From positions 213,989-277,988 of the forward strand of contig SNVD02007141.1 of assembly GCA_013180625.2 (NCBI GenBank): 64,000 bases of DNA, given 5' to 3'. Of this stretch, positions 1-64,000 are shown piece by piece. How positions within the stretch are numbered: position 1 is the stretch's first letter; each line of letters starts with the position of its first letter. The notes beneath the pieces were generated by a model. The model was not told where the DNA came from. It worked only from the letters and a program-made list of their open reading frames with translations, and made no database searches. A program made the translations under genes and the position numbers. Source of the DNA: Boswellia sacra. Its lineage: Eukaryota; Streptophyta; Magnoliopsida; Sapindales; Burseraceae.

Positions 1-1295
1 GGGTATAGAACTCTTTTTTTTCTTTTTTTTTTTTTTTTTTAACTGCAATTCCACTCCCCCACACTTAAACAATACATTGTCCTCAATGTTTAAGTACGTG
101 GAAGATAAGTACAGATTTTTTTTCTCTTTTTTTTTTAACAAACATAATAAAACTCACTTGCATTGCTCATGGCATAATCCAACCTCCTCTAACTTCCCAA
201 AACCAGAACATAGCTCAAAATGTAATTGCGAATGATTTACATGCTCATAGGTAAGGGATAAACTGTTTGGAACAAATTCAATTAAGGTTAAGAAATCTTT
301 TAGTGAGTTAACAAAGAAAAAGGTTTACAGAGGCTCAAAGGGGTAACTAGGGATCAATTTTAATCAAGGTTGGCTCTTAAGGCTCAAACGGTCCAAAGAT
401 GGCCTAAATCATTTCCCCAATGTTGCACAGTCTAGGATTTCGCCTCGAGTGACCATCAAACAAGTTCTAGAATTCATTGAAATCTGAAGAAACACTTAAA
501 TTACATAAACTTTCTCTAAGTAACAAATAACTCAGTGATAATAGCTCAGTGCTCAATGTTGCGCAAGGAATCAAAGCAAAGCGAAAACCAATAAACATTT
601 CAAGCACACAGATCCATGCATCATTTATCATTTTCCAAGAGTTATTCTTAATTCAATCATTGCCTTATCATTGGCCCATAAAATGCAAGAAAAGAGGTAC
701 GTGGCGTTGTTACACCTGAGTCAAGATTGTATATTTCAACAATCCTTAGGACCAGTAGCCCGCAGACTTAAGGTTTCCAGCCTATATACCTTTATTATGA
801 AAGAACAAAACAAGAAACAAGACACTTCAAATAACATGAAATAAACAAACTACAGATTTATTTAGAGAGAATGCGTTTCAAGGGTTAAAGAAAACCCATA
901 TTCTGCCATTCTCAGGTTTTTCCACAATTGTTTTTTTTTTAAATCAAAACTGATAAAGATAAAAACACATAACAACTCTAAATTACGCAAAACTAAACTC
1001 ACTCATAAAATAACAAAGTTCAACAAGTCAGCAAACAAAAACAAGTTAGTTAGAATGGGTCTACAAAGTTTAGAAGTTAGCCTCCTTATTCAGCCATTAT
1101 GGATTGAAGAGATCCAGAATGCGTTTCAAGAGAACTTGAACTTTTTAAGCCACCACTCTAAAAACCGAGATTAGAAAATATTACCTGGGACGAAAGAAAT
1201 AACCTGAAAAAGCTCAAAAGAAACGACATGAAAAATCTCAAATAAACACACTAAAAAGAAAGCAAACAAAAACGAAGCAAACCAGCAAATAGAGA
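1..1295 (-). other. 3' untranslated region of the LOG element, copy A
   Basis: Non-coding DNA downstream of LOG on the minus strand, collinear with 59751-61080 of copy B. It contains long A/T runs and conserved Athila 3' sequence (for example the stretch around 330-450), which is also recognisable in the older Athila remnant at 51290-51480. Its short open frames have no recognisable product. Confidence 0.7.
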
Positions 1296-1945
1296 TTACA
1301 GATGGAGGGTTAAATCCAGTTGACGCCTTTTGTTGCCTTCTCCAAACCAATTTATCCGAGCCATTGTTGGATCAGGTGAATAGACGAATTCTTGTAGTTT
1401 GTCAATTAACTCTCCTGCAGTTGAAGCTGTAACCAGCATTTGCCTTGCTGACGGTGAGATGAAATTTTTTTCTACAGCTTGATCAAGAAAGGACAACAAA
1501 CCATCAAAAAAATTATTAACATTTAACAAACCAATGGGTTTCCGATGGATGTTTAGCTGTGCCCAAGAGGTGATTTGAAATATCTCCTCTAATGTACCAT
1601 AACCACCGGGCAAAGCTATAAATGCATCAGATTTAATGATCATATGTGCAATACGCTAATGCATACTAGAAACCTGTAACTCTTCCCCCATGGTGTTGCC
1701 TACGATATCTCGTACAGCTAATGGTTTAGGGATAATGCCGAGAACTTTGCTTCCTCCTAAGGATGCAGCTGTCGACACACACCCCATTAACCCAAGACTA
1801 CCCCTCCATAAATCAAATTAATACCCCTCGCAGCTAATGTCCTACCAAGATCAAGAGCTGCTGTTGTAAACTCTCCATCTTTACCAATTTGCGATCCACA
1901 AAATACGCATATATTTTGGAATCGCCGAATTGGTGTTTTCTCCAT
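1296..1945 (-). pseudogene. LOG cytokinin-activating enzyme, broken passenger copy A
   Basis: Processed, intronless copy of a plant LONELY GUY (LOG) gene. LOG enzymes convert cytokinin riboside 5'-monophosphates to active free-base cytokinins. The start MEKTPIRRFQNICVFCGS is at 1945. The glycine-rich GGGSLG loop is frameshifted (it reads GGVVLG, then stop, near 1800). A TAG replaces Glu in the MHERIAHM segment at about 1657. Downstream, the family motif PGGYGTLEE and the C-terminus ending LDLTLHL are still readable (1296-1643). The corresponding frame in copy B is whole, so decay happened after the two copies separated. The host parent gene is not in the window. Confidence 0.88.
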
Positions 1946-2097
1946 TTCTAAAAGTGCTCTAAACTTGTGCAAGACAATGATGTACGTTAGGTTTTATGCG
2001 ATTCAAGTGCAAGACAGGTTATAAAATGACATTTCAAAATATGCAGCATGGATATATACACACGTAAAACTCTCAAATTTGACACATGGGGACATAA

Positions 2098-2340
2098 TTT
2101 CGGTGGGGGTTGCTCGATGCAGATTTATCGCCTCGAGATTTGAAAAAATAGATATGCTTTCGGTGGGGTTTGACAAAACCTCCACACTTGTCGCCCACGT
2201 GTGCATGAAAAATGGAGATAAACTTTCGGTGGGGTTTGAAAAAAACCGCCACACTTGTCTCCCACGTGAAGCATGAAAAGTAAAGATATACTTTCGGCGG
2301 AGGTTGACAAAACCTCCACACTTGTCTCCACGTGTGCTTA
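2098..2340. repeat. G-box tandem repeat, copy A
   Basis: Four degenerate units begin at about 2098, 2158, 2224 and 2291, each opening with tttcggtgggg or tttcggcggagg and spaced 60-67 bp. Three of them end in a palindromic CACGTG (2196-2201, 2263-2268, 2329-2334). The array lies upstream of the LOG reading frame on the minus strand. CACGTG is the binding core of plant bZIP and bHLH factors, so a promoter or enhancer role is plausible but inferred. Confidence 0.8.
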
Positions 2341-2563
2341 TATCATGGGGTAGTCATCTGGTTTGTCAAAAAGAAAACTTGAAATTAAAACAAACAAAAT
2401 CAACAAACAACAACAACACAAAAACAACATTGATAATCAGATCAAACGAAACAAGAAAGAAATAAAATTCGACAACAACAACACACATTCAAATATACAA
2501 GTAGTTGTGATTGTGGCTCACATCTTCCTCTGGTTTTACGTCCAGTAACGGCTGAAACGCCTT

Positions 2564-3117
2564 CTATGAGTCGGGGATTTGCTTCCCATCCAGTTTTCTT
2601 ATAAACTGGCAAACAGGGTCGTTTTTAGTCAGATTCCCTAGACTATAACACTGCAATTCATCACGAAATTGTGTCCATAGATTAAGCAATTCACGCTGAA
2701 CAAGTCCACAAGAATGTGACTCAAGAGTTAATAAAACATTATCCAGCGACTCATTACTCAAACCATTCTTAATAAATGAAAGTTTATCTTCTCTATTCCT
2801 GGACGCAAAACCTAATGAACGACAAGTCTGGTTACAATTCCATCTAGCACATTTATAACATACTTGTAACCTTTTCGCTCTTCGCCTCTTGGCGTAGTAG
2901 CTCTTTCCTAGACCAGGCATGTATTTTGCGAGATTAATGTCCGGCTCACCGGACAATCTCACCTTGGCTTCGATAAGCCATCGGATATCAGCAGGCACAT
3001 TTAGGAGCATCAATGCCCAAAGTCTAGTCATCCGTACTTTATAAATTTAAACACAGCATTTTGAGGAAGTGAAGGGAAATATTTACGAAGGTTCGACAGA
3101 AAGATATCGGCATCCAT
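2564..3117 (-). pseudogene. Unknown Cys-rich passenger ORF, copy A
   Basis: An ORF of about 190 codons that I do not recognise. ATG at 3117 opens MDADIFLSNLRKYFPSLPQN. One missing T near 3050 relative to copy B shifts the frame, after which 155 codons run open to the stop at 2564. Visible traits are a hydrophobic MLLNVPADIRWLIEAKVRL stretch, a basic YYAKRRRAKRLQ run and a compact Cys cluster, CYKCARWNCNQTC, that could bind zinc. The C-terminal half is helical-looking and Leu-rich. It lies between the truncated pol region and LOG, in the same sense. It may be another captured host gene or an element-specific ORF. Copy B has different lesions, so the ancestral element probably had the complete frame. 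Confidence 0.55.
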
Positions 3118-3560
3118 TGAAGAGGAGAAAAGAAGAGATATTACCGATAATGCGATCGGGTTTGTTTTTCTCCAAGATATGCACGTTTCAAACTTTTGGC
3201 GAATGACTTCAACTTCCGTTTGGATGTTTCCACAAGCTGCTGCACAAATGAGCTCAAAGCACAGAGTAATCAAATTAAACAAAAGAAAGGAAAAGAAAAG
3301 AGCAAAAACGAAACTAAAGACACATAAAAGAGATAACAACACAATAGCAAACAAAAGTCAAAAACAAGTAAAAAATATAAAAACAAATGAGACAGATGGC
3401 AAAGAGAGATAAAACCTGATCAATTTGATGGCCTACGAAAGGAATCTCCTTGAGACACAAAAATTGATCATTATTACCTCATTTTATTTTTCTTTTCTTC
3501 TTTTTTTTTATTTTTCAAAAACATTGGGTTGCCTCCCAATAAGCGCTTGGTTTAACGTCC
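3118..3560 (-). other. Spacer between passenger ORF and pol remnant, copy A
   Basis: Collinear with about 62904-63352 of copy B. It is purine-rich in the middle (3260-3410) and T-rich on the pol side. It may include leader sequence of the unknown passenger ORF. No protein is recognised in it. Confidence 0.5.
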
Positions 3561-4562
3561 TCAGCCCGACGTTGGTTCCATCATGGCAGGGTCCAATCTC
3601 CGCTGTGCTTCTCTAGTGGGCTTGGATCCTTTTTTCCACAAGAAATGGTGCACGCATATGGCTGGGCCTTGGATGTGAGCACTTGTCCACCCAATAGCCG
3701 TTTTGTGATCTCTAAGTACTTGGACGAGTTTCACTTCTTGTATTGGTGCAAGGCCCATTTCTATTATAATTGGCAAAGTACCATTCTCACCCAAGAATCC
3801 ATGATTCAAATGATCTGGAAGTGACTTAGGCTCCACGGTATTGGCCTTCATCATAGAATGAAGAAGTTTCTCATTAGATAAAGACAATTCAATATACGAA
3901 ACATCATACCTGTTTGTGATTATAGCTATAGTCTCATCTAAGCATGCCATAGCTTCCTCCATTTCTTTGGACATTTGTATCAACCTTCTTGGTTCTTTGA
4001 AACTTTCTATCCTTATGTGTTCACTAATAGCAACATCCACTCCATTCTTGCGAGTTAACTCAAAACATTGTTGTGGCAAATAATCAATAACGTCAACTGC
4101 AAAAACAGAATGTAAGTCATTAGAGTACCTCATTTCCTCAAAAATATTAAAACATATCACCTTGCCATCAAACTCTATGGTCAAAGTGCCATAATGAACA
4201 TCAATCTTGATTCTAGCAGTTTTCGAGAATGGCCTCCCTAAAAGAATCGGTGTTGGATTAGGAGATGTCTCATCCTCTATTTTAAGGACATAGAAGTCTG
4301 CTGGAAAAACCAATTGATTCACCTGCACAAGCACATCTTCCACAACTCTTTTGCGATATGCATTAAAATGATCAGCAAACTGAATGGTAATACCAGTTTT
4401 CGCAAAAGGTCCAAGATTTAAAGAAGCATAAATAGAATATGGCATGACATTAATAGATGCTCCTAAATCTAATATAGCTCTTTCAAACTTGGTATTACCA
4501 ATGGTGCATGGAATGATGAACGTACCTGGATCTTTGCATTTTGGAGGAATTTTTCTTTGCAA
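3561..4562 (-). pseudogene. Retropepsin-like protease and pre-RT linker of the LOG element (copy A)
   Basis: The 333-residue frame begins with the Athila-type sequence QRKIPPKCKDPGTF, followed by the aspartic protease active site DLGASINVMP at about residues 32-41. A flap and hydrophobic core follow, then PILLGRPF at about residue 105. The tail matches the linker that leads into reverse transcriptase in Athila polyproteins (GPAICVHHFLWKKGSKPTR, then EAQRRLDP). It stops there (MMEPTSG, stop), so the catalytic RT region is absent. In autonomous relatives this reading would continue into RT, RNase H and integrase. The loss of all three at a clean edge defines the element as non-autonomous. The upstream gag frame is out of register. 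Confidence 0.85.
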
Positions 4563-5653
4563 TACAGCTGAAACATTTTCCCCACACTTACTTTCTCATT
4601 TCCCTTCAACTTTCTCTTGTTGGTGCATAACTCCTTGAGAAATTTTGTACAATGAGGTACTTGCTCAATAGCATCCAGAAGTGGTATATTTACCTCGATT
4701 TTGTGAGAAATTTCCAGGATTTCTTGTTCTTGTTCCTCCTTCTTTGATTTTGCAAATCTGCTAGGAAATGATGGAGGAGTAACATAAGAAGGAATTTGAG
4801 TTTTAAGGTCTACCTTAGAAGATGATGTTTTGTTCATGGTGGAAGTGGTGTAATCTCCTTCATCAGTTTGTGATTTCTTTGCCAGGTTTTGGATACTTGC
4901 CCCAGTTTCCATTTGCTCTCCATTTCGAATTTGCTCTCCACTTCGCAAAGTTATCGCACAAGCATTCTCTCTTGGATTGATTCACCGTTGAGAAGATAAT
5001 TTTTCTGAGCATTGGCCCTCAAATTTGCTCATGCTAGTAGCCAATTGTCCCATTTGATTTGCCAGGTTTTGGATACTTGCCCCAGTTTCCTGCTGGAATT
5101 GCATTGTGTTAGTGGCAAGTGCATTAACAATATCTTCGAGAGACATACCTGAGTTTTGCGAAGCTGGTTGCGGTGCTGGATGTGGCATTGGTGGTGGTTG
5201 CATTTGAAATGGTTGCTGCACTCTAGGTTGATTGAAACTTTGTGGCCGATTTGGTATCACATTTGGAGTGATTGGTTGATGATTCCAGTAACTGAAATTA
5301 TGTTGATCTTCCCATCCAGCATTGTAAGTGCTAGAGAAAGGATCATACCATTGCCTCGTTTGTCCTGGAAATCCACCCATGGCATTGGCTTGTTCCATAT
5401 ATTCTTCTTGTAAAGTTGGATATATGTCGATTGGATGCTCCATCGTAGAATATATCCCACATTCATAAGATTTTTGCATATCTCCTACAGCCATGTTTTC
5501 CACAAGAGAGGTTAGCTCAGAAAGTTGTTGTTCAATGTTCGGAATGCTTACCTCATTTACTCTCCATGGTACTTGTGGCTCAAATCCGCTACTGAATTGA
5601 TAGAAGTTTACTGCCATGTTGTCTAAACACAAACAATCAGAAAAGAAAAACAA
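4469..5653 (-). pseudogene. gag C-terminal region of the LOG element (copy A)
   Basis: Reading starts in a frame opening at 5653 (a more gag-like Met, MAVNFYQF, lies a few codons in). It shows the Pro/Gln/Asn-rich tail typical of Athila gag, with W-x-N-H-Q and QPFQMQPPPMPHP stretches. A TGA at about 4979-4981 interrupts the frame just before NPRENACAITLRSG, a motif shared by plant gag proteins, and the same frame then runs to 4469. The last part overlaps the protease frame, which is shifted, so a frameshift lies near 4560. The N-terminal retrotransposon gag domain is missing. A 33-bp sequence occurs twice, at 4878-4910 and 5058-5090, and repeats the peptide ETGASIQNLA. Likely non-functional in this copy. 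Confidence 0.8.
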
Positions 5654-5705
5654 AGAAAATATGAATCAACAATGAAAACAAAATAACAAATCGATTAGAA
5701 AATCA

Positions 5706-5724
5706 ATCCCCGGCAACGGCGCCA
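5706..5724 (-). promoter_or_regulatory. Primer binding site, tRNA-Asp
   Basis: On the plus strand the 19 bases equal the 3' end of plant tRNA-Asp, including the terminal CCA (ATCCCCGGCAACGGCGCCA). The minus strand is therefore complementary to the tRNA and can prime minus-strand cDNA synthesis. The site starts 6 bases inside the LTR boundary. tRNA-Asp priming is known for Athila and related plant Ty3/gypsy elements. Confidence 0.9.
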
Positions 5725-5730
5725 AAAACT

Positions 5731-7140
5731 TGATGCGTTCGAAACTAGCAAGTATACTAGTCGCACAAGTAATAAAGTGATAAGTAAGATATCGTTCCCA
5801 CGAGGATTGATTCTAACTGAATTTGTTATTTTCCAACCACAATTAACTAAATGGGGGGGTTTTGTTGAATGATTAACTAAATGAAATAAGAATGCAAATT
5901 AAGAATAACAAAACAGAAGTTAATTTGAATAAAAGATCAATGGAGAAATCTGGTTAAGGGATCCTTCTCTACCACAAGATATGGATTTGCGAATTAATCG
6001 TAGAATTGTCATCCAATTACAGCATTGAAATTATCAACCGTAGATAACAACAAGCTCTGTTATCCCAATCTTTCCTTACTTTGTTGTTAAATAAAACAGG
6101 CTCTTTATTTAATCTCTATCCATTAAACAACCTAGAACAAGCTCTCTAAATTTAATTCAATGGATGCATTACGATAAGAAAGATAGGTTGATCTAAGCAA
6201 TAAACACACAAGCTCGGATTATTTAACTTAGGTTGTATTCTCCAATTGCAATCTCTGATCACAATTTTGCTACTAAGGATTAGAAATTCAAGACAATTAC
6301 GGATCAAGATTTCTAGTCTAGCAATAGACAACAACCAGATTATATTCAGTTGGCCATTCCAAATACAATCAGCAAGCAATCATAAGCATTAGATATGGGA
6401 AAATACAAGCAACTTCAATTAGAGAATTGGATAACAACTTCTTGCACAATCAACTTACAAAAACCATATCAAGGGGCTTTGAAATCACCCTCAACCAATT
6501 CAGATTCAGTTACACATGTTTAAGAACGTGGTAAATACAATACAACATGGAGACATTCCAGAAAATGAAAGGGAAGGGAAAAACTTAGCAAATTTGATGT
6601 AATTCTCTTTGGATTGTAGTTCTTCCTCTTTCCAAGCTTCCTTTCTCCTTCAAGAACTCCAAGAGATGAAAGAATTCCAGAGCTGCAGCCTCCACCACGT
6701 TCTCCCCTCTTCAAGTTATGAAAATAAAACCCTAAAATGTGTTTAAATACTCTGCTACAGTGACTTGCTACAGTGCCCCGTATTATACATGCTACAGTGC
6801 TTGTGGAATTATATTTCTATACATCTCACACTGTTTTGATTACAACTTTTGGTACACTGAATGGATTTATAAACCGTAAATTTCTCCAGAAAATAGACTT
6901 CGAGAGCTTTCCAACGGTATATAACATGTCATCGGGTTCATTGTATATCAATACAATTAAATCCGAGAAGATCACTGACTAGCAGAGGTGAAAATGAAGG
7001 GTTTTACTCCATTTTTGTGCAAGTTGCTCCAAAACTCCTACAAACATCAAAACCACACAAAAACATAAAAATACCAAGGAATATAGCAAAGTAACATGGA
7101 TGAATTGATATAAAAGTAATACATAAATAGACACCTATCA
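5731..7140 (-). repeat. 5' LTR of copy A
   Basis: 1410-bp long terminal repeat, bounded by TG at 5731 and CA at 7140 on the plus strand (the same TG...CA on the minus strand). It aligns end to end with the LTR at 57688-59099, with scattered substitutions and small indels. The primer binding site lies directly beside 5731, so this is the 5' LTR of a minus-strand element. The flank after 7140 begins catgg; the partner target duplication is outside the window. Open frames inside (such as the one at 6520-6714, also present in the other LTR) have no recognised product. Confidence 0.93.
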
Positions 7141-7311
7141 CATGGCATTAAATTGACTAGGTCAATGGTATTTCAATTAATTCTCTTGAAAGATTCAATG
7201 ATATTTAGAAACTTAAAATACCATGATTTTCACTATTTCAATGAAATATGTTTGAGGTCCAAGCCCAAATACTCTTTTTTGAAGCCAAGGAGGACCCAAG
7301 CCACTCATGAG

Positions 7312-8170
7312 TAGGGGTGGCAATTCGTGTTCACGGGTCGTGTTTGTGTTGTGTCGAGCTGTGACACGATAAAGATTGACCCAACACGTGTTTGTATTGT
7401 GTCGAGCTGTGACACGATAAAGATTGACCCAACACAAACACGACCCATTTATTATTCGTGTCACTATAACACGACACGAACACGACACGATTATTAAACG
7501 GGTAACACGACACGACACGCTAACACGAATAATAAACGGGTCGTAATCGTGTTAGACACGAACACGACCCATTAAGACACGTTTACATTATTGACACGGC
7601 TCGATTGACACGATTATGACCCGTTAACACGATTATGACACGTTAACACGATTAGATTTCTAACTTATGTTAAATGACAAAAATATCCTAAGTTTTAAAA
7701 TTTATTAGGTTTTTAAAATTTTATTTTTATTTTAAAATTTAGATACATGTAGGGACTAAAATGTCTAAAAAGTTTAGTATTTTTAAATTTAATAAGTAAT
7801 CGTATCAATATTCGTTTTAATCGTGTTATCGTGTCAATCGTGTATAATATGTATTCGTGTTATTACTCGTGTCATAATCGTGTTCGTGTCAGTATTCATA
7901 TTAATCGTGTTATCATGTCAATCGTGTATAATATGTATTCGTGTTATTTGTGTTACTCGTGTCATAATCGTGTTCGTGTCATAATCGTGTCATGTCATAA
8001 TCGTGTTCGCATGTTGAAGACTCTCAACCCGAACACGACACGATTAATAAATGGGTTGACATCTTCGACACGAACACGACACGAACACGAATATGTCAAA
8101 ACCCAAACCCGCTTAAACCTGTGTCATGTCAAGTCGTGTTCGCGTGTCGTGTCAAAAATTGCCACCCCTA
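7312..8170. mobile_element. hAT-type foldback MITE
   Basis: A 12-bp terminal inverted repeat, taggggtggcaa, starts at 7312 and its reverse complement ends at 8170. An imperfect 8-bp target duplication flanks it (ctcatgag at 7304-7311, cttatgat at 8171-8178, 6 of 8 match). The TIR form and 8-bp duplication are those of hAT elements. Both arms are made of very many cgtgtc/gacacg motifs, so the element can fold into a long imperfect hairpin around an AT-rich centre (7680-7800). Two internal direct duplications are visible (7333-7436 and about 7818-7985). No transposase. Confidence 0.85.
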
Positions 8171-8178
8171 CTTATGAT

Positions 8179-9746
8179 TTCTAATGTGGGTTGAGGTGTA
8201 GCTGGCATGAAATAAGGTATGCAAGATCCATTAGGTTTAGTGTCTCTAATTGTGGGCCATTTGGGTGGATTTTAACCAGGCTAAGACATTCAAGGCCCAA
8301 GGACATGTGAAGTTGTCAAAAAACCCAAACAACCGTGATATCTATTATTTTATTACTTTCATATTATTTTTACTAATTTGTACTAATGATGTTTATTGTT
8401 CCAAACTATTGTTTGTGTGTTAACATTGTCAAGTTATGTTCTCATGTTACTATTGACACTTAATATTCACTAGCGCTGTAGATGTTATTGTTCACATTTA
8501 AACATTGATAATGATTAATTAATAAACATTTAATTGTCAAGTTATTTCTTTAAGTTTATCTTTATAAAATCCTTTTATCCTAATCCAAATTTTATCTTAA
8601 AGGTATTTTATTTATCTAATTATTATTATTTATCTCCTATTTATTTCTTTTATTAATTATATTTCTTGATTATTATTATCATCATCATCAGCATCATCAT
8701 CTAAGATAATTCTTAAAGAGGAGAGGACCCCAATCTCAATGAAAATTTTAATCCTTTAGGAATTATCCTTATAAAAACTCTTTAAAATGCTTTCACACAG
8801 GTGAATCCAAGATCAACCCAGTTTTTTGTCTAAAACATAACTGATAAACCAAGCTTAGACTTTCATTTGAATATCCAACAAAGGTTGTTCGTCGAAAATC
8901 GATTTGTTTTCTTTCCTTTCTCATGTAAAGGTTCAAGAATATAGATCAATACTGGTAATTATTTTCCCACACAAGAAAACACCATTCTTTTACCTTGGTT
9001 TTATAGATTATTTCATAGATCTACTAATTATTCCTTTAGATATATGATTTAAAGTCAAATACATAAGTTTATCTCTTAAAACATCTTTGACTTTTCACGA
9101 CAAGATACTTATGAAACCCTTTTTGTGACTTCCTCAAACTCAAAACATTTTAGTGTTGTATTTCATGATTTTTGGAAGAATCTAGAGCATATCTAATGGC
9201 TAGTTTTGGTTCCATTCATGTTAAAACAAAAATAGTCTAAGCTCACATGTCAGCCGCCAGTCACTTTAAACTTGGAAAGAAAGGAAACCAAAAGGATTTG
9301 GACTTCATATTTTTATGGGCAACAATCAATGACAACTTCATAACCTACTACCAAATTCTGCTCCTACATTCCTCCTCAAATGACGATGTCTTGGCTCCTA
9401 TCAAAACTGTTCCAACGACAATAACAAATCACTAATGTTTCCAAATTTGCCATAAGAAGATCTTAACGTGGTGCTTTCTAGTCCTACCTGGAGATAGTGT
9501 GAATGGGCTCTCTAGACTCAAGCAAGGCCTCCTTTTTAGTTTTAGAATTGAAGTGCTCTTCCACCAAAATAACAAACTATGTGATTTGTACTTCTTTGTA
9601 ATTTCAATAGTGATTAAAAGGCATTATTGTCTTTTGTTTTGTAGTAAAAAATGGGTCTTAAAATTAGAGATTTTAAAATAGGTTGAATTTAGGAAGTTTT
9701 GACTAAATATTTCAAATTAGGTTACAAATTAGGAAGTTGCAATTAA

Positions 9747-9777
<31 letters not shown>

Positions 9778-11340
9778 TTTAAAATTTGGGAACTTGTTAA
9801 ATGTAATTTGGTAATGTATTAGATTTTGTAAAGTTTGTAATTTGTGTTAATAATTGTTGGACTTATTAACCCAAAAGGGATGTCTTTTGACATTGAATAA
9901 GGGATATAAAATAGAACGCTTGACTATTGGATTTGTAAAGGTTCTCTTGTATGGTGGTTTTTCGTGTTTTCTAGTTTCACTCTAAAATCAAAATCAATGA
10001 GGTGGTACTCTCTACTGAGCAATTTTGTGTGTTTGTTTTGGTTGATATGTAAATGACGAGTTTTTTTTAGGTTTTTCAAATTTGAGCATTTGTTAAAGAT
10101 GATTGAAACAAAATAAAATGACATAATTATCCTTATATTCACAAAAAATGAAAGTCATTTAGGATGTGGGGTATGGTTAATGAATTTCTAAAAATGTCTT
10201 AGTAACCGTTGACAAAAAGTATAATAATTAACCTGCGGCTAATAATTTTTTAAACTAGAAGCGTATTTTGTGATCTTTCCCCCCATAGATTATTCTTAAT
10301 GAATTGAAAAATAATTTCATGCAAAGGAATCACTACATGTATATAATTAAGATTTCTCCCTAAGTAGAAGTGCAAAAATTGGAGAAAATGAGAGACAAAG
10401 TCTAAAAGGTTACAGGAAAAATATGAAAACTAACCCTCTATTTGAGGCTCTATTGAAAATGGCCTTCTAGCAAAAACAAATTTCAACCTGTGGCCTCGAA
10501 CTTAGGAAATTACATTAATAACCTTAAACGTTTTAAACTTTGGACAAAATTAGACCTTATTTATTCCCTCCACTATGACCGTTCCTCTCATCAAACTCAA
10601 ACTTCTCAACTCCCTCTCATTTTGAATCCGTTAAACTCAAACTCCTCAACTTGAGATTTGGTATTGCATTCTCTCACAATCATCATCGTCACTGCAAAAG
10701 CATTGTCATTCTCACAGTCAATCATTATTGCTCAAACTCAAACTCCTCAACTTATGATTCGATAGAGTTATTCTCACACAATCAATCACCATCACTCCAA
10801 AAGTGTGGAGAGAGAAACAAGAAGCAACATCAAGGTTCTTGTGTAAACATGATTGGGTATGCTTCAATCCACATACTTTTTGCAATTTCCTAGTTAATAA
10901 ACATGGAACAAACACATATAATGATATGAATATTGTTTTGATTTAGGTATTCAAGCTTTAGAGAGAGAAAAGGGGATGAATATGGGCTTTTGTGATCTTA
11001 CGTTTTGCTTTTTTTTAAAAAAAATTGGGTGATATTGTTAATAATATCAATTGAATGATTATATGTTGAGAATAGGTGTCGGTTTTATGTGTCATGCATG
11101 ATGTTTAAAATGCAGATTGATGGAGGTTCAAGACAATTCGACAGTTCGGTGGTTGGTCGTCAAACTATCAAATCATTGTTGAATCCTCGTTGAACCTTTG
11201 TCGAACCATCAATCAATGTAGTGTTGTTGTTATGTTTAAACCATTTGTCAAAGCATCACCAAATTATGTTGTTGGACTATTGAACTATGTCGAGCCATCG
11301 TCGTTCTATTGCCTAATCAGTTTCGATCATTCAACATGTT
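8179..11340. other. AT-rich intergenic DNA
   Basis: No convincing gene. Contains a TA/T tract at 9746-9780, a TCA/TTA-rich patch at 8663-8700, and a repeated phrase caaactcaaactcctcaact around 10590-10755. A cluster of tcgaac/gttcga motifs lies around 11130-11330. The short open frames here show no family features. Confidence 0.5.
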
Positions 11341-11860
11341 GTTCACATCCTAGCCCACTGTTGAATATTGTCTACTTTGTACACACAGTCAATTACAATT
11401 TTGTTTTCAAGCTTTACAACCCAAAAGGTCTCCAATAGTTTAAGGAACTCACAAGATATATAAACTAGTTAGGATCCTTGTTACTAGGCGATGTGGGACC
11501 CAAAAGAAAACCGACCTTCACCACTTTGTATGGGTCTTGGGTGTTACAATCTACCCCCCTTAGAGGCCCACACGTCTCATGTGACCAATAAGAAATCGAA
11601 ACATAGCCCACATCATGAGGTAAGTCTAGATTTGATACCAATTGTCACAGCCTGGCTCATTGTTGGATATTGTTGACTTTGGACACATAGTTGGTCTCTT
11701 TTTTTTTTTTTTTTGACTTCACAACCCAAAATGCCTCTAATAGCTTAAGGAGCTCATGAAATAAATAAACCAGTTAGAATTCATGTTACCAAGTGATGTG
11801 GGACTCAAACTATAACCAACCCTTACCACTTTCTATTGGTCTCGGGCGTTACACGTTGCA
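11341..11860. repeat. Diverged tandem duplication, about 304-bp period
   Basis: Two similar units start at 11341 and 11645. Shared landmarks are tagcccactgttg versus cctggctcattgttgg, acaacccaaaa, then gatgtgggac with a ccactttntattggtctngggngttac end. The phrase ending in tgttacaatctacccccc resembles terminal sequence of some plant repeats, but no element boundary could be fixed. Confidence 0.6.
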
Positions 11861-12981
11861 TATCGAAACTGTTGAATTTTTTTTATACTTGTTTGTTTCC
11901 TTATGTTTTTTCTTTTGCATGTGTACTAATAGTCGTTATTTGATTTTTCAAGTTGAAACATGGGGCTTAGGCAGCCTACGGTTACTTTTGACTTGAAAAC
12001 ACCAATCAATGAGCATTATAATGCTATATTAACCAATATGACAAATCTAGACTGCATTGAGTGGATGTAATCTTTACTTATACCTCATCAATGACATTTG
12101 TTTAGGATAAAGACATGGTTTCAATACCTTTTGGAGATTTATGACATGACTTTTCTATATAAACTAGTGAATAATATGCTATTACATGAGGTGCAAACAA
12201 ATGATATGGAGGAAGAGTTGTCATATCTCATATATGGGAAGTGATCCTCACTTAGGATGGGAGTAGGCCTAAGATATCTGGTGACAGAGAGTTGAGCACT
12301 TAATTCACCTTTGATCGACGACCATCTCAACCACCTTTAGAACATACAAATGGCACAAAGTCCTAGAAAGACATCTCCCTTGACATCAGTAATGCCCTTG
12401 CCTCTCCACCATTTAAATGTACCTACTATTAGCTTGCATCTCCCAATTAACACCATAAAAGACACAAATACAATACAATCAATCTATGGATTTAAACATG
12501 TGTAGAAATTAGTAAAAATGAATGAAATCCAAACAATGAGCTTTGGAAAGGCCTCAAAACAACAATTCTGTGAAATATTTCAATAGTTCTACAAGGCCAC
12601 TGTCGAACTGTTGACATAGTTTGACGGTAGAGTTCGATGATGATTCTACAATTGAACTAGTGTTCGATGATAGTTTTGCAGTTCCACTATCTAACTATTG
12701 AACATTGTCGAACTGTCAGATTTTTTTGGAAATCCATAGACGATTTCAACTTTTTGAATGTAGGAAATGCGATTTTCATAGAAATTATATTTTAAAATCA
12801 TAGTAAAATGAAATAAAGAAGGTTGCGGAATGCATTACCTTCTAACTTGATTTTCAATTTTCTTCTAATGCTTCTAAACTGAATTCTCTTATTTTGAATG
12901 ATTCTTAAAATTTGCAAATTTGTGTTTGTATGTTGAAAACATAATATTTGTGTTTGATTAACTATTGCGAGAGAGTTATGA
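11861..12981. other. Intergenic DNA with tcgaac-rich patch
   Basis: No gene recognised. At 12600-12715 the sequence returns to the gttcga/tcgaact motif cluster also seen at 11130-11330, possibly marking two edges of one decayed element. Confidence 0.35.
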
Positions 12982-15234
12982 GCTGTTTGTTTTCTTCCAC
13001 TTATCACTTAACACTTAAAGGCAGCGTTTGGTGTACCGTATAGGATTGAATAATTATTACTATAGTAGATAGCATTGTATAGAATTGTATAGTATAGGAT
13101 TGAGTGAACTCTATGCTGTGTTTGGTTTATCACTGTATTATATAAATATTATACAATATTGTGTTTGATAAAAGATTGTATTTAACTATATTAAATTCTT
13201 TACAATAATAAAAATACTTTAAAATTAAGAAAATAATTTAAAATATAATAATTTTAAAAATTATTTATATTAAATTAATTTTTTAGATAATTAATTTTTT
13301 ATTTAAATATTTAATAAATTATATTTATTTATTAAAATAATTTATTTAAATATTCAATAAACTAATAATTTAAATATTTATTTATTTATATATGTTTGCG
13401 GTATTTATTGTCAAAAACTGAAACAAAAAATAAAATTTTATAATTTAAATCTTTTAATAATATAATAAAAATAATATTATAAAATATTATAAAATATAAT
13501 AATTTTAAAAATTATTTATATTAAATTAATTTTTTAGATAATTAAATTTTTATTTAAATATTTAATAAATTATATTTATTTATTAAAATAATTCATTTAA
13601 ATATTCAATAAAATAATAATTTAAATATTTATTTATTTATATATGTTTGCAGTATTTATTGTCAAAAACTAGAATAAAAAATAAAGTTGTATAATTTAAA
13701 TCTTTTAATAATATAATATAATATTATATTATATTATATAAAACTTATGAATTAAAAATTATATCCAATAATTTCCCATATTCTTATCCTATCCGGTCTT
13801 AACACATGGTGGGAGGCATCTTTATTTTGCCTCCTTTTATGCGGTCCTTATACAGATCTTATGCAACTTTTTACTATGCTATCTACCCTTCGGTCGCACT
13901 AAACACAATATAAAAAAATTTTATGTGAACAGTATTTTTTATACTATACTATACGGGATGCCAAACACGCCTAAAGTGTTTAGATTTCAATCTTAAAATT
14001 TTTGTTTGTTTTTTCATTTAGCACTTATTTTAAGTGATAAATCACTTAATTGAAAAAATAAAAATTTATCACTTTTTCTAATCACTATTGTCTAAATGAG
14101 GTGTTAAAAATTTTATTCCATTAATATCCCTACATATTAAACCAATATAAATTTTGTCAAATTTTCTAATCATTATTGTCTGAATGAGGTGTTAAAAATT
14201 TTATTCCATAAATATCCCTACATATTAAAATAACATAAATTTTATCAAATTTTTATTTATGAATGTTATTTTAATTTATTAAAAGTATAATTTTCAGTAT
14301 ATTTGTGATTGTTTTAGTATTTATTATCAAATTGTTATATTATTTATTACTATATTTATAATTACCATATTAAAAATATGATAAATATTTTTTATAATTG
14401 GTAAACTTTCATTTATTTCTATTAATATTTCAAATTAATTAGCTAATAATATGTTGAATAATAACTATTGAAAAATTTGATATTATTATGAATAGCGAGT
14501 TTTAAAATTGACATTATATTTGATAGAATTTTAGTACATATTATAGAGACAATTTTATTGAAACTTCAAAAGTTATTTATTAGATTTCTAAGGATATTTT
14601 ATTTTATTTAATATTATAAATTTAAAATAAAAAATTAATATTTAATATTGTTAGTTAAAATATCATATTAGTTTTTTTTTAAGTTTATGAAATGGAAAAC
14701 ACTTTAATTAATATAATTAATCTTTTATGATTCAAAATATGGTCTTCAAAATGTAATGGATAAAATACTACTCTTATAATTTTTTTTATACAAATTAATA
14801 TGGCTTAAACTTGATCTAATTGGAGGAATAAATTTTAAAAATTGATAATATTAATGATATAATAGTTATACAACAATATCATATGAATTTATATAATATA
14901 ATATTAACTATTTAAATGAAAAAGAATTTTTATTTAATTTTATTTAATAATTATTTTTAAAGGTTGTAAGAAATATATTATTAATTATTTAAATGAAAAA
15001 GAATTTTGATTTAATTTTATTAACTATTTAATTTTTAAAGGATTGTATAAATATAAATATAAATATTTTTATATTTTAATAAGGGTAAAAAAGTTATATT
15101 AAAGGTAAAATATACTCTTATCACTTTTTTTAAGCGGTATCTAACAAAACAAATAAACATCCTATTAAGTGGTATAAATTAAGTTCTAAAAAGTGTTTAG
15201 ATATAAAAAATGTTAAGTGATTGAGACAAACACC
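12982..15234. mobile_element. Outer non-autonomous DNA transposon with nested insertion
   Basis: The left end (ctgtttgttttcttcc then cacttatcacttaacac) matches, as an inverted repeat, the right end (aatgttaagtgattgagacaaacacc, ending at 15234). Both edges also share a tttagat-type block next to the inverted repeat. The interior is extremely AT-rich and has no protein. An 88-bp direct repeat lies at 14074-14249. Bases 13020-13971 are a later insertion. The superfamily is uncertain; a clear target duplication was not found. Confidence 0.6.
13020..13971. mobile_element. Nested MITE with TAAA target duplication
   Basis: Terminal inverted repeats ggcagcgtttggtg...ccgtatag and ctatacgggatgccaaacacgcc bound a 952-bp AT-rich insert. 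It is flanked on both sides by taaa (13016-13019 and 13972-13975). Removing it restores a continuous outer element. A direct repeat of roughly 180 bp is present inside with a 251-bp offset (about 13241-13420 and 13492-13670). A PIF/Harbinger (Tourist-like) origin is suggested by the short TA-rich duplication and the GTTTGG TIR. Confidence 0.7.
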
Positions 15235-15467
15235 ACTGTAGTGTAAGTGAGACAGGTAGTGAGTTAGTTAGAGAGAGTTAATCAGAAGGGAAAAGGCAAA
15301 GATGAAGAATGAAAGAAGGACATCATTTTTTAAGGAGGATATTTGCCAACAATTTTTGGGCTAGGAGGTTAGTTGATACGAATCCCTAAATTGGGGGTTA
15401 GTTTGAGAGTTTGCCAAAGTATATTGAGAGATTTAAAATGGTATTTTTATTATGAGATAAACTAATA

Positions 15468-15868
15468 GGATAATTCTAATTTGCCTCCTCAGGTTAGGCC
15501 TAAAAAAAATTAAGGACATCAGTTTTCTGAAATCTAAGAATGCCCCCTGAGGTTACTGTAGCACTGTTAGATTTAACGGGAAATGTATTAAACCGTTAGA
15601 TTTAACGAAAAATGTATTGAATAATAACTTAATGTTAATATTAGATTTAACAAAAAATATATTAAATAATAACTTAACGCTAATAAGCAGTAAAATAGAC
15701 TATAATATTCTTTTCTAAATGGTTTCAAAAGTTAAGTTACTATTTAATATATTTTCTGTTAAATCTAACGGTGCTACAGTACTATCAGGGGATAATTTTG
15801 AGTTTCAGAAAACTGAGATCTTCAATTTTCTTTTGACCTAATCTCAAGGGTAAATAAGAATTAACCCT
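15468..15868. mobile_element. Mutator-type MITE with 9-bp TSD
   Basis: A 401-bp foldback element. The first 110 or so bases (ggataattctaatttgcc...) are an imperfect inverted copy of the last 110 (reverse complement agggttaattcttatttaccc...). It is flanked by a perfect 9-bp duplication, aaactaata, at 15459-15467 and 15869-15877. Long TIRs with a 9-bp duplication are diagnostic of Mutator-like elements. No coding capacity. Confidence 0.9.
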
Positions 15869-15877
15869 AAACTAATA

Positions 15878-16089
15878 TATGTTTATAAAATTATTTATTT
15901 GACATAAATTTTACGGAAAAAGGTGCCGGGCTGCGGGGCAGGGCTCAAAGGGGTGACAAAACTTTTCGAGTTATTATTATTTGGAATCTGAATAAACTTA
16001 TGATAAAAAAATTAGCTATTAATATTAATAAGCAAGCAAGGCTATAAATTATAAAAATTAAAAGTAAGAAAAGATAAGCATAGTCCAAG
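15878..16089 (+). promoter_or_regulatory. Probable promoter region of RZ1A
   Basis: Short stretch between the Mutator-type MITE and the TC-rich leader of the RNA-binding protein gene. AT-rich, with a GC-rich island at 15925-15950. No single TATA box can be chosen with confidence. The MITE sits only about 220 bp upstream of the presumed leader. Confidence 0.35.
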
Positions 16090-18677
16090 TCGGTGACTCA
16101 GACCGAGACGCTCCTTGTCAATTTTATTCTCTTCTTCTCTGGGGTTTGGGTTTCTCCGAATCGAATCGAAGCCGAACGACTTTCTCCCGATTTCACCAAT
16201 TCTCCGGTCTGCTTTCCAAATTCTCCTCTTTTTTTCACATGTGATTATTCTTCAATTCTTATAATTAGATCCATTTCAATTATTTTCTTATCTTAAGCAG
16301 TCTATACTTGCAATAAATTGTTTGTTCAATTTTTTTGAGATCCAGGTTTAGGAATTACGCATCTTACTATGTCTTCCTTCTGCGTATTATATAACTTTTA
16401 TCGTTGTTATTATTATAAATTGCTTCACAAATAAAAAGTTTTGTACTATGGATTCCATGCTGTTGGAATTTACTTTTTTTAAGTGCAGTAGAATGAGGCT
16501 TGGAAGAAATTTATGTCAATTTGTTGTACTTTTTTCACATTATGGTTTTGTTTGCATTTATATTACAGAATGATGCAAAATTTTCACTAAAATTGGATTG
16601 AATTTTTAGGTTATGAGATAAATGAGTGGGTTTATTTTGATTGAGAGAGAGAGAAAGAGAGGGGAAGTAATTGAGTAGATGACAAGGACTTATGTGAAGA
16701 TTTTAATCCGAAACTGGGTTAAACGAAGCTATTCAGTTTACAATGTCATGCAATTTCAACAACGTATGGCTGACGTTCAGGATGGCTAGCATCCTTCCAG
16801 CTGAGCCCACCATAATGGCCACATAGGAAGCAATTTGTAGCAAAAACTGTAGGGTTTCAATTTGACTCGCTGGGATAAAACAAAATGGGCGATGAAATAA
16901 GTTTTCTTTGATGGAGAGGAACCCGAGATCTGGAAACCATTTGCATAGAGAAATGGTTGAATGCTAAATTATTTATCCCTCTCAGATATTTGTTTCTTTG
17001 TTAATCCCATTGAAACTCTACAGTCATTGATGGAGTTAAAATGGTTTCTTTAGTTTTTATTTTGAATAACAGTTTCTCTTCCACTTGAACTCTATCTGTA
17101 TTTTAATTATATGCCATTATATGTCTTTCAAACTATCTTGTGTAGGAAACTGCTGTCAGCAAGTGCTAGATATTAGCGGATGGTGGAGTAAACTGTGGTC
17201 GGAAGTCAAGAGTAAGACCTTCATACAGTTTCCAATGCCTAATTAAACTAGGGCATAAAAGGTCTACTTTCAATAAGTAATAAATTCTCACAAACAATAA
17301 ATTTAACTTTGAGAATTTGAAATCTGACTTGGAGTGTTAATATTTTAAATAAACTGGCAGTGTCTAATAGAGTGCATTGTGGTAGGAAAGTAGGAAAGCT
17401 ATGGGGTCAGGTTGACTCTTGTAGATTGATGGGTTCTAAGTCTTTTCTTGGAGGTTCTTTAGTTAAATGTGAGTGGTGACGACTCTTATGGCAGTTCTTG
17501 TGGTTGTGATATGAAGGAATGTTGGTGTATATAGAGGATTTGGAATAACCGGGGGGGGGGGTGTGGGGTGGTGGTGGTGGGGGGGGTGGGGGTGTGTGGG
17601 GGGGGGGTGGGGGGGGGGGGAGGAGAGGGGGAGGGGGGGAGATCAAGAGATAATAAAGCTTACAGAGAATGTAAAAAAAAACCATTGGGTTTCTATTGTT
17701 TAATTCAGTTATGTAGATACATCTAACCACCTAAAAGAAATTTATATCAACATGGACTTCTAGTTCTCTTGACCAAGTAGAAAAGGAAATCAAATTAAAC
17801 ATCATTGACCATTTATTTATTTTCTGAAAAGTACTTTTATTTATTTATTTTAAATAAAGCAGTGGATCGAGTGTGGACACTTATAAAATATGTCTTGAAG
17901 AGACAAAATCTATATGAAGTTGCGTGTATGACTTTTTATCCCTATAAACAAAAACCTTAATAACATATCCTTGACGGACAAATCTTATGGCCTATGTTTA
18001 CATATATCTATTGCTTGCTTATTAGAGGAAGTATTAAGCATATTCTATTTCTATTGATTGGAAAACATTGTGTTCCTTTAGCAAATATTATACTTAAACC
18101 CAGTTGTATTGAGGACATTTAACTGAATTTGTAGTTCAGTGTTCCTGAATTTTAGTGGAACTTTTTGTGCTGGTATAACTACTAGTTGTTTTCACTTTCG
18201 CTTGAGTGTTTTTTACTGATAAACTTATAGCTGTGTATGGTTAGGCTAGGATGTGAGCAATGTGTAGGACTTTTTTTTTTCAGTCATTGTGGTTCTTGTT
18301 TTTTGATATATCAAATTTTACAATTTGTTTTTAGTTGCTAGTTGACTGTTGCTATTCTCATGAACCTGCTTTTTTACTTCCACGGATGGGATTTTTTATT
18401 AATGATTTTGTATCATTGAAGTAATCTAATGGTGATACAAAATTGTACAAAATCATTGGACTTGTTAATGATACTTGATGTTATTTTTTGTGCAATTAGA
18501 AAAGTCCAATGTTTTTGTATTATCACTCTGACTTGGTTATAGTGGTACAAAGTCATACAGCCTTCTAAAATGACATAATCTAGTGACCTTCCAAGAGTTT
18601 TGACTAATTAGTTATAGTATATGTAGCATCTGATTTTGTTTATTTATTTTTCTGAAGGAAAAAGTCCAATTGTCAGT
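16090..18677 (+). other. 5' untranslated exon(s) and leader intron(s) of RZ1A
   Basis: Bases 16090-16210 have the pyrimidine-rich look of a plant 5' leader (cttcttctctggggtttggg, then tctccgaatcgaatcg). A second exon-like block may lie near 17150-17215. The initiator ATG at 18678 follows a polypyrimidine tract and AG at about 18655-18657, which suggests splicing just before the coding exon. Exact splice sites are not resolved. The region includes a G-rich run at 17551-17641. Open frames here are not convincing proteins. Confidence 0.45.
17551..17641 (+). repeat. G-rich tract in RZ1A leader intron
   Basis: About 90 bases that are nearly all G with interspersed T and a few A, containing many runs of four or more G on the sense strand. 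It has strong G-quadruplex potential in DNA and in nascent RNA. Read on the other strand it gives an artefactual Pro-rich frame. Confidence 0.85.
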
Positions 18678-21600
18678 ATGTCAGAGGAAGTGGAGTATCG
18701 CTGTTTCATTGGTGGTCTTTCGTGGTCAACATCTGATAGAGGTCTAAAAGATGCATTTCAGAAGTTTGGGCATCTTCTTGAGGCAAAGGTAATCAGTTCA
18801 TAAATTACGTTTTGTGTGCCTTTTCTTTTCCTTGTCTTCCTTCCTGGGTCCTGCTTGTCACAGAGGGTTATGTTGGATCATAGTAAATTTATAGAGCCCT
18901 AGGTGATGTAGAACATCATAGTTGTCTTACAGATTTTATTATATTTTTCTATTTCCTTCTCTTTCTATTTCTTGCTTTATTTCCTTGCCTAAATAGGATT
19001 ATACTTTCCATTTTGTTTTGAGTTAAATTAGTTTGCCTTTTTTAGATTGAACTTGGCTACAATTAAGAAGGGCTTTGGCTATTATTGTTTTCTAGAGTTT
19101 TCTTATGAATGAGTATTGGGAAATTAAGACTGATTCTCCCTCAAATCCTGATAAATCACAAATAGTTGCTTTAAATCCTGTTTTCTTTGATTGATTGATG
19201 ATTGACCTTTATCCTTTTTACAAATTGTCCTTGATGATTGGGAAGGCTAAAATGCCTTGCAAAGTAGTTGAGAAAAAAGATGTTATAAGTAACAATATAA
19301 TATTTAATTAACAAATAAAATTTGTGGAGTAATTATTAATTAAGATATACATCGATGTAGGATGGAGAGGGAGAGAGTAGAATTAGAGAGAGTGGGGAAG
19401 AAAGGAGAGAAACTTGAGAGGAAATCTAGAAAGTAGAGAAAAGCTGTCATTTCATTAAACCAAATAGGAATAACTTACATGAACTTACATAGCCCATTTA
19501 TGGCAGAAAAATTGATAAAAGATAAATGCTAAATTAAGTCTATTAAGAAGAAAATTGAAAAGTTAATCCTAATCTTTGCTTAGAAAAATAGTATATCCTA
19601 AAATCTAATGAGATAAGAATCCAATTCGTTGGGGCCATAAGTCCTGTGATTATGTCTAACATATGTCCTAAGGTCCTAAGGGGATTTCTATCACACAAAA
19701 ATATGGAGTGCTGAAATTTTAATTTGAATTGATAATCAAATATGTTTTGGCCTTCATTTTCATTCCATCTATTAAACATGATTTTTTTGGGTAGGAAACA
19801 GAGAAGAGTATGTGTTAAATAAAGAAGAAAATTAAAAAAAAGGACTTGCTAACCACAAAAAGGAGCTGTCCTGAATTCTAAAAGGATTTCATAAACTGCG
19901 CAAAAGGTTAGCTCTCAGTCTATAAACAACAAAAAAAATCCCAGCTAAAACAAAATGCCTTCTATGATTATGCTAGTGAAGCATATCAATTTTGTTTAAT
20001 AAAAAGAATCTTTTAAACTTTGAAGAGATAGATGCCTAAAAAGAAGCCGAAGCTTCACTTTATACCACATAGAGGGAGCGTCTTCTCCAAAAAATCTTCA
20101 AATCTCTCTAGTTCCCTTCCACAAGAAGTCAAAATAATGTCACAATTAGTACAGTTCCGCAAAACAACAACCTTCTTATTGCTTCTTAAGCCTACATGCC
20201 TTTCCAAAAGAGCCATAAGACAAAAGGGAGGAAAACCCCTTAGATTTTAAGCTCATTGGCTAGATTACTACATAACCAACTACCAATGGGACAATGGAGG
20301 AAAAGGCTATCGACTTTTTCACTCTTTCATGCACAAAATCACAAGTTTGAAGAGGAGATAAAGAGTCTTCTTCTTTGAATAATGTCATTAGTGTGTACTT
20401 TTTCAAGAACTTTAGTCCTAGCTAATATCTTCACCTTGCTTAGGACTTAGCTTTCAAAATCACTCATGGCGGCTCAAAAAGGAGGGTATTAAACTGGTTA
20501 TTAAGACTGTTAAAAAATATTTTGTAGAAAAAATTCCGGAATTCCGGAGTATTGAGTAGTAACTTGTATTACTATTTAAAGTTTAAATATTGGTTAAGTG
20601 CAATTTCCCATGAGGTTTAGTGAAAGAAAATTCCTTGTTGTGTTTTGAGATATAAAATTACGTACTTATTGTAAGTGTCAGATGTTAAATATAACTGGAT
20701 GAAGGGTAAAATTGTAATCATACATGTACTTATGTTGACACACCATTATAAAGAATATCAAACCATAGTTAAACAGGTTAAGTTAACAAACCTTGGATTA
20801 AACAACTTCAGCTAAAATTATTGATAATAGTTTAGACATAATGTAATGAAAATAAAACTTAAATAATTTATGTTCTAGAAGTAACTGGTCTGACCGCTAG
20901 TGCTGCCAGCCACAACAACAGCCTGCCACCTAGCTCATCATTGGCAGCAACATAATTCACCCCTCAAACTTTCCCTTAGCATGTTTTCATATAAATGCTG
21001 TCTAGCACTATGCTAAATATAGGATGGTGCTATATATTTAATCTTATCCGGTCTACTCCCAAAAGTTTAATTTGGTTTGCTGTGCCAAGCAGCCTAGTAA
21101 GAGAACTTATTGAAGTAATAGGCATGCGTAGTGCTGGAGCTCATTCCAGCATTTTGAAACTAAAGATCAGTTTTGAAGTAAGTCTTACTTCAGTTGATCA
21201 TGAAATCTGCTCTTTCTTAATTTCATCGAGTTAATTAATATCCTTACTGATGGAGGATTATTTTTTTAAGCCAAATGTGGCTCACTTTCTTGATGAATGG
21301 AAAGAAGTTGTACAATTTGAATATAGTATTTTTTTTCTTCTTTCAAACATCATTCTATTTACTTTGATGACAGCTTCTGGAATATGTTTCTGGACATGAG
21401 GGTATTTTTGATGTACTTAAATATTACTATTTTGTTTAAGATTTGTTGATTTTGTTAGGAAAAGAGCTGGTACAAGAAAAATAATGTGTTCATGAACATA
21501 TAATTGGTAGTGAAACATTAAAACTGTCTAATTAATGGTGATGTTAATTGGTTAGGTACTGTCCTTCCTGCTGTATGCTTGTTTCTAATGCTATTTGTGA

Positions 21601-22152
21601 TCTTGACAGAGAAAGTTTATTATTGTTTAGGTGGTTGTCGACAAATTCTCGGGTCGCTCTCGTGGATTTGGGTTTGTCACTTTTGATGAGAAAAAAGCAA
21701 TGGAAGAAGCTATTGAGGCAATGAATGGAATGGATTTAGATGGCAGAACTATAACTGTTGATAAAGCTCAACCTCACCAAGGTTCTGGAAAGGATCAAGA
21801 TGGTGAACGCTATCGTAGTCGTGACCGTGGGCGTGATCGTGACCATACTCGTGACTATGGTGGCAAGCGTGGAGCTACTGGTGGAGAGTGTTTTAAGTGT
21901 GGCAAGCCTGGACATTTCGCTAGGGAGTGCCCTGGTGATGGGGCTAGGGGGAGTAGGTATGGCAGTAGGGATGATAAATATGGCGGCGGTGGTGGCAGTA
22001 GTGGTCATTATGGTCCTGACCGAAATGGTGATCGTTTCGGTGGTCGCAGCAGAGAAGCTGGCAATCGTGGTGGACAGGGTGGTGATCGTTATAATCGTGA
22101 CCGATCTGGACCTTATGAGCGTCGAGGAACAGGAGGCTTTCGTTCTGGATAG
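18678..22152 (+). CDS. RZ1A: Glycine-rich RNA-binding protein RZ1A-like (RRM + zinc knuckle)
   Basis: Two coding exons, 18678-18788 and 21631-22152, join in frame at a GT...AG intron (AAG|gtaatc, tttag|GTG) to give 210 residues. Residues 8-80 form an RRM: RNP2 CFIGGL and RNP1 RGFGFVTF are intact. An Arg/Asp-rich linker follows, then a CCHC zinc knuckle, [14 protein letters not shown] (about residue 125), and a Gly/Arg/Asp/Tyr-rich tail. This order defines the plant RZ-1 family; the RRM matches Arabidopsis RZ1A closely ([32 protein letters not shown]). Family members are nuclear RNA-binding proteins tied to cold tolerance and RNA processing. The start ATG begins the conserved [10 protein letters not shown]. 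The intron splits the RRM between beta-1/alpha-1 and RNP1. A 3' UTR intron may lie at about 22172-22261, ending in ctgctgctgcag. Confidence 0.93.
18789..21630 (+). other. 2.84-kb intron splitting the RZ1A RRM
   Basis: A GT...AG intron (gtaatc at the donor, tattgtttag at the acceptor). AT-rich and without recognisable coding sequence; it includes a GA-rich patch at 19360-19440. Open frames inside are not supported as genes. Confidence 0.85.
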
Positions 22153-22760
22153 AATGTCTGCTTCTGATTATGGTATGCTACATTTATATAGTTGGAACTT
22201 TTGGATGTTCTTCATGATTTTTGTTTTACTGATTGAATCATGTTTGGATTCTGCTGCTGCAGGGTTGGAATCGGTGCTTATTTCCCAGAGAGCATGAAGT
22301 TTCCAATGACAGGATGTGCTTTCTTCGTTATTTTCTGGGTGGATATATTACATCAGTCTTTTGACTCAAAAATTTGGCAGAATATTCAACTGTTATTTGT
22401 TCCTAGAATGTTCCATTTGATGTTTTGGCTGAAGGAGTCTTGTGCTTTCTGACATGAAGTTTCAAATTTGTGTTTTACTCTTTGAATGCCATAATATCTG
22501 CTCCGTTCTTCTAAACAATGCATATTCGACTGCAAGTGCCAAATTGCTGTTCGGTATTCCATACAACTTTTTGTCATTGGCAATTGCAATTATGGAAGAT
22601 GTTCTGGTTCTGGATAAGTATCTGGAGGGCTGATGGTAAGGGGTCTGCAAATGGGTTACCTTTTTCTCACTTGGGAAGTAATTGCTGTCCTTAGAAGTAA
22701 AATGCCCATTTTGGCTTGTTTCCAGTATCTTAATAAACAGGAGTCAAGCTGGTAATATGT
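22153..22760 (+). other. Probable 3' UTR of RZ1A
   Basis: Downstream of the stop codon, with a possible spliced segment at about 22172-22261. An AATAAA is at 22732-22737. The overlapping open frames on both strands look like chance frames. The transcript end is inferred. Confidence 0.4.
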
Positions 22761-24426
22761 TTTCCTACATTCTTCTCTGTGTGCTTGTTTCTTATTCGTT
22801 GCTTGTGTTATATTGATGATGTTAACCTTTTGGCAGGATACTTGGCTGTTTATGGTCTTTATGGTCTTTATCGATACATGATTGGGTTTCTTTGTTGCTA
22901 ATTGGACACGGTTTAAAACTTTAAAATTGTAAGTCTTTTCGGCCGCAACAAGCTTTAACTGATTATAATCACACTCAATGTTCTTCATGGCGCACTGATG
23001 GAAAAGTAATGTTTGGAAGCTTCTTATAATTTCAGCAACTACTGCCTTTCATTCTTTCTTGTGTTTCTGTACTAAAATTCTCTTCTTGCTGGGAGCATGT
23101 GTTTGTACGTTGTTTGTATTCCTGCACTACGATTTCTTTGGTGTGATATGCTGTGATCCAGAGAAGTGGTCAAATTTCTCGTAGGGATTGCTTTTCTCAG
23201 TATCAGTTCTGTTTAGTTGAGGGTATTTGAGGGTCTTTTTGCCTTACAAATTCCATCATTGGAGAGAGATCTCGGATTCTTCTAGGCTTTTGTGGGAAAG
23301 TGGTGACCTTTTGTTACTCCTTCGTAAAATAGCATTGCTGCCAGCTCTTGAGCTTGTCCTGTCCTAAGAAATGACTCCTGATAATATCATTGTATGTTGT
23401 GTAAATATGGTGCAAGCTTAAGCAAAGTCTACTGCCTCGGCATATTTGCGTGTGCCTGTGCGTGTGTTGTATAAACTTTTTTTTTTTGTTTTTTTTGGGG
23501 ATCTTCCACTAGTGTTTGAAATGTTGTTGAGTTACATATTTATTTACTTCCCATTTATTTTTTGTTTACATCCTTATTGTAACCTAATCCATTTTAACGC
23601 CAGCCTGATACGACTGAGTTCTAAGCTCCAGTTTATTTTTAGACATCTATAACAGACCATACCAACCAAATTAGCTGATACTCTCTGATGGGACACACAT
23701 TATAATTAATGGGCAAATTGCAAAAGGCAGCCGCGTCTTTTTTTTTTTTATTTTCTAATTTATGAAATGGGTAGAACCTAGTTTTGTTTTGTTCTTTAGT
23801 TAAGTTGTCAAGTTGATTTATTAAACAATTCAAAAGTGTTAAATAGGTGTTGAATGTTATTAAGGTTATTAAATAAGTATTCATTCAATAAGGTGTGAAA
23901 TTGTTGTGTGATGTTAAATATTTGTTGATCAATATGTTGACATAATATGTATTACATCTATAAATAAAGAATTGCAGTTAACTGTAGAATTGGGTAGCTT
24001 TGGTACTTGACATTTAATATTGTGTGTGTGTGTGAGTAAAATTTTTTTAAAATATTGTTTCTCATAAAATCCAGAGAAACTTAGTTTATTATTATTATTA
24101 TTATTAATTTTTTAAATTTTAATTAATTTAAGTATAAGTTTCAAATGGTTTTACAATTTGCAATTTTCCTAACGTGTGATTTTCAAAGAAACATATGGTT
24201 ATCTAATCCTGCGCCTCACAAGGTCTAGAAAAGGTATTCATTTCCAGTTATCTTCTTAGATGGTAGTCGTTTACAAAGTTTTCTGAATATTCAGCATTCT
24301 ACGAGACTTGTAATAATGTTACAACTCTGAATGTATGAAATAAGCTACCATCAAAATGGAAAAACCAGCAGTTTTATCTTGATGATCAAGATATGCTTCT
24401 CATATATTTTAAAAAAAAATTGGCAC
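22761..24426. other. Intergenic region between RZ1A and the lectin kinase
   Basis: No gene recognised. Includes a short T-run at 23479-23499, a TG repeat at 24022-24034 and an ATT repeat at about 24090-24107. The two flanking genes converge on this interval, so it should hold both 3' ends. Confidence 0.5.
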
Positions 24427-26475
24427 CTAAACAGTGACCCTTGTTATTTGACTGCCAGATGCCTTTTCAAAGCCTGTGAAACTATTACTCTTAGATGAGG
24501 TCATTCTACAACAGGAAGGATCAGAATCATCTTCAGAATATTCTGGTATCAGGTAAGGTATTATTTCATTGTGGATGTCGAGAGGCAATGGAGGAAGGCT
24601 AGCATCGCCTAATAGAAATTGAACTACCCTTCTCATGCTTGGCCTGTAATCTGGATGTGGATGACAGCAGAGCAGACCAAGACTAAGCACTAGCTCAGCC
24701 TCATCTGGGTCATAATAGTCCAGCGTCGGATCAATGGCTCTAGTGATTTGCCCTTGTGAATGTAGCTCTCTAACCCAATCCACCAACAGTAGTTCCACTG
24801 CCTTCTTCTGGGGTTCCAGTGGCCTTCTCCCGCATGCCACTTCTAGCATTAGCGTGCCATAACCAAACACATCTGTGCTGCTTGTTGCTTTTCCTGTCCT
24901 CGTTAGTTCAGGCGCCAAGTACCCTAGCGTCCCTACAATGTGCGTTGTCTGTGGATTTATATTGTGATCATAAGCCCTTGCTAGGCCAAAATCCCCAAGC
25001 TTTGGATTGAGATCTGCATCGATTAGCACATTGCTTGGCTTCACATCTCGGTGAACAACCCTTTGATCGCATTCCTCGTGTAGGTAAAGCAATGCTTGAG
25101 CAACTCCAATGACGATCTTGTATCTTTGATCCCAATTCAGTATTTTCTTCTTGTGTTGATGTTCCTCAAACAAAAGCTTGTCAAGACTTCCATTGGGTAC
25201 GTAGTCATAGACAAGGAGGAGCTCGTCTTGCTTTCGGCACCATCCATGTAATTGCACAAGATTGCGATGCCTAAGTCGTCCCATGCTTGTTATTTCAGCA
25301 ACAAACTCTTTCATCCCTTGACGTGAATCATGAGCAATCCGCTTAATTGCTACTTCTAGACCAGTGCTGGAGATTACTCCTCTGTAAACTTTTCCAAATC
25401 CTCCGGAACCTATAAGATTTCTCTCTCTGAATCCCCCGGTGGCCGAGTGGAGTTCTGAATATCGAAATCGACGAGCTCCATATTCAACTTCCCATTCTTC
25501 TAGGATCTCTCCTCCATTTCTGATTCTGCGTACAACATGATGTGCACCGATGATCAACAAGACAACGAGAGTGACACTTGCAAAAGTGATGCCGACTGCA
25601 AATCCTGTACTATGCACCACTTGCTTTGATCTTGTTACACTAGATGGAAGCTGAGTTACATCTAGCTCTTGCGCCTCCCCTCCGATCCTGAAGCTCCAGC
25701 CATGCACATAATGGAAGGCTGTAAGCAAGCCAGTAGAAGCAGAGAACCCTACATACATGCTCTCATCTAACACTGTGGAGAGGTCAATGGGGAATGATAT
25801 CAAAGGGCGATGTGGCCTTGACATGCCAACGGGGCATATTGACACATTGATCAACATTTCCTCGCTGTTGTAATCAATCCATGCTTGAAACAGCTCTCCA
25901 CTCTTGAGAATGATTGAAACGTTGTTGTCATTGATGTTGCTGCTATTGGAGGAGTAATAAGCAGCTGGCTCCGATATGTTAGATACCAAATTGGAGAGAT
26001 CAATTCCAACGTGGTTGTCATTGATGTCTTGAAGTTCAAGGTTTTGGACAACATCAAACTCAACTGCAAATATACGAGTAGAGGTTTGTGCATTGGAGGT
26101 AGAGTTTGGAAGGCCTAAGTACTGATTTACGAGACAATACATTGGTTGTTTGGTGGGAAAAAAAACAAAAGCTAGACCATGGCCTCCAAGTTCAGGATAT
26201 TTGGGAACGATGGAGAAGACAAAGTTTGTGCTAAATGTCATAGCAATATCTTTAGTATTGTTCACTTTGCGCTCTTTGAAGCGCAGAGGAGATGGGTAAA
26301 GGGCATGTCCCAGAATCCTTGGTTGATCACTTGTTACGGCCAGCAGGCCATCATTTCTCAAGAATGAAGTTCCGTCCAAACTCAAGTTTGCATCGAGGAA
26401 CCCATTGTAGACGAAGTTGGTCTCTGCACGTACATAACCTAGAAGGAGAAGCAAAAAGATGGGAAAGGCTTCCAT
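24427..26475 (-). CDS. L-type lectin-domain receptor kinase
   Basis: Intronless, 682 residues from the ATG at 26475. That start was chosen over upstream in-frame Met codons because it opens a signal peptide, MEAFPIFLLLLLGYVRAE. The legume-lectin ectodomain follows, beginning NFVYNGF, with the metal-site signature VEFDVVQN...NDNHVGID and several Asn-X-Ser/Thr sites. A single transmembrane helix (GITFASVTLVVLLIIGAH) lies near residue 300. The cytoplasmic kinase is complete: GSGGFGKVYRG loop, VAIKR lysine, HRDVKPSNVL catalytic loop, GDFGLAR, GTLGYLAPE and the C-lobe CGRRPLE. It is an RD kinase and should be active. Such plasma-membrane kinases act in immunity and development; the ligand is unknown. 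The layout fits LecRK family members, which are usually intronless. The subclass is not assigned. Confidence 0.96.
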   Translation of the reverse strand: MEAFPIFLLLLLGYVRAETNFVYNGFLDANLSLDGTSFLRNDGLLAVTSDQPRILGHALYPSPLRFKERKVNNTKDIAMTFSTNFVFSIVPKYPELGGHGLAFVFFPTKQPMYCLVNQYLGLPNSTSNAQTSTRIFAVEFDVVQNLELQDINDNHVGIDLSNLVSNISEPAAYYSSNSSNINDNNVSIILKSGELFQAWIDYNSEEMLINVSICPVGMSRPHRPLISFPIDLSTVLDESMYVGFSASTGLLTAFHYVHGWSFRIGGEAQELDVTQLPSSVTRSKQVVHSTGFAVGITFASVTLVVLLIIGAHHVVRRIRNGGEILEEWEVEYGARRFRYSELHSATGGFRERNLIGSGGFGKVYRGVISSTGLEVAIKRIAHDSRQGMKEFVAEITSMGRLRHRNLVQLHGWCRKQDELLLVYDYVPNGSLDKLLFEEHQHKKKILNWDQRYKIVIGVAQALLYLHEECDQRVVHRDVKPSNVLIDADLNPKLGDFGLARAYDHNINPQTTHIVGTLGYLAPELTRTGKATSSTDVFGYGTLMLEVACGRRPLEPQKKAVELLLVDWVRELHSQGQITRAIDPTLDYYDPDEAELVLSLGLLCCHPHPDYRPSMRRVVQFLLGDASLPPLPLDIHNEIIPYLIPEYSEDDSDPSCCRMTSSKSNSFTGFEKASGSQITRVTV

Positions 26476-26635
26476 GAACAGATCTTTGGAAACAAGTTTT
26501 ACTTGACGGACGACAAATCCTGATAAGGAAGGTTTGAATTGAAGTTTGATAGTCTGAATAGTTTGAAGGTTGCCCAAATTCTATGAATATGGAGATTTGA
26601 TACTTCAAAAGGGCTTCCTAGTATTTCTTAATATC

Positions 26636-26645
26636 GTATATATAG
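26636..26645 (-). promoter_or_regulatory. TATA box of the lectin kinase gene
   Basis: Minus-strand CTATATATAC, about 160 bp upstream of the chosen ATG at 26475. The position suits a leader of roughly 130 bases. Confidence 0.6.
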
Positions 26646-28902
26646 AGCCCAGATGACCAAGTTGTTTTCTTTGCAATTTTTCTATTATATTTAATAAAAT
26701 AATAATTATTTGCATGTGCTTAACCAATATGAGTTCCTGATTATATCTGCAAACCTAAGAATGAGGCTTAAACATGATGCACTTGAGGGAGCATGCACGT
26801 TAGAGATTTTATTTATCCAAAAGTTATCTTTTATATTTGAGGTTTAAAATGGTGGGTTTTTCGAACTAGGTACTGGCCATTTGCTTGCAATTTTCTTTTC
26901 TTGGACCATCACAAAGCTTATAAGTTATATTTGACTTAAGCTGGTTCAATTAATCGTCATTTTTCTCCTGTTTTCTTCATTATATTTTCCTTTAATGCAC
27001 TCTTATAAACACATTTTCACCTTAACATCAAAGAGTTGATCAAATTGACTATTGGAAGGATAACGTCGATCAAAATCAATGGCGTACAGTCGTACACAGA
27101 CCGTTTCGTTGCTTGATTTGCAGCTGGGGACCAGAAAGATTGAGGCGGATCAGCAGTTGCTAAAACCCTTTTTTTTTCTTGTCCGGTGGAGTTTTTATCA
27201 ACAGGTCAACCATTTTGGAGTTACTACTAAGCTGAACTTTCAGTACCAAGCTAAGGGAAGTCACGTAGCTGTAGGCTTCGTATAGCTATCTAGAACTGTT
27301 TGCCAAATTTCTTATTGACCTCGATGAAATTTTAACTTGTCCTTGTTATTGGAGAATCCATATTAAATTTTGCCATTTCAGAGTCTTGAAATTAACTTTA
27401 AGACTGGAAATCAATCATTTCTAATTGAAGTCCATATATACTAAGATCAATTTCATCTTTATATTTGTTGATATTTATGCTTCGCTATTGGGACAAATGT
27501 CAATCTTTGTTAAGTAATTTTCCTGTATCAATAAATGTTTATACATTTATATTGCTTATTAAATGTCTATTTCGTTTCTCATGTCAAGGCATTGATCTTA
27601 TTGTATAGGGGAAGCTTGCAATTTCAATGCGGTATTTCTCGATTCCTTGAATACTAACGTAATTCTTGGGAAGGGGCAATCCAATTCCTCGAATCTGAAA
27701 TTTGAAATGTGAGTGCACGGTTGCTAATTACAAGAAAATGGATTCAGTATTTTAAAATTTTAATCTTATTTTGATATAATAATTTGACTTCTACGCAACT
27801 CGTGAAGGTGGAGTTGCACAAGCCTTTTATTACAATTTTTCTTAAATTAAGGAACAAATGATAAAAAATAAAATCCAAGATCCACGAATAGTTTTGTTAA
27901 AATTAAACGCCCATATGCGCGCAACCAAACACAATTTTAATAATGCATTATACAGTTATATAGACAACTGCTTGGTGATTGTTACCAAAAACGAAAACAT
28001 TCTTTCAGTTTACAATAAATTGACAAAATATTTTTGATATAAATTCAATTCCAATTAACCTTGCATTAATTAAAACTTCACTAAAAGATTGATGGAGAGC
28101 TGGAGTACAGCTTATAAAAACACTCGGTTCATAGACAAATACGGATATGATAAATTGATGAAAAAATGCTTTATGTTGAATGATCAATTCTACGATAATA
28201 AATTCCAACAATGCATATAAAAAAAAAAAGTCCTCTATGTTATTAAAAGAAGTAATTTATTGATTAAAAATCACTTAATAGAGTGTAAAAATGATTTCTA
28301 TAATGAAACTATACAATTTTTGGAGAAAAAAACAATATGAAATTTCAGGTGTTAATTAGCCTGCGCCCTTAAGTACATGTTAAGTTAAATAACTAGCCAA
28401 AAGTGATAAAAAAAAAAAAAATTGTCTTCAAGAAAGCAAGCCAGGAGGTATTAACAGCTGGAAAAGTGCATAGTTCCCCAATCAGTCGCTTCGTTAAGAA
28501 TAAAGAAATGAATAATGTTTATGTTTTAGGCTACAAGGTAGATTACCATGAACTAGTAGTTGGAATCCACTTGAAAATTTTGGAATTCTAAATGGGCGTT
28601 GAAGAAATAGATTTGTAGCTTCGATGCGAAATTAAAAGATTTTTAATTTACTCAACTATTTGATGTTATTCAAATAGGAGGTCTCAACACCATTGTACCA
28701 TAGGTCTAGGAAAATGGACAATATAGCATCTTGTGCTTACAAATAATAAAGTTATGCAAATCCTGCACAATATGTCCTAATAAACAAATAAATACGACAG
28801 GAAATATTTATATTTTTGTGAAGAGAACAAAAAGATTCTTAAAATGTTAAATTTATTTTCAATATGTAGATTATTCATTGGGTTAATATCACAAACCTCT
28901 TT
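26646..28902. other. Intergenic DNA upstream of the lectin kinase
   Basis: AT-rich. Proximal promoter of the kinase on its left side. An open frame at 27079-27285 shows no recognisable domain and is probably chance. No repeat boundaries were fixed before the CACTA element at 28906. Confidence 0.45.
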
Positions 28903-28929
28903 GTGCACTACAAGAAAAAAACAAATATT

Positions 28930-29590
28930 TGACTGTTTTTAGCCGTCAAATATGATCGTACTTGACGGTTATTGAATGTCATATATGTCACCATCAAATA
29001 TGATAATAGTTGACAGTTGGTCAAACAGTCAAATATTCACTGCAATATATTTGACTCTTACAAAATAGTCAAGTTTATATACCATTGGAATTCAATTTTT
29101 GGCATTATTTGACAGTTTCTGGAAGAAATATTTGACAGAAACCGTCAAATATGACAAAATTAACGGTCAAAATTTTTAAATTATTGTTGATAATATTTGA
29201 CAGTAACAGTCAAATATGATGAACCAACGGTCAAATTTTTTTCATATTTGATTGCTTTTAACCGTCAAGTATGTGAGCATAGAACAATATTTGACTCTTT
29301 TTTAACAGACAAATATTATTATAAAATGGTATTTTTAATACTTTTCCGTTTTGATACTGTCAAAAATGATAGAATTTTGGCTCATATTTGACTGTTTATT
29401 AATGCTTGTCTGTTTGGATACTGTCAAGTATGACAGAATTTTTGACTCATATTTGACTGTTTATTAATACTTGTCCGTTTAGATACTGTCAAGTATGACA
29501 GAATTTTTGGCTCATATTTAACTGTTTATTGTGAAGTTTTTAAGAATAGTATTTTTCCTAATTATCATATTTGAATGTTTTGGACCGTCA
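28930..29590. repeat. Subterminal repeats of CACTA 1
   Basis: About 20 direct and inverted copies of atatttgac/gtcaaatat, often paired around short spacers as in gactgtttttagccgtc. In CACTA elements such subterminal repeats are the binding sites for the transposase-associated protein. Confidence 0.85.
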
Positions 29591-29594
29591 AGTA

Positions 29595-29596
<2 letters not shown>

Positions 29597-29632
<36 letters not shown>
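29597..29632. repeat. TA microsatellite
   Basis: Uninterrupted alternating TA run directly beyond the last left subterminal repeats of CACTA 1. Confidence 0.9.
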
Positions 29633-29635
<3 letters not shown>

Positions 29636-29639
29636 TATT

Positions 29640-31651
29640 TATATTATATAGTCTTTCTTGAAAACATAATAATTTTATAAAACTTTAAAATAAATAAAAA
29701 TTTATGTTTAAGATCATGTATACATAAAAGAAAAGCTTAAACACAACACAAATAGAATTTTAAGAATATATGGGACGTTATATGGAATGTAGCACTTGAA
29801 AACAGCCTATTATCAAACTTCAATTGCTTCTTACAGTTGAGAAAAGATATTGACATGCAAGGCCTTCTTAGCCCTTGGATTTTTTCTAATTTCATTGTCA
29901 TAGCAGCCCCTGAAAAATGATTGAATGCATGCCTATCAGTTCTATTAAAAGTATGTGTAATCGTTCCAATGCATGCCTACCAGTTCTGTTACCTATTATA
30001 TTAGCAAAAATACAACATATCAAGATTATTTTGTTGATATTTTGCAAATATTAGAACAATAACTAGCTCAAACATTGCAACAGCAATAGCATAAACTCTA
30101 GGGCTCAAACATAATTTAGCAGTCAATATGCCATTCTAACTGGCAATCAAACAGAGCATATCAGTACACATGAGATGCCAACTGATCATGATTCACATAT
30201 TTATTACAAACAATACCGATCATGATTGATCCTTACCATATTAATGTCAAAGCAAAATGTGAACTTCACATGGCAAGAGTACAAGAAAGCCGGAAAGAAT
30301 GCGCCACTATGCAGAACAACACCTCTTAACCTTGGCAATTTTGATGCCAAGTGCAATGTTGGCCCACTACCAACTGACTATCCTTATAGAATTAAGTCTG
30401 AAGACACTGATAAACTACCTCTATATCAGCAAATGTATTGGATTCACTTGGCTATACATTACAAATACACAAAATTAATTAACTACTTATATAGCAACCA
30501 ACACGATAAAATTGTGAGAAGATGATCTAACATATAAACGAAGTTATCAATAAAAAATAGCTAATCATATAAATCGAGAGCTTGACCAAAACACACATGA
30601 CATACACAACAAATGCCCCCTTGTAGAAAAAGAAAACGAGCAAAGATCAAAATGTAGGGAATCTAAAGGAAATGGCTTTTATATAGCCCACCAAGTATTC
30701 ATGATCCAAGGTCTTTAGCCAGGTTATAGAACTCTTCATCAAGAAATGTGTAACAAGTGATTTATTGCATGACCAAATATATCCTTAAAGCAGATTGACA
30801 TGAATCATACAAAACAACACTAATCATACGACACTATCTGCCAGACAGAAGGCATGTACTCATGATACGTGTGATGCCTAGTATTACTTTGTACACGTTT
30901 TGAATCTGAGGTGTCTGGCACAGACCATTTTTTCTGGTTCTTGAAAGGAGGAATAACTAATAGCTCAGAACTTTAGCAGCAGAAGATTCTCATTATAAGA
31001 AAAAATCATAACTCAAAATAGATCTTGCAATGCCATCTTATCTCGTTCTTGGCAATGTTACATCAAATGATATTGTAACTTATCCATCTATTTTTTAAAG
31101 GTAGATGCAGCTTCTTTGTTAATTTATACCGAGTTTGTTCCATGCCAATTATATTTGTGCATAAGGGCCTAATTGACACTACACATACCACCAAATTACA
31201 ATGCCTTCTCTTGCATATACTCAATATCAATTTATGACTTTCATCAGGAGGTTTGCAACTTTTAATATATATTCTCATGTTTTAATGACTGCATTTCTCT
31301 AAGATCCAGAATTCATTTTTTGCAACTGAAAATGATTGTCAATAGCGAGTTATGTCACACCACCATAGATGTATCAATACACCTTTGGACATTTCAACAC
31401 AGCACATGTCACAAACAAAAAATTCAAACTTTATGCATAGGAAGAGAAAGAAACTGAAACAAAAATGGACAGAACTTTTAGCCTCCCAGGAACTTACCAT
31501 TTGACCTCATTCACTGAGTTTTTATCCCCCATGATAGCTGTTTTACTAGCTATAATAACCATCAGATGAACCAGAAGAAGCTTTCTAAGCTCCTCAACTA
31601 CGGTTTCAGTTACACACTGGAGAGACAGACTTTTCCTACACATAAAGACCC

Positions 31652-31693
<42 letters not shown>

Positions 31694-32861
31694 GTATTAT
31701 CAACTTCATATTGGAAACCTAAACAATGTTATGTGGCTATACACTGCACAAGTGATATCAAACTAATACGTCTTAAACATAACTCCTTAAAAGAGTAAAA
31801 ACAGGAATGAGTGCATGTCAAGCTTACATGGAAAACTAAACATAAATCGAGAACAACTAACCGCAATAACAAATAACAGGGGAGAACTAAATAAGATTGA
31901 TTTGAGAGAGCTTAAGAGTTTTGCAATTGGAAAAATAATATGTGACACCTTGTAATATAATTTCAGATAACTTGAGCTATAATAGAAATAGTTACCTATT
32001 ATTAGCCCCCACTGGCAAGGGTTTACAAGCCCGATCTATCCAATGAAAAGCTCCAATGCTGCAAAGAAAGATTTATAAAAATAACCAATTTACTATTTAG
32101 TGGAGTTTTCTCAGGACGTGTCCTCGTCTATTGGTCATGAATCTGGTTTTTCGAAAAAAGTTATGGTGAAATTGAAAAAACTTTTGAATCAGTGTGAGAG
32201 CCACACATCAACCTCTGCACCAGCCACAACTCATGCTCTCTGGTTCAGCAAGGTAACATCCAAGCTTTTTAAGTGCCACTAAGGACTATCATTTTAATAT
32301 CTGGATCAGTAATCCATGTGCTGCTGATCAAATGACTAGTATTAGACAAAATAAGAGGTGGTGCTGGACCACTTTCATCAAAAAACAAAAAAGCATGACT
32401 TATACCAAAACCCAACAAAACAAAAAATTTAGATAAACCAAAATCTACAATAAACCTGTCAATCAGAAGGAAATGAATACTAATTCCATGTTCCCTTTTA
32501 AGCCGATAACTCAATGTCTGTACTCCATCAAGGTAAAGGAACAAAAGTCAACTCCCTATAATTCATAACAATTTAAGGAATTTTGATTTATCATAAATGA
32601 AAGAGAAAACAAATGTAATAAGACTGCATGGGGAGGCATCTTCAGGTAATTGATTCTCCTAGACATTTCAAAGACCTTAATGGTTGGTTATTTTTAGTTC
32701 TTTATTCCTATTCAAGTCAATGAATTTAATTTATATCCGTTACCATTTAACTACTATTCCTCATTTCTCATGATGTTTTGCAACTTTAAGAGTACAAAGT
32801 ATCTAGAGCAAACTTATGTGGAATGTTCTAAGAAGTATTAAACTTTAAAGAATTAAAAAAA

Positions 32862-32897
<36 letters not shown>

Positions 32898-33498
32898 TAC
32901 TACTAATTATTAAGCCAAAAAGCTCCTCACCTTAAGAATGGTTAAAAATTCATAACTATCATAGCAACGAACATATAGGAATCATCTCATGCATGCTACA
33001 AATAGCTCCTTATCATAAAATGTATTAGGTTTGTTTTGGAATTAAAGACCAGCTACAAAAGTTTAGCATTATAAAACTCAAACTACTGTGTAAACCATGC
33101 CAACATATGCAGAAAATTATCTAAAAAGTTGGACTGCAATCATTATGCAGCATAAAACTGTAGTCTGTTTGCTCTATAAACAAAATAAGAACCCAAGCCT
33201 AAAATTGAAAATTTTAGAAGGGCTAAGCACAACTAAGAGAAGTCCCACACTACTCTAAATAGGAACTTTTGGTATGACTCCCTATTTCATAAACCAAATT
33301 TCAAATTCCTGGAAAAGGTCGAAACATGTGCCATGATTTGTGACCTATAAAAAAAAGAATTTCCCGGAGTGTTGAGGACTATGGCGTAGTTGTGTCTAGT
33401 TGAAATAAGATTCTTCCCTCTGATACAGTTAACTAGATCATTTCTAAAAAAAAAAAAACCATCAATTATTGAAACAATATAATGCAAAAGTAAAGTAC
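29640..33498. other. Interior of CACTA 1 without assigned gene
   Basis: AT-rich, with an ATT microsatellite at about 32862-32898. Minus-strand frames at 31494-31650 and around 32449-32541 have exon-like character but match no family I can name; they may be further parts of captured genes. The plus-strand frame at 30226-30525 looks like chance. Confidence 0.4.
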
Positions 33499-33609
33499 CT
33501 CATATGGCCAACCATCAACCATGAAAACATCTAAGGAGTAACCATCAACTGTAGAAAAGGCATGTGCTTCTTGGATGTTCAGCCCAATATCAGCTAGTAA
33601 GGATGTCAA
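33499..33609 (-). pseudogene. Captured ACT-domain exon of an STY-type protein kinase
   Basis: A 111-bp (37-codon) exon flanked by a correct acceptor (attttcag) and donor (gtactt). It encodes [18 protein letters not shown], then a segment ending [16 protein letters not shown]. This is the signature of the ACT domain that precedes the kinase domain in the plant STY8/STY17/STY46 family, which phosphorylates chloroplast transit peptides. Only this exon is recognised, and no kinase domain is present. The intact splice sites indicate capture of genomic DNA rather than cDNA. It lies inside CACTA 1, in the same sense as the tubulin fragment. Confidence 0.85.
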
Positions 33610-34131
33610 CTGAAAATTTTGCACAAAGCATGACAATGGGGACTGAGAACTTCTTATCACATAATCAATTCTCTCATCTTTAATGGATAATATTTTTAAC
33701 ACCATTCATGCATAAGATGGAAAGTTCAATGTTGAGCAATCTAGTTTTAAGTTTGGAATCAGAACTAATTTGTTACAACTTGAAAGATGTTCACTTCCCA
33801 TCAATCTCACAAATGAGCACACCTGTAGGTATGCATACATGTGCATGCACACACAAAAAGAATAATAATATTTAGCACGGTGGCTCATTCTGAACACTAA
33901 CCTCAGCGATACAAGCAGCAATTCTATTTGTAGTAAAGTTCATAGGGACATAGGCATGAAAGCATAATTTTATGTGCAAAAAACAACACTCCAACTATCA
34001 ATTAAAGCGAACATATATATTTCCCAAGTAAGAATAATAGGACAATAGCTTGCTTACTTTCACAAGAAAACCTATCACATACCTAACTGAGAAGTTTTGG
34101 CTTGTCGTCTGCTGAAAAAGTAATTTTATTC

Positions 34132-34672
34132 TGTTAGCCCTAAGGCTACATGATAATTTTGATGATAACAATACACATTGATTCATTGTGATTTACTAAC
34201 ATGTTTATTTATGTGCAAGAGTAATATCATTGAAATAATTGTAAAATCAAGAAGAGGCTTATTAAAATGAAGTGTTGAAGCTAAGGAGAAGACTACATGT
34301 TAAATGCACCAAAGTTTAATAACAAGGTTTGATTCAAGGAATATGACACATGAGCAATGTTCAATCAATTGGTCATATATTTCTCTACAGATGTCCAAAT
34401 AATGTGATTCTGGAGCCTTTGGAATGCTTACTCAATTTATAACATTTCATATGTTTTAAAGAAATTTGAATTTCAAGTGTAAGGTTGTCCAAATCATCAT
34501 GCAAGTTGAAAGACAAATGGAAGCAGCTGACATGAGCACAGAATACTCTTTTGGACATATCTTGAGCTAGAAAAATCAAAATGACTTGATTCTTGCAGCA
34601 TTGGAAAGAGGACATAATTAGGCACATTTCATATGTTTTGAAGCATGAAAGAGCATGCAATGTAAAATAATA
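34132..34672 (+). mobile_element. Truncated Copia LTR inside CACTA 1
   Basis: Starts tgttagccctaaggctacat and is collinear with the first 510 or so bases of the complete solo LTR at 49110-50751, with moderate divergence. The 3' two thirds are missing. The similarity fades at about 34640-34672. No right target duplication can be assigned. Confidence 0.85.
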
Positions 34673-35011
34673 ATCTTCATTAGCAATAAATTTTTAGAGC
34701 CACCAGATCTAAGAAGGCCATAGTGAGGGAATTACCAGTGGGAAGCCCCTCAAGAAAAGACCAAGATCGACCACGCAAACCACTGGTACAATGGTAATGG
34801 AACTAAAGAATCTGGAGGCAGCAAAAGGAAAGATGATCAAGTAGAAAACCCAGTTATGTGATCCAATTAACTTTTTTAAATAGGCGTTAGACTGTAAGCA
34901 AGAAGCCAAGGCTTTAGCTTTAAGCAATAAAGATTTATTTTTTTAATTTTTTTTAAATGATGTGAAGTTTAAAACTTGCCAAAGTTACCTTGTTAATTTA
35001 CCAAAGTTACC

Positions 35012-37265
35012 TTGTTTGAACTGCTCACTCACCCTCCTAAATATTTCCTGAATTGATGTAGAGTTCCCAATAAATGTTGAAGCCATTTTAAGACCAGTTG
35101 GAGGGATATCACACACAGTGGACTTAACATTGTTGGGGATCCATTCAACAAAGTAGGATGAGTTCTTGTTCTGCACATTGATCATGTGTTCATCAACTTC
35201 CTTAGTGCTCATCTTGCCACGGAACATGGCTGATGTAGTCAAATACCGACCATGGCAAGGATCAGCAGCACACATCATGTTTTTGGCATCCCACATCTGT
35301 TGTGTTAGCTTTGGGACAGTGAGAGCCCTGTACTGCTAGGACCCACGAGATGTGAGTGGTGCAAACCCAACCATGAAGAAATGTAGCCGAGGAAAAGGAA
35401 TAAGATTAACTGCAAGCTTGCGAAGATCTGAGTTGAGTTGACGAGGGAAGCAAAGACAGCAGGTCACCCCACTCATGGTTGTAGAAATAAGGTGATTCAA
35501 GTCTCCAACTGAAATTAAACAGGATCAATTGTTAGCAATAAGGAAACTCACAAACCAAATAATAAAACTGGTATCTCAATAGAACCATTTTGTCATCCTC
35601 AAATCAACTAAAACAGCAAATACAGATTAAACATTGAAACATGTAAACCAAACAAAATTTAGGATTCAAAATTGCAAAATCCCTGTAATTCTAAATAATA
35701 ATTAGTTAATCAACTAAAAATAGAAGCATCAGACCAAATAAAATTGAACAGAGGATATTCCTTATCACACAAGTATTGAAACATGTAAACCAACCAAAAT
35801 TTAGTAATCAAAACTACAAAATCACTCCAATTCCAAGTAATAATTAATTAATCAACTAAAAATATTGAAACATGTAAACCAACCAAAACTTAGGATTCAA
35901 AACTGCAAAATCCCTCCAATTTTAGATAATAATTAGCAAATCAACTAAAAATAAAAGTACGAGTCCAAATAAAAATTGACCAAAAGATATTAGCCACAGC
36001 AACAATTGATGTGAATCAAATAGCATTTTATGGTAACACTAGTGAAGCTTTCAAATGACATCTTCTGACCCAACATAAGCACATTACAAAACGGATACAG
36101 AGAGATCTATTTACTCCTTCACATAAAGTTACAGAAACCACGTAAAACATTATAAGATATTAGCTGTAACTCCAAGAAAATGCATAATTTTCTAAACCAT
36201 TCCAAGTGAGTAAAACGAAAATAAAAGTGAGGATCACTCAAAACCAAAACCAGATTAAAAAACAATATGCTACTTGATCATGCAAAGTCCACGTTATCAG
36301 ACTTCTAAACATTAAATTAAAACCCTGCATCGGTTGCAAAAATATCATAGTTTCCCACAATTAATAGTTAGCAAAAGGCACAAGAAACTGCTATTTCAAA
36401 TGTTCCATAGATACTTACAGCTAGGAGTGGTGAGTTTTAGGGTTCTAGAGAGCCTCATTGTCCAAAACCATCCATTCATCTGCATTCTCAACCAGCTAGT
36501 GAACAGAGAGTGTTGCGTTGTAAGGCTCAACAACAGTGTCAGACACCTTTGGAGATGGAAATACAGTGAATGTAAGCATCATTCTATCTGGATACTCCTC
36601 TCTGATCTTGGAAATCAGCAGCGTTCCCATTCCAGACCCGGTACCACCTCCCAAAGAGTGACATACTTGGAACCCTGAAACAGTAGACAAATTATGAAAA
36701 ACACTTGGTAATCACAAACAAATATAAATAAACTAAACTACAAAATCAGCTCGCTGACTAATTAACATTCTCAACTCAATCTAAATCACATACAACAGCT
36801 CAACTTACTGAAATCCTCGATTTAATCATGTTAATTTTGACATATTTAATTCTAGATTTCTTTGTTTTAGTTCAATCTCAAAAGCACAAAACAAACATCC
36901 ACTAAACCCAATCCAAGTGGAGCCTCAATTGCGTAGATCTGAGACTACTTTTCCAAACGCCATTGAATAGGCTTAGATCCAGACCACACAACTTCAAGCA
37001 ACATTTCAGGCGAAATGATTACAAAACTAACTGGACAAAAAAATTAAGAAATGGTACAACGAAAAAATTACGCTATCAACAGCAAACAAACAGGAAAGAA
37101 ATTGCAAAAAATAAAAACAAAGAAAACATTTCCAAATCTAATTATCATAAACAAAGAAATAAACAAATAAAGTACAAAGAGCAGTTTACCTTGCAAGTAG
37201 TCACAGTTCCCAGCCTCTTTCCGCACAACATCGAGAACAGAGTCGATCAACTCGGCAACTTCCAA
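35012..37265 (-). pseudogene. Captured beta-tubulin gene fragment (three exons, two introns)
   Basis: Minus-strand exons lie at 37190-37265 (ELIDSVLDVVRKE...), 36419-36674 ([20 protein letters not shown]...) and about 35012-35508 (GDLNHLIS... to FRRVSEQF). The intron positions are those of plant beta-tubulin genes, so genomic DNA was captured. The tubulin GTP-binding signature GGGTGSG is present. Exon 1 lacks its first 110 or so codons, joining unrelated DNA at about 37265. Exon 3 ends abruptly after SEQF. Lesions include CAG to TAG after NATLSVH, a small deletion removing the YDICF region, and TAG within SRGSQQY. It cannot make tubulin. It sits near the right end of CACTA 1. Confidence 0.93.
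35633..35950. repeat. Three-copy repeat in the captured tubulin intron
   Basis: Three degenerate copies of about 90 bp, each with aaacatgtaaacca, aatttaggattcaaaa or a close form, and tcaactaaaaata. They start near 35633, 35776 and 35863, inside the second intron of the tubulin fragment. Confidence 0.75.
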
Positions 37266-38029
37266 ACACGACAATCAAAGTCACACAGAAAAAGGAAAAA
37301 AATGTATTAGTTAAAGGCACAAACCCCGCCATCGAAATCGTGTCGAATCCGAACCAACTCGTTTCTCCGGTGAGAGCCGGCGACCATACCACCATTTGCT
37401 TCCATGTTGTGGAATCGTGAAAATACGTTGTCATTTAGAGTGATCAATACGCCATCTTTGCTTGTCGTCTCACCGCCAGTACCTCGTCCGACAAATGAAA
37501 GTCCAGGCCTCCATCACCACTCCCTCCGTTGTTCTGCGACATACCAGATTCTCTCCCTCACTCGAATTAAAATTCAAAAAATAAAAAGTAACAAAATAGT
37601 TGATTTTATTGAGTCGTATTTGTGTATTGAGAACGATGAATGCAGAGTGATGAGTGATGGGAGGGAAAAGCATCGATCAATGGAAACTAAGAAGAGTGAA
37701 AGAGGAAAAGAAAATGGCTAGGGAAAAATTAGAAGAGGGAAGCTAAAAAAGATGGAGGGAAATGAGGAATATATATAAAGTGGCATTTACGTAAATAAAA
37801 TAAATGTCAGTAGTGTCAAATAAATCAAAAACGGGGGCTGACTTTTTAAAACATCATCATTTTTTACTCTTTTTTTAAAAACTCTCAAATATGTTGAAGT
37901 TAATGTGTCAAATATTAGAAAATTTCTTGTAGTGGTGTTTTCGCAAAATTCCTAAAATATTAAAACTATTTCATCTTTGATGTTATTTGTTACGAGCTAT
38001 ATAGAATCCTTATGGTCATGACTTCCATG

Positions 38030-38714
38030 AGTTCACCTTTTGCACCGAATACATAAAATGTTTGGATGTTATAGAACCTTACAATCCTAGAAAGGTACTA
38101 CAACAATCTGGTTACAAGCCAACAATTCCCATAGAACCCCTTATAACTTTACATGTTAGGAAAGGTGTAACAACTCAATACCAAGCAATAATTACATTAC
38201 AGGATCAATTTTGGAATAGGTGGGATAATCATGTGTTGTCAACATCAAATCACGATGAACCTGTATTGTTTGCTCTCCAAATTATCTTCAGTGGTTTAGT
38301 CGAATTTCTCATGTTATGGTTCAACACGCTAACCATAGATTCACTTTGATCTACATATGTCTGAATCCCATAACTCTTCTTGCACTAATATAGTGTTTCA
38401 AACGGTAATAGCAATTTCATTACACTAGCTTGTTTGCATTTTTTTTAAATTCTTATATGAGTAAATTTATTCTTGCTAATGTAATTTTTTTTAAGAATAT
38501 TTTCCAAGCTTTTTCGGTCCTCAAGAATACTATTCATATAGGTTTGGAACAATCTTTTTCATTCTTTTGTGAACAAATAGTAGAGGCATGTGATTTACTA
38601 CATGATTTTTGTAAGGATGATGGTAAAGATGACCAAACACTTGATCTTATGGAGACATCTTCTTGTGGAATTTCATTTACAAATGTTACTTACAATCACA
38701 AGAAGAAGAGATAA
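38030..38714 (+). pseudogene. Plant mobile domain (PMD) remnant
   Basis: Plus-strand reading around 38041-38240 gives LDVIEPYNPRKVLQQSGYKP, TIP and, later, a WNRWDNHVL segment. The pattern Pro-x-Arg-Val-x-x-Gln-x-Gly-Tyr-x-x-x-Ile-Pro followed by W-x-x-W-x-x-H-x-L is characteristic of plant mobile domain (aminotransferase-like) proteins. These are found both in host silencing factors (MAIN family) and in Mutator and gypsy elements. A second open frame (38430-38714) may be its diverged C-terminal part. No complete gene. It begins about 95 bp from the CACTA 1 right end. Confidence 0.55.
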
Positions 38715-39596
38715 ATATTGTTTTAATGTATTAAATTTACGGTTGCAACTTTTTGCCTTCATTGCCTAGTTCTTAAATGTTAAGGAAGTTATTGGTGACT
38801 TTATTATTCGAAATGAGATTTCATCAATTTTTTCTAGTTAAATATATGGCTTTTATATGTGTGCGTTCCTATATGTTCAACTGTTGGACTATTAGGAATT
38901 AAAAACAACGCACAATATAATAGTAGAAAAATAAAGTCTCCTTATGGCTATATTATTCTTAAAAATATAATTGTGAATGTTAAATGTACTAAATTTTACA
39001 AGTATTCATTCATTGTCTATCCAAATTAATCGTATGTTGTGTGGCAAATCATGCACCAAATCCTTAAAAGCCATGACAATAATCGGGTAAGGACTTGCCT
39101 AACCTTTTGCACATGAGTCATGATATTTGAACCAATTGGATGCTATAAGACGTGTAAGTGAACTAGGAAGCATAAACACCTGCATAACAATAAAAAAAAA
39201 AAACTAACTTAAAATAATTGAAATAATGGCATTGTTTTATATTATGCATGTACAACACTAAAATGTATACGAAATTTAGGAAGCATAACTATTACATATA
39301 TAAAATATATGTAGTAGTAAATGTATACCTCTAAAAAATGGAATCCACTTAGGAAGCCTATTATAACAATCTTGTGAGATGATCTTGGCAACAGAATAGA
39401 TCTAAGTGGGAGCAATTCAAAAAATTGTTGCTTCGATGGACGTAATAATACAACATTATATTTGGAAGCAATGAGATGGGCAGTATCGGACATAGTCATT
39501 CAGTAGTCATATCTCGAATTATTATTAAAACATGAGAGTGAACATTATACCTCATGAAATTGGTGATGTAACTTATCAAGCAAGTCTCTTCTTACT

Positions 39597-40259
39597 TATT
39601 AGGATCACCCTTCATGATCCTAATTTGTATTGTCATCTTATCTTACAATATTTTATTCTGTTCAACGTAAAAGGAATAGTTAGCTTATTTAAATTTAAGT
39701 TTTAAATTTAAGTTTTGTTAGAAGTAATATCCTAACATTTTATCTTGTTTTAGAGTTTGAAATTTGAGTTCCAACTAATATATTTGAAGATAGACCTTTA
39801 CTAAAACTTTTGAACTTGAAGATTTGCCATTGATCTGAATAGATGAAGACCTTTATTTTAAAATAAAAGTATTCCATCTATCTTGAAAACTAGAGACTAT
39901 AAAGAGGGAATTTATCTCCATTATTTGATAAGCCTAAGAAAGATTGTAAAATCATTTGAGAGCTATTTGTGAACATATAGTTGTCCACTTTTTCTATGAG
40001 AGAATTTTGTTGTAGTGAGAATACTTTGTATTACTTAGAATAATAGTATGTTAGATTATTTTAATTTTTTATAGTATGGGAAACACTAGAGTGATTATGT
40101 TCATTAAAGTATGAAACACTAATTTTTTCATTCATTAGGCGAACATTAGAAGGAGTCTAAATATTTGAGGTAGCCAAATCATGTTAATTCTCTATATTCT
40201 TTGATTTTTGTCTTTTAAAATTTATGTTGACATATTTTTTTCTCTTTTCAGAACTAACA
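39597..40259 (+). repeat. 5' LTR of the gag-only Copia element
   Basis: Begins tattaggatc (tgtt in the partner LTR) and ends actaaca directly before the primer binding site. About 90 bp shorter than the 3' LTR, mainly around the position equivalent to 44265-44415. Confidence 0.85.
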
Positions 40260-40399
40260 ATTGGTATCGAGCAATGCACTATATCATTAGTGAGATTGTT
40301 GGGACGAGTTCTAAAACCCGAGAGGCCTCCAATACTTTATAGATCCAATTATCCTTACTAGAAAGCAGGGGTGAGAGCGTTAATCAAATCTATCGATTA

Positions 40400-41830
40400 A
40401 AGCGTATGGACGTCTATTGAGTTTAGTTGGATCCCTCCAAAGAAAATCAATGTTGTTGGAGATGAAAAAATCAAACCTTCTGCCGAATAGACACTAGCTA
40501 GCTAAAGGAATGTACAACTGCAAATTGGAACGCAAAAGCAATCAATACAATCTTTTGTGCCATTGATGCGAATCGATTTAGTCTTATTTCTGCATGCATC
40601 TCAGCTAAAAAGGCTTGGGATACTCTAGAAACAAGAAATGAAAGCATGACTACTATCAAAAGGTCAAAGCTTTTTATGTTAACTTCTCAATTTGAAAATT
40701 TAACAATGCAAGAAGATAAAACAATTATTGAGTTTCATTTACAGTTATGAGACACTGCAAATTCTTCATCTCTTCTTGGTGAAAAGATTTGTAATTCAAA
40801 AATTATTGGGAAGATTCTCATATCACTTCTTGAAAGATTCCAAGCTAAAGTGATAGCCATTAGAGAAAGCAAGAATATCAAAATAACGTGAGTTAAAGAA
40901 TTGATTGGTTCACTTCAAACATATGAAATGAACTTGAAACCACATAAGAAGGAGAAAAGTATTGCTTTCAAATCTATGAAAGAATAAGAAGAAAACCTGA
41001 ATGATTGCTTGATCGAAAGAGTGAAAAGAGGTTAGCATATCTTGCAAGAGATTATGCTAGATACATTACGAAATGCTTTAAAAAAGGATGCTTAAATAGA
41101 GAATTCAAGTTCTACAAAGGGCCAAAGCTTTTCCAAAATGTCAAAGAACTTGACAAAACGAATTTGATTCAATGTAAGAATGCAATGGATACGGTCACAT
41201 TCAAGTAGAATGTCTAACACTCAGAAGAAAAAAGGAAAAATTCTTAATGTTACTTGAGTGATAAAAAATCTGATAGCAATCAATCAGATGATCAAGATCA
41301 TGTCAGTAGTTTTTTAACTTTTTCTTAGCGTTATAGAAATGTCAAAAAGGATTTGACAATTCAGATACGGAAGATGACATACTTGACTTCAAAGAATTGA
41401 GAGATACTTATCAAGTTCTTTATGAGTTTTGAATAACTAAAAAGAAAGATAATGAGGGTCTTACTATTGAGATTGCAAAACTAAAACAAGAAAAAGAGTC
41501 AATTGTCGTATTAGTTAATCAGTTAAAATTCAAAATCAGCAATGAAGATAACAAATTTCAAAAACTCCAAGAAGATCACTTGGGAGAGCAAATTCATGGA
41601 TTCAAAAGTTAAAGATTAGGTCGGCAAATCTGGATAAAATGCTTAATATGAGGAAGCCTTACGGACGGAGAAGCGGGATTGGCTATAAGGAATCATCTGT
41701 AAAGTTCAAGTCTCAAACCAGATTTTTTAAGTCATCAAAACTAACAAAAGAGCAAAGCAGGTATGTACGTACTTGTCATTTTTTTTATGGAATTAGAGGG
41801 CATGTTAAACCGATTGTTTTCACTACTTCA
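40400..41830 (+). pseudogene. Copia gag remnant (UBN2-type with zinc knuckle)
   Basis: Plus-strand reading with several stops. AINTIFCAIDANRFSLISAC and KKAWDTLETRNES, then LTSQFENLTMQEDKTIIEFH, follow the UBN2 gag pattern of plant Copia elements. After LLERFQAKVIAIRESKNI comes a VKELIGSLQTYEMNL segment, then a degraded CCHC knuckle near 41170-41215 and a second Cys/His patch near 41780-41815. Protease, integrase and RT are absent; the reading ends in non-coding DNA. Confidence 0.8.
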
Positions 41831-41849
41831 ACTTATTAAAAAGAAATTT

Positions 41850-43740
41850 AAATAAGTTGTGTACAAACATCATCAAAACATGACAATAATTTTACATAAA
41901 TTTTTCCAGAAATCATGACAGAAACCAAAATGGATCCAGGTTAAGAAATTTGTTCCACATTGTTTTGTAGCAAATTAGCTTTATGTTTTTAGGAAATTTG
42001 ATATGTATGTATTTTACAACATTTTTGTTTATTTTATTCATCTGCTTTCATTTTTTCATTATATTTTTGGCATGTTATAGTTGTTATGCATTGTTACACT
42101 TTTCTTTTTTTGCACTAATTTTTCATGATTGTTAATAATGTTTTTAATGCTTAATTCATCTTTATGACTTCTATATCTTCTCTCTTAATAAGTAATCACT
42201 AACTCAAATGCTTTCCTTATTGCAACATTCTTTATTGAAGTCAGTTTCATTTAACTAGATTTTAGATTACTTTTTATCACATTTTATAATAATTTGCTAA
42301 AATGTGATGCAGTGTCGAAAGGTTGATATGTAAAGAGAAAAAAAATGTAGAAAGACCTACTAAACCTAACCAAGAAGTTCAATCTTAATGTATACAAAGA
42401 TATGTTTTGACTGTTTCAATCTTGGACGAGTTCTATTTTTGAGTTTGTGTGAAAGCTACTGCCTTTGTTTGATTAAAAAAATGCAAGTAATCTATTAAGC
42501 TTAATTTAACTTGATTTAATTTTTTTCAATAGTTGCAAGAAACTTTTTTTGATGTGATGATTATGTTTCTGATTTTAAGGTTTTATAAGTATTTTCATAA
42601 AGCTTATTGCTCTGAAGAAATATATTAACTCTGTTTTCTCTTTGTTAGTGATGAGATGCTTAAGTTTACATTTGTGAATTGTGTTTCCAAAGACATGACA
42701 TTTGGTTCTTGACATTTCCTCAAAATCACTTGACATTTTTAAAATATAATAACCTTGGTTAGACAATTCTTCATGATTTCTATTTGGTATTCAAACGTGT
42801 TTTGTTTTATAGAGAAATGATTTTTGTACTATTTTCTTCTCTAATGCATCCAATCTTAGTTTGTCAAACCATATTTGGTATTATTGTTAGAGAAGTTGAT
42901 GGAGTCATCTTAATTAAATTGTTGTTTGAACCATGAAAAGAAATCGAATGTTGATGGAGTTCAATATTTTGTTTGGTTCTTTTATTAAGTTTCTACTAGA
43001 ATATTGGTTAGGGATATTTTTAATATTTTTTTTCATCAGTTTCATATGCTCTAACCATTTCTATTCCAAGTTTCCAAGGATTTTTTTTTTGGCGGAGAAT
43101 TGAGTTGATCTTCAAATCTCCTTAACAATGTCTAATATAAATATTGATATCTTCTCAGAAGATGTTAACTCTTTTTTTTTTTTTTTGGCTTCTTTCCAAA
43201 AGCATGACAATAGCTCAAATAAATTCAACTATAAAATTTTTGGTGTTTATGATGTTACAACTCCAACCTTGATTCTAGTTTGACATCTTATGCTTTATGT
43301 TGCTTTACCATTTGATATTTTTAGTGTTTTATGAAATTTTTGTTTCAAATTTGCTTGGCTAAATTATCTTTTATTACTTTCTTCCTTTTGACAAAATAAA
43401 GGGAGTTCGTCCTACTTATTTTGTTGTGATGCAATGACATTTAAAGAGTCATCTATGATTGAGTGAGAGCTTGAAGCGATTACAGGGGAAGAAGATGAAA
43501 ATTTGTTTCTTTTACATCTTAAGCCTTGTCTAAATTTTTGTTTTTGAATCATTACAGATGACCTTTTTGTTCATCCTACGACTATCTTTGGCTATCTTAT
43601 GATTAAAAAAGGGGAAGTATGAATTTTATTAACTATATCTAGTTGTTTTCTGAAACTCTTTTTTTTTTTTGGTAGTTCTCGATTTAGTTGCTTTTGTTAA
43701 TCTGATTTAATTTCTTTTACTTGTTTTCTTATAAGATGGC
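41850..43740 (+). other. Non-coding interior of the gag-only Copia element
   Basis: T-rich DNA with no recognisable pol domains. Short T runs occur at 43081-43090 and 43171-43186. Confidence 0.6.
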
Positions 43741-43752
43741 AAAAAGGGAGAT

Positions 43753-44502
43753 TGTTAAGATCACTCTTCATGATCCTAATCTATATTATCATCTCATGTT
43801 GCCAAATTTGATTCTGATTAAAGCAAAAGAAATTGTAAACATTTTTAAATTTAAATTTAAAATTTAAAATTTGTCAAAACCAATATGCTAACATTTTCTC
43901 TTGTTTCAGAGTTTAAAATTTGAGTTCTAACTAATGTATCTATAACTAGATCTCTACTATAGCTTTTGAACTTGAAAATTCCTCATTGATCTAATAGATA
44001 ACAATATTTATTTTAAAATCAAATTATTCCATTTATCTAGAAAAGCATAGACTATAAAAAGGAACTTCATCTCCATTCTTTGATAAGTTTGAGAAAGATC
44101 GTAAAATCATTTGAAAGATGTTTTGTCAACATAGAGTTTACTTTTTGGTTGAGAGAGTTTTATTATAATGAGAATACTTTGGATTACTTAGAATAATCAT
44201 ATGTTAGATTATTTTAAGTTTTATAATATGGGAAACACTAGAGTGATTAAGTTCGTTGAAGTATGAAAGTTTCTAGGCGAAACTACTTTCATTCATTAGA
44301 TGAACACCAGAGGGAGTCTAAGTGTTATGAGATCTGTAGCTGATTGCAAACCGAGTTCATACTTAATGAAAACTTTTCTAGCGTTATTCTCATGGATGTA
44401 GGTTGAGTAGTTGAACCACATTAATTCTCTATATCCTTTAATTTTTGTCTCTTAACATTTTTCTTGAAATATTTCATTGTTTATCTCTTTTTAAAACTAA
44501 CA
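43753..44502 (+). repeat. 3' LTR of the gag-only Copia element
   Basis: Begins tgttaagatc after a purine-rich tract and ends aactaaca. Confidence 0.85.
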
Positions 44503-44964
44503 CCTGTAAACAATTTTCTTCACCTATACCAATCAAATCAACCATAGCCTTAAATCCATAAGTAATATCAAATATATAAGGTCTCAACCCAGAAAATGAA
44601 TCAATATAAAAGGTATGCTTAAATAATTGTGATTAATTCATTTTCCTTTTATGTGGTTCATTAAATTGAGTATAAGATGTGCTTATAAACATAAGCTTTG
44701 AAGAATGATTAACATCTGTTAGAAAACACATACTCAAATTTGGTGGAACTCGATGAGTAGATGTGTCTAACTTTAAAGATGGTTGAACACGTGTCTTAGC
44801 CTTAACTTCTGGTTCAGTAAGAGAAGTTGTTGATGGACTTGCTAGCTCATTCAATTTTTTTAGAAATAATAAATTTCTTGAATCATTAGTTTCATCTAGA
44901 TGTTACACAATTGTTTCTATCTCAATAATACGACTTAATGGTGTTGGTTTTTCTTCTTTGTTAT

Positions 44965-46430
44965 GCACATGCATATCAACACACACAAAGCACTACAAGT
45001 ATACAGGTCGCAACAAGTAATAAAGGGTAAGTAGAGTATCATTCCTATGAGAATTATATCAATTTTCAAGCTAAGTACCATTTTTAAAGCAAATTCAATT
45101 TTATCTTGACAACTAAACAAATAGAATAGAAAACTAAGGAATTAAGATGAAAATTACAAATAAGAAAGTGAAATGCAATTGAAAACTAATTTGAAAGCTA
45201 AACAAGAGGAAGTATTAATAATGCAAAGTATTTACAGGATGGACTTTCACCTAACACACAATTATACCTATCCGGTTTGAATTCGCTAATCAGTTCACTC
45301 AAGTTCATTAGTCAAAACACAAAGTTACCCTACTTCCTCTCCCAAGTGCCAAGTAGAAAATATGTTTAATAATCAATTTTAATACCCCTGTTTAAAGTCA
45401 ATTAATTAAACAATCATAAAGTTCAAGTTTCATTTCACTACAATGGATCATGGGCTCTCCCAAGCTCCATAAATACTAGGTCATGCTTTCCCATTCACAT
45501 ACAGAAAATTCCCTTTTGCAATTAATAATTTCCCAGACAATTTCATCCAATCAATATCCCTATCTAATTAGAAGCATTAAGCACAATGAAAACATGAATG
45601 AACTTAAAATGATCCATTTATTCAAAATCAAACCATTAAGGCATAAAATGAGTATTAATTATAATCATCCTTTAGACTAAAAGTATTTAGCCCAGAGAGC
45701 TTACGAAACCCATCAAGTTAAGCAAATGCATAATTGGAAATATGAACAAGTTACAAGAGACGGAGTAGAGAGAGAAGCCAAACTAGATTAGGTCTTTAAT
45801 CTTGATCTAGAACTCCAATCTCTTCATTTCCCCCTTGAATTCTTATTGTTTCCACTTGGTTTGGCCTCAAATTTGGACTCCAAAGCTCTCCAAGGTCGTT
45901 CCCCCTTCTAAACACTAAGTTTGGACGTTTTTTTACCCAAAAGTTGAACTAGGAGAGTGTCCAACTCAGCACTTGAGGCTGGGGTGGGCTGCTAGGTTGT
46001 TGGGGTGCCAAGCCACTGCCTGGTGGCACGGGGGTAGGCTGCTAGGGCATTGGGGTGCCATTTGATTGCCTGCAGCCTTGTGTATCTAGCCCTGAGTCAC
46101 TTGTACTCTTTCAGCATAACTTTTCGTACACTGCTCTGATTTATAAAGCACCAGAAACTAGACTTTCAAAGATTTTAAATGGTGTAGGACTTATAATCTG
46201 GTTCATTATAGATAGATACAATTAATTCCAAGAAGTTATTTATCTAAGAGAGGTACAAAATGATCGATTTTGCTCCAAGATCCTTTTGTACAACTTTTTT
46301 GTGTATCCTACTATAAGCATCAAAATTTTGTTTGTGATTTAGAAGCCTAATGATGACAACCAAGATACTAATCAAACTGGGATTCCATTTAGAAGTCATG
46401 TTAATGCCCCTACGCTCCAATGCCTTTTGT
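44965..46430 (-). repeat. Athila-like LTR remnant
   Basis: The stretch acaagtatacaggtcgcaac, then aagtaataaagggtaagtag, parallels the first 70 or so bases of the LOG-element LTR (agtatactagtcgcacaagt...). Further blocks correspond along its length, ending with tgctccaagatcc-like sequence near 46270. So it is the 3' LTR of an older minus-strand Athila relative. Its boundaries are approximate because the termini are diverged and something else starts near 46430. Confidence 0.65.
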
Positions 46431-48200
46431 TGATGCATACAGGTATGGGGTCATTGGCTGTATGTACGGCCACGGCTAAAGCATTGAAGCCCATGGCTGT
46501 AGAAAGTCTCCACGCCTGAAAGAAATTCTCCACGATTGAAGAATTTCTCTCACGGCTAAAGGAATGAAGTCCACCCCTAAAGGATTTCACATACAACTAA
46601 AAGAGGTGTGCAAGAAAAAGAGCGCACATGTTGGTACATGCAATTATGCAAAGTGCATGCATGTGTGTGCCACATGCACTCGTGCACAAAAATTGCACAT
46701 GTGTGTGTAGCAACACACGCGTGCCCTCCCTCCCTCTCTCTATGTAAATGCATTTTTTCTCATTTTTTTAGGGACTCTTTTTCCAGACTTGGAGAGACCA
46801 TTTTTCATCAAAAATAAAGGCTATTTCTATCAGTTTTTCCAATATTTCGTGCTATATATAGCCATCAAACATAAAAAAACAAAAAAATAACCCATATACA
46901 ATCCTCAGACATTTAGGAAACTTTTCTTTGGAATGTTTTTGTTAGGTTTTGAATGTGTTTTCCAAGATCAATGACCACAATTTTGAATTATTTGGTAAGC
47001 CTGAAGGTAGAACATCATGTTTCCCCTCATTTCTTTATTATTTCATTATTTTCTTTTATATTTCATATTAAATCATCTCTTCTTCTAGCAATCTGTAGTT
47101 AATAATTATTTTTTCTTTATGCTAATTATTTTATTAAGTTGTGTTGATGGGTATGCATAAGTGGTGACGGACTCATAATGATTGATGAGGGGTCACCGCT
47201 AGAATTGAATTCTTATTACATTTTAAATCCGCTCTTATTGTTATTAAAGCTATAGTTTAATTTTATGTTGATTTGATTACCTTTTCAATTTTATTTCTTA
47301 TTATAGTTTTTGATTATGCATAACACCTAAATTATAGGTGATTGTCTTATTTCCATCACTTTGGTCTATTTTGAATAAAAGATGTCTTTTTCCTTATTTT
47401 GACATTGTTAAGCAATGTTATTCAATTCATGAGTGACATTTGCTAAAATTACATTTTAATGCTTGGAATGCTTTCGTTCATTTATTTTAATTGTTTATGT
47501 GTTTAATATATTATAATGTGGTTTGGAGATGATGTTAAAATTAAGGAATAATATGTAGACTCATATTGTTTCTGAGGAACTCGTCTCTCCAATTTCAATT
47601 CTATTTACCTTTTTTGATGATGCCTAATTAATTGCAAATATGTTTGATTGAATATGTTGAATTAATGATGGCTTATATTAGTGGTGAGGAATCTATTCTT
47701 GGATATTTGGTGATTGAACTGTGTATTTTGGAGTAATGGATTATAGATAGACTCACATTGGTAGTGAGGTATTCATTTTTGGAAGTTGGGTAGAGATGAC
47801 TATATATTTAGAGCAATGGATTATGGATAGACTCATAATTATGGTGAGGAACCCAGTCTTGGAAGTTGGTAGATGTGATTATGTGTGTGGAGTTAAGGAT
47901 AATGGATAGACTCATATTAGTGGTGAGGAAACCGTCTTTGGAGATTGGTGGTTGTGTTGCACATTTTGGAGATTGTTGATAGCGGACGGACTCACACTAC
48001 TTGGTAGGTGTCCACTTTGATAATTGGAAGTGTTAATTTAGCTGTATATTTTATTTTAACTTTATTTATTTTTCACATTTATTTTTACGTATTACAATGA
48101 ATGGTTGTAATCCCTTTCCCTTCTTCTCCGTGTTTGGATGGATAGGTTCTCTATTTTCCTCTCCTTTTTCTATGGATAGATAAAATTGTTGACACCTTAC
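46431..48200. mobile_element. Unclassified insertion, possibly a solo LTR
   Basis: Sequence without similarity to the Athila LTRs interrupts the remnant. A TATA-like gctatatatagcc at 46849-46861 with a purine-rich stretch after it would suit an LTR promoter on the plus strand. It also holds a roughly 80-bp tandem repeat at 47664-48035. The edges and superfamily could not be fixed; no target duplication was found. Confidence 0.4.
47664..48035. repeat. About 80-bp degenerate tandem repeat
   Basis: Units start near 47664, 47746, 47826, 47907 and 47985, each with gatagactcatatt(a)gtggtgagga, then ttggaagttggtag or ggagattggtgg. Weaker earlier copies lie near 47157 and 47550. Confidence 0.75.
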
Positions 48201-49104
48201 ATATAATAAATAAGATAAAATTAGTTGTGTGTATTAAATGAACTTAGGATCAGGATAGACAACAATTAATAAACTAAAACCTTGACCTTGATAGACCCTA
48301 GTAGAGGTTGGATTATGTCTAGGCGGATCGAAGATCTGTACCTAACTTTCCGAACCTGACTTTAAAGGGGTGATGGCAGTTTGGGTCTAAAAGCAAAGGA
48401 TCAGATCGTCATCACTCAAATTTTCCATGGTTATAACGTGAGTGTTGACTTCATGATCTTCAAACTTGTCTTCATGACTCATCTATTTTGCTTCCAAATT
48501 CTGAAAGGACTTAGAAAGTAAAGACAAGGTAGCAATCACTTAGAGCGGGATGAAAGCCTTGCTCACACCTACACTTCACAAATTTGATCTTGTTGGTTGC
48601 TTGAAGGTTCCAAAACATACCAATGCTAAGTTATCCTGCAAAACACTATAAAACATACATGAATGGCACAAAAAATACTCAAACACCAATAAAGCATAAG
48701 CTTGGAGTACTATAAAAATGGAACCCTTCAAACGCCCTAAATTTAAGCTTTTTTAGTCCTCAAGGAAAAAAAAAAAGAAAAGCAAGACAAAATAAAACAC
48801 AATAAAGCACAAAAGAAATAAAATGAGTTGATAGTTTAAATGTGAGTCGTGTATCAAATTGATTCAAAATTTGGTTCCTCAAAGATTTCTCAAAATCAAT
48901 TGCTCAAAGGAAATACATTGACATTGTGAATGTTTAGAATTTCAATTCTAATGCCACAATCACTTCATTTAAGATTCTTTGTGTGTGTATGCACGTGTGT
49001 GTATGTGTGCATAGCCAAGCATACGTCACCCTTTGAAACATGGATAGCTTTATATAAATATAAGTTAGTGATCAATCTCGAAAGATGATAAAACATAAGG
49101 ACTA
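48201..49104 (-). other. Remnant of Athila LTR end and 3' untranslated region
   Basis: Around 48640-48725 the sequence resembles the end of an Athila LTR (acaccaataaagcataagc...). At about 48727 it changes to ctaaatttaagctttttagtcctcaagg-like sequence, equivalent to the polypurine-adjacent segment of the LOG element at 59100-59150. No gene. Confidence 0.5.
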
Positions 49105-49109
49105 CCATA

Positions 49110-50751
49110 TGTTAGCCCTAAGGCTACATGGTAATTTTGATGATAACAATACACATTGATTCATTGAAATATTACTAATATGTTTATTTATGTGCAAGAA
49201 TAAGATCAATAAAATACTTGTAAAATCAAGAATAGGCTTATTAAAATGAAGTGTTGAAGCTAAGGAGAAGACTAGATGTTAAAGGCACCAAAGTTCAAGA
49301 ACAAGGTTTGACTCAAGGAATGTGACACATGAGCAATGTTCAATCAATTGGTCATATATTTCTCTATATATGTCCAAATGATTTAATTCTTGAGCCTTTA
49401 AAAAACTTACTCAATTAGTAACATTTTACATGTTTAAAGAAATTCAAATTTCAAGTGAAAGGTTGTCCAAATCATCATGCAAGTTAAAGGACAAATGGAA
49501 TCAGTTGACATGAGCACCAAATGCTCTTTTGGACATATCTTGAGCTAAAGATATCTGAATCAGTTGATTCTTGAGGCGTTGAAAAGATGATTTAATGGAC
49601 CACATTTTATAAATTTTGAAGAAATTCAAATTTCAAATGGAAGGTCAACATAATCATCATGCAATTTGGTAGACTGACACAATGAAAAAAAATCAACTGA
49701 CTTGAGCACTAAATGGTCTTTTATCCATATCTTAAGATAAAGATATCCAAATAACTTGATTGTTAATGTTTTGGAAAGATTATTCAAATATACAGATCTT
49801 TTATGTTTTGAAGAAATTCAAATTTCAAATGGAAAGTGGACATAATCATCATTCAAGTCAGTGGACTGACACAAGAAAGAAAAATCATTTGACATGAGCA
49901 CTGAATGGTCTCTTGTACATATGTTGAGATAGATATATCCAAATGACTTAATTCTTAATGCGTTGGAAAGCTTATTTAAATATGCAGATCTTTTATGTTT
50001 TGTATATTTTCAAATTTCAAACAGAACATTGACAAAAATGGCCGACAAAATTGCAATTTTTATGGTGGGCAGAAAATTTGGAGTTAGTGTCTTCACTTGA
50101 TTAAGTTCATCTCATTTGCCTATAAAATGAGCCCTTCTCCCATGCATTCAACAAGAATCCATCAAGCAACAAATAAGAGAAATATTAAGTTTAGAGAGCT
50201 TTTATATTCTTTATCTACTCCTTGAAGAGAGTTATACTTTTATTATAAACAATTTTCTTTGTTTTTGTATTGTGGTGAGAGTGAGATCATTCTTGTAAAG
50301 GATAATAGTTATCCTTGAGAGAACTCTTGGTGTGGTGTTATCAAGAGTAAAACAATTGATAGAACTCTTGGTATTGTGTTATCAAGGGTTGAAGAAAGAA
50401 ATCTTGGTGAGGTTGTTCATCAAGCAAGTTGCAAAGAATTCTACAACTTAGTGGAAAGCCTAGCTTATGGAGAAGCTAGGAGCCCGTGGACGTAGGCAAG
50501 GTTTGCCGAACCACGTAAATTGAGTTTGCACACTCTCTATCCCTATCTTTTTTATATTAATTGTACTTGTGATTGTTCATTATTGTTATTCTCTTGATTG
50601 CAACTTAGAACTTCTAATTTCATCTTCATCGTCTTTATTCTCGAAGAAAGAGTGAACTAATTTTTATCTTTCAAGAAAAGTTTTATAAATCTATTTTTAT
50701 AAATAAAAACCCAATTCACCCCCCTATTGGGTTGCCATACCTGGGTCAACA
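49110..50751 (+). mobile_element. Solo LTR of a Copia-type element
   Basis: A 1642-bp sequence that starts tgttagccc and ends gggtcaaca, flanked by a perfect 5-bp duplication ccata (49105-49109 and 50752-50756). No internal region is present, so this is a solo LTR left by recombination between the two LTRs. A cctataaaatgagccc TATA-type promoter lies near 50120, followed by an expected leader. It interrupts the Athila 3' region. A partial relative is at 34132-34672. Confidence 0.93.
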
Positions 50752-50756
50752 CCATA

Positions 50757-52276
50757 GGCCCATTTTTCACATCTCTTAACTAATGTAGGCTAATCATAAC
50801 ATTAAGGTTCAATAGGGCTTTGTTAAACTTGTAAGGTGAGGCTAGGGTCAAGGTAGGATAAGGATAATTATAAGGCTAATTAACCTGTAGTCACACAACC
50901 ATCTTAGGACCTAATTGAGAGCACTAACTCTACTATGTACACACCCACGCTTTCTTTCAACAAGCACTTTGCCATTCACCATACCTATTATCCTTTGTCT
51001 TCTTTCTTCTTTCTTCTTTTTCTTTTTCCCTTCTTTTTTGTATATATACATAGAATGTTTACACCGCCAAACTTATTTTCTTGCCTTATAAACAATTGGG
51101 TGCAACACCCTCTTCTTCTTCTTCTTTTTATCTTTTGAACTTAAAATGAATAAATTAAGCTTTTTCAAACTCCTCCCATCCTCTCATAAGCATGGCTCTC
51201 AATAATTATTCCTAAAATGCTCATATGCTATGAATGAAAGGTAGTAATAAGGAAAAATCTTATTTCAGGCTAGGAAAAGTTTTGATTAGTTTAACAAAGA
51301 AATAGGCTTAATTAGGCTCAAAAGGGGTGCACTAGAGATAATGATTCATGGCATAGGTTAGCTTGAACGGTCAATGGTCCAAAGAAGGCCTAAAGCACTT
51401 CTCTACCATTGTGTAGCCTAGGATTTTGCCCCAAGTGGCACTCCAACGAGTTCTAAAGTCCTATGAGACATCAACACTTAACGCTATTCACATATACTTT
51501 CTCTAAGTAATAAAAAGTTTCATATCCATAGTTATTGTCAAAATATTGAAGAATTCAAAAATGCAATTCAACTAGCAAAAGAATCAAGCACACAAACAAC
51601 ACAATATCAAGTATTACCAATAATCTACTTCCAATGAGTATCATGGTTCTATGATTGGATATGCTCATCAAGTATCCAGAAAACTCACAATTTGCAACTC
51701 ATGTTATAAACACGAAAAACACATGAAAATGCACTAAAAGTAAAGGAAACAAGAATTAACTTTATGACAAACACACCAACCAAAAACTAACAAGCAAAAC
51801 AAACCACAAACAAATCAAATTCACCTTCATGCAACTCACAAAATAACAAACCCCCAAACTTAAAATTAACATTGTCCCCAATGCTACAAAGTAAAACAAA
51901 GAATGGGAAATGTGATACTCCTCTAGAAGGCAAGAGACCGCCTTCTATTCCTCCTCTTTATCATCATCATCATCATTATTATCATCAAGTTGCAGTGATG
52001 GTTAAGGCTATGGCATGTTGTCTTGAAAAAAAAAATTGGCTTTGATTTGACCTAATAAACACCTGAAAACATAAGACATGCTATCCCAAAAATTAAACAG
52101 CAAAAAATCACTAAAATTAATATAAAAACAATGACACAAAAGAAAATAAATGCAACACAAAAGAAAGAGTTTAGAAAGCTTGGGTGGCCTCCCAAATAGC
52201 TCCTGGTTTAATGTTCTTAGCCAGACATAGATTGAACTATTCATGTTATCTCAAAAAGTGGAATGTTCTCAACATT
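50757..52276 (-). other. Athila-like 3' untranslated region
   Basis: Non-coding. Contains a stretch at 51290-51480 (aaagaaggcctaaagcactt and neighbours) that corresponds to 310-470 of the LOG element, and ccccaaacttaaaattaaca at 51852, equivalent to the cccccacacttaaac stretch at 59837. It follows the integrase stop codon on the minus strand. Confidence 0.65.
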
Positions 52277-52420
52277 TCATTCTTCCCCTTCATGATAGTG
52301 CTTTAATCTTTGGCTATAGACATGAAAGGCTCGTTCATCATTACAAGTTAACTCAATGATTCCAAAGGGAGACACCTTCTTCATTTTGAAAGGACCCGAC
52401 CATCTAGATATCACTTTACT
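52277..52420 (-). pseudogene. Athila integrase C-terminus, distal piece
   Basis: Minus-strand reading SKVISRWSGPFKMKKVSPFG continues through IIELTCNDERAFHVYSQRLK to HYHEGEE and a stop. It matches the C-terminal end of Athila integrase (KLKSRWSGPF...NGQRLKHY). It is interrupted exactly at its start by CACTA 2; the rest is at 57411 onward. Confidence 0.88.
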
Positions 52421-52619
52421 TACTACAAGAATTTTTCAAATATTTGACGCATTCTCTTTGAGTTATTTGACTATTTTTCACAAAAGCGTGGAAGTCAAAG
52501 TAAAAGTCAAACCCGCCTATGTAACATATTTGACACTGTATTAATTAAATGAAATTACAAGTTTGCCACAATATAAAAGTTACTTTCCCTCTTTCTATTT
52601 CACTTCCCCTATTTAATTT

Positions 52620-53030
52620 TCCCTAGCCGCTTCTTTCCCTCTTCCCAATTTTCATTGATCAATTGATTCAGCACCTCTTCCCTCCCTCATCTTTCCCTCT
52701 TCTCAGTTTGCATCGATCATTTCTTTTTCCTTTTGCTTCTCTTTGGTGTTGTGCAATTAATTTGGTTCTCGAGATAGTTGATTCTGAATCTTCTTCTCAT
52801 AATTCCTTCCTTCAACTCGCCTATCATCATCATCTTCATCATTTAGCCCTCACCCGTTGCTCTGTGTTTTTTTTTTCAATCATGGGTGTGTTTGATTTTC
52901 TCGAAAATATGGCAAGCTCATCGGAGAAGCCGAGTTTCTCGTAGAATGTAGTTTCTCAAAAAAGAGTGGTATTTTTGGAAATCTTAGCCTTAACATGATG
53001 TGTAACGTTGAAGCAAATGGTATGCTAACA
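52620..53030 (+). pseudogene. Possible captured 5' leader and first exon
   Basis: A CT-rich leader-like stretch (52570-52870) precedes ATG at 52882 opening MGVFDFLENMASSSEKPSFS and a stop. Downstream a gtatgc donor-like site occurs near 53019. It may be the beginning of the captured gene whose later exon is at 54885-54985, but that is inference. I do not recognise the peptide. Confidence 0.3.
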
Positions 53031-54884
53031 CTAAATTCTATTTTTTTTTTAATTTTTAAATTTTAATCTTTTGTTTGATTGCTGAGAAAATAAAGGAAAA
53101 TGAGAGAAACTTATTTGGGGAGGAAAACCATGTTTTCTGCTGTTTGGGGCAACTTTTTTGTTTTGTTTCTTTAATATTAAATTATGGATAGAGTTGTATT
53201 TAGGGTGAGTTAGTCATGAGTGAATCACACCCAATTTTAGTTTAATTTTTTACTTTAGTGATGAATATTGGATTAATATTATGTAGTTTAAGCACTAAAT
53301 ATTATTAGTTATTTTATATTAATAAAAGTTGCGAGTGACTTTGATAATCTATAGGTCTAGAATATATGTATGGGTGTATGTGGCTTTTGTGCGTCTTTAT
53401 GCATTTCCATAAGACTGATCATAATCAATTTTATTTATTTGAATTCTTATACAAGTCAAAAGAGGAGCTTTAATCAAAGTTGTTAAATCTAAGATTATTG
53501 CTAACTTCTCTTGTTTTCTAAGAATTGAGTTGAGCTGAGCTTTGGCCTGTTTAACTTGTCCCAAGTTACTATTCTATCTCTTCGTTGCTTTGATTTTCTT
53601 TTAGAACAAAAGTTTTCTCATCATTTTCTTTGATTTCTGACTTTTAGTTGCTTGATGAGTGATGCCTTTTTATCATTTTATCATATTAATAATGTCAAGT
53701 AATGAGTTCCTTTTAAGATAATTGTTTTGGTACGAATCAAAAGTTACAAATCTATTAAATGAACTGATTTATTGTTTGCAAGCCTACTTTAGAGTCTTGA
53801 TTGTAAATTAAAAGCCTCCAAATTATGTTGTTGACTATGACTGTAGATGAGGCTTCTACTGAAACTGCGTTGGTTTTAATTAAATATAGTATTCACACAC
53901 ATTTGCCTCCTTGTAATCCACTACCTTTCAATTTATTTATTTTTTTATATTTTTTATTAGCAAGAAAGGATGCAATTCGAAAATAGGAAGAGGGTTGGTT
54001 AGTAAATATTCTACTTGAAATTTGATTATATCTTAAAAGTCTTGTCCACTTTTTATTAACGCACAAAATATAGCCCAAATTGTCCAGTTACGATTGATAT
54101 TGAACTTATTTGAAATATGAAGAATCTTATAATATATTATTATGATTAAAATCTTTTATTAATCATTAATTGTAAAATTTAGATTCATAAGTTTATTATG
54201 ATTAATCTCTGTACAGGCAAGTTTGATGCTTGGCTTTCAGTTATTGTCATCTCTTTTCCATTTATTTTTTTTTCCTCTTGATCTAATTTGGTTGTCGAGA
54301 AAATGCATGGAGGATACTAGAATAAAGCATAGAAGTCTTGAATCCATCTGTGGTTGTAGGGGTTTCCCTTTCTTTCTTTTGCAATATAATGTGTTGTGGG
54401 CAAGCAATAGAGAATAATGCAGTTTTAGGTACTATCATGTTAAAAATTTTAATTAATCTGCAACATTAGTCTCATCTAGCTTTTATTGCTATCTGATCTG
54501 CGAGCATCTAATCTGTAATATGGAAGCAGTGGATTTCTTGTATTTAGAGTTCAAAGCTGTGGATAATTTGGTGGCCCGCAATACTTATCACGTTCTTATA
54601 GCTTTTTAGAATGCTTGGATTGGATTACATTTAATTAAATATTTATTTAAGTACATAGATACAAGCTTGCTTTTAAAATATTCCTTTGGATTTCAATGTG
54701 GTGTCTGATGGCAGCCTTAGTTTTGGAATTTCTGATATATTCCTATGTGGGGTGCCGATAGATTACTAGGATATGTAATTATTTTTTAATCTATAGCGTA
54801 CCACTATTTAGCTATACAGACAGATAATTAAAGTAAAATTTTTCATTGTTGCTACTCTCAATTGCTCTTGTTGTACTTAGTTTG

Positions 54885-54990
54885 GAATTAGCACTTCGAC
54901 AGAAGCACTGGTTATGGTCATGATGAAGCTGGGGACGTGAAGCCCTTGATCAAGCTTTTGTAGAAATTATTGGAGCTGAATCTGTAGTAG
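54885..54990 (+). pseudogene. Captured exon of an aluminium-resistance / methionine gamma-lyase-like gene
   Basis: Plus-strand reading STGYGHDEAG, then after a one-base deletion REALDQAFVEIIGAESVVVR. Together they follow the conserved HFGSTTGYGHDEAGGREALDQ-type block of the PLP-dependent Alum_res family (PF06838) in plants and bacteria. Only this block is recognised. The catalytic lysine region is absent and the frameshift makes the fragment non-coding. It lies in the middle of CACTA 2, flanked by AT-rich DNA. Confidence 0.7.
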
Positions 54991-54999
54991 TTCGATCGT

Positions 55000-57290
55000 T
55001 TGTTATACATTTGTAATAATTCTTAGATTATTATTTTAATTTTTGGAACATTTGCTATTTAAAATTATTATTAATCTGCTACTACTTGTGCCTTGTTTGC
55101 TTTCTTGAGGTCAATGGATTGGGTTAGCTATTACGTAGTAATGAATCAATATGTGTCCTGATTGGCAAAAGAATTGCAAGGTACAAATATTTTTTAATGA
55201 ATTTTATATTAAAAACATATTTGTACACAAAAGTACTAATACAAGTTCTATAAGGAGACACACTTAACACTTGTGTATGAGGACAATATTTAAAAAACTC
55301 TCACAAAACACTTACTTTAAGTACAACTCACACGTCACTTAGCATCCACTTACTATATCTTACTTTCTCTCAATTATTACACATGCAAATACATCATTCT
55401 TGTTTCATGCTACTCACTAACCATAAATTACATACATATACATACATATATATTTGTAAATTTCTTTTCCCATAATGTTGAAATTTTTATTCTTGTTTCG
55501 TTTTTCAACCAACACATGCAATTGATTCATGGCAATTTATATATATGTGTGTGCGTGTGTGTGTTATTAACTTTCCTGCGTGCATATTGTGCTATATGAA
55601 ATTTAAAATGCTAATTGTAAATAACTTGCTTGCATGAAGGAGTTCTTTTACTGTTGCTTGTGGATTTTTTTTTTCCTTCTTTATGTTGTTGAGGTGATTT
55701 TTATTATTGCCCTTAGCATTTAGTTAAACAATTGGCTCACCTTTCTAGAATTTTTATTTTATCTATAACATAAAATCGGTATTCAATTGATTTGATAAAT
55801 TACCTTCTTTTATTATATATTCTATATTCTTTTTTTTTTTTTTACAATTTCAGATAATTAGATACTAAGAATTTTATCCTTATTTGCCTTCATTTTATTC
55901 ACTGTTTTGTCTAATTGTAATTTACTAAGATTGTTGTTTATCTATTGACTAGTTTCTTTGAATTATACAATAGAATGCATATACTTCAATTGGCTTCAAC
56001 TAGTAATTGGGTTTTTGAGGAGTTGTAATTAATTAGGTTTGACATAAGTTTAGCAGGATCAAAAAGAAACTAAGGTGGGTATAATTTTTCTATTTCCATA
56101 AATGCACTAGTTTATCTTTAATGAAGCAAAGTTATAGCTAAAGAGAAACAACAATTCTTGGAGAATTAATTGATTTTTCATTACTACTTCATGAGAAACT
56201 TATGTAGCTATGGTGGAACTTTGTACATTTAACTTGTGAAGCAAATTTATATAAAAATCATATGAGGAGAAGTGTTGCAGGCAGATCACTAATATAAGTG
56301 TGGTTACTTATATAATTTTATTTTTTTTTGTTTAATTTGGTTAAATATTTCATGCAATCTTGGTAGAGCTAAATTTAAAAGGTTGTGTTTTTTTTTTGTT
56401 TTGTTTTCACTTTGTGATGCCAAGCCATTTGAACCTTATAAAACAAACAACATTATTATAGTTCATCAATGGAGCCAATTGTACAGAACCATAGGAGTTA
56501 AAATGTAAGTAGTTTAGTTTCATGTTTTTCATTGAATGTATTCTGTTTGATGAATGCAAGCAATATCATTTTCTAATTTCCTCTTAATTGATATTTTGAC
56601 CTCCATGGTAAAATAATTTCTGGTCTTATGTGTTTCTATTAGGAGTATAGAGAAAAAAATTCATGAATCTAAAAGTATTTATACTATTCTATTTGCATAT
56701 TTGTTTTGAGACTGAGGAAATAAATAGCAAGAGAGCTACATGATCGAGCAGTTATAGACGAAGATGGATTAATTACTGTAGACAATTCGACCGTTTAGGG
56801 AACAAGGAAGAACTTGGAATGATGTAATGTTATCTCTTTAGCTATTCAACTTTATTCATTTATATTAACTTTTGATTGCCTTTTTTTTTTTTTACTATGT
56901 TGTATTATGTTCTCTATTGAATAGATTTTTAGCCTTTTTGTTTGTATAAATACAAGTTTATAAATTCTTAAATTTTTTATGTTTAGATTGGATTCTAATC
57001 TAGGTTCTTGCACTTTGTTTGGAACTATGGTGGAAGTTATAATAAATATATATATGATACTTAAGGGACTTTGTAGTCTGTCAAGTATCATAAATATATA
57101 TATTTTTTCCAATTTTTTTTAATTTAAAAAATCATACTTGCCGGTCAGAAAACCATGAAGTATGAGTTTTTTGAAACATATTTGATGGTTATAATTAGAC
57201 AAGCACAGAGTGAAAGTGTCAAATATAGCTCAGAAAGGCACTCCCCAGGGCATACATACTTGACTCATAATGAAGACTCAAGTATGTTAC
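55000..57290. other. Interior of CACTA 2, right half
   Basis: AT-rich. Exon-like words occur near 56455-56505 and 56730-56820 (reading VIDEDGLITVDNSTV), but no family can be named. The minus-strand frame at 56852-57112 is probably chance. Confidence 0.4.
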
Positions 57291-57410
57291 AACCAATATT
57301 TGACCGTTTGACCAATAGTCAAATATATCATATTTGACATGCGATGATCGTCAAATATTATCATATTTGACGGCTAAAAGTAGTCAAATATTTGTGATTT
57401 TCTTGTAGTG

Positions 57411-57687
57411 ACTCGATATCAACTTTAAATGAGACTCTTAGAGAAGTACTTGTTGGCCCGGAGTAAAGTAATGCTTCAAAAGTTGCTTGTCGTGCCCCTT
57501 TTTGGTGTTTTCTTGTATACTCATGGACTCTCTTTCACCATGTCTACTCGATGGCAAGTAGTTACCTCATCCAGAGATTTCAAATATTGATAGATATTGA
57601 ATACATCCTCTTCTTCATTCATTTGTAGTGTCAATTTTCTTTTTTCCACATCTATTATTGCTTTTTCAATTACAAGAAGTGGCCTCC
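57411..57687 (-). pseudogene. Athila protease tail fused to integrase C-terminus by deletion
   Basis: The right part (about 57520-57687) reads RPLLVIEKAIIDVEKRKLTL, then MNEEEDVFNIYQYLKSLDEV, the segment after the LGRPFL motif of Athila protease. The left part (57411-57495) reads GHDKQLLKHYFTPGQQVLL, a stop, then ESHLKLIS, which continues into the integrase end at 52420. RT, RNase H and the integrase core have therefore been lost between the two. The right edge is cut by LOG element copy B directly beside the GRP motif. Confidence 0.85.
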
Positions 57688-59099
57688 TGATGCGTTCGAA
57701 ACTAGCAAGTATACTAGTCGCACAAGTAATAAAGTGATAAGTAAGATATCGTTCCCACGAGGATTGATTCTAATTGAATTTGTTATTTCCAGCAACAATA
57801 AACTAAACAGGGGGGATTTTTGTTGAATGATTTACTAAATGAAATAAGAATGCAAGTAAAGAATAACAAAACAGAAAGTAAATTTGAATGAAAAATCAAT
57901 GGGAGAAAGCTGGTTAAGGGATCCTTCTCTACCACAAGATATGGATTTGCGAATTAATTGTAGAATTGTCATCTAATTACAGCATTGAAGTTATCAACCG
58001 TAGATAATAACAAGCTCTATTACCCCAATCTTTCCTTACTTTGTTGTTAAATAAAACAAGCTCTTTATTTAATCTCTATCCATTAAACAACCTAGAACAA
58101 GCTCTCTGAGTTTAATTCAATGGATGCATTATGATAAGAAAGATAGGTTGATCTAAGCAATAAACACACAAGCTCGGATTATTTAACTTAGGTTATATTC
58201 TCCAATTGTAATCTCTGATCACAATTTTGCTACTAATGATTAGAAATTCAAGACAATTACGGATCAAGATTTCTAGTCTAGCAATAAATCACAACCAGAT
58301 TATATTCAGTTGGCCACTCAAATACAATCAGCAAGCAATCATAAGCATTAAATATGGGAGAATACAAGCAACTTCAATTAGAGAATTGGATAACAATTCC
58401 TTACACAATCAACTTACAAAAACCATATCAGGGGCTTTGAAATCACCCTCAACCAATTCAGATTCAGTTACACATGTTTAAGAACGTGGTAAATACAATA
58501 CAACATGGAGACATTCCAGAAAATGAAAGGGAAGGGAAAAACTTAGCAAATTTGATGTAATTCTCTTTGGATTGTAGTTCTTCCTCTTTCCAAGCTTCCT
58601 TTCTCCTTCAAGAACTCCAAGAGATGAAAGAATTCCAGAGCTGCAGCCTCCACCACGTTCTCCCCTCTTCAAGTTATGAAAATAAAACCCTAAAATGTGT
58701 TTAAATACTCTGCTACAGTAACCTGCTACAGTGTCCCGTATTATACATGCTACAGTGATTTGTGGAATTACATTTCTATACTTCTCACACTGTTTTGATT
58801 ACAACTTTTGGTACACTGAATGGATTTATAAACCGTAAATTTCTCCAGAAAATAGACTTCGAGAGCTTTCCAACGGTATATAATATGTCATCGGGTTCAT
58901 TGTATATCAATACAATTAAATCCGAGAAGATCACTGACTAGCAGAGGTGAAAATGAAGGGTTTTACTCCATTTTTGTGCAAGTTGCTCCAAAACTCCTAC
59001 AAACATCAAAACCACACAAAAACATAAAAATACCAAGGAATATAGCAAAGAAACATGGACGAATTGATATGAAAATGATATATAAATAGACACTTATCA
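57688..59099 (-). repeat. 3' LTR of copy B
   Basis: 1412 bp, from tgatgcgttcg at 57688 to cacttatca at 59099. It aligns throughout with the LTR at 5731-7140. On its right is a polypurine tract rather than a primer site, which makes it the 3' LTR of a minus-strand element. Confidence 0.93.
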
Positions 59100-59113
59100 A
59101 ATTCCCCCACACT
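59100..59113 (-). promoter_or_regulatory. Polypurine tract
   Basis: On the minus strand the sequence before the LTR reads gtgtgggggaatt, a purine-rich primer for plus-strand synthesis, directly beside the LTR start. Confidence 0.8.
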
Positions 59114-61088
59114 TAGACTTTGCTAGTCCTCGAGCAACTACGACAATATGAAATAAAACTAAACCGAAACAGAATCAACAAAAAATTAAAACACACAAAT
59201 GCTTCATCTTGCAAATAGGCCTCAAAGATTGTACTTAATTATAACCCAAGGAAAACTTCAAAATAATGCACTTGATCAAGAATTTTATCTCAAAGATTAG
59301 TTTCGCTTCATTTCAATTCCTCAAGTGTGTGTGTGTAGAGCCATTCTCACCTAATCACTTGTAACCCGGATGAGTTTATGCATAAAAATGAATCATATTT
59401 AATATTGAAGATGTGTGTATAAATGAACTCCATAGGCCTGCTTTTCAAGTCACTCTCCACTAATGTAGACATGCACAACACCAAGGATCAAGTAGGACTT
59501 TATTAAGCTTGTAACGTTTGGCTTGGGTGAAGGTATGATAAAGGATAATAATTTGGCTCAAATCACCCACAAACACATAAATCATTCAAGACTATGTAGA
59601 GCTCAACCCTATAACTCAACTTCATTTCAATTCACCAGGTTACTCCCCCAAACTTATTTAGAACACTCAATCTTTTTTTTTTTTTAACAGAAAACAAAAG
59701 AAAACTATACCCCCACACTTTGTTGTTTCATTCTTTTTAAGAACACATAAGGGTATAGATCTCTTATTCTTCTTCTTTTCTTCTTTTTTTTCTTTTTTTT
59801 CTTTTTTTTCTTTTTTTTTATTACACTTCCCCTCCCCCACACTTAAACAACACATTGTCCTCAATGTGTAAGTACGTGGACGATAAGTACAGATTGGCTT
59901 TTTTTTTTTTCTTTTTTTTTTTTAAAACATAATAGAACTCACTTGCATTGCTCATGACACATCCCAACCTCCTCTAACTTCCCAAAACCAGAACATAGCT
60001 CAAAATTTAATTGTGAATGATCTACATGCTCATAGGTAAGGGATAAACTGTTTGGAACAAATTCATTTTAGGTTAGGAAATCTTTTAGTGAGTTAACAAA
60101 GAAAAAGGCTTACAAAGGCTCAAAGGGGTAACTAGGGATCAATTTCAGTCAAGGTTGGCTATTAAGGCTCAAACGGTCCAAAGATGGCCTAAATCATTTC
60201 CCCAATGTTGCACAGTCTAGGATTTCGCCTCGAGTGACCATCAAACAAGTTCTAGAATTCATTGAAATCTGAAAAAACATTTAAATTACATAAACTTTCT
60301 CTAAGTGAACAAATAACTCAGTGATAATAGCTCAGTGCTCAATGTTGCGCAAGGAATCAAAAGCAAAGCGAAAACCAATAAACATTTCAAGCACACAGAT
60401 CCATGCATCATTTATCATTTTCCAAGAGTTATTCTTAATTCAATCATTATCTTATCATCGACCCACAAAATGCAAGAAAAGAGGTACGTGGCGTTGTTAC
60501 ACCTGAGTCAAGATTGTATATTTCAACAATCCTTAGGACCAGTAGCCCGCAGACTTAAGGTTTCCAGCCTATATACCTTTATTATGAAAGAACAAAACAA
60601 GAAACAAGACACTTCAAACAACATGAAATAAACAAACTACAGATTTATTGAGAGAGAATGCGTTTCAAGAGTTAAGAAAACCCCATATTCTGCCATTCTC
60701 AGGTTTTTCCACAATGTTTTTTTTTTTTGAATCGAAACTGATAAAGACAAAAACACACAACAACTCGAAATTACATAAAACTAAACTTACTCAGAAAATA
60801 ATAAAGTCCAACAAATCAACAAACACAAACAAGTCAGTTAGAATGGGTCTAAAAAGTTTAGAAGTTAGCCTCCTTATTCAGCCATTATGGATTAAAGAAA
60901 TCCAGAATGCGTTTCAAGAGAACTTGAACTTTTTTAAGCCACCACTCTAAAAGCCAAGATTAGAAAATATTACCTGGGACAAAAGAAACAACCTGAAAAA
61001 AAACTCAAAAAGAAATGACATAAAAAAAACTCAAATAAACACAATAAAAAGAAAGCAAATGAAAACAAAGCAAACCAGCTGATAGAGA
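59114..61088 (-). other. 3' untranslated region of the LOG element, copy B
   Basis: About 2 kb of non-coding DNA between the LOG stop codon and the polypurine tract. T-rich runs occur at 59672-59685, 59771-59820 and 59898-59923. Open frames here (for example 60335-60631) have shifted relatives in copy A and show no domain. The stretch at 60066-60255 is the conserved Athila 3' block. Confidence 0.6.
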
Positions 61089-61739
61089 TTACAGATGAAG
61101 CGTTAAATCCAGTTTACGCCTCTTATTGCCTTCTCCAAACCAATCTATCTGAGATATTGTTGGATCAGGTGAATAGAGGAATGCTTGTAATTTGTCAATT
61201 AACTCCCCTGCAGTTGAAGCTGTAACCAGGATTTGCCTCGCCGACTGTGAGATGAAGTTTTTTTCTACTGCTTGATCAAGAAAAGACAACAAACCATCAA
61301 AAAAATTATTGACATTTAACAAACCAATGGGTTTCCGATGGATGTTTAGCTGTGCCCAAGAGGTGATTTGAAATATCTCCTCTAATGTACCATAACCACC
61401 GGGCAAAACTATAAATGCATCAGATTTAATGACCATATGTGCAATACGCTCATGCATACTAGAAACCTGTAACTCTTCCCCTATGGTGTTGCCTACGATA
61501 TCTCGTACAGCTAATGGTTTAAGGATAATGCCGAGAACTTTGCTTCCTCCTAAGGATGCAGCTGTCGACACACACCCCATTAACCCAAGACTACCCCCTC
61601 CATAAATCAAATGACTACCCATCGCAGCTAATGTCCTACCAAGATCAAGAGCTGCTGTTGTAAACTCTCCATCTTTACCAAATTTCGATCCACAAAATAC
61701 GCATATATTTTGGAATCGCCGAATTGGTGTTTTTTCCAT
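61089..61739 (-). CDS. LOG: LOG cytokinin riboside 5'-monophosphate phosphoribohydrolase carried by a retrotransposon
   Basis: Unbroken, intronless ORF of 216 residues. LOG enzymes cleave ribose 5-phosphate from cytokinin nucleotides and release active cytokinin in the cytosol. Visible are ICVFCGS (N-terminal strand), the glycine loop YGGGSLGLMG, MHERIAHM, the catalytic signature [10 protein letters not shown] and the [19 protein letters not shown] dimer region. The length suits plant LOGs, which run about 210-240 residues. One oddity: in plant LOGs the MHxRK motif has Lys after Arg, and here it is Ile, as also in copy A; activity may be altered. The tail LDLTLHL is LxLxL-like. Host LOG genes have several introns, so this is a processed copy. 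It lies downstream of a G-box repeat in the same sense. It may be expressed or only ride along. Confidence 0.9.
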   Translation of the reverse strand: MEKTPIRRFQNICVFCGSKFGKDGEFTTAALDLGRTLAAMGSHLIYGGGSLGLMGCVSTAASLGGSKVLGIILKPLAVRDIVGNTIGEELQVSSMHERIAHMVIKSDAFIVLPGGYGTLEEIFQITSWAQLNIHRKPIGLLNVNNFFDGLLSFLDQAVEKNFISQSARQILVTASTAGELIDKLQAFLYSPDPTISQIDWFGEGNKRRKLDLTLHL

Positions 61740-61881
61740 TTCTACAAGTGCTCTAATCTTGTGTAAGACACGTTAGATATTATGCTTTTCAATTGCAAGA
61801 CAGGTTATGGAATGACATATGAAAATATGCAGAATGTATATATACACCCATAAAACTCTCAAAATTTGACACATGGGGACA

Positions 61882-62130
61882 TACTTTCGGTGGGGGTTGC
61901 TCGATGCAGATTTATCGCCCCAAGATTTGAAAAAATGAGATATGCTTTCGGCGAGGTTTGACAAAACCTACACATTTGTCTCCCACGTGAAGCATGGAAA
62001 ATGGAGATACACTTTCGGTGGGGTTTGACAAAACCGCCACACTTGTCTCCCACGTGAAGCATGAAAAGTAGAGATATACTTTCGTCGGAGGTTGACAAAA
62101 CCTTCACACTTGTCTCCACGTGTGCTTATG
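61882..62130. repeat. G-box tandem repeat, copy B
   Basis: Four units with tttcggtgggg-type starts near 61882, 61946, 62010 and 62079. CACGTG cores lie at 61984-61989, 62051-62056 and 62117-62122. The array is about 140-390 bp upstream of the intact LOG start at 61739, in promoter position. Confidence 0.82.
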
Positions 62131-62348
62131 ACATAGGGTAGTCATATGGTTTGTCAAAAAGAAAACTTGAAATTAAAACAAACAAAATCAACAAACAAAC
62201 AACAACACAAAAACAACATTGATAATCAGATCAAACGAAACAAGAAAAAAATTTCTACAACAACAACACACATTCAAATATACAAGTAGTTGTGATTGTG
62301 GCTCACATCTTCCTCTGGTTTTACGTCCATTAACGGCTGAAACGCCTT

Positions 62349-62903
62349 CTATGAGTCGGGGATTTGCTTCCCATCCAGTTTTCTTATAAACTGGCAAACA
62401 GGGTCGTTTTTAGTCAGATTCCCTAGACTATAACACTGCAATTCATCACGAAATTGTGTCCATAGATTAAGCAATTCACGCTGAACAAGTCCACAAGATG
62501 TGACTCGAGAGTTAACAAAACATTATCCAGCGACTCATTACTCAAACCATTCTTAATAAATGAAAGTTTTATCTTCTCTATTCCTGGACGCAAAACCTAA
62601 TGAACGACAAGTCTGGTTACAATTCCATCTAGCACATTTATAACATACTTGTAACCTTTTCGCTATTCGCCTCTTGGCGTAGTAGCTCTTTCCTAGACCA
62701 GGCATGTATTTTGCGAGATTAATGTCCGGCTCACCGGACAATCTCACCTTGGCTTCGATAAGCCATCGGATATCCGCAGGCAAATTTAAGAGCATCAATA
62801 CCCAAAGTCTAGTCATCCGTACTTTATAAATTTTAAACACAGCATTTTGAGGAAGTGAAGGGAAATATTTACTAAGGTTCTATAGAAAGATATCAGCATC
62901 CAT
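62349..62903 (-). pseudogene. Unknown Cys-rich passenger ORF, copy B
   Basis: Same ORF as 2564-3117. The frame around MFKIYKVRMTRLWVLMLLNL is intact here (one extra T relative to copy A) and the Cys cluster CYKCARWNCNQTC is kept. It has a TAG at codon 8, an extra T near 62568 and a missing A near 62500. Complementary lesions in the two copies show independent decay of what was once one frame of about 190 codons. Function unknown. Confidence 0.6.
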
Positions 62904-63352
62904 TGAAGAGAAGAAAAGGAGAGATATTACCGATAATGCGATTGAGTTTGTTCTTCTCCCAGATATGCACGTTTCAACCTTTGGTTGCGAATGACTTCAC
63001 TCTGTTTGGATGTTTTCCACAAGCTGCTGCAACAAATGAGCTCAAGCACATAGTAAGCAAATTGAACAAAAAAGAAAGAAAAGAAAGAGCAGAACGAAAC
63101 CTAAAGACACCATAAAAAGTACAACACATAGCAACAAAAGTAAAAAATAGTAAAACAATTAAAAACAAATAAAGACAAATAAGACAGATGTCAAAGAGAG
63201 ATAAAACCTGATCAATTTGATGGTCTACGAAAGGAATCTCCTCGAGACACAAAATCGATCATTATTACCTTATTTTATTTTTCTTTTCTTTTCTTTTATT
63301 TATTTTTCAAAAACATTGGGTTGCCTCCCAATAAGCGCTTGGTTTAACGTCC

Positions 63353-64000
63353 TCAGCCCGACTTTAGTTCCATCATGGGAGGATCCAATCTCCGTTGTGC
63401 TTCTCTAGTGGGCTTGGATCCTTCTTCCAACAATAAATGGTGCATGCATATGGTTGGGCCTTGGATGTCAACAATTGTCCCACCGTCACTAGCTATTTTG
63501 TGATCTGTCAGTATTCGGACGAGTTTATCTTCTTGTATTCGTGCAAGGCCCATTTCCATTGTAACTCGCAAAGTATCATTCTCACCCAAGAATCCATAAT
63601 TCAAATGATCTGGAAGTGACTTAAGCTCCAATGTATTGGCTTTCATCACAGAAGGAAGAAGTTTCTCATTAGATAAAGGCAATTCAATGTACGAAACATC
63701 ATACCTATTTGTGGTGATAGCTATAGTCTCATCCAAGCTTGTCAAAGCTTCCTCCACTTCTTTAGACACTTGTATCAGCTTTCTTGGTTCTTTGAAACTT
63801 TCTATCCTTATGTGTTCACTAATAGCAACATCCACTCCATTCTTGCGAGTTAACTCAAAACATTGTTGTGGCAATAATCAATAACGTCAACTGCAAAAAC
63901 AGAATGCAAGTCATTAGAGTACCTCATTTCCTCAAAAATATTAAAACACATCACCTTGCCATCAAACTCTATGGTCAGAGTGCCATCATGAATATTAATC
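63353..64000 (-). pseudogene. Pol linker and protease end of the LOG element, copy B
   Basis: Collinear with 3561-4205 of copy A. Reads PQQCFELTRKNGVDVAISEH, a DETIAITTNRYDVSYIEL segment, then MEMGLARIQEDKLVRILTDH and GPTICMHHLLLEEGSKPTRE, and stops at MMELKSG before RT, as in copy A. One base is missing near 63874 compared with copy A, shifting the frame toward the protease. The C-terminal stop is at the same place in both copies, so RT was lost in their common ancestor. Confidence 0.82.

Follow-up and report, generated by a model that had tools for sequence, protein, structure and literature searches.

An LTR retrotransposon family of Boswellia sacra carrying a LOG gene and a gene resembling those for carlavirus nucleic-acid-binding proteins

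A 64,000-nucleotide stretch of Boswellia sacra DNA (the window) contains two copies, A and B, of an LTR retrotransposon family, both missing reverse transcriptase (RT) and integrase (IN) and both holding two passenger open reading frames (ORFs), a LOG gene and a gene for a putative nucleic-acid-binding protein (NABP). Sequence comparison indicated that the window copies are internal-deletion derivatives of Ty3/gypsy elements bearing NABP and LOG. The two passenger genes are under purifying selection and the protease (PR) remnant hardly is; the family has let its protease decay. No use is known for many of the accessory genes in plant LTR elements, and the persistence of two recognisable, paired ones allows tests of what cytokinin activation and a virus-type nucleic-acid-binding protein bring to a retroelement.

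Two separate insertions in the window

Copy A is a full LTR element (Table 1) with an LTR pair 98.87% identical in alignment, TG...CA termini and a 5-bp target duplication at both sides. A primer binding site of the tRNA-Asp type, TGGCGCCGTTGCCGGGGA, and a polypurine tract read by eye complete the features expected of an LTR retrotransposon. The protease remnant of copy A matched Asp_protease_2 (E 3.9e-4) with 21.5 bits, under the cut-off of 24.3, and the pol frame stops just past the RT start, recognised by its motif (...TREAQRRLDPAMMEP).

Alignments and ORF translations bore out the sequence-only reading that A and B have in common their LTR, gag and protease remnants and the two passenger ORFs. 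One correction concerns copy B, a separate insertion that is incomplete in the window, its 5' part missing because the contig stops at 64000. The main internal stretch of the two copies was 92.8% identical over 4.2 kb, and the LTR of copy B was 96.0% identical to the 5' LTR of A and 94.9% identical to the 2-kb stretch with the 3' LTR of A. An assembly artefact or tandem duplication of a single locus, suggested by the resemblance of two copies that lie about 52 kb from each other, one of them running off the contig, was rejected as almost certainly wrong, because the copies cease to be similar where their LTRs end, the flanking DNA differs, copy A has TG...CA termini with CATGG at both sides, internal divergence is 7% and the family occupies thousands of genomic places.

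Table 1 Features of the two copies (window positions unless a contig is named)
Feature	Position	Strand	Basis
Copy A, non-autonomous LTR element, 9,223 bp overall	1..7140	-	LTR pair, TSD CATGG, TG..CA
3' LTR of copy A, left of window	C3623:211906-213310 (L001:1918-3322)	-	LTR alignment
5' LTR of copy A	5731..7140	-	LTR alignment
Primer binding site TGGCGCCGTTGCCGGGGA, copy A	5707..5724	-	
gag remnant, copy A (C-terminal part by our reading)	4982..5653	-	Frame broken downstream
Protease remnant, copy A, stops at RT start	3561..4595	-	Asp_protease_2 match
NABP-like ORF, copy A, 155 aa	2564..3031	-	Viral_NABP 1.9e-10, Carla_C4 3.1e-5
NABP-LOG interval of copy A, 67-bp tandem repeats containing CACGTG	2141..2337	.	
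LOG of copy A, broken	1296..1945	-	
Copy B, 5' part absent owing to contig end	57688..64000	-	
3' LTR of copy B	57688..59099	-	
Polypurine tract adjoining 3' LTR of copy B	59100..59113	-	Read by eye
LOG of copy B, intact, 216 aa, C-terminus ...NKRRKLDLTLHL	61089..61739	-	
67-bp tandem repeats, copy B	61931..62122	.	
NABP-like gene, copy B, split over frames (broken)	62349..62879	-	
Protease remnant / RT start, copy B	63353..63877	-	

The two passenger genes

Of the two passengers proposed earlier, the LOG gene was correctly named; the other is not anonymous, as its translation in copy A matched Viral_NABP with 41.6 bits (cut-off 23) and Carla_C4. The second ORF is thus, by profile, a match to the carlavirus nucleic-acid-binding protein. 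About 27 N-terminal residues of the copy A NABP sit in another frame, and our reading of the ORF translations is that the gene is broken in both window copies, differently in each. Among relatives, 19 of 21 matched the Viral_NABP profile at E 0.01, a C-x2-C-x4-C-x3-C zinc finger was present in 109/120 and a basic cluster in 115/120, and aligned relatives are mostly about 182 aa long. A profile score above the gathering threshold, a zinc finger and a basic stretch agree with the carlavirus cysteine-rich proteins (CRP/NABP; PF05515, PF01623), the profile match extending over about 105 residues. The element protein differs from these in being mostly about 182 aa long in the aligned relatives and in belonging to a retroelement rather than to an RNA virus. 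No NABP relatives were found in the scanned viral contigs, in phage records or among PDB sequences at E 1, and the predicted NABP structure had a pLDDT of 51.5, which does not suffice for fold comparison. The viral contig scan contained one LOG-like locus.

The LOG reading frame is open in copy B and broken in copy A. Profile search with the copy B product gave Pfam Lysine_decarbox at 5.7e-38, and the best match among solved structures was At2g37210 (2.4e-62). The score passed the TIGR00730 cut-off and fell short of that of NF058542 (111 of 300 bits). The sequence contains the PGGxGTxxE motif and the catalytic Arg. Among the 120 closest LOG relatives, which are search hits counted as hits rather than as confirmed element copies, R98 was present in 113/120, E120 in 116/120 and E121 in 115/120. 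Several of the LOG database hits are annotated as hormone genes.

The element LOG resembles plant LOG enzymes of the LOG1/LOG3 class in sequence family, active-site motif and core length, but differs in being intronless, in forming a separate tree group and in its extra basic and LxLxL tail. LxLxL occurred within the last 12 residues of 93/120 closest relatives versus 0/120 sampled host LOGs, and a basic cluster within the last 18 residues of 107/120 versus 1/120. The 27 hits without LxLxL include all nine Xanthoceras rows. In the tree, the closest relatives grouped apart from the sampled host LOGs, with the Xanthoceras forms first to branch among the 30; the LOGs of two RT-bearing relatives joined another sequence, and placement of the window LOG was unsettled.

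A multiplied family and selection on its genes

Across the assembly, exact 24-mers from LOG were counted 2,786 and 3,469 times (reversed-word control, 0) and one from NABP 3,265 times. In agreement with the earlier proposal of an intronless LOG carried by a transposing family that had multiplied, LOG was found far beyond the two window sites, in thousands of places, and long loci were bounded by LTRs. The order LTR, gag remnant, PR remnant, NABP, LOG was present in all five long loci fetched from the best-scoring list; four had clear LTRs at both ends and L034 was rearranged. The gag and PR frames were broken in copy A and in these five loci, which are therefore not autonomous elements, and their alignment to copy A ran from PR to NABP, leaving no space for RT and IN.

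RT-bearing relatives in the same genome had the order IN-NABP-LOG in all ten loci examined. L047, the sole locus for which the full gag-to-LOG order was checked, encoded gag, PR, RVT_1, RNaseH, H2C2, rve, Viral_NABP and Lysine_decarbox; RT-RNaseH before IN places this relative in Ty3/gypsy. Because RT- and IN-bearing relatives carry both passengers after integrase, the idea that LOG had taken the place of RT is not supported as history and was rejected. These relatives are distant, with LOGs 56-71% identical in amino acids to the window LOG, by segment, and NABP regions 78-81% identical in DNA to copy A. As they are distant and the tree place of the window LOG is unsettled, no direct parent or helper was found among the RT-bearing relatives identified in the genome.

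Athila-type Ty3/gypsy elements have an env-like ORF 3' of integrase. The lineage described here is probably Athila-type, judged from the primer binding site, the PR/RT-start motif and the position of the extra ORFs: L047 shares the PR-RT-RNaseH-IN order and extra ORFs after integrase, and copy A the tRNA-Asp-type primer binding site and 5-bp target duplication. It differs in having NABP and LOG, not an env-like frame, as its extra ORFs, and in the loss of RT-IN from the window family.

Selection was assessed by counting variants only against observed copies, a shared variant being one in two or more copies; most shared variants should have arisen in transposing lineages. The main comparison used the same 11 copies for LOG and PR, not picked by protein score. 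Shared variants numbered 40 synonymous and 21 nonsynonymous in LOG (ratio 0.16) versus 53 and 144 in PR (0.73), and one-copy variants had ratios of 1.06 and 0.79, respectively. Shared-variant ratios were 0.15 for NABP (28 of 29 copies) and 0.21 for LOG in 20 copies taken in listing order, one-copy variants of this second set being neutral (1.03). gag keeps some constraint, with a shared-variant ratio of 0.37 (5 copies).

Both genes might be plain cargo, hitch-hiking in a successful deletion derivative and little diverged after a recent burst from few sources. Most copies are indeed broken (LOG was intact in 1 of the 20 taken in listing order, although some gaps may be assembly errors), and one-copy variants are neutral. 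We nonetheless consider this very doubtful and rejected neutral cargo, since shared variants are strongly biased towards silent ones in LOG and NABP and hardly so in PR, and the same gene pair with recognisable protein occurs in distant RT-bearing relatives.

Possible roles and related systems

The explanation we put forward, which we judge to have about an even chance of being right, is that of a high-copy non-autonomous deletion family whose NABP and LOG serve the element through effects on silencing and growth. In the RT-bearing relatives, the two genes lie after integrase, where Athila elements keep the env-like ORF; for window-type copies, gag-pol would be supplied in trans. By analogy with viral cysteine-rich proteins, NABP could bind element RNA and blunt silencing. 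LOG, which its tail may direct into the nucleus, could raise active cytokinin and/or bind a TOPLESS-type co-repressor, and the two products might jointly sustain cell division and expression of the element. Viral CRPs are usual silencing suppressors, and carlavirus ones have a nuclear signal (PMC11213338). For the element proteins, silencing suppression and growth control are roles predicted from sequence. Because gag-pol-decayed copies still kept both accessory genes, the products probably benefit chiefly the copy or cell making them.

We propose tentatively, and regard as somewhat unlikely, a broader reading in which a retroelement lineage of many eudicots has a two-gene module for host reprogramming: a silencing-suppressor or transcription-type protein shared with plant RNA viruses, and a LOG that has become a nuclear, co-repressor-binding hormone enzyme. 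Past gene exchange between an RNA virus and a retrotransposon would be implied, and the module would serve the copy so strongly that even gag-pol-less derivatives kept it under selection. If true, this would be the plant equivalent of a retrovirus that carries an oncogene.

It is also somewhat unlikely that LOG enzyme activity alone matters, freeing cytokinin in dividing or germ-line cells, and that NABP acts in nucleocapsid formation or RNA packaging rather than silencing suppression. The conserved catalytic motif and the zinc finger and basic cluster of NABP relatives are consistent with this, but it leaves unexplained an LxLxL tail absent in sampled host LOGs. Conversely, LOG might now be a regulator, its basic tail and LxLxL forming a nuclear co-repressor adaptor on a LOG scaffold. 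A diffusible hormone would be an unusual gain where selection acts on the copy itself; an adaptor would explain such selection better, and the contrast in LxLxL between relatives and hosts also favours it. We consider a pure adaptor improbable, however, since the conserved active-site residues would be unneeded and the first-branching Xanthoceras forms are without LxLxL.

In Bs1 of maize, a cellular gene is carried within an LTR element. An m6A demethylase domain in gypsy elements of orchids (PMC9289625) is likewise of cellular origin; both cases differ from the present family, which has two accessory genes, one of them virus-type. The earlier reading knew of no described LOG-bearing family, but section 12 of PMC9289625, citing Steinbauerova 2011, reports Citrus and Populus LTR consensuses that contain the LOG/YgdH domain. 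These RT-bearing gypsy consensuses share the LOG domain and perhaps belong to the same broad lineage; that section gives the domain only, and NABP, the tail, selection and a non-autonomous family do not appear in it. Our literature search found no published account of the NABP, LOG grouping, LOG tail, selection or copy-number findings and no paper linking the carlavirus nucleic acid binding protein with an LTR retrotransposon; NABP Pfam accessions and names matched, by title, methylglyoxal genes only.

One genome can thus harbour LOG genes by the thousand, most of them broken, and annotation may list some of these as hormone genes; a gene common to RNA viruses is also placed within a lineage of retroelements whose relatives span several plant families. 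NABP and LOG relatives each occur in named rosid and asterid hosts, with hits to the two genes in Populus, Xanthoceras, Rhamnella and Orobanche. The pair was seen together in this genome only, and a size of 8,723 common to the P0001 and P0125 contigs hints at the same elsewhere.

Structure and abundance of the LOG-bearing copies

The window forms the terminal 64 kb of contig C3623 (277,988 bp), in an assembly of 638.6 Mb and 7,431 contigs. Copy A, the LTR element at its left end, has LTRs of 1,405 and 1,410 bp (98.87% identity), TG...CA termini flanked on both sides by CATGG, a primer binding site (TGGCGCCGTTGCCGGGGA) and a purine tract preceding the 3' LTR. Its main internal stretch diverges by ~7% from that of copy B, at the right end, and the flanks are unlike, indicating that the two are separate insertions. 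The LOG reading frame is open in copy B (216 aa) and broken in copy A; the frame for the carlavirus-type nucleic-acid-binding protein (NABP), read by inspection, is disrupted in both, in different ways.

Features of the window (window coordinates unless marked C3623)
Feature	Position	Strand	Description
Copy A	C3623:211906 to window 7140	minus	9,223 bp
NABP ORF of copy A	2564-3031	minus	155 aa, Pfam matches
67-bp tandem repeats	2141-2337 (A); 61931-62122 (B)		~three copies, with CACGTG
251-bp A+T-rich unit	13230-13733		two tandem copies, 94-95% alike
RRM and CCHC zinc knuckle frame	21631-22152	plus	domain matches
Legume-lectin receptor kinase frame	24427-26577	minus	716 aa, Lectin_legB and kinase domain
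~450-bp direct repeat	34193-34643; 49172-49621		84-90% alike, ~14,979 bp apart
Copy B	57688-64000		truncated by contig end

The 67-bp repeats lie between NABP and LOG and could contain a promoter, internal to the element, for LOG. Immediately left of copy A is a 302-bp direct repeat (92.7%; 1033-1334 and 1617-1918 of L001, the locus spanning this flank). The right flank resembles L001:1331-1495, which suggests that copy A inserted within the second unit and divided it.

Two exact LOG 24-mers occurred 2,786 and 3,469 times and an exact NABP 24-mer 3,265 times, with 0 occurrences of the reversed-word controls; both haplotypes may be present, and copy numbers are therefore per assembly. For at least 50 of the first 100 LOG places listed, the NABP word lay in exact form and in the same orientation 955-1106 bp upstream of LOG. 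NABP was found in 29 of 30 loci taken with 1.5 kb on either side, L014 being the sole exception. In a LOG protein search 150 of 14,769 candidates were scored; all 150 were at least 93% identical and nearly all full-length, and by our own count 126 were stop-free, in a sample biased to intact copies.

Relationship to RT-bearing elements

In P0028, a Rhamnella database protein, an integrase end is fused to NABP. When P0028 was used as a query on the Boswellia genome (126 of 15,677 first-look candidates scored), integrase matches lay ~320-390 bp ahead of NABP matches in the cases compared. The order integrase, NABP, LOG was found in all ten loci examined: the eight best matches (L039-L046) and two picked because both parts were listed (L047, L048). 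Five separate L047 frames put through Pfam matched, respectively, Retrotrans_gag; Asp_protease_2 and RVT_1; RVT_1, two RNaseH models, Integrase_H2C2 and rve; Viral_NABP and Carla_C4; and Lysine_decarbox. This order and these domains place the NABP-LOG pair after integrase in RT-bearing elements. In five long loci, drawn from the best-scoring list of the LOG protein search, the alignment to copy A ran in every case from the protease remnant (PR) through NABP, with no space for RT or integrase. The window family, read earlier as carrying LOG in place of RT, is a deletion derivative. Four of the long loci are clearly bounded by two LTRs, of 97.4-99.2% identity, although the second runs off the end of the locus; the fifth, L034, is rearranged. 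Within L034 the gag-PR part is duplicated (1055-2448 and 2844-4231, 95.5%).

Identity of and selection on NABP and LOG

The 155-aa ORF scored 41.6 bits (E 1.9e-10) with Viral_NABP, for which the cut-off is 23, and also matched Carla_C4 (E 3.1e-5); each model was matched by 19 of 21 aligned proteins at E 0.01 or better. Among the best 120 of 287 database matches, C-x2-C-x4-C-x3-C was kept in 109 and the basic cluster in 115. Named sources among the matches included Populus, Xanthoceras, Rhamnella and Orobanche, which represent rosids and an asterid. No report of NABP within retroelements was found among the papers listed from a collection in which most subscription papers are absent. Passages of PMC11213338 describe cysteine-rich proteins of this kind as usually silencing suppressors, and those of carlaviruses as having an arginine-rich nuclear signal.

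In a tree of 46 LOGs, one branch (support 100/100) parted 30 element-type rows (three from the Boswellia genome, 27 database matches entered irrespective of genomic context) from 16 host rows, which were drawn solely from LOG1/LOG3-class proteins and AtLOG8. Among the best 120 of 3,963 LOG matches, the active-site positions R98, E120 and E121 were conserved in 113, 116 and 115. LxLxL, which we take to be the TOPLESS-binding EAR motif, stood within the last 12 residues in 93, and a basic cluster of KKRKLDLTLRL type within the last 18 in 107, against 0 and 1 of the best 120 matches to the Arabidopsis host LOG At2g37210. Four Xanthoceras forms branched first in the tree and LxLxL was missing from all nine Xanthoceras rows among these 120 LOG matches; the motif may therefore have been gained later.

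Selection was expressed as the ratio of nonsynonymous to synonymous variants per site, for variants shared by two or more copies and for single-copy variants. Twenty LOG copies, taken in listing order and each with one exact 24-mer, gave ratios of 0.21 (shared) and 1.03 (single) against the observed copy B; one was intact, some gaps possibly being assembly errors. The PR stretch was fetched for 17 of these places, three being omitted as it would wholly or partly leave the contig; 13 matched (11 of more than 500 bases counted, two short ones dropped) and four had no match. In the 11 copies, the shared ratio was 0.73 for PR (53 synonymous, 144 nonsynonymous) and 0.16 for LOG (40 and 21), and the single ratios were 0.79 and 1.06. 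The low shared and neutral single LOG ratios argue that LOG is under selection in transposing lineages and released after insertion. NABP fits the same pattern (0.15 shared, 0.52 single; 28 of 29 loci, picked by LOG score), though this sample was less neutral. In the five long copies, shared and single ratios were 0.04 and 0.28 for NABP, 0.22 and 0.14 for LOG, 0.81 and 0.77 for PR, and 0.37 and 1.22 for gag, the last pointing to some past constraint. Codon-position differences were consistent with these results.

Proposed mechanism and other features of the window

The structure, its multiplication, the constraint on NABP and LOG and the little constraint on PR are established. Gag-pol would be provided in trans by some other element; the RT-bearing relatives seen so far are distant from the window family. 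NABP would act on RNA or silencing, and LOG would raise cytokinin and/or work in the nucleus. Retention of both genes by copies able to borrow gag-pol suggests that their products benefit chiefly the copy or cell making them. The sequence-only reading knew of no described LOG-carrying family. However, PMC9289625 reports that LTR consensuses from two Citrus species contain a YgdH/LOG domain, as do those from Populus trichocarpa when the filter of that study is dropped, in agreement with Steinbauerova 2011; carriage of LOG by LTR elements is therefore already known.

Elsewhere in the window, the receptor kinase is apparently an ordinary host gene, and the RRM frame is probably an exon of a host RNA-binding protein. 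No frames of at least 150 aa were seen between the two units of the ~450-bp repeat, which may be a duplication or the two LTRs of one large element. This repeat continues into arrays of a 192-bp unit.
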